Of a stretch of DNA of 51,749 bases, positions 1 through 51,749 are shown piece after piece. The notes under the pieces are model-generated. The model worked only from the letters and a program-made list of their open reading frames with translations. It was not told where the DNA came from and did not search any database. A program made the position numbers and the translations under genes. Location of the stretch: the NCBI GenBank assembly GCA_000467715.1, contig AJFK01000494.1, positions 1 through 51,749 of the forward strand, written 5' to 3'. Every line of letters starts with the position of its first letter. Within the stretch, counting starts at the first letter, position 1. The DNA comes from Hysterium pulicare CBS 123377 (Eukaryota; Ascomycota; Dothideomycetes; Hysteriales; Hysteriaceae).

Positions 1-908
1 TGGAAGTCAACGACAGACTGGAAGTCAACGGCAAACTGGAAGTCGACGACACATTAGGCAATATCGATGATATCGACGATATAGTTATGATAGCACTGGA
101 CGATGAGCTGGTAACTGTGAATAATGAGCTTGTAATCGTGGAAATCGTGGTAAAATTGCGTGAACGGGTACGCGTTGTAGTCATTGTAGCCGACGATGAA
201 CTAAAATTAGTGAACGACGAACTAGAAACCATGGAGGAAACATCGGAAAATATGGACGTATTTGAGGGAGCTGCTGTCGCCGTCACCGTAGTCATTGCAG
301 CCGACGACGAGCTGGAAATCAACGAGGTTTGGCTAGAAACAGTTTGGGGCGATACGTCAGAACTGGTTGCGGAGGTGTTGGAACTTGTTGCCGAGCTTGA
401 TGGAGGTACCGATCCCGACCCTTTATTTGAAGTCGCTGGAGGTACCGACGTTGTAGGTCCCGACGTTGTAGGTCCCGACGTAGTAGGTCCCGACGTTGTA
501 GGTCCCGACGTTGTAAGTCCCGACGTTGTAAGTCCCGACGTTGTAGGTCCCGACGTAGTAGGTCCCGACGATGAAGACCCCGACAACGAAGGTCCTGAAG
601 ATGATGACATGGGGCCTGTGAATGAAGGTCCTAAAGATGATGACATGGGACCTGTGGACGATGAATTGGAAACCGTGGCAGAACCATCGCCCATGTACCA
701 GAAACCGGAGAGAAAAAATTGATAACAGCAGACGATGAGTTGGAACCTGGGGAAAAAGAAAAAAAAGTAGATAACGTACCGGAAGTCGATAATGCGGAAG
801 TGATTGTCGACGAGTTACTGACTGCCTGGCGCTTTGGAAATCCGTTCGCGACATGGCGCCATGGGTTTTCGTTGTCATGTGGACGGGAAGTGGCTGGAAC
901 GATCTTTG
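1..908 (-). CDS. Mucin-like Ser/Thr-rich surface or secreted protein, partial, runs off left edge
   Basis: Read on the minus strand, positions 720 to 1 are open in one frame without a stop and encode a protein dominated by Ser and Thr. It contains about eight tandem GPTTS-type pentapeptides (GLTTS variants) near 440-575, from a 15-bp repeat, then TSSSS-rich stretches. This composition is typical of heavily O-glycosylated, often GPI-anchored fungal cell-wall proteins; that role is inference. Upstream, 908-720 is open in a different minus frame with similar Ser/Thr character (motifs SNSSTITSALSTSGTLSTFF and SNSSSAVINFF). The two frames must therefore be joined by a small intron or separated by a frameshift near 655-720. 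The start codon, signal peptide and C-terminus are not visible. Acidic DELE-rich and VVGPD readings of the other strand are shadows of this gene. Confidence 0.6.
441..578. repeat. 15-bp coding minisatellite (GPTTS repeat)
   Basis: About eight to nine head-to-tail copies of a 15-bp unit, close to gacgttgtaggtccc on the plus strand, run almost uninterrupted. Differences are single bases (aag for agg, agt for tgt). On the minus strand the unit encodes Gly-Pro-Thr-Thr-Ser. The low divergence suggests recent expansion or contraction, as is common in fungal adhesin and mucin genes. Confidence 0.9.
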
Positions 909-3211
909 AAAATCAAGTCAGTAGAGGATAGATGCAAGTATCATAGATTAGAGGCAAAGAAAAAAAGCAAAGTAAGTTCAAAATAATGCCTCTTCCAGGC
1001 TCCCGTAGGTTGATAAGGGAAGATTAAACGCGAGCGAAAAATGACTTTTAGGGTAAGACGAGTGATAACATGCGCTTGAAGGATTTTATAAGTCTGAATT
1101 GCCAGCTGTATAGTGCGTATGGAGGCGTAGCTTCGAGGTTGGAAAGTCATCGAAACGCAAAGGGTTTGGAGGTATTATTGAGGGGAATGTGAAGCTTACC
1201 AATATCGCAAGAGCCAAAAGCCCTCCGAGCCACCAAATGGCGTTCACTGTCTTTAATTGGACCATGTTGTTGCCTGTGTGAGCGACGGACGCTGCAGGGC
1301 CGACTCTGCAGGTAGCAAGATGCAAAGTTTGGATAACAGTTTCGACACAGGTCCAGCTGATACTGCTTTAAAAGGAGGTCCAAAGTGCGTGGGAACTAAT
1401 GTATTTGAGTGAGTGGACAATCATCAAGGAACTCCGGACTGTAGCATTTTGGTCTGATGAGGGGTAACACTGTGCATATTGTGGTACCGTAGCGGACCCT
1501 GCCCAGTATCGGGATCAAGGCCACGGACAAAAGAGAAGGACGGTCTAGAATCTAGGGGGCAATCTTTACTGGACCAATATGAAGAACTCTTGCAGCGAAA
1601 TCAGGATGACAATGACTACATAATGAGAACCTTGAGGCTTGGGAAAAGGAAAGCGAACCTGGCTCCGTGGTTGACTAGGTTTCCATTCTCGGCTAGAGGA
1701 AATAAGCCAACGAGCCGTTTCAAACCTGAGTATATCACGTTTCGAGAAGGGTCTACTTGGACATCAGGGTGTTAAGAACCATGTGCTGGCGAAAAGCCGA
1801 AGCGGTAGACCAAAATGATCATTGACAGATCGATCAAGATTATCGGGTAAGGAATAGACTAGTGTAGTAAATAGTTCGTCCAAGGTAATTCCGCGGAGGA
1901 TAATGGCGATACAGCGCCTTAAAAGCATTTTCAGCTGTTCTGTGTAAATATAAGCCATCATGTTCAAGAAAAGATCGCATAAAGTAAGATAACTCGCGGC
2001 CCGACAAGGGCGAGCCTCAATAACATAATTTACCGTCTGTCGAGCGCTGATTGTCTCGGTAGCCGATTGTACGCCAAAAAGGATAGTAATATCGGGTACA
2101 CGCCAGAGCCACGAGATATGACATTGAATTGGATGGCCTGGATTGCTCGAAGGAGGTTGAAATTCAACCCGTCGACCGCTAAGGAATATTGACCATGGAA
2201 ACTATGAACGCAGGGTCCCCACGCTCTCTCCGGAAACGGCACCTTGAGCCAGGGAGAAGCATCATAAACCTTGCACCAGGGACAGTAAGTACTGATTAGT
2301 TGTGGAGACTTGGCTTATATCATTGAGCACCCCCCTCAAAGCTGAATGTACTGGATGCCTAGCAACAGATCTCTTTAGAGCTCTTCACCGAGTTCAAAAT
2401 GTCTAATGGGATCCTTACTAACAAAGAAACGTAGAGATGATCATAGCCCTAAAAGGTCCACGACCCAATCTATTCTTCTGCCACCGTGGTTCGTAATCGG
2501 ACGTCGAGGGGAGCTTCTTGAGTGAGACAAGGTCGAATCTGTCGCTAGTATCCCCGTTGACAATGGCCTAACGTTTAGTCCGGGTGAAAATTCATTTCTC
2601 AAGAATATGGATATCCACGTGCCTAACAAGAACTCTTGTGGGATCGATCATTCACAGCGTGGTTGGTGTTCGGACGTTAAGAAAAGCTTTGGATTCGGAA
2701 CGTGGTCGTATCCGGCGCTAGATCCTGAACAGGAAATGCTTGGCGGCTCACTCACGGCGCTGGGCACATCATGAAGCAATACATCAGGAACTCCGGTATT
2801 CCTAGGCATTGCGTGCTATCACGGTGTCATTTTCGGCAAAGCACTCTGCCGGCTTCATGAGATGATAGACTGCTTCGCGGTTTACTACCATCCGGATAGG
2901 TGTATCCCGATGAAGCCTTGGTACATGTCACCCTACATCGGGATCCCGATGTCGGAGATTCTGACGGGTATTTGCACTATAGGAATGACACAGGAGTGGA
3001 TGTTCGATATTCTCGAGTTAGGAGTCATTCCAAAGCCCCTTTTCAAACTTTTAGCGATGTTAAAGATCATGAATAAGTCCTAGATAGCTACAGTTATCGC
3101 ATGTGTAATGGTATCAATTGGACCCTACACCAGTACCTTTAGCTCATCCAAAACGCCGTGGGCTGATGTAAGTGTGTGGAGTATCGGGTAACAGGACCGT
3201 GAATGGCGAAA
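909..3211. other. Gene-free stretch between the mucin-like gene and CTR9
   Basis: No ORF here shows convincing protein character. A minus-strand reading near 1330-1190 encodes a Cys-containing segment followed by a hydrophobic stretch (WWLGGLLALAILVSF), but I cannot connect it to an exon structure or family. Short echoes such as tatcgggta near 1844, 2091 and 3183 hint at decayed repeats without forming an array. The interval also holds the 3' flank of CTR9. Confidence 0.5.
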
Positions 3212-6200
3212 TCATTCCGAGTCATAGTCTCCACCATTCTCAACCGCATCCGCCATGGGGACGTCTCTGTCGCCATTGGTTTCCGTGCCATGGGCTCCAT
3301 CTTCCTCCTCATCTTCGTCGTCCTCGTCAATGATGCGAGCCGCTTTCCTTGGCCGAGCTGCCGGGGCTTCATCATCATCACTCCCAGCTTGACCATTCCT
3401 GTTTTCAGCTCCATCCGCCGGAACATCAGCATCGCCTTCGCTGTCACTATCAACGATGAGTTCGTCAGACTTGAACTTCCCAGCATTCTTGGGTTTTCTC
3501 TCCAGTTTTCTCTTCTTCTGCTTGGGCCTCTCTTCGCGCCGTTCATCTCCTGACCCGGCAGGAGTTGCGGAGGCTTCCCTCGAATCATCCGAGCCCCCAC
3601 CTTCGACGTCCGACTCGTCACTATCGGCCTTCTTCTTTCTCTTGCCACCCCGCTTGCCCTTCCTCTCGGCTTTCCGGATTTCGTCCTGGGTCACGAAATC
3701 TTGGCGCCTCCGCTCTTCTTCGACTCGTTTCTCGATATACTCTCGATCCTTTTCTTCCATCTTCTGCCGCTCCTCGGCAATTTTACGTTTCCGTTCAAGC
3801 TTTTCCTCTTCTAGTCTACGCTCCTCCTCGTTGCGCTTCATGATCTCCGCTTCACGCAACTCACGAGCCTGCTGAAGTCTACTGGCATTCTTCTCTTCGT
3901 ATTCGCGCTGGCTTTGGATCGCACGTTCCAGCTGTCTTCGCATGGTATTTCGACCCATATTTGCGCGTTGCTCGATGTCGTTCTTTGGAAAGGGTGGGTT
4001 GGGTGAACGAGCAATGGAACTGAAAGACTCAATGGCTTCGTCTAAACCTGTTGCAGCCGTTTCAACCTCGGCAAGGGTTCGTTGTGATTCGGGTAGGGTA
4101 TAAATAAGCTGAGCGATCTGAATCTGAACAAAAGCGACATTGAATTTGAAGTGCACTTGTTCGGGAGCGACCTCAAGTGCCTATGTTAAAGGTATAATTA
4201 GTATATTTGACCAAGATCTAGTGCCAGGGTGAACATACGCGCTGAGAGTATTCTAGTGACATCTTCATGGCCTGAATGCTCTTCTCCAGCTTTCCACGCA
4301 TAAGCCAGACACGACCAAGACATGCGAGAATTTGTGGGTCGCGAGCTCGGTCCTTGGCTAAAGCAGCCTCGTACTGTACACACTTAGTGAAAAGTTGATT
4401 TGATTGGAAGGGCGCTACCAACGTTTTCAATCGCACGCGCATACTGCTTGATCTCGCAGTACGTATGTCCCAGATTGATAAAGACGCTAACATCTTTCAT
4501 AGTCTCGCGGACTTTGGTGAATATTTGTAGGGCCGCGCCGTAATCCTTCTTGTCTTCCACAAGCGCAATGGCGATCCCTTGAGCCGCGTACGCATTTTGA
4601 GGATCCAGCTGAAGGGCTTTGTCAAAGAACTCGACTGCCTTCTCGTACATTTTTCGTCGCTTGTCTTTGTCCTGCTCCGTGTCTCTTCTCATCTCACGAG
4701 CAATTGCCAACCAGATATTCCCCATGCCAGTCAAGGAATATCGGTCGTGCTTGTCGTAATGTTGAAGGGTGTGTTTGTAGTGCCGTTGCTCTTGGTCTTC
4801 CCCAGGATTCGCTACTCTCTTCTTAGATTTACTCATGTACCACCCATAGAGGGCTCGAACTTCGAGGTTATTGGGATTGGCTTGGTACAGTTTCTGAACA
4901 GCTTTAGGACCCTCATCGGTCGGACTTTGTCGAAGCGCAATATAAGCGAGCCGAATGAGGGCGTCGGTGTATTCGCCGTGTCGATCGAGAAGGCCTTCAT
5001 ACACCCGCTTAGCCTCATCAGGCATCCCCTCTGCTTCGTATGTTCGGGCCAAATTGTAACTAATCGTCGTAACTAAAGCATCGGTATCAATCGAGTCGTC
5101 CTTGTCGCTTGCTTTGACACAGGCGTTGAGAGAAGTCTGGAATAGTTCGCGAGCTTGTGCATATTTTTCAGCTTGATATTGGAAGCAGCCCATATTATTG
5201 AGCAGCTCAGGTGGTAGAAATTCGCGTAATGCAGCTTTCACTGCAGCATCATCCTCGATGCCTTCCGGATAGTCGGTCTCGGGTATATCGTCCAACTCCA
5301 TCTGCTCCACCTGTTCGAGACATTTTAGACTTTTGTCGGGATGTTCGACTTCATAAAGCCTGGCGAGGTTCAGAAGAACAGATGAATCCGGGGTAATCAG
5401 CTTCTTCGGATCTCCCCATGCGATACGAACAGCCTCCAAGTAGGTAAGCGCCTTTTTCAATTCATTGGATCGGTCCTCCTTTGATTTGGTGGTTTGAGCA
5501 GAAAACACATCTTCAGCATATAATGTTCCAAGTAAAGTCTGGGCTTCGACAATTTTTGTTTGTTGAAGTAGCTTTTCCAAACGGAATTTCGCGCCATCGT
5601 AATCTTGCATTAAGACACGGATTTGAGCCGACCCAAATTTTGCGGGGATATAACCCTCCTCATCACCTCCTCTTGCTTGGTCGGCCTTCAGGTAGTATTC
5701 GTTGGCTTTCGTCGTGTCGTTGTTGAAATGCTCTTTACGCGCAAGGAGGTACCAGCCATCGCTAGCAATGGCGTTGACGTCTGTCAATTCAATAGCCCTC
5801 CTCGCAAGAGACTCCACTCGTTCCATTCCCCTTTTCATAAGATAGTAGCCGCCAAAAGTGGAGCAGGTGATGGGAAATTTGTCATCCAATCGAAATGCTG
5901 GTACAGTGAAATCTGCCATCGCTTTTTTGTAGAGGCCAAGGAAGTTCGGATCAGAGGAAGGGTATTGCGAGCTGAGGTAGAGATTGTACAATCCTAATAG
6001 GATCAGAGCGATCTTCGACCGCGGATTCTGGGGATTGAGTTAGCATAACCCACGCAATACAACGGCTAGAGAAGTGTCGTACCAGCTCATAGGCTCTTTG
6101 CCAGGCAATTTGTGCATCTTCCTTATGCCCAAGCTGCCAGAAACAGCATCCAATACCTATACGAGGATCCGGGTCGGTGAGTTTGGGATGTCGTTCGAGA

Positions 6201-6995
6201 ACATTTTGATATGCTTTCAAAGCTTCTGGGAATTTTCTCATGGAATAGCTCACTCTAGCCTTCCCCATCATAGCCATTATGTTTTTCCCACCTGAAGTTC
6301 GGAGGGCATCTTCAAAGCACTTGGAAGCTTGTTTCAGAGTGTCCGTGCGCTCCGTACTGATCTGCGACCCTGCGCGGGATGAGGAAGGGGGTTGAAGAGA
6401 GGCGCGCAACAGATAAAGGACACCCCGTGCGAGAAAAAGTGGTGGGTATGAAGGGCTGATGCGCGAAGCATCGTTCAAGACGCTGGTCGCCGCTTGAATG
6501 TAGAAATCCTTGGTCCTAGCCTCGGAGGGCAGGACTCCATCTGTTTGCAGTTAGAATAAGCTGTAGACAAACAGTACGACAAGTGCGCAATGAGTTCATA
6601 CCTGTTTTGACTCTGGGAGCTTCTCGACACTTGAGTAGATATAGCCAACAAAGGGCATTCAAAATGCTCAGTCTGTCGTCGGCGCGTCCTCTCGTCAAAG
6701 CACCCACAGCTTTAGTAAGGACTTCGATGGCGACGTCCACCTTCTTCTGCTTGGCGTAACCAAGAGCGACGACCATCCACATACTCTTAGCTGCCTCTTC
6801 ATTTTCTAACAGGGTGCAGAGCTCAGTTGGATCATCCTGAATATCATCGTCCAGAGAAATTTCGACATCGATCGGTCCATCCACTTCGGCGACGGCAACC
6901 GAGATGGCTTTGGGTATATCGTAAAATCGCGGAGGGTAGGGCGAGGCATCGTGGCCGTTGATGCCATTGGCGTAGCCTTGGTGCACGGCAGCCAT
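3212..6995 (-). CDS. CTR9: RNA polymerase II-associated protein CTR9 (Paf1 complex TPR subunit)
   Basis: This encodes the TPR scaffold of the Paf1 complex, which travels with RNA polymerase II and supports H2B ubiquitination and H3 methylation. Exons: 6995-6602, 6540-6083, 6027-4423, 4373-4239 and 4180-3212, giving 1186 aa, near the family size. The start is MAAVHQGYANG; an in-frame TTG 27 bp upstream is not needed. Tandem TPRs run from about residue 80 to 900, including the classic AIENYEAAL recreated across intron 3. From about 950 to 1025 there is a charged coiled coil rich in EER/KR, then a Lys-rich and an acidic Ser/Asp/Glu tail to the end (GGDYDSE), as in CTR9/p150TSP. Intron 3 uses the weak donor GTTGGT, needed to keep the TPR frame; a nearby GTAGCG would break it. 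It is divergently arranged with SEC8. Confidence 0.95.
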
Positions 6996-7458
6996 GTTTA
7001 GAGAGGATGAAGGATTGAACAAGTCCGGGAGAGGAAATTATTGTCTAAGGGTAAGGGATCAGTGAGAGGAAGGAGAAACTGAAAAGAAAAGAGCGGGGAA
7101 ATTCATGACAAAATGACGCGGAGAAAGGTCCGCGAGTAGAGCACAAAGAAGTGTACCAAAGTGAAGCTCTCTCGTTCTCGCGACGGAGAATCGACGCCAA
7201 GACCAGCGGTAAATCTTTGATCCGGATGACTGCGCGCTTGATGCGGCTCCTTCAGAGTTTCTTATCGATAATGAACCTAGTCGCGTCGGGGCTCTTAGTG
7301 CGTCCGTGCTTCATGCGACGACTGCATGTAATAGCTTCAACGCGCCTTCAAGTCGGATGCTACATGCCAAAAACATACTCGCAAGCCCTCGCGATTCGGA
7401 AGCATGAGCTACACTGCAGTAGCATATAACTTCCCCCCTCGCAAACCGAAATAGCGCC
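6996..7458. promoter_or_regulatory. Divergent promoter region between CTR9 and SEC8
   Basis: These 463 bp separate the start codons of two oppositely transcribed housekeeping genes and must hold both 5' UTRs and promoters. I see no clear TATA box, and no ORF with protein character. Confidence 0.6.
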
Positions 7459-10400
7459 ATGTCTCGAGTCCCCCAGTCCGTACCAAGAGGAGCTAATGGC
7501 TCGGGAGGGTACACGAATGGATACTATAATGATGGAGGCTCTCGGCAGTACGATACAAATGGAAACGATCGTGGATATAGGAACAGACCTGATGCAGGGA
7601 CTCGAAGCAACCGCCGACCTGGTGGCTACGGCGGATTGTCGTCCTCGACGCTCGAAGACGAAACCCCTCAAGTAACGAGACCTACGAGTCTAGAACGGAC
7701 ACAGGCGAAGAGAAGAAGCGGGGGAGCAGATTCGAGTCGGAGTAGAAGCCGACCCGGCGCTGGACGCTATGCTGATGGAAACCAACAGATTGAAGGTCAG
7801 TAGGATCAAAAAGTTTCCAGCTTTAGTAGGAATGAGTTGCAGACCCTGGCTCGAACTGGAAGCTCGCATTATTGCGCGTATGCTGACCCAGAATTAGAGG
7901 TCCTACAGTACATTCGGCGAGACTGGGATTTTATGACGACCGACAAATGTATTCCCGTGCAAATATCTCTCAAATTATTAGATTCCAGCTCCCTCGGGCT
8001 TGCAAACGAATACAGTCAATTCCGTGATACGAACCAGCAGTTGCAAAGTGCATTAAAAGCTATTGTCAATGGTACACCTCACGCGCCATCTCTCGAGCCG
8101 GAGACGCTGACCTGTCCACAGAGCACCATCAGGGTTTCAATAGTTCCATTGGAACTTTTCATAAGATACAAGCAAGTCTACAGTCTTCTCAACAACGGGT
8201 TAGAACCCTCAAAGAGTCTCTTGTCTCGGCCAAAACCCATCTAGCCACAACAAAGCCGGAGCTAAAAGAATTCGCAACTTCTTCGCAGAACTATGATGAA
8301 ATGCTTCAAGTATTAGGCGTAATGTAAGGCTTAATAATCAACCTGTTAATCTTAAAGATTGCTGATAATCGAGTAGTGAGCAATTACAGCTTGTGCCCGA
8401 AAAGTTGGAAGCGCGCATTTCAGAGAAGCGCTTCCTGACGGCCGTCGAGATCCTTCAGGATGCGTTAAGGATGATCCGGAGGTCAGAAATGGAGGGAATT
8501 GGCGCACTTAGTGACCTTCGGATCTATCTGAGTAACCAGGAACATGTGAGTCGCTCTGAAGATTTTAATAGATCGCTTAATAACCCGGCTATAGTCCCTT
8601 ACCGACATCTTGATTGAGGAATTGCATTCCCATTTGTACCTAAAATCTCCTTATTGTGAAGACAGATGGAAATTATACGCACACAACCAGTCCAACAGCG
8701 ATGCCGCTGAACGGGCAAAAACTTTCATTGGTAAGTGATCCAAAAGCTGGCACAGTATCGTACTTATGAATACATTCTAGACGCCAGAGGGAGACTTCTT
8801 TACCTTTTTCTCGATAAGTTGGACGTTTCTGAGCCAGTAAGTGTTCACACGATATATTTGATGCAATTACTCATACCCCTTTAGATGGCCGACGATTCCT
8901 CTCGCAACCCAGAAGCCGACACATTCCATTATATCAGACTAATAGTCGAAGCTTTAAACAAAATGAGCCGCCTAGATATCGCTATTGATACCATCGAGCA
9001 ACGACTGCCAGTTGAGTTATTCAAAGTTGTCGAGAAATCCAACAATGAAGTAGCACAACGACATCCAAGCACCCTGAGAGCCTATGCCAACAAGCCCCGT
9101 AGCAAGGCTGATGCGATTGCTGATGGCGACGAAGCCCGCACGGCACTACTGAACGATCTACTTTGGACTCTTTATGCCAGATTTGAGGCTATTGCAGAGG
9201 GTCATCGCGTCGTACATGACGTGGTATCTGGAATCACACGCCGGGAACACCTTCAGGACGCTTCTACACTAACGAGGGGATTTAAAGAATTATGGAAATT
9301 GTATCAGAGTGAGGTGAGTGTTGTATAAATTACAAAAATACAAATATGCTAATGAAATGTTATAGATGCGTTCTTTGCTTCACGATTACCTTGCCACTGA
9401 TGGGGATCTATCATATCGAGGCGTGCAAGGGCAAAGTTCCAGCGGAAGTGTTTTCCAGAGAGGCCAGCGTGATCGCAACAAAAGAATGTTTAAATTAGCC
9501 GATATGGATGTCAAATCGACAGAATTGGCGACTGAAAGGGATGACCTAGATTTCATCTTGAAATCATCAGTGCCTGGGCTGGTTTCAGACTCAAAGAGAC
9601 CGAATGGTTTATCTTCGAGCAACAGTAACACTATGGTCGATGGCAGTGCGACTGGACACAAATTACTCGTTGATCCCAGCGTTTTTAACATGGGTGTCCT
9701 CCTACCTCCTTCATTGGACTTCCTTAATCGATTGAAGGAAGTAGTACCCCCAGGATCGGACATCGTCATGAGTACCTTGACTTCATTCTTGGATGACTTC
9801 CTCGTCAATGTCTTCCATCCGCAACTCGACGAAACTCTCGTAGATCTATGCGCGCAAACATTTATCGAAATCGACGCTTTCCAACAAGATGCACAATGGT
9901 CACATCACTCCAAAAGACCTATATTCAGGGTATGTTTCATCTCTCAAGTCCAGCCCCAATCTTTTTCATCTAACACGAATAACCAGGGAACGACCAAATT
10001 CTTCAATCTCATCACGGCATTCTGCAAAATGCTAGACAATCTCCCTCACGACCAAGCCTTCAGTCAACTCATCATCACCCAAATGGAAACATACTACTCC
10101 AAATGCAGCGGCTGGTACAAAGCCCTCGTCAGCCGCAGCCAACCCAAACCCACAACAAACCGCCGCTTAAAGGCCTCCGCCGCCCTCGCAGAAGCAGAAT
10201 CCATCCAAGAAATCCTGAGTCCGCTCTTCAAAGGAACCACCTCGTCCAACACCCCCAAGAATAGCACCGAAAGTCCCGCGGGATCTGAAGAGGAAGGAAG
10301 AGGGGAAGTAGAGAAGGGAAAAGATCTCCTCACCCAAGAAATCCAACTCCTAATCTCCGCCGCCGATGCCGACGTCCTAGACGCCGCAGACCTAATCTCC

Positions 10401-11243
10401 GATCTCAAAGCCATTCGTGGCCTCTGTCTCCTACACACAAGCATGAAATGGCTCTCTCTAAAGCTCTCTCATTTAAGATACATATCCGACCGCGCAACCG
10501 ACTCTCAAAAGCCAGGCAAGAACAACCGTCGCTGGACTTTAGTTTCTGCGTCCAGCGAACTACGCTCGAATGGCGATGCGGGGCAAACGCGGGTTTTTCT
10601 ACCCCTGGATAGAGCGACGGCGAAGGATTTTGATATGATTGTAGAGGAATATACTAATTTCTCCGACCTGGTCCTCCGCACCCTACACCTCGAGCTCCGA
10701 AACCGAATCCTCTACTCCCTATCCAGCAGCCTTAGATCCACCTACACACTCGATCAACCTCCCTCAGACCCGGACACGGCCATCATTTCCTTGAACTCGG
10801 AGCTCGTGGCTTTCGACAGCGAACTCGGCGCTACGATTCCGGAAAGGGAACAAAGGATTGTGACGAAGGGGTTGGGGAAGCTCATGGATCGCGCGCTTTT
10901 GCATCAGACGAGCCATATATCGAATATGAACGGCAACGGGTGTAGTCTGCTCCAACTCAACATCCTCGTCCTGCAGCAGAATCTTAAGAATATAGAGGAA
11001 GATGCCGAGCTCACCCGTTCCGCAGCGTACTTTGATCTCTTCAACGCCGGCCCCGAAGCTATCGTACAGAGGGCGAAAGAAGGAGGGAAAGATCTTGGGT
11101 TTAGTTTCGAGGAACTGGAGGGGTTGGTGAGGTTGTGTTATTCTGAGCGGTTGGAGAGTGAGAGGAGGGAGGTTGCGTTGGCGGGGAGGAGGGGGTTGGA
11201 TGATCATCTTTTGCAGTTGAGTGAGTATATGTGGCAGAGTTGA
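7459..11243 (+). CDS. SEC8: Exocyst complex component SEC8
   Basis: Sec8/EXOC4 is a subunit of the octameric exocyst, which tethers Golgi-derived vesicles to the plasma membrane at hyphal tips. Nine exons: 7459-7795, 7898-8071, 8122-8323, 8377-8545, 8595-8730, 8781-8836, 8885-9313, 9366-9929 and 9987-11243, giving 1107 aa. Residues 1-110 are low-complexity Gly/Asn/Arg/Ser. The conserved Sec8 domain then begins with YIRRDWDFMTTDKCIPV and continues through AIVNEHHQGFNSSIGTFHKI and KTHLATTKPELKEFATSSQ. The C-terminus, DHLLQLSEYMW, also matches the family. Intron 1 (102 bp) ends at attag at 7897, preceded by the branch-like tgctgac; this choice restores IEEVLQYIRRDW. The 57-bp intron 9930-9986 is a multiple of three and lacks a stop, so it could be read through, but removing it restores RPIFRGTTKFFNLITAFC. 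Confidence 0.96.
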
Positions 11244-11650
11244 GATTTGAGGATTACGCACGTCGAAACGGAGTGTTGGTGGAGTTAGTCTTCGCTTTTT
11301 GTTTGTACTCGGATATGGGGGTAATCTGGGTTATTGAAATATATATTTCCGCCATCTTACGAGCGCTTTTGTTCAAGCTTGTCACCAGAGATGGGCCACC
11401 TTGGGTTCTCACATCGACGTCGTTTATCTGCGAAGTTTCGTTTCTTTCCTTCTGTACAATTGGTATGTTTGGTATTGAATACACATTTCTCTGTCGTACA
11501 AGCCACGCGAGATCATCGTGAAAAGCCATCCCGCTCATCAACATGAAGCTCAGCCCAAAATTAGAGTCGTTCCGGGATATCTAGACCCCTAAAATACCTC
11601 GTCTAGCTTCCATCACTTTTGTCCAATCCTCAACCCACACCCCTCTTTAT
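11244..11650. other. Convergent 3' intergenic region (SEC8 / acid phosphatase)
   Basis: About 400 bp between two convergent genes, presumably with both 3' UTRs and polyadenylation signals. No gene was recognised. Confidence 0.5.
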
Positions 11651-13087
11651 CTACGCTTTCACGCCCCCATTGCTCCCAGCCGGACTCGCGCGCGCCTTCT
11701 TACTAACAAGTCTAAATCCACCTAAAAGCATAATCGCAGCCAACGTGCCCAACACAACAGCCAACGTAACAAAAGCACCAATGACGCCTCCAATAGCCGC
11801 AGACATATGGCTTCCGCCTCCGTTCTTACTACTGCTCGGGGAATTGGTAGGAGTGGAAGACGGTGCGTAAGCGGCGCATGTGCCAGTGGTATTCCCGCAC
11901 GCCGTACACCATTCCTGCGTCGTGGAGACAGCGAATTTATTCAAGCCATTGGAGAAATCAGTCCATGGGATGGCGATATCACTGCCTCCGAAGAGCGGGT
12001 ATGCGACTGGTTCGCTGGTATTCGAGACCGTGCCGTTGTGGAAGAGGAAGCGGACTTGTAAATCACTAGTCGCAGGGAACCCTCCAGTGGGCACAGTGGC
12101 GTTCGTGAAGAGCTCGAAGATCATGGCTGAAGCGTAGTCGGGCACGCCGCGGAAATCGGGGTTCGCCTTGTCGAGTTGTGCTAGACCGAAGAAAGAGAAG
12201 AAAGTTGCGTAGGCGCCGAATTGGATGCCGAGTTTATTCGCACTGGAGCCTGCGGTGCCGGACTTTATGGTGCTGTTCAGGTATTGCAGGACCTCGCCAG
12301 CGAGCTGCATGCCGCCGATGGCACGCATGTTGTCTGAGGCGTTGTAGGCCAGGCCCCATTCGTGGGTGTCGGCGAGGGTGCGGGTTTGGAGGAGGGTGGC
12401 GTTTGTGAGGACGTCGGAGGAGTTGATTGTCTTGTTGTGGATTTCGGCCACGTTGATTAGGTCGAAGATTGTGTAGGCGTTTTTGTATGTTACGGTGCTG
12501 GCGTTGAATGTGCCGTTAACTACGGGGACCAGGTCTTGGTAGAATCCTTTGGTGGAGTTAAGAAGGCCCATGTATTCGGCGCTGGTGAAGTAGTTGTTGG
12601 AGCTCGTTTGGGCGTTCGCGCAGCCGGTTGAGGCTTGTAGCCATGTGCTATCTTCACTTCCAGTTCCACTGGTGGCGATGTTCACAGGGATTATTTGGTA
12701 TCCGTTCATGGTGGCCGGCACAGTATTGCCATTTGCCAAGGTCTGAACGCCCTCAGTGTCACCAACGGGAGGATATAGGCCCTGGGTGAAGCCCATTGCA
12801 GAGCTCTGGAGGACATTATCGACGGGTGCAGTCACGGAAAGCTGGGAAAGCTTGACAAGGTCGGGATTTAGGCCATGAATCTTAGTTGAGCCGGTAAGCC
12901 AGCGCGAACGGAACCATTGACCAGAGCTGTAGACTTGTTCGTAGCCCAGAGTGGTCAAATTTGCCGGAGCGAGGGATTTGGGTGTGCGATCGCCATGTCG
13001 ATGGAACATGTAGGCGCCAAGAAGGGTTTCGGCGGCCTCCGTGGAGGTGAGGAGGGCCAAGAGGGGTAGGAGAGTGGTGAATTGCAT
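11651..13087 (-). CDS. Membrane-anchored histidine acid phosphatase family protein
   Basis: This single-exon gene encodes 478 aa; the start MQFTTLLPLLALL gives a clean signal peptide, and the open frame reaching 13114 begins only with a TTG. Residues 1-18 are the signal. The catalytic histidine-phosphatase motif RHGDRTP lies at 30-36, close to the mature N-terminus as in phytase-like acid phosphatases. Many N-glycosylation sequons follow. A Ser/Thr/Asn-rich linker leads to a single transmembrane helix at about 428-457 and a short basic tail (RLVSKKARASP), so the enzyme probably faces outward on the plasma membrane or vacuole. The C-terminal His-Asp proton-donor motif is not visible: the aligned place reads KLGIQFGAYATFFSFFGL, followed by the usual PDYASAMIFELF. 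Activity or specificity may therefore differ from phytase. It diverges from PIG-P. Confidence 0.9.
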   Translation of the reverse strand: MQFTTLLPLLALLTSTEAAETLLGAYMFHRHGDRTPKSLAPANLTTLGYEQVYSSGQWFRSRWLTGSTKIHGLNPDLVKLSQLSVTAPVDNVLQSSAMGFTQGLYPPVGDTEGVQTLANGNTVPATMNGYQIIPVNIATSGTGSEDSTWLQASTGCANAQTSSNNYFTSAEYMGLLNSTKGFYQDLVPVVNGTFNASTVTYKNAYTIFDLINVAEIHNKTINSSDVLTNATLLQTRTLADTHEWGLAYNASDNMRAIGGMQLAGEVLQYLNSTIKSGTAGSSANKLGIQFGAYATFFSFFGLAQLDKANPDFRGVPDYASAMIFELFTNATVPTGGFPATSDLQVRFLFHNGTVSNTSEPVAYPLFGGSDIAIPWTDFSNGLNKFAVSTTQEWCTACGNTTGTCAAYAPSSTPTNSPSSSKNGGGSHMSAAIGGVIGAFVTLAVVLGTLAAIMLLGGFRLVSKKARASPAGSNGGVKA

Positions 13088-13663
13088 TTTGACTAGCCAA
13101 TTGCGAGGGATCAAGGCAATGAAGCTGCACGGAAGAGAGGACGATGGGAGGAAACAGCTCTACGTGAGAAGATTGGGAGCCATCAGCTTATCTATGCGGC
13201 CGGGGAGCTCTTCTGATGGACATATTGGGCGGGGCACACGACCGAAGGCGGCCATGATAGCTTCGCAAGGCGCATCGAGGGGTGGGATGGGTTAGAGATG
13301 CTATTCGCCTTCCGGATAGCCCATGCCGCCGCCGTCCAATCGCAGCAGCTCGGATTGCTCTTCGGCCTGCCGCTTCTAGAATCATGGCCGCTGCTAAGAG
13401 TGAGTGAGCTGCTGGAGCGCAGCAAACTCCACGGAGATGGTGAAGATTCACTGCATTGGAGAGTCCGTTGCCTGTGTACGTGATAGGACATGTAAGAGAT
13501 GGTGGTGTTGAAAATTGTCTGACACTACCTGCAGGCACCATCGAACCGATGGCCTGTGAGCGCGCCGAGCCGGTCGCCAAAATTTGTGCGATGCGGTCCG
13601 AGATGTCGGGTCCTACATGCTGCACACCACCAAGAACCACCTCTCTCCATTAGCATCGCCGTC
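13088..13663. promoter_or_regulatory. Divergent promoter region between acid phosphatase and PIG-P genes
   Basis: These 576 bp lie between two divergent start codons. Several overlapping ORFs exist on both strands, but none has recognisable protein features. No clear TATA box is visible. Confidence 0.5.
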
Positions 13664-14791
13664 ATGCCACCCCAAAGCAGAGGCAACTCCTTGCCAACGG
13701 GATTCCAGTCGAAATCCACTCCCAATCTACCCACTTTAAGCTCTCTAGAGGTCTCGTCTCCCAACAATGCCCCTCCACTTCCTGAGCCAGCGACCGCCCA
13801 TCCGCTGTCCGACGCGACAACCACATCGCCATCCGAGCCAGCCTCTATAGAGGACAACCTCCAGGATGAGGATCAGGATCCTTTCACTTTAAAGCCATCA
13901 TCAGATTCCGACTCCTCAGATGAAATGCTCAGCCCGCCAACAACGAGACCTCTTTACACCTCACGCTCGCACACCCACCTTCCACCGCATACCGCCAGCA
14001 CTCTATTCCCGCCCTTCTACAACCGACCTCCAACACCGCTCCCGCCATCTCCCTCACTAACATCTCTCCTCCGCCCCTCCTTCAGCACGCAAACCTCCCG
14101 CCCCACAACCCCCGACTCCTCAGACGTCGACGTCCCCACCCCAACATCCACAACCACCAATCTCGCCAGCATAACCAAGTCCGCACGCCATGCACCCACA
14201 GTCCCACGCGCCTCGCCCAAGGTCCCAACATACGAGTACTACGGTTTCGCACTGTACCTAGCCAGCTCGGCCGCCTTTCTCATGTACATACTATGGGCGT
14301 ACGTTCCTTCACCGCTGCTGCATCAGATGGGCATACACTACTATCCGAATCGATGGTGGGCACTCGCGGTCCCAGCCTGGCTCGTTGTGACGCTTCTGTA
14401 TATCTACGTTGCGCTGGCGAGTTATAATACCAAATACCTAACCCTACCGCTCAGCAGTTGCGAAAATTTAGTCGATGAGTGCGCTCAAGTGGCGGTGTTA
14501 GACCGGCGGTCGGGGAAGATTGTTCGGAATCGCGGTGTTGGGAAGGAGAAAGAGCGGGAGAAGGAAGTTGAGCATGGTGTTGGGAAGAGCGGTAAGGGAG
14601 GCGGCAAGGGAGGTGGGAAGGAAAGTGGGGGTTTATTGTCCACGTATCAGTTTGGAGCTGATGAGGATGTCGATTGGAAGAGGCTTTGGAGTATTGGTAC
14701 TGATGCTGTTATGGATGTGCCGATCGGTGGCGTTTGTGAGATATTGTATGGGGTTGGGAGGGAAAAGGAGGTGTGGGAAGATATGGAATAG
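13664..14791 (+). CDS. GPI-GlcNAc transferase subunit PIG-P/Gpi19-like protein with long N-terminal extension
   Basis: PIG-P is a small membrane subunit of the ER enzyme that transfers GlcNAc from UDP-GlcNAc to phosphatidylinositol, the first step of GPI-anchor synthesis. The intronless ORF gives 375 aa. Residues 1-185 are Pro/Ser/Thr-rich and presumably disordered. The PIG-P domain starts near 190 with YEYYGFALYL, contains two transmembrane helices (about 193-215 and 231-255, with PNRWWALAVPAW before the second), and ends with VPIGGVCEILYG near 351-363. Between them is a Lys/Gly/Glu-rich insertion (about 285-325). Animal and yeast PIG-P are only about 130-160 aa, so both the extension and the insert are unusual. 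The start at 13664 was chosen because upstream in-frame codons look like UTR; an in-frame ATG at 13556 cannot be excluded. Confidence 0.88.
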   Translation: MPPQSRGNSLPTGFQSKSTPNLPTLSSLEVSSPNNAPPLPEPATAHPLSDATTTSPSEPASIEDNLQDEDQDPFTLKPSSDSDSSDEMLSPPTTRPLYTSRSHTHLPPHTASTLFPPFYNRPPTPLPPSPSLTSLLRPSFSTQTSRPTTPDSSDVDVPTPTSTTTNLASITKSARHAPTVPRASPKVPTYEYYGFALYLASSAAFLMYILWAYVPSPLLHQMGIHYYPNRWWALAVPAWLVVTLLYIYVALASYNTKYLTLPLSSCENLVDECAQVAVLDRRSGKIVRNRGVGKEKEREKEVEHGVGKSGKGGGKGGGKESGGLLSTYQFGADEDVDWKRLWSIGTDAVMDVPIGGVCEILYGVGREKEVWEDME

Positions 14792-15180
14792 TCCTTCGAT
14801 GAGCCCAAACTTTCTCAGTTTCTATCCCGCTATTCGATGCGTTTGTGATTGATCGTTCACCGACTTCCCATCGTGCGAAAACGGAGACATTCCCCTATCT
14901 CATTAGTCTCCTGAGTTACTTGCTCAATCATCACACCACCAGAACCGCACACCGTCTCTTCCCCAACATCATCCCACAACCTCGCTCATCTAAGCACATT
15001 TCCACCTTTGCTAACGCACGTAAGTTCTGCCGGGTAAGTCTCCCTCTTAATGGCACATGTCTTCTCTCGTGCCATATCTCATCTATATAAACACCCTTCC
15101 CCTCGCTCTAAGTTCCGGTTTCTGCATCCACTTCAAATCTCCTCCTCAGGGGGATTGAGAGCTTCGAAAGCAGAGCTTCT
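14792..15180. other. 3' flank of PIG-P gene, no gene seen
   Basis: AT- and pyrimidine-rich sequence follows the PIG-P stop. No protein-like ORF or clear repeat is visible before the tandem-repeat domain begins. Confidence 0.4.
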
Positions 15181-15326
15181 AGACTTTGATGCTGTCTCTG
15201 AAACTCTAAGGACTTGCCCGAAATGTTTTCCTCCGTGGCCCGGTCTTGGGGTTTGAGATCTACATTCAACTTCATAGAACACTCCATTTCATTCCATCTC
15301 CAGGCCAAACTCGAGTTCATGGTATT

Positions 15327-15630
15327 GCTTCGACTTCGCAATACTTTAGTACAAGCCATCACCATGGTTCCGATCCCACTCCTTGGTCTACTAGAATAAC
15401 AGATTGGAGGATACCATGCTGGATCGGAACCGAGATTCTGCTCTCTGAACCACTTCAGGGTCCTCATCCACCTCATCATGTTTCATTTCTTGGGTTTCTC
15501 ATTCTTATGGTGTTTCTTCGACTTCGCGATACTCTATGGCGACTTTGAACCATGGTCCAGAGCCCACTCATTGGTCTACTACAAGTACACATATACGAGA
15601 GTCTCATGTTGGATTGGAACCGTATCTAAT
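15327..15630. repeat. Two-copy diverged repeat, period about 190 bp
   Basis: The segment from 15327 (ttcgacttcgcaatac, ccatggttccgatccc, ccttggtctacta, tgctggatcggaaccg) recurs from about 15517 (ttcgacttcgcgatac, ccatggtccagagccc, cattggtctacta, tgttggattggaaccg). The copies keep the same order of sub-motifs with many substitutions and small indels. Confidence 0.7.
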
Positions 15631-15686
15631 GATGCACCTCCTCGATGGCTCCCAACTTTTCCTGATCAATAGGCCTTGACGACAAG

Positions 15687-16450
15687 TGTATGTGCTGGAC
15701 TTGGATCGTGATGCCAACCAGCATGCCACCATGGCTTCCAGCTTTTCCTGTCTGGCACGGCTTTCACAATGAATCAATACGACCATATTTACTCCACTTA
15801 AATGTCTTGTTCTCTCATCTGGCTTCCAGCTTTTCCTGGCCAACAGGCCCTATACATCGAATTCATGAGCTGGACCTGGATCATAACTCGTCCCGCAACC
15901 CTATTCCATGGGTTCTGATTTTTCTCGACCACAATCTTATAAGTCAACAAGCGATGTGCTGGACCTGGATTCATATACCTGATTATGCCAGGTCGATAGC
16001 TCCCAACTTTCCTCGAGCAACAAGTGCTCCATCAGCCTAATGTGCGTTCCATGGATCATAAGCTTGACCAATCTCTCCAGATGGCTCTCAGCTCTCCGCC
16101 GAACAAGGAGATTCACCGATCTCATGTGTCGGGCTTGGACCATAAACATGCCGACGAGAAACCAAAGGGTTCTGAACTTTCCTATCTAACCGACACCAAC
16201 AACTGGTTAATGTGCCGGACCTGGATCTGAATATACCTCCAACCGCAACCCATGGGCACCGAATCTTCTTGTCCAACACATACTAAACTCGTGATGTGCC
16301 GGGCTTGGATCATAATCCCTAATTTCAATCCTCCTATGGCTTCGGAGTTTCCTCGACTATACACAATGGCAACAAGTCATATGCTGGAATTGGATCATAC
16401 ACGCGTTCGGCATCTCATCATGGGTTCCAGCCTCCCCTGTGTCACAAGCG
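15687..16450. repeat. Diverged tandem array, period about 85 bp
   Basis: The anchor tgtgctggacctggatcat and its variants begin at 15691, 15866, 15955, 16041, 16125, 16211, 16295 and 16380. Spacings are 175 (two units, the middle one eroded), 89, 86, 84, 86, 84 and 85. Each unit also carries a tggcttccagcttttcctg-like stretch followed by caacaag. Period is well kept although sequence identity between units is modest. Confidence 0.85.
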
Positions 16451-16854
16451 CTGGCTTCACCCCCATGTTTTAGCCCGAACTGCACCAATCTGAAAAGCCA
16501 AATCTGACCTCCAATACGTCAACCGCGTACAGTGGTGGGCCCGCTATGGCGGAACTTGAGAGTTACTTGATGTCATTGAATAATGGCTGTACAGCTATGA
16601 ATGGCTTTCGACCTGTCAGGCATTGATTCAACCGTAACAGCAGCTAGCCGCATGGCTCCCGCTTCTCCTGTCCAACACCAACCATTCAGGTCTACATGGA
16701 CACCCCGCCTTATTACATCCAGCGTAATCCGATGACGAATGGGTTGTTTGTGAATTGCCATTTAATACTATCTCCAATCTTGGCGGCATAGATTGAGACT
16801 GGGCCAGGTTAAGCGCCATGGTGCTTCTGGGGATTTTGCGGGATCATAAACGCT

Positions 16855-17125
16855 TCTCCAACGAGGATATGGTTCTGGCGATAGATCCTGATCAGTTCTT
16901 CAAGAATTATTGCGCAGCGTTTCTTCGTGCAGACCAAACTGTTTCAAACCCATTTTCCATGGTGGATCTCGAGTTCGGGACTTTGCCTCATCAGAACTGC
17001 CTCGCGAACGAGGACATGGGTCTGGTGACAGACCCTGATCGATTCTTCCAGAAAGTTCAGCTCGTGGCTTCTTCGTCCAGACTGAACTTCAATCCCTTTT
17101 CCATGGTGGCTTCGGAGTTCGACCC
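16855..17125. repeat. Two-copy repeat, period about 147 bp
   Basis: acgaggatatggttctgg at 16861 and acgaggacatgggtctgg at 17008 begin two aligned units. Each continues with gatcctgatc(a/g) ttcttc and ends with cccattttccatggtgg or cccttttccatggtggc. The pair is readable as an ORF at 16818-17129, but that is likely a by-product of the repeat. Confidence 0.75.
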
Positions 17126-17444
17126 TTGACGGAACCGGAAGATTAGATTGCTCTTCTTGAAAGAAAAAAACTCCTACAGCACATCCATGTCAGGCCTCTC
17201 CAATCTTGCAAAAATCTATCTCATGATCGACGGACTGCTACCAGACCTTTTATGGTTGCAGAGCACCGGTTTCCTTTATACAATCGATGGTAGTGACTCT
17301 CACATGTATTGCGCGTCTCTCTGGAGGATACTGCTGGCATCTCGTGATATCACGCTTGATTCGCCGTACCAAAATCTGAGTTCAAAAAAAGCTATGGGTG
17401 CGTCCATCTTTGCCAGCTCCAGTGTTAATCGATGTAAGAGCCCA

Positions 17445-18275
17445 GCTCATGCTGCGGATTTCCCTGGGGCACTTATGACATCTCTTATTATCATGGCTTG
17501 CAACCACCAGACGCTATGTCTTCGTCGTTCTCTTCCAGTTCGAGGATTCCACACTTCTTGAGAAACTCAGCTCATGCTGCGAGTTTATCTGGAGGACACT
17601 TCTGGCTCCCTTGGTATCTTTGTTGATCTTTCAATGATTTGCAATCGCAGACTATGGCTCCGTCGTCCTCTACTGACTTGAGGATTAATCAGCAAAGGCT
17701 CGTTAGCTTCTGATACGGATTTTCCTGGAGTATATCCATTGCATCTCCCGATATCCCGGCCTTTCCATTCTAAGCAGATTAAGACGTCATGACTTCGTCT
17801 TCCTCTTCAAACTTGAGGATTCATCAATGCCAACTTGACGTTTAATGCTGCGAATTCCCATGGGTGGTATTTCTAGCATGCCTTAGTGTCAGTGTTGGTC
17901 TTATATACTTCAACGCTCCCAGAGCTCATGGCTCTGCTCTTCTCTTTGGGCTTAAGGGTTTATCAATGTAGATACTCTAGCGTTATGCTGCGAGTTTTCC
18001 TGGAGCCCACTGTTAAGCCTATCGGGGTGTCACGGCTTTTCCGTCATTGCAAAATATGGTCCAAGGACGATGGCTCCGTCTTTTTCTACCAGCTCGAGGA
18101 TTTATCAACACAGACTCGTGTGCATATGCTGAGAATTTCCCTGGAGAATACCAGAATATGGAGAGTTTGACAATACATGGATAGACCTAGTGGAACCCAA
18201 CGACTTAGGCCTTTCTTGGGATTGCAATCTTTAGATGAAGAACAAAAATCGGAGATATCATGCGGGTTTCATAAT
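17445..18275. repeat. Diverged tandem array, period about 135 bp
   Basis: The anchor gctgcgagtttccctgg and variants occur at 17451, 17576, 17712, 17847, 17987 and 18128, spacings 125, 136, 135, 140 and 141. Units share atggctccgtcgtcctct and gaggatttatcaa sub-motifs in constant order. Confidence 0.8.
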
Positions 18276-18529
18276 ACCCCGGAACTCTCTCAGTATCGTC
18301 GTTTGTTTCCCAAACAAGCAATAGTCATATGCCCATGGCGCCGTCTTTCTCTGCCGGTTTGAGGGCTCCTCAATGCCAATGAGAAGCTACGGATATGGCC
18401 CCGTGCTGTCCATGGCTCCTGTGAACAACCCTCGAGGAGAAAGAGGATGAATGATGATTTTTCCTAGAAGTTTTAATATTTCCGGTGGTACCAAAAGCTC
18501 AACTACTCAACAATTATTGTCCTGAGAAT

Positions 18530-19900
18530 CCCATGTCTGGCTTTTGCTGGGGCTTTCTAGATTATCGTACCTAGGACATGCCAGTCATGCTACCTTCTGA
18601 GCAACTTGCAATCTCAAGCCAGGCTATGGTCTAACTGTGGAGCGGGCTACGTCATTCTACACTACCGTACGGACAGTTCAATGCCTGGCTTTCGCTGGAA
18701 AGATTTTCGATGTTGCATTATGAAGGACGAGCAAGATCATCTCATGCTTCTGTCTCCTGCACCAGACTCTATTCCATCAAGAGCCATATGCACGGTATAT
18801 CTCTCGGTGACAAACTCCGTCATGGATGGCTCTTTGTTGGAGGCTTTTGGCCTTATTACATGAGAAAAATACGCGTATATGGTTCTTCTGTTACCAGAAC
18901 CCAATTTCAGTCAACTCAAACCTATGATGATAGCTTCATATATAATTACCACGTTACCCGTGGTTGAGCTTTGTCATTTACTTCTTGCAGCCAGATTTAT
19001 GGTCTGACTCTGAGACGAGCTTCACCATTTCGCGCATCCCAACCAACCATTCTATGTGTGGTTCCCGTTGGTGCTTTCTAACGTTGCGATATACCAAAAA
19101 GACTAAAAAGTATGCTGCTATTTCCTAAACCACATTGGGATTGCAGCTACTTTCATGGTCCGAGTCCGGGATAAGCTCCTCATTTCATATCAGCCGCAGA
19201 AATAACTGATGTCAGGTTTTTCGTTGTGGCTTCCAAGGTAGCCATATAAAGAAGGACATTACGATTCTTGATGCTGGTTCTTGAACCATCAACTGTCTTC
19301 AGGTTCATGGTTAGAAAGTGATACAGACTTCATGATTTCACATCAGTCATGGAAATTATCGATGTCTGGCGTCCGCTTTTGGCTCCCGGAGTTACTATAT
19401 ACGCCAGACCTCACCTGTTGTGCTAATCATCCAAATCATACTCAATCAGACGAAGTTCACATTGTCTAGATGTGGGATAGGCTCCTTCATTCCACAACAC
19501 ATCATAGTGGCAAACAATGTTTGCTTTTCGCTGGTGACTCTCCAACGTCGCCATATGCGTATGACATCACCGAAAATGCTACCGTCTCCTAAACCAGTCT
19601 TACCTACTGAAGACAGTGTATGTCTGTCTGGCTGTGAGCTAAGCTTCGTCAATTCACTCTCATACGCACGCACGCGCGATGGAAACTCATATCAACCTTC
19701 ACAGCATGAGTTGCGGCTGCTATATGAAACAGATCTACTCAATTATGCTTTTGGCTTTTGAACTAGACTCCATCACCACCTGCATGCCTATATATATTGG
19801 ATATGGAACAAGCTTCCTCACTTCACTTAAGCAGCTCGGTATCGCGTCTGCCTTCCGCTCTTGGCTTCAAATTCCAACTGTCCGAAACCATCTGCACTTG
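18530..19900. repeat. Diverged tandem array, period about 150 bp
   Basis: The anchor atgtctggctttcgctgg and variants occur at 18533, 18681, 18822, 19054, 19209, 19362 and 19517, mostly 141-155 bp apart, with one irregular gap of 232 bp. Shared sub-motifs include tggtctgactctgagatgag and cattctcatcag-like strings. The block grades into the next family near 19.7-19.9 kb. Confidence 0.7.
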
Positions 19901-22600
19901 TATGCTCATGTCTCCTGTATCAGTCTCTCCTCACTGGTTCGATACCATCATATAGTTCTGCGCAACACGGCACATGGGTTGGACTTGTGCTTTCTCACAA
20001 ATACGATGCCCTTGAACTACTGTTCGAGTAACCTGCTATGGCTGGGTCCTCTGGAGAATTCCGTTGTTCAAACCCAACGAAGAAAGCAAGATATGCGGCC
20101 TTTGGTGTTTGCTATAGATCTGATCATACTCCCGGTGGGAATAGTTGTATGCTCGTGTTCCGCGCTCTTCCTCTTCCTAAATTTTTCATATTCACGCCCT
20201 CGCTATGAGAAACTTGGAGAACGGGTTATTTATTCGAAGCTGATGTCAGAAGGCATGCATCTACAATCATAGTTATTCGTGTCTCCTGGTTCTTCCTTTC
20301 GCCAATACTCCCATCCACTCAGTATCCATGAGAAATTTGTGGATTGAGCTCCCTTGTTGAAACCCCAAAATCGCCGACACGAAGTATGTGGGTTTTAATG
20401 TTTGCTATAGACCCAATCAAAGCCCAAATTACACGAACATCCATGCTTGTCTCTCCTGGATCTTTCTCCTGCCAACACTAGGGGTTTAAAAACGTCCACG
20501 AAAGATTTGATGGACGAGCTCCATTGTTCCAATTCGATTCATCGAGGTCGCGATGTGGATTTAGCGCTGGTTTCGAACGCATCATATGCTAGCACTCACA
20601 AGGTTCATGTCTCCTGGATCGTCTTTCTTCCAATACGAGGATATATTCGAGTTCCATGGGACAAATCTTGAGTTGGCTCCATGGATTCAGACCAACACGT
20701 CACAACATTCACGCTTACGTGGGACTCAGGTTGGGTTTTCGCCTCAACTTATCTAAACTGAAGTCTCCAACCATATTTCTAAATCCTTTTCCTTGGATAT
20801 TCTTTCTTCCAGTAACGCCAAAGCTTTAAAGGTCCCTGAGAAACAAAAAGAATGTGTCGCTTGTTCGGAAGACCCACAAATACCGAAAATGTGAGGGTCG
20901 GGTTGGCTTTCGGCCTCATCATCTTCAATTCTACGTAACAATTTTATGATGCTTTCTGGATCTATTTTCTTGCCAATATGCACATGATCTAGTTTCGAAT
21001 GAGAGACTTATGGGATGAGTACCTTTTTCAAGAATCAGACCCACATGCTTGATGTAGATTTCGTGTTGGCTTTCGGCCAAATTATAGTCCATGGGATAAA
21101 GAGCTCATGCTCGTGTCTTCTAACTCTTCCTTCCCGAAAAATGCTTCAAGCTTGATGAGGGAAGGCGGAGGATATGCTCTATTATTCAACACCCTCACCC
21201 AGATGTCACATGGGATGGCATTGGCTCTAGCCCTCATCATAGCCACAGTCACTCAGAGGCCGCTAACCTGTTCGAGTCTCCCTGCCGGATAGTCCCTCCT
21301 GTCAATACTCGAATGTCATCAAGCTCCATGAGAGACTTGGAAATGAGTCTAATTTTTCCAGAACAACCACGTCAAGATCGGCGATGTGGCTCCTGTTAGG
21401 TTTCTACCGCATCACAACCTCAATAGCGAGAAACTTATGCTGATCTCTCCCGCATCTTCTTCATCACAATACTACGAGTTCCCAGTGGTTCATGAGACTC
21501 GAAGGATCGGCTACAATGTTCAGAACGCATAGGTCAAAATGAAATATGTGGGATTCGTGTTGGTTTTCGGCTTCATCATGTAGCAAGAGTCGTCCTAGAT
21601 CATGCTCCTGTACCTATATCTATCTCATTATTGGACAGAGAGTTTCGATAGGTTGCATGGGAGTTTATGGGATGAGTCCCTTACTTGAAAACGTTCCAAG
21701 AAAGCGACTATGTGGGTTTCATCTTGGTTTTATCTCACCGTATTCAAATGACCCAGGATTTCACGCTCATGTCTCCTGGATCTTTCCTTCCTTCTAATAC
21801 GGTTCGGCTTCAGATATGATGAAAGTCGTGTGGGATGAGCTCTGCTGTAAAATTGACTTCTACCATGGAACGTGGACTCACATTCTGGCTGTATTCCTTA
21901 TACGTGGAGTCCAATTAGGGAAGTGCTTGCTTCCGGGCTGTTCTACTTTTCAATGCGCGTCGTGTGGCATTACATGAGAGACTCGCGCAATCAGTGTGTA
22001 GTCCAAATCAACGCCATGAAGATGATTATGTGGGTGCCGCTCGGCTTGGGGCCTCATTATATCCCGAAAGCTGCGCTTCTCCGCTTCTCCGCTTCTCCCT
22101 TCTGGCAGTTTCTCCTTCCAATACGATAACTTCCACAAAGTGCATCAGATAGTTGATGGATGAATTCCGTTGTAACAACTAGTCTTTCAGCACTATTATG
22201 TGAGTTTTGTGTCGCTTTCCGGCCTCATTATCCGCAATAACTCAGCAGGGAAATGCTCCCTTCCTGGATCTTTCTCTTTCCAATCCTCTGAAAAATTAGG
22301 CTCCATGAGAAATGGGAAGTTAGGTCCATTGTCCAAAACATGTCCATCACGATGAACCATGCAGGGTTCAGTTGGCTTTCTGCCTCATCATATCCAAAGC
22401 TCAGCGGCTTCCATGGTTGTTTCTTGGCTTTTCTCTTTTCCAAGATTCGGAGTTATTTTAACCCCATGGGACACTTACAGGGTCGGCTTGGTAGGTTCAA
22501 ACTTTACCATATATTAGTCGAGTGTCTGGCTTTCCATGTTGGCTTCAAAACCCCAAGTCTAAAACTTTGCATGGGCGGATCTTGGAAATAGTTCCTTTAT
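19900..22600. repeat. Diverged tandem array, period about 164 bp
   Basis: Two anchors support this array. The first, tctcctggatctttcttcc, recurs near 20443, 20604, 20786, 20949, 21108, 21269, 21433, 21602, 21760, 22085, 22252 and 22410. The second, tgtgttggctttcggcctca, recurs near 20386, 20553, 20717, 20888, 21051, 21203, 21380, 21545, 21708, 21862, 22027, 22196, 22358 and 22520, a mean of about 164 bp. Between them sits ccatgagagacttgtgg. Less regular relatives of the same motifs continue to about 24.9 kb. Confidence 0.85.
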
Positions 22601-25599
22601 TCGAATTTATGCTCAAGAAGTTGGATCATGCTGTCTTTGGAGTTGACTATACTCTTATCTAAGTCATAGCCATCCAGCATCTGGTTTTTGCTCGCAGTCC
22701 CCGGATCTTTTTCCTTTCAGTATTCGAAGTTGATCTGACTTTATGAGAGATTCTTCGGATCAGCTTGATCATTTCATATTCACTCAAAGCCAATTTGATG
22801 TCTGGATTCCGGTGTTGGCTCCAAATTTGCGTCACAGATTTCACGTGGCCGGACCCGAAGATTAGCTTCCTTCTTCAAACCTGATTCGAGAAGGTTCAAC
22901 CATGTGGTATTCGGAGTTGGTTGCCACTCCCATCTTAGTCGTAACTGACCAGCTTCTGGATGTGTGCTCGTGGTTCCTGGATCTTCCTTCTTCCAATACT
23001 CCGATTCCCTTACACTCTATGAGAGGACATGTACGATGAGCGTAACTATACAATTGCCTGCAACCCAGTTCATGTCTAGTCTCCGGTGTTAGTTTCAAAT
23101 ACTCCAACGTAACTTACCATAGCCGAATTCTGAATTGAATTTCGTCCATAATCGTCTACTTTGAAGCAATCAAGATACAATGTGTTTGTGGGGTTGGTGT
23201 TGATTTCCAGCCTCGTTATCCGCATGTAACTCGTGGGCACTCTTCTATCCAATACGTGGAGTTCTTCGGTTCCCATGAGAGACTGTGGAACATGCTTGGT
23301 TAGTCCATAAAATCCAGCAAAGCGGCATCATGCCTCCTTTCGGTGTTGACTTCACATCTTCAACATTACTTTCCATTGCCGGATTCCGGGATAATTTCCA
23401 TAAATTGATTGCTTGCATGAAAGTTTCCTATGACTGAGGTTGATGGCTTCATATAAAGCGCATGCCGCGGAATTGGGGATAGCTTGGCTGAGGGCTCGAA
23501 GAGGAAGAAGGGTCATGGGTTGGAGTTCGTATGGTTCATGAGAGCTTTGTCGAACGCGATTGATACATTCTCCTGGTCTATACAACATTTTAATGACCGC
23601 CCTCCAGTCTAGCCTGCCAAACTTGCTATAAGGATTATATGGACGACTTCTCGGATCCAACAACCCGTCTCTCTTCAAATCACGTATTTGGAGGGATGAT
23701 GTCTAGGGTTGGTGTGGCTTTTCGGCTTCATCAAATCCGTTATTGATCGGGATCCATGCCCATGTCCTCCGGGTCTTCTTTCTTTCGATACTACGATCTC
23801 GTCAACACTCCGCTGCTCACCTTCTGGCTATGGCTGGACTGTGAGATGAGCTAAGTTGATCACTGATACGAAGGAACCAGTTCCATGCCTGGCTTCCCCT
23901 TTAGGCTCACTCGTCTTCTTCCAATTCGATTACAACTCTTGACGTATATGAAGACATGGTTCGGCTTCCGTCTTCCGTCTTCTCTCTGCTAGAGCCATCC
24001 TTCCGCGCCAGTGTAAATCCATCAACAGGTCCTCAGTTTGGTTGATGGATCCCGGGACCGGTGTCGTCATCGAACCATTCACGAAGGGGCTATGATGTCA
24101 AATTCCGGCCTTGTCCGATTGGAAAAGTTTTTCAGACTATCGCTATGTTTCCTGGACCCTCCTTCTTCGACTACATGATCTCTCAACACCAGAACCTTAT
24201 GGTTCCTGGCAACATAATTGCTAGGGAAAGACGAAATATGCCTGGTTCTCGTTGCTAACTTTCAGTGTTACTTTCCACAGCAATCACAGCATAAAATCAA
24301 ACCGTTGGATACTTCGTTTTCTCTTCTCTGGCCCCATCCGTCTCACTGGTACATTCCGATTATAAGGATAGTTGCACAAAACTGATGGACCTTGGGAAAT
24401 TTCAGTCGCGCAAACGCACAAGTTGACTGTTTCACTGTATGAGGCTTGGTTCTGGCCATCGGTCTCACCATATTCATGAAAGAATAGGTATTTATGCTTG
24501 TGGTTCTTATACCATTGACGGTGCAATTGATGTCCAGTGTCTGAGGCGACCTCGCGGCTAACGAATCACTTTATGGTGGAGATATTATGCCACTAACTTC
24601 TGGACCAGCCATCTCATCACGACATGATTTCATGAACATACTTAACGGTTCATAGACCATCAGAATACCCTGCGATGGGAGTCTGGATCTCAACAGCTCG
24701 GCGCATAATTGTCGACTTTGTAGGATGTCCACCTTTGAGTCCTTTCTTTTAGGAACATGACATCTACCTAGCGGACTTTCATGCTTGATGGCCCTTGTTC
24801 GGGATTATCATTCTCCTCGGAGATGTTCTTCTGTATTCAGAAGACAGCTTCAAAGCATATTCCTGGCCAGGCTAGCGAGAGTTTTGCATTTGCAAGTTTT
24901 CAATGTCATTTCTCCATTTTGGTGTTCCAGCACTATCCACAAAGCCGGCGGCATAGTTGTAGGAATCTGGACTTCCATTACTCACCCGTATGATAGTCTG
25001 GATTTGTTTCTTTGTCTCAGAATTAGCTGTGTATCACTATCATTGTATGCTTCGTCCTCCTGGCACTGAGATCTGACTTTCTGGCTCTTTTCCAAAGCAA
25101 AATTCCACGCATGATCTGCAAAAGAGAAAAATATAGTGGGTAAAGTGATGAGAACTCTACCAGCTTCTTCGGAATATGGCTATGGTGGAGGCGGATTCAA
25201 AATTAATCTATCGAAGCAACATTTGGACATATATCATGGGGACTTGGACTTCAAAGTGGATACAATTCCTCGAATTCGTTACATGTTCGCCTTTTGGTTC
25301 TTACCGCTTTAATCGCAACATATTTCTTGTAGATTATCAGGCTCCTGGCTGGTTCGGCTGGTCGTTGTTGAAGCAGTATTCTCCCCTAATAATCCTCTGC
25401 ATCCCAACTCTCGATGAATATACTATATGCTTGGATCTGCGAGCGCTCTATAAACGAAGATTTCAGCTCATCATGTTGGAGCCGATTCTCGAATCAAGCC
25501 AAATAATGAATTCCTATGCTTTTTCTGGAGTTTAGCTCGTATCAGAACTTGCACTCCTGAAGCAAATCTACCCAATAGCCCTTCCATGCAGATCAGAGA

Positions 25600-26160
25600 A
25601 AATTTATCCACTCTCATGATGCGCCTATCTTCGGACACTTCGTGTCGCTCTTCCGTCTCGGAATCTTCAAAAATTTTAAACGACCGGATAGATTTCGGGA
25701 CATGTGTTGCGGCAGAAAAGTATCAATATAACGAGTTAGGGCCATCTCATGCAGCTTCGCTCGGTTTGGATATTCAGACACATATTGAATGTTGCTCTCT
25801 TGGGACGAACAAATACGTAATGAGCATTTACATGGAGACCAAAAGGCGGTTCTTCACAGGTAACTAACGTGCCTATAATGAATAAACTTTGCGACCCATG
25901 TCGCTCCTCCGCCTCGAAATCTTCAAAAGTCCCTATTCAACGACGGGAAATTCACCGAACCATGTCTCTCGCAGAGGAATATTGCACCAAAGACAGCGCG
26001 AACAATTCTCCTTTGCAAGAACGTCTGTGCTTGCTGTGCGTTGGGCTCCAAACCTCAGATTCGGTATCCAGAATAACTGTTGAAGAAATTTCATGTCGCT
26101 CTTCCACTCCAGTATCTTCAAATCAGACGCGTTCCTCCGCTCCGAGATGTTAAAGTTACC
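25600..26160. repeat. Three-copy diverged repeat with tgtcgctcttcc core
   Basis: The core tgtcgctcttccgtctcg, followed by aatcttcaaa, occurs at 25643, 25899 and 26094. The copies share about 40 bp of recognisable sequence; spacing is irregular (256 and 195 bp). Confidence 0.6.
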
Positions 26161-26739
26161 ATTCAGCAAGATGAACAGCTCACGTACATGTTCGTTGCTG
26201 TATACATGAGATACAGGCTGATTAGTACACTGATGCTTCAGTTTTTGATGCTTCCTGTGCGTTTGGCTCCGGTATATCATGTTCGAAATCGATAACAGCT
26301 TCCCCGGAGCTTCAAGAAAACTTTTCTCTAATTCGCCGCTCTGCCTATTACAGAGGTGGCAGACCACCATATTTCGCGTCTCCGGTCTAGACCACTATAA
26401 AACAATAGAAACAGTACCTAAGAATTTCCGCTACGGTAGAAAACAAATCAAAACTAAATGAAATCAATCATTACAGTGGACGGGCCCCAACAAATGTTTC
26501 TGGCGTGTTTGGATTTGATATCCAATTTGAACATCGCTAAGCAACTATCGTGGAAAGACTGAATGCTACTCCACTCTTCCTCTAATCCCTCAAAGCCATG
26601 ACCTAACGCTAAGACTCGAAGCGATTCATGGCCTTTGCAGTGAGTTTTGCATCAGTAAGCGTACAGGCAATACACCAGCAATTCAAGTGTCATGCTTCTG
26701 TCGGATATTGCGGTAAGATCTTGCACCTAGGTAGAAACA

Positions 26740-26900
26740 TAGAAAGTAGCTTAATTAATCAGGGAGGGCCCCCAGGGCGTTTAAATAGATCAGTAGATAA
26801 AGATAACTAATCAATAACCTCGATACAAACTACGAAGAATGTAGTTTAGGTTAGAATCTAGCCCTAGAGTCGACATCTAGATCTAGCTGCCAGATTTGAC
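26740..26900. other. AT-rich palindrome-bearing segment, possible mobile-element remnant
   Basis: This stretch differs in texture from the repeat domain. It is AT-rich, contains ttaattaa and the palindromic tagatcta, and repeats ctag-rich strings (tctagccctagagtcgac, atctagatctag). It could be a solo LTR or other element end, but I see no matching partner or target-site duplication. Confidence 0.2.
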
Positions 26901-27118
26901 AGCTTCCGTGCCCCTGTCCGGCTCGGATATTCCGGCTTCAAATCGCATGATCGCACAATCTATGCGGATCCGTCGCTCTAGACTCTCCCAAGGTCACTCT
27001 TCAATTGTGGGAGTGTGCTCCTTTCTACGGATTCTGCATCAAGAACTTAAATTAGTACTGTTGTTATTAATATTGATGTCTCCTGCGCCCCCTTCGTGGT
27101 ATCCAGCGCCGGTCCCTA

Positions 27119-27364
27119 TCACATAGAGGGAGAGTGAGAACGAGTTCTCTCTTCCGCACTCGGAGTTTCGGTAGTATGAGAATTGTTTTCTTCATCTTGA
27201 CACCGGCCCTCTCGTCTCGAACCGAACTTATCGAATGTGGTTCTGATGCAGTCACAGAATTTATTCCAGGTCCAGATGAGGAAGTAGAATGGGCAGTAGA
27301 CGGTTACGAGGACGATGTAGAGGCACAAGCCTCTTCTTCTCATTACGGCTTGTTTGGGAGCCAT
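27119..27364 (-). CDS. Possible small single-pass membrane protein
   Basis: This 81-aa ORF has a genuine ATG. A basic N-terminus (KQAVMRRR) precedes one hydrophobic segment of about 20 residues (GLCLYIVLVTVYCPFYFLIW), then a polar Arg/Glu/Ser-rich tail. The topology would suit a small membrane protein. I recognise no family, and the plus strand is also open over the same bases, so it may be chance. Confidence 0.25.
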   Translation of the reverse strand: MAPKQAVMRRRGLCLYIVLVTVYCPFYFLIWTWNKFCDCIRTTFDKFGSRREGRCQDEENNSHTTETPSAEERTRSHSPSM

Positions 27365-27595
27365 GGCGTATAGAGGTATTCATGGTAGAGGTTTCCGTTG
27401 TGCGGGAGCGTTAGGCTGCTGAGACTGGGTGTTTTAAAGAAAGGATTGCAGCACAGCTCGCTGAGTAAAGTTAGATCGGCCACGTCACATGATAAATGCG
27501 ATGAACTCGATCAACTCCTCATCATGAAGAGGTGGTAAATCATTAGCATTCTGTCATCCTTAACATTATATTGCCGTTAATGCTACGTGAGGTAG

Positions 27596-27895
27596 ATGAT
27601 GTCTTACAAGATGCCATTTAGCAAATGTGCGAGGCTGAGGAAAAGAAGACCAGGACAACGGCTGGTATGGTTGTTGCAAAATCCCTCCAAAGACGCAGAA
27701 GTGTTGCATATATTGACAAAGAATGAACCCCTCTATAGAAAGGAACGGATCGAGTTCGAACTTCTTTGCACCTTGAGAGTTGTGGTCTGGAAATTTGCAG
27801 GAAAGGAAGTGCGACGAATTGGTCAAACCACGGGCCTCAACCCTCCAAAAGCCGAATTCTCCGTTGAAGCTGAAAGTGAGCATTGGGATTCTTGA
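27596..27895 (+). CDS. Possible small hypothetical protein
   Basis: A 99-aa ORF with an ATG start is basic at the N-terminus (KCARLRKRRPGQR), with mixed helical composition after it. No family was recognised. The minus strand is open for 105 codons over the same interval, which weakens the coding call. Confidence 0.2.
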   Translation: MMSYKMPFSKCARLRKRRPGQRLVWLLQNPSKDAEVLHILTKNEPLYRKERIEFELLCTLRVVVWKFAGKEVRRIGQTTGLNPPKAEFSVEAESEHWDS

Positions 27896-28299
27896 CGTTA
27901 TATTACAGTGAATAGATAGCGGTTTAGGTGGAATTGGATGAGTTCGGGATGAGATGCAACTTCGATGTTGATTAAACTGCCGAACGTCTTTATATGGGTA
28001 TCGTAATCAAGCTTTCTGAAGTAGAGAATGAACATGGCCGTTCTAATCATGATAGTTAGAGTCAGTGCAGATCAGTAGATGGAATTCGAAATTAAGGTCC
28101 GTTGGTTAGAAAATAACCTGTCCGGTACCATTTCTTGCAGTATAAAATGATCGAGTGCATAAGTCATACCGGACATAATAACGTGTGCGTCCAATCATAA
28201 CTTGATCTCATCATCACGTCGTTGTCCCTTTCAAAGTGCGAGAACACTGAGTAATCCAAGAATATAGTACATGGACAAATGTGCCAAAGATAGGCATTA
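27896..28299. other. 3' flank of zinc-cluster regulator gene, no gene seen
   Basis: No protein-like ORF or repeat is visible here. Confidence 0.4.
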
Positions 28300-31013
28300 T
28301 CAGAAGCTTACTGGATATTCTATTGGAGCAAGACTGATGGGATCGCCCCAGAAACCCTTCTTCCGTCAGTGATAGAGCTTAGTAAGGATTTGGAAAACAC
28401 TTACCCAGTCGAAGTCCATAGATACATCGTTGTTCATGTCCATCCCTACGAGATTGTTGAGGTTCATGTCTCCGTAGTCTAGTTGCGCCGTTGGATCCGG
28501 GTGCGGTACCTGTTGCTCAATGGCATAATTTGGTATTTGGTTGACATACATTGGAGCGGTAAATTCTTCCCGAGATACCTGTAAGGCCGACTGTTGAGTT
28601 CCCGACGAAGGCTCTGTTTTTAACGAAGTGTAAGTATCTTGCGGCAGGTTAACCCGTCCAGCAAGATGATCAGCAATTACTTTATCAATCATGCTTTTTA
28701 CGACGAGCCAGGCTCTACTCGTATTGTTCTCTTTAAGAGTTCGTGACATTTGAAGGGCCCGAAGAGCTCGTAAACGATCTGGTGTCTGAAAATCGGGGTT
28801 GCGCAATTCCGACAGAACATGCATGATGGCTTGGAAGGAGGCGTGACCCCCAATATGCCATTGAAACCGTGCTGCATCAACGTCTACGGTCGCTCCATTG
28901 ATCGTTTCGATGAGATTGACGGACTTTTCAAAAATCCTGTAGAGAGAAGATTAGTATACTTTCCTTGCAAATACATAACGGCCTGTATACTGGTACATCG
29001 TGAGGGGAATTTAGAACACACCGGCCAACTTACATTTTCCGGATATCAGTAGAGAAAACAATGTCTCGATAGGCCCGAGGCATCCTAAGCCAGAAAAGCA
29101 CCCAAGCTCTCCATTCAAGTAATGAAGCAAGACCAAGGCAAAGCCTCTGCACTGGTATCTCGGAATTACAAAACCTGAGATATTTCTTCCAATTTTCTTC
29201 ATGCAACCCGTCCAACATGCCTTTGATCTGCTGATAAATCTCTTGTAATTCTCGCACAGGGTCAGGAGCGGACGTTCCATGCAGGCCTGAGTCCAGTATC
29301 CGACGCTCTAATCGATAGGTACTTTGAATAATCCGCCTTAAGCAGCGCATTGCATTGAACCGTACTAATTGGAAGGTCATATCGGTGAATTTCTCGTCAT
29401 CACAAGGAGTCCGACCAAGACTAGTTCCCTCAATCAGATCCTCATCGTTAATATTGCGAGGCATTAAGGTTGTGAAGTCGTCATCTGCAACAGTAGGCTC
29501 CTGGCCTTTGCACTCTGCAGCACGGTACTCAAGATGACAGATCTGATGCCATAACCTTCGACGAAGTTCGATCGTTACGACGTCCAATGAGCCAGCTGGA
29601 AATAACGAAGGATCTCGATGGAGACCTTGATTCAGCCCAATGCGTATAGTGAGTCCAAGAAGCGCCCAAGCTTTTCCCATATCATCCTCTTTGGTGATAC
29701 AAGTCTGCCCAATTAGCTTAGATCCGACCTTTTCCAACGATCGTTGCTTACAAGCCAGAGTACGAAGCCTTGCAGTACTTCGAGACTAGACGTAGTTAGA
29801 TAGCTCTCCCGGGCCAGGCTTATCTCAACACCCTGTTGATATCGTTCTAGGAGCACCTCTTTCTTTTCTCGAAATTTCTCTTCCACGTTCGACGAAGGGA
29901 GGGCGTTGACTGCCGAGTAGAATATTGCGAATGCAATAGGGTTAGCCTCGCGTATATGCGAATCGAATTTGCGGAGTAAGGTCGGTTTATGAACGATTCT
30001 TGTCATCGGATCTACATGTGAGAAAAATACCCCCAAAAGAGTGTCACAATATTCTTGGGTCTCAGGCAAAAGAGAAGCAATGCTGGCGCCTGATGAAACA
30101 CTGCCAAGAGACAGCAGAGCTACCTTTGGATTTGAGAGGCGGCCTTTGTCTGCAGTATCTTCTTCTGACCTGTCTCCGAGTAATGCCTTGATGTCTTGAA
30201 TCTGTGAAAGGTATCAATACTGAGATCTTATCGAACTCCTACGAGGGTACAGAATAGCCCGAATTCGAAGGAGAGTGAATAAAATATTCTTAGAGATATG
30301 CTTTCCAACTAAATGTATTAAAGGCAGATTTCGTGTTAGGAAAGACATTTGTCCAGGGCCTTAAGCCTCGACGGGAAACGAACACAAATGGGGAAAGTCT
30401 CATACAGGGATTGAATCAGCAAAGTAGAGTTGACGGAGTGAATGAGAAGGATTTATGGTAATAGGTCACCCACCTCATCAGCTAGAAGTGCCCAATGAAG
30501 GGACGACACAAATTGAGACTGCCCATCCTCAAGAAGTAGTGTGCCATCGTGGGTGTCGTATGATATACCAGCACCATGTGAACTCGCGCTATTCGTGGAT
30601 GGTGTCAATTCAGATACGGTATCGGTCTCACGATTGGCATTTTCATCAAAATGGCTCGGCAGCCTCTGTCCAGATACAGCTTTCTCAACGAGAAGTTCAA
30701 GTCTATCCAGCCGACTCTGGACGTCGACGCTGCGCGGATTCTTCGAAAGCCCAGAAAGTGAGGGCTTTGTCACCCTGCCGGATGTTGAGACTGATGGCTG
30801 ATGCGTCAGGCCTTGATCAGCAGCATATGTACAGACATGATTGCCCCGAATACACGCGCCGCAAGTTGGATGTCCATGATCACATCGGACCTTTCGACGC
30901 CGACAGGTCAGGCAGGAAGAAATGATTCGTTGACGGCCACCCTGCTGCTTTACGGGAGGTGTTGGATGAACAGAGGAGGACTGCGAACGGGCAGACTTGG
31001 CAGCCTCTGCCAT
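28300..31013 (-). CDS. Zn(II)2Cys6 transcription factor with fungal-specific TF domain
   Basis: This is a fungal nuclear regulator. Exons: 31013-30474, 30201-29752, 29704-29034, 28936-28405 and 28356-28300, giving 749 aa. The zinc cluster has perfect C-X2-C-X6-C-X6-C-X2-C-X6-C spacing at residues 34, 37, 44, 51, 54 and 61, with basic RRRKVRCD. A short coiled linker follows (DVQSRLDRLELLVEKAV). The middle region (about 230-520; VFFSHVDPMTRIVHKPTLL and LEVLQGFVLWL) matches the fungal-specific TF domain. Exon 5 restores a C-terminus GFWGDPISLAPIEYPVSF after donor GTAAGT; an alternative acceptor 3 nt upstream adds one Lys. Intron 1 is long (272 bp). An upstream in-frame ATG at 31136 would add 41 residues; 31013 has better start context. 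No target pathway is evident, though the secreted esterase is adjacent. Confidence 0.9.
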
Positions 31014-31493
31014 GACCGGAACCGATGTTCCCGTTGTCGCAGTTTGAGTTCTCAGAGGTAAGATAGACGTCGTTATCCTGCGTACGGCGAGCTTCTTCTC
31101 TTTCGCATCCCGCTCATTCCGGAGTGGCCCGTGCATGCGGGAGCAATGAAGAAAAGCTGACAAAGCCACCAGCCGAGGTTAGTCAACTCCATGCGGACGC
31201 ATTTCCAATCCCATTATTGTTTTCAGACTCATCATTGATACTACCATACAGACCTCTGATCACCGATTCCATTGACCCATCAATTATTGAGGCTCTTATC
31301 ACCCTTATCATGACTTGTATTTGTCAAGGGGTCATTCTCCTCCAGCCACTCCTTGACGCGCGGCCGTGATACAACAATTCTCCCTATATACGAATGAATG
31401 GGGCACGAGAAGGTTGAAACGCTTCACTAAAATTCCTTGAACCACATGTTTGATCCATCCTACCGAATGGCTCCGCATCTCACTCGAGATTTC
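31014..31493. promoter_or_regulatory. 5' flank of the zinc-cluster gene / 3' flank of the esterase gene
   Basis: Both genes are transcribed leftward, so this interval holds the regulator's promoter and the esterase's terminator. No further gene was recognised. Part of the left end would be coding if the 31136 start were used. Confidence 0.45.
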
Positions 31494-32543
31494 TCACGCA
31501 GATGCTCCAGTTCCGCTCTTAAAGAACGTATTGTTGGATGCCGCCGCTACCGCTTCTGCCACGAGATTCTGGATTGCCATGCCCGGATGGTAATTGTTAT
31601 ACCAGAGACATGTCTTTCCGTCCGAATTGAAGCAAGTAGCATCTTTGCTACCGTACTGGGAAGGATTGCTAAGAGCGGTGTTGAAAGGGCCTTGGGTGTC
31701 TACGACAATTGCTTTCACGCCTGAATTTGCCATGGCAAACGCTGACGTTCTGTTGACGAGCAAGCTATTGAACTGGCTGATTATGGTTGCTTCGGTCTGC
31801 TGCGCGCTTGCAGACTGCCCAAGCATCTTAGGTGATTTATTGATTGCTGTAGTCCCAATCATCAGCACCCTCGTCTTCACCAGCGGGACGCTGATATGTC
31901 CAGAGAATCTCACTCACGCGGCACATTCAGGAATACAAAAGTCTCTGCCCCTGCCTTGGCAAGGATGTCGACTTGTGAGAAGTAGCTATCCATAATCTTT
32001 TCGACCAGTGCCGATGCTCCAGAGCTCGAATACGAATTTCCGACATCGTTGACACCCATCCATATGCCAAAAATGGAGTTTGACGCTGACCAGGGTGCAT
32101 AACTGGGCTTAGATGCAATGCTGTCGCTGAACTGCTTGACTTGATCGATGAGACTTTTCACTGTCGACCTGTACGGTTGGACGAGGGAAGCATTAACTGT
32201 TGCGCCTCCGTATGCAAAATTATACGAATATGTAAGCGTCGCATTATACTTTTCCACCAGATATCCAATCCAATTTGCTCCCCCTGAAGTGGTAGAACCT
32301 GGATAAGATGGATTGCCAATTGGGTTCGACGCAGATGGCTTCGTTGAGGAGACGTCGAAGCCGGTCTGAGAGTATGAATCTCCGCTTACGTTTGAGAAGT
32401 ACTTTGTCAGGCCGTTGTTGATGGTAGTGATACATGAAGCTAACTCACAATGTGATCAGATAATTCACAGCTGGAGCCGCACTCACGCTGCAAACCAATC
32501 CGAGCGGGAAGAGTATGAAAGTAAACACCTTTTTGATGAACAT
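31494..32543 (-). CDS. Secreted GDSL/SGNH esterase (CE16-like acetylesterase)
   Basis: Exons 32543-32449, 32384-31918 and 31846-31494 give 304 aa. Residues 1-22 are a signal peptide (hydrophobic ILFPLGLVC, cleavage near SVSA-A). SGNH blocks follow in order: GDSY at 33-36 (nucleophile Ser35), a Gly in [10 protein letters not shown] near 92, and GVND at 142-145. The HPG block has catalytic His274 in NNYHPG. Fungal relatives deacetylate plant cell-wall sugars, so an extracellular role on plant polysaccharide is likely. Removing intron 2 (31847-31917) restores the family motif [15 protein letters not shown]; the unspliced frame would replace it. The residue three before His is Asn271 where many SGNH enzymes have Asp. 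Confidence 0.88.
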
Positions 32544-33734
32544 GGTGCTTGAAGAACCCTAAAAGTTTATTTAAAAAATTGCTCGAAGCTTCCTGGCTCG
32601 ATGACAGTAAACGATTGCTCAAATTTATCGATTTTCTACGATTCATCTGCCTAATAGCTGTTCCTTCGCAGCACGAACTCATATCATCGACGAATCATGT
32701 TCTCGAAGACTCTTCAAAGATCACTGTATTTCTCGGGCATCGCAATTCAGGCGGAGGACAATTCTCCAGATGAGTCTGGGGAAAGGCCAGAATGTCGTCT
32801 TTCAATTGGATTCGCTTACGTGAACCCCCAGCACAGCCATTTCGCTGGTACTCTGGCACGTGTCTGGATAAATTGGATCGAACGAGTTATGAAAGTCATT
32901 GACATTGCGGTTTGGAAATCCGGAACTACCTTCCGTCTCGTAATAGGAAAGGTAGAATGAGCCCTGGTCTTCGAACCAACTGCTTTACTAAACAGGGTAA
33001 ATCAAATTCCATGGTGGCTTTCGCTCTGGATGCTCTCGCTAACTGCACAATAGTCGTTGACGACAGTGCCTACTCGAGGATCTAATTCTACCAGTAAAGC
33101 TCCTGCAACCCCAAAATACGCCTGCAAATCATGAATGCAGGTTACTTTATAGCAGCAGAGATCCATGATCCCAGGACAGATTCTCACTCTGATCGTAAAG
33201 CCTTTGTATTACTTTAGCGCAAAGATTCCCCAGCCTTAAGCTTGTCTCCGATACCTCTGGTTAGGGTTCTCAAGCCCTGCACGACTCCAAAGTTACCGAT
33301 ATAGATTTCAGTAACGTCGCAGTCTGCCAGGTTTGCTTCTTCACGTTGAGATATCTTAACGTATTTTACAAAACCTTCCAGAATTTCGCGTCTATTCGGA
33401 GACTTCCAAATAGTGCTGACGTTGCCTCAATAATGAGTTGCCGTGAGGTTGCATTGCTACCCTCTCTATGCCCGGTTGGTTCACATGCATTACGACACCT
33501 CTTCGTATTTTATCTATTTTGAATCCTTCGAAGCACAACGCAGACCGTTCCACTAAATTACCTCAAGAAATATATTCCTATAAACCTTTTACGGCAGATC
33601 GTGTAGCCTTTCAAAAGGTCCTAGTTCGGTCTCGATGTTACTACAGCGAATCCACCCTCCACTACAAGAGGCCATGACATCTCCATTGAGTAATTCTTAA
33701 CTGTTAAGATTCCATCCAGCTTTCGTGTATCAAA
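32544..33734. other. About 1.2 kb gene-free stretch
   Basis: This holds the esterase promoter (an AT-rich tttatttaaaaaat lies about 20 bp upstream of its ATG) and otherwise only short overlapping ORFs. A minus reading near 33000-33190 (GALLVELDPRVGTVVNDY) has some protein-like character, but no supporting exon was found. Confidence 0.4.
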
Positions 33735-34588
33735 ATGCCGAGTCTCCTCTCTAAGAGCCGCTTTCGTTTCCTTCTGGTGGCAGGGGTCACCGTCCTGGCC
33801 GACAATCCTGCTGAATCAACTACGGCGTTCGTCAATACAGCAATAGCACCTACTCCTGGCTCAACGATAGTTGCTTCCAGTTTTTCCCAAGTAACTACGC
33901 CTTCCATTAAGCCTTCAACAACTACAAGTTACTTCTACACCACTCTCTCCGGCTCTGGATGGCCACCCATGTGCACTAGTCAATGGCCACCACCAGCAAC
34001 AATGACAAATTTCCTCTGGTACAATTCCACCAACAACCTTGACTGCGCCGGTCGCGATGCCAATAGTCATCATCTGCGATATTGGCGAGAACCAGCGCCA
34101 AGTAAATGACACTCAGCCTGAGGGATATGGACCACCCGATCAAGTCCACCTGACCATCATAATGACTCCGGGAGGCCCCACACCAAACGACATGATTTTC
34201 CACGACGGAAATTCGAGCCTGGAGCGCAAATGCGGGCAGCCGGCTCGTTTCTGCATCGGCTACGAACCACGATCGGAAATAGGAGATGCCTGGCTGAACC
34301 GATAATCGCCAGGGCGGGGTCTATTTTCGTGGAGATTCGAATGGTAAAGGTGGAAAGGGCTACTTCAACGTGACGCTGGGACACATTTGTCTTGGAGGGG
34401 GTACATGGAGCATGAAGGTTTTAGGTGAGACGGACTTTGATCTGGTATGTGGACATGATGAGGGGTATAATGCGACTTGTTTCTTACCGGATGAAGGACG
34501 TGTGCTTGTTAATTGGACGGGACCTTGGACTGCGAATTCTTCGTCGTCTACTACTGTTATCGTTTTACCTACTAGTGTTAGTGGTTGA
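33735..34588 (+). pseudogene. Frame-broken gene for a secreted Ser/Thr-rich protein
   Basis: Three consecutive plus-strand frames each look coding. Frame 1 (33735 to about 34030) starts with ATG and a hydrophobic N-terminus (RFRFLLVAGVTVLA), then is Ser/Thr-rich. Frame 2 (about 34050-34305) is rich in Gly/Pro/Asp with Cys (DQVHLTIIMTPGGPTPND). Frame 3 (about 34298-34588) has GYFNVTLGHICLGGGTW, several Cys and N-glycosylation sites, then ends with a Ser/Thr-rich stretch. I find no good GT..AG introns of normal size joining them. The most natural reading is one secreted protein gene with two small indels, the second near 34300 beside the stop taa. Sequencing error or unrecognised introns remain possible. 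No family was recognised. Confidence 0.45.
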
Positions 34589-35800
34589 AGGAGAGCTAGG
34601 AGGACTACTTGGCAATGGCGATGTAAGGCGATTTTGCATGGAAAGATCGTAGACAGCATCAGTCGCCTTAAGTAGCAAGCAGTACAGAAACATCACCAAT
34701 TAGACGGGTTGATTTTGCATTCACAAGCCCAGTGAAATCTTGGTTGAAGTTGATATACTATATTAGGTACTAGTCTTACAAAATTAGTAAATGAGACTCC
34801 CGAGGTCTTTGAATATTCAGCTGAGACTGTAAGATTCCCGTGCACGGAAATTTACGATTAGCAGCTACGGTTCGGCGATCAGTCGGAGATGAAAAGATGA
34901 TGTACATCGCCACTGCTGAATCCCCACAGCTGATATTGACGACAGTCCAGAGGCAAATTGAAAGAAGAGCAAATGATTCCTCATAAGTAAGCACTGTGTT
35001 GTGGTGCCACAGCAGGTGCCCTCATCAGATTAGGTCAGCCTAAGTAGTGCGCTTCGTTTTCTCCATTCGGCTAGCGTCTATGTCTTTTCCACCTCTCAAA
35101 CAACAAAACCTCGTACGTGGTAAGCTTTGTAAGCCAGGGGTATATGAAGGAGACAATTACAATGCTGACAGTAGATCTAGCTAACATGAAGAAGAAGATG
35201 CGCTGCGCTAGGTGCTTGGCCGCTCCACAAATGCCCTTTTCGCGGATGCGGAGTTAATGGATCGGATCGGACGAAGCACTACGAAAGTATACTGCCACAC
35301 GGACCGTAAATGTGTTGCTATTTAGATGCAGTGGCATTTGGACCCGTGTCGACGGTTGACTTTGCTTTTGCAATCTAAGTAGGATCGCCTGCCCGTATTT
35401 CAAGCATCTCATCAAGGGCTCGACATCAATCTTACAGTATCTCATTTTTTCTTAAGCCACAAACTATGTTGAAGGTACACACAAAGCATGTCTTAACAAA
35501 TCATGTGGACGAAGTAAAGCTTGATTCCACCTGCTCTGTGCGTAAGCACTCGGCAGCAGTGCTTACGCCAGCATCCAGGCTCAGGCTGCCATAAACCGTA
35601 AGTCGCTTTCTTCATGAGGAGAAGATTATAGACGAATGGACCAATTGATGGCCTAATCTTCGGTGGCCTGGAAGTACCCACCAATTCAGTTGGCAAGCTA
35701 AGCGCACGAAAGTTCCTACCTGCTAGGATGCGATGTCATCTCGATACGATGGTTGGAAGCTTGGCCCTTGTCTGGGGCTGGTGTCCTAGGGTTTCTGAGC
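34589..35800. other. About 1.2 kb gene-free stretch upstream of the ALDH gene
   Basis: No protein-like ORF is visible. The notable elements are a perfect hairpin at 35540-35568 and the TATA box at 35802, both listed separately. Confidence 0.5.
35540..35568. promoter_or_regulatory. Perfect 11-bp inverted repeat upstream of ALDH gene
   Basis: gcgtaagcact and its exact reverse complement agtgcttacgc are separated by a 7-base spacer (cggcagc). It lies about 330 bp before the ALDH start codon. It could be a dimeric regulator site or simply a hairpin; function is not shown by sequence. Confidence 0.45.
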
Positions 35801-35801
35801 G

Positions 35802-35807
35802 TATAAA
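35802..35807 (+). promoter_or_regulatory. TATA box of the ALDH gene
   Basis: tataaa lies 94 bp upstream of the ALDH start codon, in a GC-richer setting (gagcgtataaagagct), a normal distance for a fungal core promoter. Confidence 0.55.
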
Positions 35808-35900
35808 GAGCTCCAGGAGCCCCTCTTCATTCTCATCAGGCCACCCGTCCATACAGCACACTCAAAACTATCAAGTTAAATTATTCTGCAAGTCTTCAAC

Positions 35901-37748
35901 ATGGCTACCAATGGTACCAAGTCTTCGTCAATTCAGACGAAGCTTTTCATTAACAATGAGGTACTACAAGCTACCCCAATATACCAGCCATTGTTTAAGT
36001 ATGCATCTAACCATTCCATCTAGTTCGTTGACGCAAAATCCGGCGAGACCCTCAGCATCTACAACCCGCACGATGAATCTCTAGTGGCGGAAAATGTTCA
36101 GGTTGCCGGCCAAGCCGATGTCGATGCAGCAGTTAAAGCCGCCAGAGCAGCTTTCAAAGGGCCTTGGTCTCAGATGAAACCAACTGAGAGGTCCAAGATC
36201 ATGCACAAGTTTGCTGATCTTGTCGATGCGCACGCCGAGGAGATTCTCCCGTTAGAAGCGAAGGCAATGGGAATGCCGGTTCAGGTCGTAGCCTTCGTTG
36301 TTAAGATGACGGCAGATACCTTTAGATGTAAGTAGCGCATTGGATTTTTCGTAATCGTGGTATGGTCGGGTGTTTACTGATTCTCGCCCGTAGACTATGC
36401 TGGCTGGACTGATAAGCTCGCCGGAGAGCAGTACCCTGAATCCGATGGGATATACAGAATCGTCCAGTATGAACCTCTTGGTGTTTGTGCTGGAATAGGA
36501 GCTTGGAACGCTAGCACTGCCTTTTTTGCTTTCAAGTGTGCCGCAGCTGTAGCATCGGGAAATACGGTAGGAAGACACTCTTATGCCAGCCCTTCGTATA
36601 CCAGCTAGCATAGACTGATATTTTCAAATACGTAGGCCATCTACAAAGGATCCGAGAAGTCTCCACTAGGTCTTCTGGCTCTTGGTTCTCTAGTAAAGGA
36701 AGCAGGCTTCCCACCAGGCGTTATCAACATCATCACTGGGGATGGAAGAGCAGGATCTATGCTAGCATCTCACATGGACATCAACAAGATCAGTTTCACC
36801 GGGTCCGCCTTCGCAGGCAAGAAAGTCCAAGAACTTGCCGCAAAGAGTAATCTCAAGCGCTGCACCTTGGAGTTAGGTGGAAAATCGCCATCCCTCATTT
36901 TCGACGACGCAGATATGGAGAATGCACTTACTCAGTAAGATGACGACAGCCTCACTGCTTCAAAAGTTCTTGCTAATCCGAAAACCGCACAGCCACTCCC
37001 AAAATTTCCTCTTCAACACCGGCCAAGCCTGCATCGCCGCCTCCCGAACCTTCGTCCACGAATCCATAGCCCCGAAATTCATCGAGCAGCTCAAAGCACG
37101 CTACGAGCAATTCTCGCACACGATAGGAAACGCCCTAGATCCCAAGACATTCTTAGGTCCATTGGCAGACCGAAAACAATTCAATCGCGTCATGGAACTC
37201 ATTGAGGCCGGAAAGGCCGAGGCTGAGCTTGTCACGGGCGGGAAGAGGAAGGGCGACGAGGGGTTTTATGTTGAGCCGACTATTTTCTTGAATCCGAAGG
37301 ATGATGCGAGGATTTATCGGGAGGAGATCTTTGGACCGGTCATTACGATTAAGACGTTTAAGACTGAGGAGGAGGGGATTGCAATGGCGAATGATACTAC
37401 CTATGGTCTTTCAGGTGAGTAAATTGTTTAAGTCGGGGGGAGGGCGTTTACGTAAGATGAGTGGATGCTAATCATTTTGCAGCTTGTGTTTTCACCGCCT
37501 CTACTAGCCGTGCTCTTCGCGTTGCTAAGCAGCTTGAATCGGGTATGGTTAATATCAATACTTCGCAAACCTTTGGCCTCGATGTTCCTTTCGGAGGCTC
37601 GAAGCAAAGTGGACTTGGAAGAGAATCTGGTCGCCATGGTTTGATGGCTTATGTCGAGGCTAAGCTTATCAGTATCAAGTAAGTTCGACATGAAAGGATG
37701 ATTTATGATGCGTGCAGTGACTAACTTGGATATAGCATGAATGTTTAA
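35901..37748 (+). CDS. Aldehyde dehydrogenase (NAD(P)+-dependent ALDH superfamily)
   Basis: ALDH oxidises aldehydes to carboxylic acids; the substrate cannot be told from sequence. Exons: 35901-35960, 36024-36327, 36394-36566, 36636-36934, 36993-37414, 37483-37678 and 37736-37748, giving 488 aa, the normal size. Catalytic features: general-base Glu258 in TLELGGKSP, nucleophile Cys292 in NTGQACIAASR, cofactor-site GIGAWNAS and FTGSAFAG, and the C-terminal EEIFGPV and FGGSKQSGLGRE motifs. There is no targeting peptide or SKL, so it is likely cytosolic. The last exon is only 13 nt: donor GTAAGT overlaps an in-frame TAA at 37680, and a branch-like tgactaac precedes acceptor tatag. Splicing ends the protein INMNV; read-through ends ISIK (485 aa). 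Confidence 0.93.
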
Positions 37749-37912
37749 AATATTGATATGGAATATATGAGGGATTTAGGAATTAGAAAGAGAATTTGTT
37801 TTCAGCTATGTTGATAAAGCATGTCTCATACGGCTATGTGTGATTCGCCTGGTCATGAAAAGTAGCACTCGAGCAATTTGTCTCCTCTTCATTGCTTTTC
37901 CCGACGTTTGAG
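37749..37912. other. Convergent intergenic spacer
   Basis: Short spacer between the ALDH gene and the oppositely oriented HET relic; nothing else is visible. Confidence 0.4.
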
Positions 37913-39300
37913 TCAAACCAGTAAGATATCTTCGCTAACGTGTCCCATATCGAACGCTTCGCTGTGCATCAGCCCATGTGCATACGCCTCGCCGATGAAT
38001 TTCCAAGCACTCCCGTCATTTCGGATGATGTATGGAACTTTGGCCCCATGGAAGATGGCCAGTGCATCTCCCACACATGCCCCAACTGGTCCAAGTCCAA
38101 TGTACCCCTTTTCTGTCCAGAACAGCACTCGGTTCAATGCATATAAAATAAAAGCCCTGTCTTGCATATTGGCATCGCCTAATAGATCTTTTGGTACCTC
38201 ATACCGACAGGGTTCGCCAGCCCTATCTTCTAGCCTGACATCTTGCTCTACAAGACCTGCTGGTTCCTCATGCACAGGACAAGGAGTATCATGTTCGAGT
38301 ATCTTTGCGAAGGTACTGGGAGCTTCAGCATATCCTACGGAATCGTTGTTAGCGTGTAGAGTGCGCCAGGTTGCTTCGTAGTAAGAGCCGCCTCCCACGT
38401 AGTTCTCTTTAATGCTACCAGCTTCTTGTACGATTTTCTTCTGCCAACGATCGAGAATTCGGCACGTGTTTGGAAGCCGATGGTCTTGGTTTATCTGCTC
38501 CAGAGCTTCGTCTTAAATTCTCTTCGTATGCGACTTGATCCGATCAACTATAACACAACGAACTGTAATGGTACCGAACCTTTCTCCGACTGAATAAACG
38601 GCAGTCGTGGCAGCACAAGCTTTGAAAGGTAAAAAATCAAATATGCCAGGCGGTTCTCCCAGCATGTAGCTCCAATCCGGAACCCAAGATGGCAAGGAAA
38701 GTTTCTTCTCAGAGTAAACAGATGCCAAAAAAAAAAGTTCCGCTCCTGTTCAAGAAATGCTATGAAGCATCAATGACACAGAGGGAATTCCAGGTTCAGA
38801 TAGAATGCTGTCGCAAGGCTCTAGACGTACGAGGCTACGCCTCATAACGCCAAGCCTTACTGACATGCTTGGATGGAGAAACGAATCCATTAGCAGACTT
38901 TCAAATGACGCTCTTTCTCGACTATTGGTTGAGCCATCGAGCTGGGCTGAAATTGGATGGTCTGCTTGATTATGTAGAAGAGTGAATGTATTCCTAGAAA
39001 AGTACCAGGATGCCTGAAAGGGCCGAAAGATACCGGATAAACTACCAAGCCGAGCTGCACGCCACATTCGGTTCGTCACAAGCAGCACGTTTGCCGTCTG
39101 CCCTATCTTTGGGCTTACTGGCTGAACAACCGCCTGAACTAACCACCCATGAGCATTCAAATGGACGAGGCTGGGGCTGCCCAGATGGAGGGAGGCTTTT
39201 CCACAATGCAGCGAGGCACCTCCATTCCAGATCCTTCGGCGGTCAGACTCACCGGCTCTCCATGCTATCGTCGTCAAGGCTTTGGAAGTTGATACGATAG
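37913..39300 (-). pseudogene. HET-domain (heterokaryon incompatibility) protein relic with in-frame stops
   Basis: HET-domain proteins act in fungal non-self recognition. The C-terminal part is clear: LPSWVPDWSYMLG (from about 38690), then FWTEKGYIGLGP, GDALAIFHGAKVPYIIR and FIGEAYAHGLMHSEAFDMG (about 38140-37940), the usual order of a HET protein's C-terminal half. One minus frame runs through the whole locus but is cut by TGA at 38750-38752 and TAA at 38513-38515, with recognisable protein on both sides of the latter. Upstream (38760-39300) the same frame is open, with only faint HET character (SLVHLNAHGWLVQAVV). I see no LWIDAICINQ motif, so the N-terminal HET core seems lost or unrecognisable. 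A run of ten A at 38727-38736 lies inside. Short introns hiding the stops were not found. Confidence 0.65.
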
Positions 39301-39450
39301 CTGATCTTACATCTTCAGCTGCCCAGCTCACTGCATTAGGTCCCGTTCCTTGATTGTGCTTGATGCTCTGCGTTTTGACATGACCGAACCAAGACTTGGT
39401 ATGTAGTACGTAGCTTGCTTTTTTGTATCCGTTCCGGGTGTGCCTCAATC

Positions 39451-40915
39451 ATGAATCATGACCTGCGTGCTGACGATACGACAGACGTGCGAGACTCTAC
39501 GCTCTCGGCCTTGAAAATCTCCTGCCCCTCAGCCGAAGTCCTCGACCCACTCGATACCGAGCATCAGATGGAAAATCCCTTCAATGAAGCGGATACAGAA
39601 TGGTCTGACGAAGAGGAATTGATACCCAAGGATCGCCTCAAATCACCATATATACCTCCAGAGCAGAAGGCTGGCGGAAGACGTGATACGTTGATGGTAC
39701 CTGGAGCGGACTGGGGAAATTCATCCTCAGAAGAGAACTCGCCCGATCCGAATCGAAGTCCGGCCCTCTCATTGAATGGCGCACCCTTTATACCACCCAA
39801 ATCCCCTTCAAGACCAGACGTTCGACCGGGTTCAAAACAAGAGGATCTAGTGGAGCGTTTCTATCAGGTCACACGAGAGCGAGATGCTCTAAGGAAAGAG
39901 TTGCAGAGGAGGTCTTCACGTAATGGAGTAGCCCGACCTTCGGCGTTGTATAAATCAGAGGAAAAAACGCTGATAGAGGACTTGGGTGCTCTTCGGCATG
40001 AGATTCGAAATTGGTCAGAGGAATTTTTCTCTGGTGTCATATCGGCCAGACAGAAACGGCCTCATGTCTATTCGTCCAAGGAGCTGTTTGGAAATCTGAC
40101 GGATAATTACCCGGCCTATCTCAAGCATCCACAGGACCGACCTCTTCTGGTGCAGGCTTTTGTATGGGGCAAATTACAGAGACGCGTATTTAACAATCTC
40201 GTGAGCGGGTGTGGATACATTTGGGCAGGCAAACTTGGAGACAGGAAGCTTCGTCCGATAAACGATACTCTCCGCAAGGGTGGGCATTCACTTACGAACC
40301 AACGTCAAAGGAATTGTCATGTAAGCTAATTGATGTGCAGCTGTGAAGAACGAAGAAGATGCCGAGGACTACCATCGCTGGAGATCTAACACAGTTAACC
40401 TCCTTGTCCCTCAAGTAGACGGCAAATGGAGACCGACCTTCGACGCCGGCCCCGTGCTGAAATGGATATCGAAATTCTGCAGCCGCATCCGAAGAAAACT
40501 AAGACCCTGGGCAACTCAAAGTCTTCGGTACGGGAAAGAGCAGCTTCGGACCATCGTCTCCGCGGCCGTAGCCCTCGACCTGAAAATGAAGAGGCAACGG
40601 GCAGATTACCGATTTCCAACCTTCAATGGCGGCAAGTCTGGCCAGTTATATGGCTACGGGTTCTATGATTCCGAAATGGAAGATGTTGATGAGGACGACG
40701 ATAGGCCTAGGCGAGTCGAGCTGGCTCTCGCGCCTGCCTTGGAAAGATGCGGTAATGCTAATGGGTATGTATTCGATCAGAGTTTCATTCTGGTAAAGGC
40801 GGACGTGAGTTGTAAAAGGCTTGAGAAAAGGGCGCGGAGTTCGCGGGTCTCACGGAATCATTATAGCGGCACGAAGACGGGCATACGGCAGTCAGTGAAG
40901 AATTTGTGGAATTAA
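39451..40915 (+). CDS. Conserved fungal protein of unknown function
   Basis: Exons 39451-40279 and 40341-40915 give 467 aa. The start is the first ATG (MNHDLRADDTTD); the open frame continues upstream only to a TTG. Residues 1-135 are acidic and Ser/Pro-rich (EWSDEEELIPKD), then a short coiled coil (VERFYQVTRERDALRKELQRR). A globular segment follows (LRHEIRNWSEEFFSG to LVQAFVWGKLQRRVF, about 185-250), and exon 2 is basic. I recall similar WSEEFF/FVWGKLQ proteins as uncharacterised in filamentous fungi and assign no function. The intron donor is GTGGGC, with taagctaat as probable branch site; splicing restores LRKAVKNEEDAEDYHRW. No signal peptide or membrane helix is visible. Confidence 0.75.
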
Positions 40916-41521
40916 TGATCATTTGATACCGGCCAGGGAAACAATAATATAATATGACCTGCAGATGTCCCACTTTCGGTTTGTCAAGACTAAGTTCTGC
41001 TCCACCTCACGCGAATTCGTACTGCTGAAATTGCGAGTGCAATACTACCAAGCCACCAGACAGGCGATGGCTTCTCCTACATTTCTTCTTCTTCGCCCTT
41101 GTCTTCCGCCTCGTTATCCCTTCTGCTCTTCTCCTTTCTCTTTGCTTTTGTCTCCTGTCTTTGTACCATTTCTGTCTTCCGTCCATGCCGGCGGACAACA
41201 TATTTTCCATTGCAATGTACTGTAAGCTGGGAGGCATATGGATAAGAAATACAAGTTTTGCACGTGATGCGTGCTGGTGTGTGAGCCAGCGATACGAGCG
41301 GCCTTGCCATATTTTTTTTTTCTAAGCACAGCCTCTTTGAACTGCATGATAAAGCGAATAAAGGAACTCATGCACGCGCTAGGCAAAAGTGCAGCTGCTC
41401 CGCCTAGCGGAACGCGGCGTCATCAGGCTGAGTGGACGTCTTGAGTAAATCATCATGCTCACCAGAATGCGCGTTGATGCGCGAGGACGTAAGGAATGTC
41501 GAAAGACATGACGAAGCATAG
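40916..41521. other. Intergenic stretch upstream of the DUF6594 gene
   Basis: It contains pyrimidine-rich tracts (41080-41180) that create basic shadow ORFs on the minus strand, but no gene. It may hold an unseen first exon of the DUF6594 gene: ATGs at 41454 and 41496 are candidates, neither in frame with the body as read. Confidence 0.4.
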
Positions 41522-42568
41522 TTGAAAGCATCTGAACTGCAATGTGTTTCCCAAAGCGAAGTCTTGAAGCGGTGGAAGGATATAGGATATCATGGGTTTT
41601 CAGCCTTCCTCGCTTCTGACAACGATTTTCTAGTTTTCAGGCGGGTTAGCACCGTGAGTCTTCGAGCCCTACTACTTCTTCAGGATGAGATTGATGTGCT
41701 CGAAGAGAAGTTTGCCCACTTAAATGCCGAACATTCACGAAAAGAGGCAGTAGATGTCCACAATGGCTCATTCCGACAAGAAGCCGATCCAAGGCGGACT
41801 CGCACGATACAACAACTCTATCAGAAGCTCATTAAATATAGTTAGTACAGTCTTGACTAAGAGTACAAGTGCGGAAATACTGAACTTGTGACAGATGAAC
41901 TACTCCAATATTCAACTCTCCGATCCCGGCCACCAATCCCCAAAAAAGACATCCAAAGTCTGAAGAACTGGTTCTACAATACCAAAAACGCCATTCTGGA
42001 TAAAGAAACTGCATACATAAACCATGGACACGATCTCATCTCTCTTGTGCCGAAGTCAAAGACGCCGCTTCGACTTCTCTTCGAACACTCGGCACGCTTC
42101 CGTCTCTCCAAATTATGGCATAAAAAGTCGCCCGTAGACCTCGAGAAGTCGTTTCTGCATCCAGACATGCTGCATTATACGTCAGATGCCCGCATCGACC
42201 GCTTCGTTGCCGTTACTATCACGTTACTAGGCATGATCATGCTCATAGCACCTCTATGGATCCTAGCGGTAGTGAAAGGAATGGTGCCAAGGCTAGGTGT
42301 TATTACAGGCTTTATTATCGTATTTCTGGGCCTGATTGCTGGCACCACTATTGCAAGACCTTTGAGAGTCTGGCTGCAGCTGCTGCGTGAGTGCTGCTCT
42401 CCGTCAAGGTGGAATTGGCCTCAAGACGAATACTTTGGTTGGATAGGTATTCTGCAGTCTTGGTCGTGTTTCTGCAGATTTCTGGATAGCTTTTGGGCTC
42501 AGTATGGAAAGAGTATAGACTTCTCAGCTCGGTACCTTCATGATGTAGTAGCTTTTTTGATGCGGTAG
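41522..42568 (+). CDS. DUF6594-type fungal membrane protein; start unresolved
   Basis: Exons 41522-41840 and 41895-42568 give about 330 aa from the first open codon. The N-terminal part has the DUF6594 signature: GYHGFSAFLASDNDFLVFRR followed by LLLLQDEIDVLEEKFAHL. The C-terminal half has hydrophobic helices (VAVTITLLGMIMLIAPLWIL and LGVITGFIIVFLGLIAG), the family's usual membrane segments. The intron restores LIKYNELLQYS. Function of the family is unknown. Oddity: an in-frame TAG lies at 41519 and no ATG precedes the conserved core. ATG 41496 (MSKDMTKH) is in another frame, so either a small upstream intron, a 1-nt indel or a disabled start is involved. Confidence 0.8.
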
Positions 42569-43104
42569 TCTTCGACTGGAAGCTCTTTGAATCTGGTGGT
42601 ATCTTTTGGCGGCACTCTAGCAATTCGTAGCGTAGGATTTGGGAGGTTTTATTTATTGATGCCTGATGTCTTGTTTAGAGGTTATACAGTTCTAATTCGG
42701 TTGCGAACCTATTTCGGCCTTGGACTACTCTAGCGCGAGTGAATATTTAACTTAAATAGTGAGCAATCAAGCATATGTTTATATCTTCCTATAAACCTGG
42801 TCTATCCACCTGCAGTTCGAAACACCAGAATTTGTCGTGACATATCGATATTTACATAAGCTTGCCTAATCAGGCATTTCAAAGCTCAGACGCCAGATCG
42901 GCGCGAGTCATTGCATCTTCACACAACAACCCACTACTGACCTCAGACCTCAAACAACTCGCCACCACAACAATTCTACACCCAAATCCACAAGCGTATC
43001 AATCACCCATGGAAATCCTCCCTTCATAGCCACGCCACCAAACCTCACAACCAAACCCACAACTCCTCCGACATCCCGCAAATCCCTCAACCGCTCCACC
43101 AAAA
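42569..43104. other. Promoter region of the TRAPPC6 gene, no other gene seen
   Basis: Sequence before 43105 becomes C-rich. Minus-strand ORFs here are Gly-rich shadows. Confidence 0.4.
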
Positions 43105-44035
43105 ATGTCCCACCACCCAGACCCCCAAACCCCCCAAACCTCCTTCCCAGACCCAACATCCACCCTCCTGAACGCCTCATGTCTAGATCTGCTCCTCATA
43201 GAACTAGTCCCCATGGCCTATCGCATGACAGTCGAGTTACAAGCTAGAGAAGACGAGTGGATTCACGGAGCGAGTTCTACGTCGCGGCCAGTGTCGACTG
43301 AGGTGAAAGGAGCTGGGACTGAGGCGGGGAGTATATCAGCTGGAGGGGGAGGCGGGAGCGGGGCTGGTGGAACAGGGACTGCGGGGGGGATGTCGACTGT
43401 AGACGAGGAAGAAGCGCGGGAGGCTGTGTTTTATCGATTAGAGTTGCTTGGGTATCGTGTTGGGTTGGGAGTGGTAGAACGGTAAGGCTTCCGTCGTCCT
43501 CATTTCCTCCATATCAACCTCCCCCAATCCAGCATCCCCGCAACCATATCTCTATCTCAATCCCAATTCTGGAACCCGGAAATAAAGTCCTAACAAAGCT
43601 AACCCACTCCCCAGTTTCTCCCGCGACAAACCCCGCCCAACAACCCCCCTCGACATAATAAAATTCCTCTGCAAAGATCTCTGGACCCTGCTCTTCAGAA
43701 AGCAAATCGACAACCTAAAAACAAACCACCGCGGCATCTACGTCCTCACAGACAACACTTTCAAGCCTCTAAACCGCATGTCCTTTGATACGAGAAAGCC
43801 TCATACCCCTTACACCGCTTCTATTCAAGGTGGTGGGGGCAGAAGAGAAGGCGATGATGCAGTAGAGGGAATGGTGAACGCTCAAATCGCTCGCGCGCAG
43901 CCTTTTTTGTATTTTCCGGCTGGCGTTATTAGAGGGTGTCTTGCGGCGTTGGGGATCCAGGCTACGGTGCAGGCGGAGACGAGTGCGTTGCCGGGAGCGA
44001 CGTTTCAGATTCGGACTTTGGGTGCTAAGGCGTGA
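43105..44035 (+). CDS. TRS33: TRAPP complex subunit Trs33/TRAPPC6 (BET3 family)
   Basis: Trs33 is a small BET3-fold subunit of TRAPP, the Rab (Ypt1/Ypt31-32) activator and tether of ER-Golgi and Golgi traffic. Exons 43105-43481 and 43615-44035 give 265 aa. Family motifs: RLELLGYRVGLGVVERFSRD across the splice, then DIIKFLCKDLWTLLFRKQID and TNHRGIYVLTDNTFKPLNRM, and a C-terminal FPAGVIRGCLAALGI. Relative to animal TRAPPC6 (about 160-175 aa) there is a Ser/Gly-rich insertion at about 60-105 (poly-Gly SAGGGGGSGAGGTG) and another Gly-rich loop near 180-195, probably disordered. The 133-bp intron splits the Arg codon before FSRD, so removing it gives a continuous family motif. Confidence 0.93.
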
Positions 44036-44543
44036 GGGCGGAGCTTGCGGAGGATAGGAGGAAAGGGGGTGCGTTTGGGTTGGTTGTGGCATGTTCAGCG
44101 GCATTGGGCGGCGTTTATGGGGCTATTGTTTTGATATCCGGGTTTAAGTTGGGTTAACTGAATAGCATGCAATGGTGGGAGTATGGGATATATTTCTGTG
44201 GCTGTAAAGAGGAAGATGTGATTGTGTTTTGATTTGATGTCCAGTCAAGTCAGATGTAACTAAGGCACAAATAACATCACCCTAAAAACGCAATCGCGAA
44301 CGAGAGATATATTTGTGTTTATAGCACATTCTGTTCGCTTATTCCCGTCCGTCATCTCCATCTCCCAAATTAGCCATATACCGAAGAAATCTATTCTCGA
44401 TTCTTTTCGCTCGTCATCTCACATTTCAGTCCATCACTCATTCAGTCGTGATTATAACCTATCTACCAGTCTCATATGAGCGTGTATCTTAACAGTACTC
44501 GCGGGCAACAACAAATGAAAAACTGAAGGGGCTCGGAGGGGAC
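44036..44543. other. Convergent 3' intergenic region (TRAPPC6 / MDH)
   Basis: About 500 bp of shared 3' flank. No gene or structured element was recognised. Confidence 0.45.
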
Positions 44544-45732
44544 TCACTTTGGTGGGCTCTGGATGAATTCGATACCCTTGGAGATGTTACCCTTAAGGCC
44601 GGTGTAGCAGGCCTCGAGAAGCTTCTTCTCGTGATCGTTGGCGCTGCTGACGACGTCGATAGCCTTTTCAGCGCCGTTGGGGCCAAGTTCAACGGGGACA
44701 GAGAAGAAGTCGCAGCCAGTTGTCTTAACGATGGCATCACCGCCAGTGACACCTGGAAGATAGACGAAAGTGGGCTCGACAATACCCTTCTCTCCCTGTA
44801 CGGCCTTGATAATCTTCTCGGCGAAGCGGTAACCGGCATAAGCCATGGAGAGGGTAGCTGAACCTGCACCGTCCTTGGCTTTGACGACCTCATCACCGCC
44901 GAATTGTACGCCTGTTGGTATATCAGATTTTAGATGGTTTGATCTTCCATATATTTGACTTACGGTTAACCAAAGCATCCAACTTGTCGGAAGGAATGTT
45001 AACAGAGGGCTTGGCCTGGCTGAAGAGAGGAACAATGGTCTCCCCGGAGTGTCCACCAATGACGGGAATGGTGGTCTTCTGTGGGTTCTTCTCGCCGGAG
45101 AGTTCAGCAACGAATGTCTCAGCACGGACAACATCAAGAGTCGTCACACCGAAGAGCTTCTTGGGGTCAAAGACACCAGCAGCTTTCAGCACCTCAGCAG
45201 CAATTGGAACTGTGGAGTTGACGGGGTTGGAAATGACGAGAATGTATGCTTTGGGGCTGGTGGCAGCAATGCCCTTGACTAAGTCTCGGACAATGCCAGC
45301 GTTGATCTTGAAGAGGTCATCACGAGTCATGCCGGGCTTTCCTGGTTTAAATCAGCTTCTATTGGTATCATTCGGGGTTGTAAAAGCATACGGGGAATGC
45401 CAGCTGGAATAACAACGAGGTCAACGCCATCGAAGGCTTTTGCCATGCCTTCATCTTTTGGTAGATATCCCGTCACTTTCTACATAGACTCAGTATTGAA
45501 GTGCATGTCGGCTCGCAAGATGGACTCCATACAGCTGGTGTGGAGATGTGTGACAGATCAGCGGCAACACCAGGTGTGTTGACGACATCGTAAAGGGAGA
45601 GCTCATCAATGAGCGGGGAGTTTTTGAGGAGGAGCGACAATGGCTGGGTGATGGTTAGTAGTGTTCATAAGTTCTTCAGTCTTCTCGTACCTGGCCAATG
45701 CCTCCAGATGCACCAGCAACGCAGACCTTCAT
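44544..45732 (-). CDS. Malate dehydrogenase, NAD-dependent, cytosolic type
   Basis: MDH interconverts malate and oxaloacetate with NAD(H). Exons 45732-45691, 45643-45533, 45479-45392, 45341-44964 and 44911-44544 give 328 aa. The protein begins at the dinucleotide fold ([20 protein letters not shown]) with no presequence and ends [10 protein letters not shown] with no SKL, so a cytosolic form is the best reading. Substrate and catalytic residues: Arg81 and Arg87 in [12 protein letters not shown], Asp150 and Arg153 in LDVVR, and His178 in [10 protein letters not shown]. Exon 1 is only 42 bp. The stop TGA overlaps a donor-like GTGAGT, so an alternative spliced C-terminus is conceivable but not supported. 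Confidence 0.95.
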
Positions 45733-46554
45733 TTTGTCTAAGGGTTCTGATGGGTGAAATCAAAGATTGTTTGTGGTTGAAGCCGTGGAACGAAGTCCGA
45801 GGAAGAACGGTAAGATTGGATGAGGGGCCAAGTGTAGGTGGACAGGACCAAGCAATTGACAAGGTGTGAATTTGGAGAAGAGAAGAAGTCAAGTCCGAGA
45901 GTCGGTGTGTCAGTCTGTGGGATGGAGTATTACTGGGCCACGGGACTCAGCAAAGGCTTGTTGGTTGCTTTGCACGGTGGACCAATGGCGGGGTAGAGGA
46001 TGAAACGACTGAGAGGAGCTGGAGCAAAGGAAGCAGCTCCAACTTGAGCCTACTCCCCGTATAAATTGTAAAATAATAAAATAACGAAATGAAGCTATGA
46101 TCGAGGCTTATGAGAGGGACAGGAGAGATTTAGCTGTCCGCGGCTAGACACACGACCCATCTATATCCGACGAGCCTCGGGATGCATGTGGGCAGCCTCC
46201 AGCCGATCAGGTCGGGATGGATCGGAGTGCGAGCTGCATTCTTGACGCAGGAACGCCCGAGGCTTGCATGCCGTAGATGAAATAGAAGAGAAGCCGTTCA
46301 ATTGATATCTGCTTATGTACGCTGCCTTATACCCATCTGCCTTCCGCGGCCGAAGCATCGAGAGCTCCCGACACCTGCTATTGCTCCATACCTACGCCCA
46401 AACCCGCCCATTCCCTCCGAATCCCACCAAGAAGAACGCCGAAACTCACAGGGTCCATTCAGATCTACTGTGCCTGTGTTTTTGCAAAGAAAAGTTCAAT
46501 AGTCAAGACCATCTCCAAGACAGCTACCCCATTCACAGACAGGTTAGCATACTG
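45733..46554. promoter_or_regulatory. MDH upstream region and HapE 3' flank
   Basis: About 820 bp between two leftward genes. A gtataaat near 46059 lies over 300 bp from the MDH start codon, so it is not clearly a core TATA box. No gene was recognised. Confidence 0.45.
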
Positions 46555-47791
46555 CTAAGGGACGAAATCTTCTCTCTCACCCTCAGCATCTGCTTCACCT
46601 TCCGGATCATGTGGTCGGTAGCCTTGGCTTGGATCGCCCGCTCCAGTTGGGTCGGGTCCTCTTTGACCAACGGGGTACATTTGCTGTTCAACACGTTAAA
46701 GACAGTAGAGAGAGAATAGTGAGACACTGACCTGTTGTGCCATTGGGTATCCACTGTAGACGGCCGGATCAAACATTGGGGGTTGTTGCCCATAAGCATT
46801 GGGGTCACCCTGCACTTGAGGGGCATACATTGCAGCCGGTGGCCTGTAGTCATCTTGTTGGGGCATGTGGCCGCCCATATAATCAGGCGGTGCCATCTGA
46901 TGTGGAGGATGGATGCCACCTTGTTGAGGAATCCCACCTTGGGGAATGCCTTGCGCCGCGTTTGAAGCTTGAACCTGAGCACTGCTCTGCCCTCCGCTGC
47001 GTTTATGCGCGTGCGCCTCTTCGCGAGGGACAATATCGATCAAGAAATCGAACATGTCCGATTTAGACAAGGCCGATGCAATGTCTGATCGTTGAAGTGT
47101 ACGACGCTTGTTCTCCTCGGCATGTATCCATGCGCGCATTGTGAGCTCCGTGATGAAGATATCGCATCCTTTCGCGAAGAGAATCGGAGCTTCGGCCGAT
47201 ATCATCTTCACTTCTGGATCGGCCTTCATGACCTTTTTTATACGTGCTAACGGGAGCTGATGAAGTTTATAGTCGTGTTCATCCGTCTCAAGCTTCGTGA
47301 CTTGCTGTTGCCAGTATGTATTGAGAATGTCGCGGTAGGTCCCGTTGAGACCTTGGTTGACCTATATGTCTATCAGCATAAATCCATCTTCCTCGGTATT
47401 CAGCTCTCTTTTACATTCTGCCAAGATCCGGTAAACAGTTGAGGGTCCGGCGCGTGTCCTTGTGCGGCTATCTGAACCAAACATCAGCTCTGGGGACGCG
47501 GGGAAAGACCTCCAAACGGGTTATCGCAGGCGCGAAACGTACAGATGCACTGGCTCCTATAGAACAGACGACAGTCAGCTTGTTATTCTTGCATTTGATC
47601 GTTTGACCGTCACTGACGCGAGCTGCAAAGAACCGTCGAGCAGGCGGAGCGAAAGAAAACTTACCGTAATGGCCACCATTGGCCGGATCGTAGAGCGGGT
47701 TCCCATTCACGCCGTCATATCGGCGCGGTGCCGCTGGTGCTTGCTGCCGCATTTTCTGCTGGCCATGGGCTTGAAGATTCGCGGGATCCAT
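46555..47791 (-). CDS. hapE: CCAAT-binding complex subunit HapE/HAP5 (NF-YC)
   Basis: HapE/HAP5 is the NF-YC histone-fold subunit of the CCAAT-binding complex, which with HapB and HapC controls metabolic, redox and iron genes. Exons 47791-47665, 47556-47543, 47471-47415, 47361-46732 and 46683-46555 give 318 aa. The histone fold spans about 100-180 ([60 protein letters not shown]), preceded by the fungal [20 protein letters not shown] and followed by [11 protein letters not shown]. The C-terminal tail is Gln/Pro/Gly-rich and ends acidic ([14 protein letters not shown]). Exon 2 is a 14-nt microexon; without it the frame between NGGHYG and [11 protein letters not shown] cannot be kept. Confidence 0.93.
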
Positions 47792-49023
47792 TATGGCTTC
47801 GTCTCTTCCGCGCCTGAGGGTCGCAAGGCACCTACCATTCGCTGACGAGGGCTAAATGGATCAAGTTGTTTTCTAACGGGGCGCGGAATGATGCAGAATA
47901 CAAGACCAAAGTCCAATGGATGGAAAGCTTCAGACAGGATGGCAGAAAGTGTCTGTAGCTTGGATGTTGTGGAAGCGTCAGAAGTGCGGTCTGAGTGGAT
48001 CAGGTTGCGTCCAAAAGTCGATAAGCGGGGAAAACTTGGACGTTCGCAGCACGCGGACGGTAATTGAGCACAGGCGCTGCAATCATTATCGGACTGTCCT
48101 ACAATTGTGAGCGTGCTCGGTGGTTTGTTTACCTGGTGACCAAGGCTGTGTACACAAGACGTGAGGTCTTTAGGCGCTCCAAATTATTTGCTGTCGATTG
48201 TCGAATCGGATGGAGGGACAGTCTGGCAGGGCGGACGAACCAAACGCAAGTATCCAACTCTCCTAAGCAGGGACTTACGGCGACGCTATGAACACGATCT
48301 TCTGGAGACGACAAATGGTGCCCGAGAAGAGCTGCAGAGGGCCAGTGCGGACGCTGGAAGGGTGAAGCTGGGCTGAAAAAATGCACGGTGCGGCAGATCA
48401 GAGTAGAGGCTCGGAAATCTACTCCAAAGAATTTATATCTGAAGCCTGCACGTCGCACAAGAACAAGGTCAAGATGGAGGGTGACAGCGCAAGATCCTGT
48501 GCCTCAATGCCGGGCCATCTGGATGGTATTCACATGCGGTACTACGAGCATGATGAGATACGTTCGACACGACAGAACAATTTACAAGGCAACAGATGTT
48601 GACGGACACTACAGAACGTCTCGAAGGTGTCTAGGGATAACCTGCAGCTTGCTCACGGCACCCCACGGCGATTGGAAAGCCCTGCTGGTTCGAGTGGTGA
48701 TTGGTGGAGCGCATGCATATACGAGGCGCTGATTGGCTGCTCGCGTTATTCATCTGCGCCGACCCTGCAATTGATGAGTTGTCCACGGCCATGGTTCAAC
48801 GACGGCTGCGGACTAGACTATGGACAGTATCTCGATGATGGAAGAAGGAATAGTGAAGCTGACCAGTGCATACCGATTGACACGTGGGTTGGGAGAGATG
48901 TGAGCGCGACGACGTTTTGGTGGTGACGCAAATTCCCCCGGGGCTTAGCCGAAACTGCGGCTTCGTCTGTGCGACTGTCCAGAAATCTTCTGAAATTCTT
49001 TACAACCTCCACCCTACGTCAAC
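47792..49023. promoter_or_regulatory. Divergent promoter region between HapE and FCF2 genes
   Basis: These 1.2 kb carry only short overlapping ORFs without protein features. They must contain both promoters. No clear TATA box or upstream ORF signal was identified. Confidence 0.45.
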
Positions 49024-49995
49024 ATGGCTGTGCCAGCGCATCAAACCGCGCCCGTTGACATGGACAAGGGCCTTTCTTATGACAGTGACGACGAGCTGTC
49101 AGATGAGCAAATTCGGGAGCTATTGAATGAAGCCGAAGCTAGAATGCGAGAGAAGCAGGCGTCTTCCCAGACTGACGCTTCGTTCAGGTTCCCCAAGCTG
49201 GACCACGGACTAATTGCAAAGCCATATCTTCATACCGAAGGATCTGTCACGCGGATAGACCCGTCACAGTTCGTCGACAGGAAAGCCCTGGCTCTGGCTG
49301 GGCAGATCAAGAAAGTGGAGGACCCTATTCAAGTAAGGAAAATGAAACTGGAGGTATGCATTGATGTTTCTGCAGCATTTCCATCTTTGAATTCCAATGA
49401 CGATAATTTTCCCAATTTTTTCTTGACGCAGACCTCGACCCCGTCTTGGGTGTCTACCTGCATCACTGAGAGTTATATTTTATTCATAGTTACACCGAGG
49501 CAGCACTTTACCACTACTTATCTCCCGTATGGCGATCATTGAAGACATCTTCGCCATGCGTGGATTATTCTGCACAAGCTCACAGCATAACATAGGCTAA
49601 TGTACTTCAAGGAAAAGAAAGCAACCGCTGGCCCAGAATGGTTCAACCTACCCCGAACAGACGTTTCTCCTGAGATGCGCCGAGACCTCCAGTTACTAAA
49701 AATGAGAGGGGTGATTGATCCGAAGAGGCATTACAAGAAGACAGGCACCAAGTCTGACGTGCCCGAATTCTCTACTGTGGGGACCATAATTGAGGGACCA
49801 ACAGAGTACTACACTGCCAGAATACAGAATAAAGACCGCAAGAAGACTTTCGTGGAAGAGGTGCTCGCTCAAGAAGCTGGATCTGGTCGCTTCAAGAAGA
49901 AGTATAACGAGATTCAAGCATCCAAGACCAGCGGAAAGAAGGCTTTCTACCAAGCACTCAAAGCAAAGAGGAAAGGAAGGGTCGAGAAACGCTAA
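49024..49995 (+). CDS. FCF2: Pre-rRNA processing protein FCF2
   Basis: Fcf2 is an essential nucleolar factor for early pre-rRNA cleavages leading to 18S rRNA. Exons 49024-49353 and 49612-49995 give 237 aa. The N-terminal half is acidic and polar (YDSDDELSDEQIRELLNEAE). The Fcf2 domain fills exon 2: GPEWFNLPRTDVSPEMRRDL, MRGVIDPKRHYKK, TIIEGPTEYYTARI and TFVEEVL, ending in the basic KTSGKKAFYQALKAKRKGR. The intron is long (258 bp); acceptor aag at 49611, with ctaat just before, was chosen because it restores KMKLEEKKATAGPEWF. Acceptor catag at 49595 would put exon 2 out of frame with the GTATGC donor. Confidence 0.92.
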
Positions 49996-50159
49996 ACCTC
50001 GGACGAAATGCCTTAATATAACACTATCTTGAAGGCCATGAATGCCAACAACCCGACCGATTGAATTCTATCACAGCTACAAGTTCCACCATGCACTTCT
50101 AACGACAGATCTGCAACACCTCTGACCCCCGAGTCAATATCTACTCGGCCCAACCTGGA

Positions 50160-51500
50160 TTATTGTTCGTCGAGGTCCACTAGGACTTGTTTGACCAGGG
50201 CCTAAAAGCCAACATTAGCTGTCATTATTGCTGTTCGTGTCAGTCAACTACACGTCTTGATACGCACCTGCATGTCCTTCGCAGCTTCTCGGCCAGCTTC
50301 GAGGACTTCTTCATGATTGGCCCTGCCTTTGCTTAGATGCTTGTCAAGTTCCTCTTTGCTCATGCTTTGGATCTTGGGGTCGTCCCCTCTTGCTACAGCT
50401 TCGAGTACTGCGGAGTTGGTCACAAGGCTGAATGCAAGCACCCGGAGTCCAGCGTGGCGAGCCACAACGATTTCTGGAACTGTCGACATTCCCACAACGT
50501 CCGCTCCAAATCCGCGAAGCATTCGACATTCTGCCCTCGTTTCGTATCTGGACCATAATTAGTTATGTGGACAAGTTCTTCCGTTGTCAGAGTTCGTTCC
50601 GCTAAGCACGATATCGCTTACGTTGGTCCAGCCACAAAAGCATATGTGCCTTCATGTATTCTTCTTTTTTGTTTGTCTAGTCCGAGCTTCTTCCATGCTT
50701 GGTGGGCTCGCCTTCGCAAATCTAAATCATAGGCATCCGACAGTGGGGGGAAGCGCACACCGAAATCATCGATATTGGGGCCACGCAATGGATGGATTCC
50801 GACAAGACCAGCCATGTTGAGGTGCTATACACTGTCAGTATGTGGGCTGGAAGGCCACAGATTGGCATATGTACGTCATTCAAGCACATAATATCTCCGA
50901 CAGCGTAATCTTGGTTCAGACCACCAGCCGCATTGGTAACTATATACATATGGTCAGAGAACCTCTCTGACGTTCTATTGAGTCCACTAAACGCACCAAT
51001 GATTGTTTCTACGCCCATGACCTTGCAGATTCGTGTCGCGAATGTTACAAGATCCATTGTATGACCCTCATAAAAGCTATTACTGTCAATATCGATGGTT
51101 CTCGTTGCCGATTGGTTTGACTGACTGTGCTCTTCCGACAAGCAACACGACTGGCATCTTCTTTTGGCCAATAAGCCCGAACACAAGCTTGCCTTCATGT
51201 CCTTGTACTGTAATGAAATATATCAATATATGAAACCCTTCTTTTATATGCTCGCGTGTCTGCTTTTTGGTCGTAATACTCACCAGTACTATGTGGAAAA
51301 TTTGGAATGTTCTTGTAAGCTGTCTCTATTCTTGGTTCCGGATCTATCGTTTCCGCGAGTCCTCCGAGCCCTGAACCGCATACAATAGCTACCTTTGGAT
51401 ATTGCAGCTCAGAGGGCAGGGCAGTCCGGAGGTAGAGAGCGGTTTCAGTTGCGCGCTGGTATGTGTCTGAGGATGCGAGTGTCTCCATCGTGGCTGGCAT
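50160..51500 (-). CDS. Purine nucleoside phosphorylase (inosine/guanosine)
   Basis: PNP cleaves purine nucleosides with phosphate to base and ribose-1-phosphate in purine salvage. Seven exons: 51500-51284, 51207-51126, 51076-50997, 50939-50875, 50824-50622, 50547-50268 and 50201-50160, giving 322 aa. Conserved trimeric-PNP motifs: phosphate loop GSGLGG at 42-47, GRAHFYEGH at 97-105 with phosphate-binding His100, VTNAAGGLN near 127-135, and [20 protein letters not shown] with the base-site Glu across intron 5. [17 protein letters not shown] and FSLVTNSA then follow. Every intron is 49-76 bp and each splice restores a family motif. The final 42-bp exon encodes [13 protein letters not shown]. 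No targeting signal is visible, so it is likely cytosolic. Confidence 0.95.
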
Positions 51501-51749
51501 GACTTTCTGATGTCCGAATTGAGGGAAGAAGGCACAATTAAATATTCTTCTGCCTAGTCTCCCATGTGGATTTAATATGTCAGTGAAAATGGATGTGGAA
51601 GGTCATAAATCTTGGCATCGGTAGTCTCCGCTTCAGGAATTCTGCCGGGCGGTGAAACCAAGGCTGTAAATCGCGAGTCTCATCCCAAAGAGCATTGCGA
51701 ATAGATATCACACGTTATCAATGGCGACACCAAGGAGCGCGAGGTCGTC
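51501..51749. promoter_or_regulatory. PNP upstream region and window edge
   Basis: Contains the PNP 5' flank. An ATG at 51721 on the plus strand in good context (tcaatggcg) opens a frame to the window end (MATPRSARS), possibly the first exon of a rightward gene, but only nine complete codons are visible. Confidence 0.3.

Follow-up and report, generated by a model that had tools for sequence, protein, structure and literature searches.

The described systems closest to the locus reported here are two long non-coding RNAs (lncRNAs) of mammals. The Xist locus is reported to be long and to comprise several local tandem-repeat blocks with different monomer lengths (PMC6316617), and NORAD to contain 12 strongly diverged tandem units of ~300 nt with conserved cores (PMC4947167). 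No fungal locus of this repeat-modular non-coding kind was recognised in literature searches; the word "tandem" is absent from the accessible part of PMC12921299. In the fungus Hysterium pulicare CBS 123377, an interval of ~11 kb holds about fifty very old and worn short repeat units and no recognisable protein genes. It was studied within a window of 51,749 nt, the whole stretch of DNA that was analysed.

Architecture of the interval

In self-alignment of the window, the stretch 15.24-26.30 kb emerged as a mosaic of direct repeats that have diverged, with a period of about 190, 86, 147, 137, 150, 163-170 or 190-256 bp depending on the block (Table 1). When the window was compared with itself by blastn, 21 of the 22 off-diagonal HSPs fell within the interval, all of them direct, and the best spanned 8,437 columns at 54% identity (E 6e-92); short-period repeats are under-counted in this comparison, since it missed a minisatellite at 440-656. 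Direct self-HSPs cover 9,303 of 11,200 bases in the interval versus 2,433 of 160,056 bases of control DNA from the same genome (18 stretches from 18 other contigs, two of 20 contigs having been excluded as shorter than 2 kb), where they lay in open reading frames (ORFs) wherever inspected. Copies within multi-copy blocks are about 46-56% identical. The sequence-only reading had described a mosaic of tandem blocks with periods of ~190, 85, 147, 135, 150 and 164 bp and greatly diverged copies, and self-alignment, lag spectra and unit HMMs bear out the mosaic, all six periods and the divergence. Of the means proposed for detecting it, self-comparison succeeded but permissive tandem-repeat finding did not: TRF at a minimum score of 30 reported none of the 85-260 bp arrays and only three tiny repeats in the interval. 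A standard tandem-repeat finder can thus miss a locus of such kind.

Lag spectra, judged against 10 mononucleotide shuffles per segment, peak at 188, 86 and 172 bp (15-17 kb), 146 and 137 bp (16.5-18.5 kb), 171 and 327 bp (19.5-21.5 kb), 162 bp (21-23 kb) and 274 bp (22.5-24.5 kb); a lag of 258 bp in both 24-26 and 25.5-27.5 kb reflects the pair at 25.64/25.90 kb. The predicted autocorrelation exceeds shuffles in most segments of the interval but fails at 18-20 kb, where the peaks reach a height of 12 (11 at 150 bp) and stay below the shuffle maximum of 14; the evidence for the 150-bp block comes from its HMM and from alignment. Outside the interval, only 1-2000 (the minisatellite) lies far above shuffles, and 4501-6500, 10501-12500, 13501-15500, 36001-38000 and 43501-45500 lie slightly above. 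The unit HMMs had no match in the window outside the interval; the 163-bp model matched 26 times, 20 of these matches covering more than half of it. Few-copy blocks fit their own HMMs by construction and were therefore examined apart by shuffling: the 190-bp pair (65% identity over 188), the 147-bp pair (over 134), the three block 7 copies (25.63-26.30 kb) and the ~274-bp spacing of good block 6 copies beyond 22.4 kb (scored at 22.4-23.2 kb) were each equalled by none of 200 shuffles. A supposed tandem pair with a 258-bp period (24.14-24.65 kb) was dropped, as 3 of 200 shuffles reached its score and its offset was wrong.

Table 1. Features in and next to the repeat interval (window coordinates)
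Feature	Position	Strand	Details and basis
Possible 5' end of a + transcript, C/A-rich leader-like stretch	14930..15160	+	by eye
Two GTAAGT	15020, 15034 (within 14930..15160)	+	motif positions
TATATAAA	15084	+	motif positions
CT-rich stretch and CTCCTCCTCAG	near 15157	+	motif positions
Block 1	15240..15619	+	2 units of ~190 bp; lag spectra, self-HSPs, shuffles
Block 2	15648..16424	+	9 units of ~86 bp (9 HMM matches); boxes GGCTYCCAGCTTTTCCTG and ATGTGCTGGACTTGGATCATAA per unit
Block 3	16828..17109	+	2 units of ~147 bp, 76% identical; lag spectra, shuffles
Block 4	17310..18430	+	~137-bp unit, 8 HMM matches (one partial); box-like conservation
Block 5	18533..19953	+	~150-bp unit, 10 HMM matches (one partial); homologous to block 6
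Probable old short insertion in block 5	18906..19046 (core 18924-18986)	+	
Block 6	20059..23356	+	~163-bp units, partial matches to 23805; three boxes per unit: B1 TCTCCTGGATCTTTCTTCCAATAC, B2 CATGAGAGACTTGTGGGATGAGCTC, B3 ATGTGG..TTCGTGTTGGCTTTCGGCCTCATCAT
Three short stretches like the 150-bp unit	24238..24612	+	bits 6.1-9.7; no tandem pair
Block 7	25634..26300	+	3 copies, spacings 256 and 195 bp; self-HSPs, shuffles

By eye, the 5' edge of the interval carries a TATA box and GTAAGT, in keeping with a possible + strand transcript. Common homology of all blocks was rejected: among 56 ordered comparisons, it is clear only for the 150-bp with the 163-bp unit (both ways) and for the 150-bp unit with the 24.1-24.7 kb stretch, and low scores (85 to 163, 163 to 190, 163 to the 24.1-24.7 kb stretch, 230 to 163) were not relied upon. 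Several of the seven blocks are not detectably related to each other.

Uneven decay of the repeat units

In four blocks (163, 137, 150 and 85 bp), conserved boxes alternate with near-random linkers. MAFFT-aligned paralogous units of this one genome were compared with simple uniform-rate simulations: for 14 contiguous 163-bp units, none of 120 identity-matched simulations equalled the column SD (0.193) or the lag-1 autocorrelation (0.339), and one equalled the smoothed SD. For the 137-, 150- and 85-bp blocks, column SD and smoothed SD were equalled by none of 60 simulations each, and the lag-1 autocorrelation by 3, 1 and 0 of 60, respectively. The earlier notion of a period kept while sequence decayed is thus half right: period and divergence stand, but the decay is uneven, and short sequence boxes have been kept besides length. 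This pattern suggests selection on the boxes and a working non-protein element rather than dead repeat DNA. The explanation we tentatively favour, at somewhat less than an even chance, is a repeat-modular lncRNA gene of ~11 kb on the + strand, whose boxes would be under purifying selection and offer many docking sites.

A somewhat unlikely alternative is that satellite-like arrays expanded very long ago, decayed neutrally and have no function; the boxes would then reflect unequal mutation rates, partial gene conversion or effects of the alignment. The strong divergence, beyond the reach of TRF, and the lack of RNA structure accord with such a relic, as does the unit length, whose SD of 5.6 bp could be produced by neutral indels at modest rates and divergence (P 0.29-0.85 for an SD so small); at higher divergence or indel rates, length is too even (P 0.02 or less). 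The box-like heterogeneity above uniform-rate simulations in the four blocks, however, speaks against it, and so does the main, 163-bp block, which shows no nested neighbour similarity: adjacent copies are no more alike than remote ones, and similarity does not drop with distance (r +0.17). An excess of CATG in every block group is likewise unfavourable to a relic. The composite RIP index is negative in all of eleven 1-kb windows between 15 and 26 kb (-0.68 to -1.07), and a RIP relic was rejected.

Motifs and strand signals

The boxes are enriched in CATG and TGGCT. CATG occurs 114 times in the interval versus 64 expected, and 185 versus 185 in the remaining window. It exceeds 1.3 times expectation in all seven block groups, and CATGG and TGGCT do so in six of seven, CATGG being present as a single copy in each of the last two; these three words came out first when all 4- and 5-mers were ranked descriptively. 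TGGCTY is found 38 times on the + strand (8.7 expected) and 7 times on the - strand (3.7 expected). The + strand is 53-58% pyrimidine in all seven block groups (41-63% in other 1-kb windows). In conserved columns, C>T changes (78/579) exceed G>A changes (46/506; p 0.028), with no asymmetry between A>G and T>C (p 0.60). GTAR is depleted on the + strand, at 26 instead of the expected 40 (z -2.2; the control region has 85 instead of 63). These three signals, chosen from several looks and with uncorrected statistics, may hint weakly at a preferred strand.

Repeated sites for a DNA-binding or chromatin protein, in a boundary, silencer, recombination or origin region, are an unlikely but coherent reading of the same motifs. 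The enriched words CATG and CCATGG are palindromes, B1 and B2 lie 43-44 bp apart in 11 of the 14 units of the 163-bp block, RNA structure is missing, and, in counts uncorrected for the number of patterns, some 35 regulatory and RNA-binding protein (RBP) motifs, CRE-like TGACRTCA (4 on the - strand vs 0.5) and TATATA (5 vs 1.5) are in excess. In the same set, however, GATA, HSE, CreA, STRE and PacC show no clear enrichment in the interval; moreover, the boxes are long for one factor and the composition bias is specific to one strand. Nor is dinucleotide periodicity above controls (AA/TT/TA power near 10 bp 1.1, controls 0.99-1.45), which leaves nucleosome phasing, earlier offered as a reason for the spacing, without support. 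Of the other patterns, CTGGM (53 vs 26.8) and CTTTC (37 vs 23.8) are in excess, partly inside boxes, and Pumilio, Ssd1, DSR and Nab3 are not. A basic sub-period of ~44 bp in CATG spacing was not significant, and TpA O/E (0.55-0.78, near 0.71 of the window) is uninformative.

RNA structure, coding capacity and genomic copies

No conserved RNA structure was found on either strand. The mean folding z over 69 tiles is -0.05 (+) and 0.07 (-); four + tiles in the interval fall below -2 versus none of 65 control tiles. Rfam yielded no match at gathering score across the interval and, at E up to 10, five sub-threshold matches (best E 1.3), none to a ribozyme; a hammerhead-like GATGAG...CAAAAC stretch was discarded accordingly. 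A small-RNA precursor or sponge, with the ~25 nt boxes as guides or target sites, fits the box length and sequence conservation without structure, but is very unlikely, as hairpins are not in excess on average and three box patterns with up to 3 mismatches on both strands had no match outside the array, a weak negative because two of them match nothing even within it.

A remnant of a repeat-protein gene is highly improbable and was disfavoured together with any protein-coding gene: + strand ORFs reach 209 aa, but ORFs of at least 100 aa are no more frequent than Markov-2 sequences would give (+ strand, 12 against 12.4; - strand, 3 against 3.1), most period-3 values are low, conservation lacks clear 3-periodicity, box spacings vary by 1-2 bp and eight ORFs of the interval have no Pfam match above cut-off.

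The absence of protein genes noted by the sequence-only reading accordingly holds. Its statement that transposon features are absent is nearly right: Pfam on the eight ORFs and genome searches found neither coding domains nor interspersed copies of the whole interval, but one short element with copies elsewhere lies inside. This stretch of 65-140 bp, the only one in the interval with copies elsewhere, is probably an old insertion, to judge by the widened unit spacing in block 5, and sequences like it occur on contigs C427 and C486; a MITE-like element of 206 bp lies just outside the interval. No second array was found in the genome by a consensus search that recovers 6 places in an array of some 20 units and therefore tests uniqueness weakly.

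Comparison with known systems

A repeat-modular lncRNA could have arisen in the following manner: successive local tandem duplications may have created blocks of different period, after which linkers diverged and boxes of ~20-35 nt, many of which contain an ATG or have a CATGG/TGGCT core, were retained. A + transcript, presumably the active form, would serve as scaffold or decoy, on which a sequence-specific RBP or partner RNA would find tens of similar docking sites. Consistent with a lncRNA, the interval shows no protein-coding capacity and is made of tandem units that have diverged around conserved cores; neither conserved structure nor known RBP sites were found in the units, and to our knowledge these are not required of every repeat-modular lncRNA. 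If real, the locus would show that functional non-coding loci built from repeats also occur in filamentous fungi. Gene deletion is feasible in many of these, and how tandem duplication makes a working non-coding RNA would become directly testable.

Like satellites and higher-order repeats, the interval has its direct repeats arranged head to tail, with a near-nucleosomal period in some; unlike them, it is highly diverged and unevenly conserved. At the sensitivity used, a second locus was not found. With NORAD it shares diverged tandem units with conserved cores, but the cores of NORAD are Pumilio sites and stem-loops, whereas the interval has neither Pumilio excess nor consensus structure. With Xist it shares several tandem blocks of differing monomer length; the interval, however, is fungal and known from DNA sequence alone, and the likeness is one of architecture. 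It is possible, if rather doubtful, that the interval represents a fungal architectural counterpart of Xist and NORAD: a non-coding RNA gene, 11 kb long and composed of seven blocks, in which a shared CATGG/TGGCT box core would provide a multivalent docking platform kept by selection.

Reality and layout of the arrays

The tandem arrays of the interval (~15.2-26.3 kb) are real. The sequence-only reading had claimed successive arrays with differing periods, and lag spectra, which are the autocorrelation check it proposed and detect the arrays, gapless repeat families and self-alignment bear this out; TRF output does not contain them. The longest self-alignment spans 8.4 kb at 54% identity (E 6e-92), and 21 of the 22 off-diagonal self-HSPs reported lie inside the interval, all 21 being direct. 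Direct self-HSPs cover 9,303 of its 11,200 bases and 2,433 of 160,056 control bases (18 other contigs). The control HSPs that were inspected lie in open frames: one of 750 aa in control stretch L003 (3-2255), whose internal repeats are diverged and which adjoins a similar-looking 605-aa frame (2776-4593), and three similar ORFs of control stretch L021. A 128-bp pair in L003 (8155-8282 vs 8519-8646) is also counted among the control bases.

Iterated HMMs resolved units of about 86, 137, 150 and 163 bp. Few-copy blocks comprise two ~190-bp copies, two ~147-bp copies and three copies at 25.63-26.30 kb, each reached by 0/200 shuffles; an assumed 258-bp pair failed the shuffle test and was dropped as a block. 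HMM matches and few-copy blocks amount to about fifty units, partials counted. Past 22.4 kb, the spacing between good 163-bp copies is ~274 bp. A small CGCTTCTC tandem repeat lies inside the 163-bp block (22074-22103).

The window is the entire contig, in a genome of 37.2 Mb and 596 contigs. Its ORFs are split, and the domains they carry include PIG-P, Zn_clus and Fungal_trans, a combination that suggests a filamentous ascomycete.

Features of the window around the arrays
Feature	Position	Strand	Remark
15-, 30-, 36-bp minisatellites	440-656		near contig start; found by TRF
PIG-P	ORF end near 14.79 kb	+	one flank of interval
GTAAGT	15020 and 15034		5' edge of interval
TATATAAA	15084		5' edge of interval
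MITE-like element, 206 bp	26697-26902		outside array; CTGTC...GACAG ends (by eye)
Zinc-cluster regulator	domain-bearing ORFs 29.0-31.2 kb	-	other flank of interval

Uneven decay and a shared core

Period was said to be kept while sequence decayed; divergence is indeed great, but in four blocks decay along the units is uneven, beyond uniform-rate simulations. In 14 contiguous units of the 163-bp block, column SD was 0.193 and lag-1 autocorrelation 0.339. Simulations matched in identity (120, covering three histories) average 0.14-0.16 and 0.06-0.10, respectively; 0/120 reached either observed value, and 1/120 reached the smoothed SD. Smoothed conservation ranges from 0.63 to 0.32 (unrelated random sequences, 0.30). 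Identity does not drop with unit distance (r +0.17), which differs from ongoing local-duplication histories. Blocks 85, 137 and 150 (9/9, 6/8 and 9/10 units used; star history, 60 simulations each) show the same pattern: SD and smoothed SD were reached by 0/60 in each, autocorrelation by 0/60, 3/60 and 1/60, respectively. Similarity in block 150 is somewhat lower with distance (r -0.27; simulated SD 0.19).

Three conserved boxes mark the 163-bp unit. By MAFFT alignment columns, B1-B2 spacing is 43-44 bp in 11/14 units, B2-B3 spacing 65-74 bp and B3 to the next B1 47-64 bp. At the level of sequence, a core is common to the boxes: the interval holds 114 CATG vs 64 expected, and the remainder of the window 185 vs 185. 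CATG exceeds 1.3 times expectation in 7/7 block groups, CATGG and TGGCT in 6/7. The most constant columns include ATG in blocks 163 and 137 and AT.TG in block 85; those of block 150 include neither. HMM comparison finds blocks 150 and 163 homologous, homology of the others not being clear, and the common core may reflect either deep common descent or convergence.

Coding potential and copies elsewhere

All tests applied indicate that the interval does not code for protein, in agreement with the earlier claim that it lacks protein genes. ORF counts equal the Markov-2 expectation on both strands, and period-3 values are 0.1-3.0 (31 tiles), compared with 1.1-6.8 in two genes (9 tiles) and 0.2-2.5 in two other non-coding stretches (7 tiles). 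Clear 3-periodicity of conservation was not found in the interval; eight of its longer ORFs lack a Pfam match above cut-off (one sub-threshold, E 0.046), Rfam and tRNA scans gave nothing at standard cut-offs, and the composite RIP index (-0.68 to -1.07) is nowhere positive.

No second array was found by genome searches, which recover few known units and would let diverged copies escape. A typed consensus unit hit six places and the B3 pattern (<=3 mismatches) four, each of them inside the array, where the B1 and B2 patterns (<=3 mismatches), like everywhere else, gave zero matches. Pieces 14791-17300, 20200-22600 and 22500-25700 returned self-matches alone. The extra matches of 25600-27560 are copies of the 206-bp element outside the array; one of 90% identity lies at C215:11111-11317, and contig C455 matches the element in part. 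Piece 16470-20300 found two extra places on other contigs, C427:21254-21297 and C486:7646-7710; the stretch common to both and the array is 65-140 bp long (~18.91-19.05 kb; 18906-19046), and no self-repeats were seen in the 3 kb surrounding either match.

A possible long RNA

Several signals agree, weakly, with a putative + strand transcript: all block groups have 53-58% pyrimidines on the + strand (individual 1-kb windows elsewhere go up to 63%), C>T exceeds G>A in conserved columns (p 0.028, uncorrected), GTAR is scarce on the + strand, and the tabulated motifs lie at the 5' edge. Conserved columns show no A>G vs T>C asymmetry (p 0.60). RNA folding of units and tiles gave no consensus pairs and a mean z near zero, and lends the RNA reading no support. 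TpA depletion was withdrawn as evidence and the claim of a single locus was weakened; the odds of this reading are unchanged, since neither these points nor the dropped 258-bp block carried the argument.

The leading reading, at somewhat less than an even chance, is that a long RNA from the interval would present many unstructured, sequence-specific docking sites. Xist and NORAD show how such architecture can work. The block mosaic of the interval resembles Xist, a mosaic built of tandem blocks (PMC6316617), and its units resemble NORAD, a chain of worn units keeping conserved cores (PMC4947167); both likenesses are analogies, not membership.
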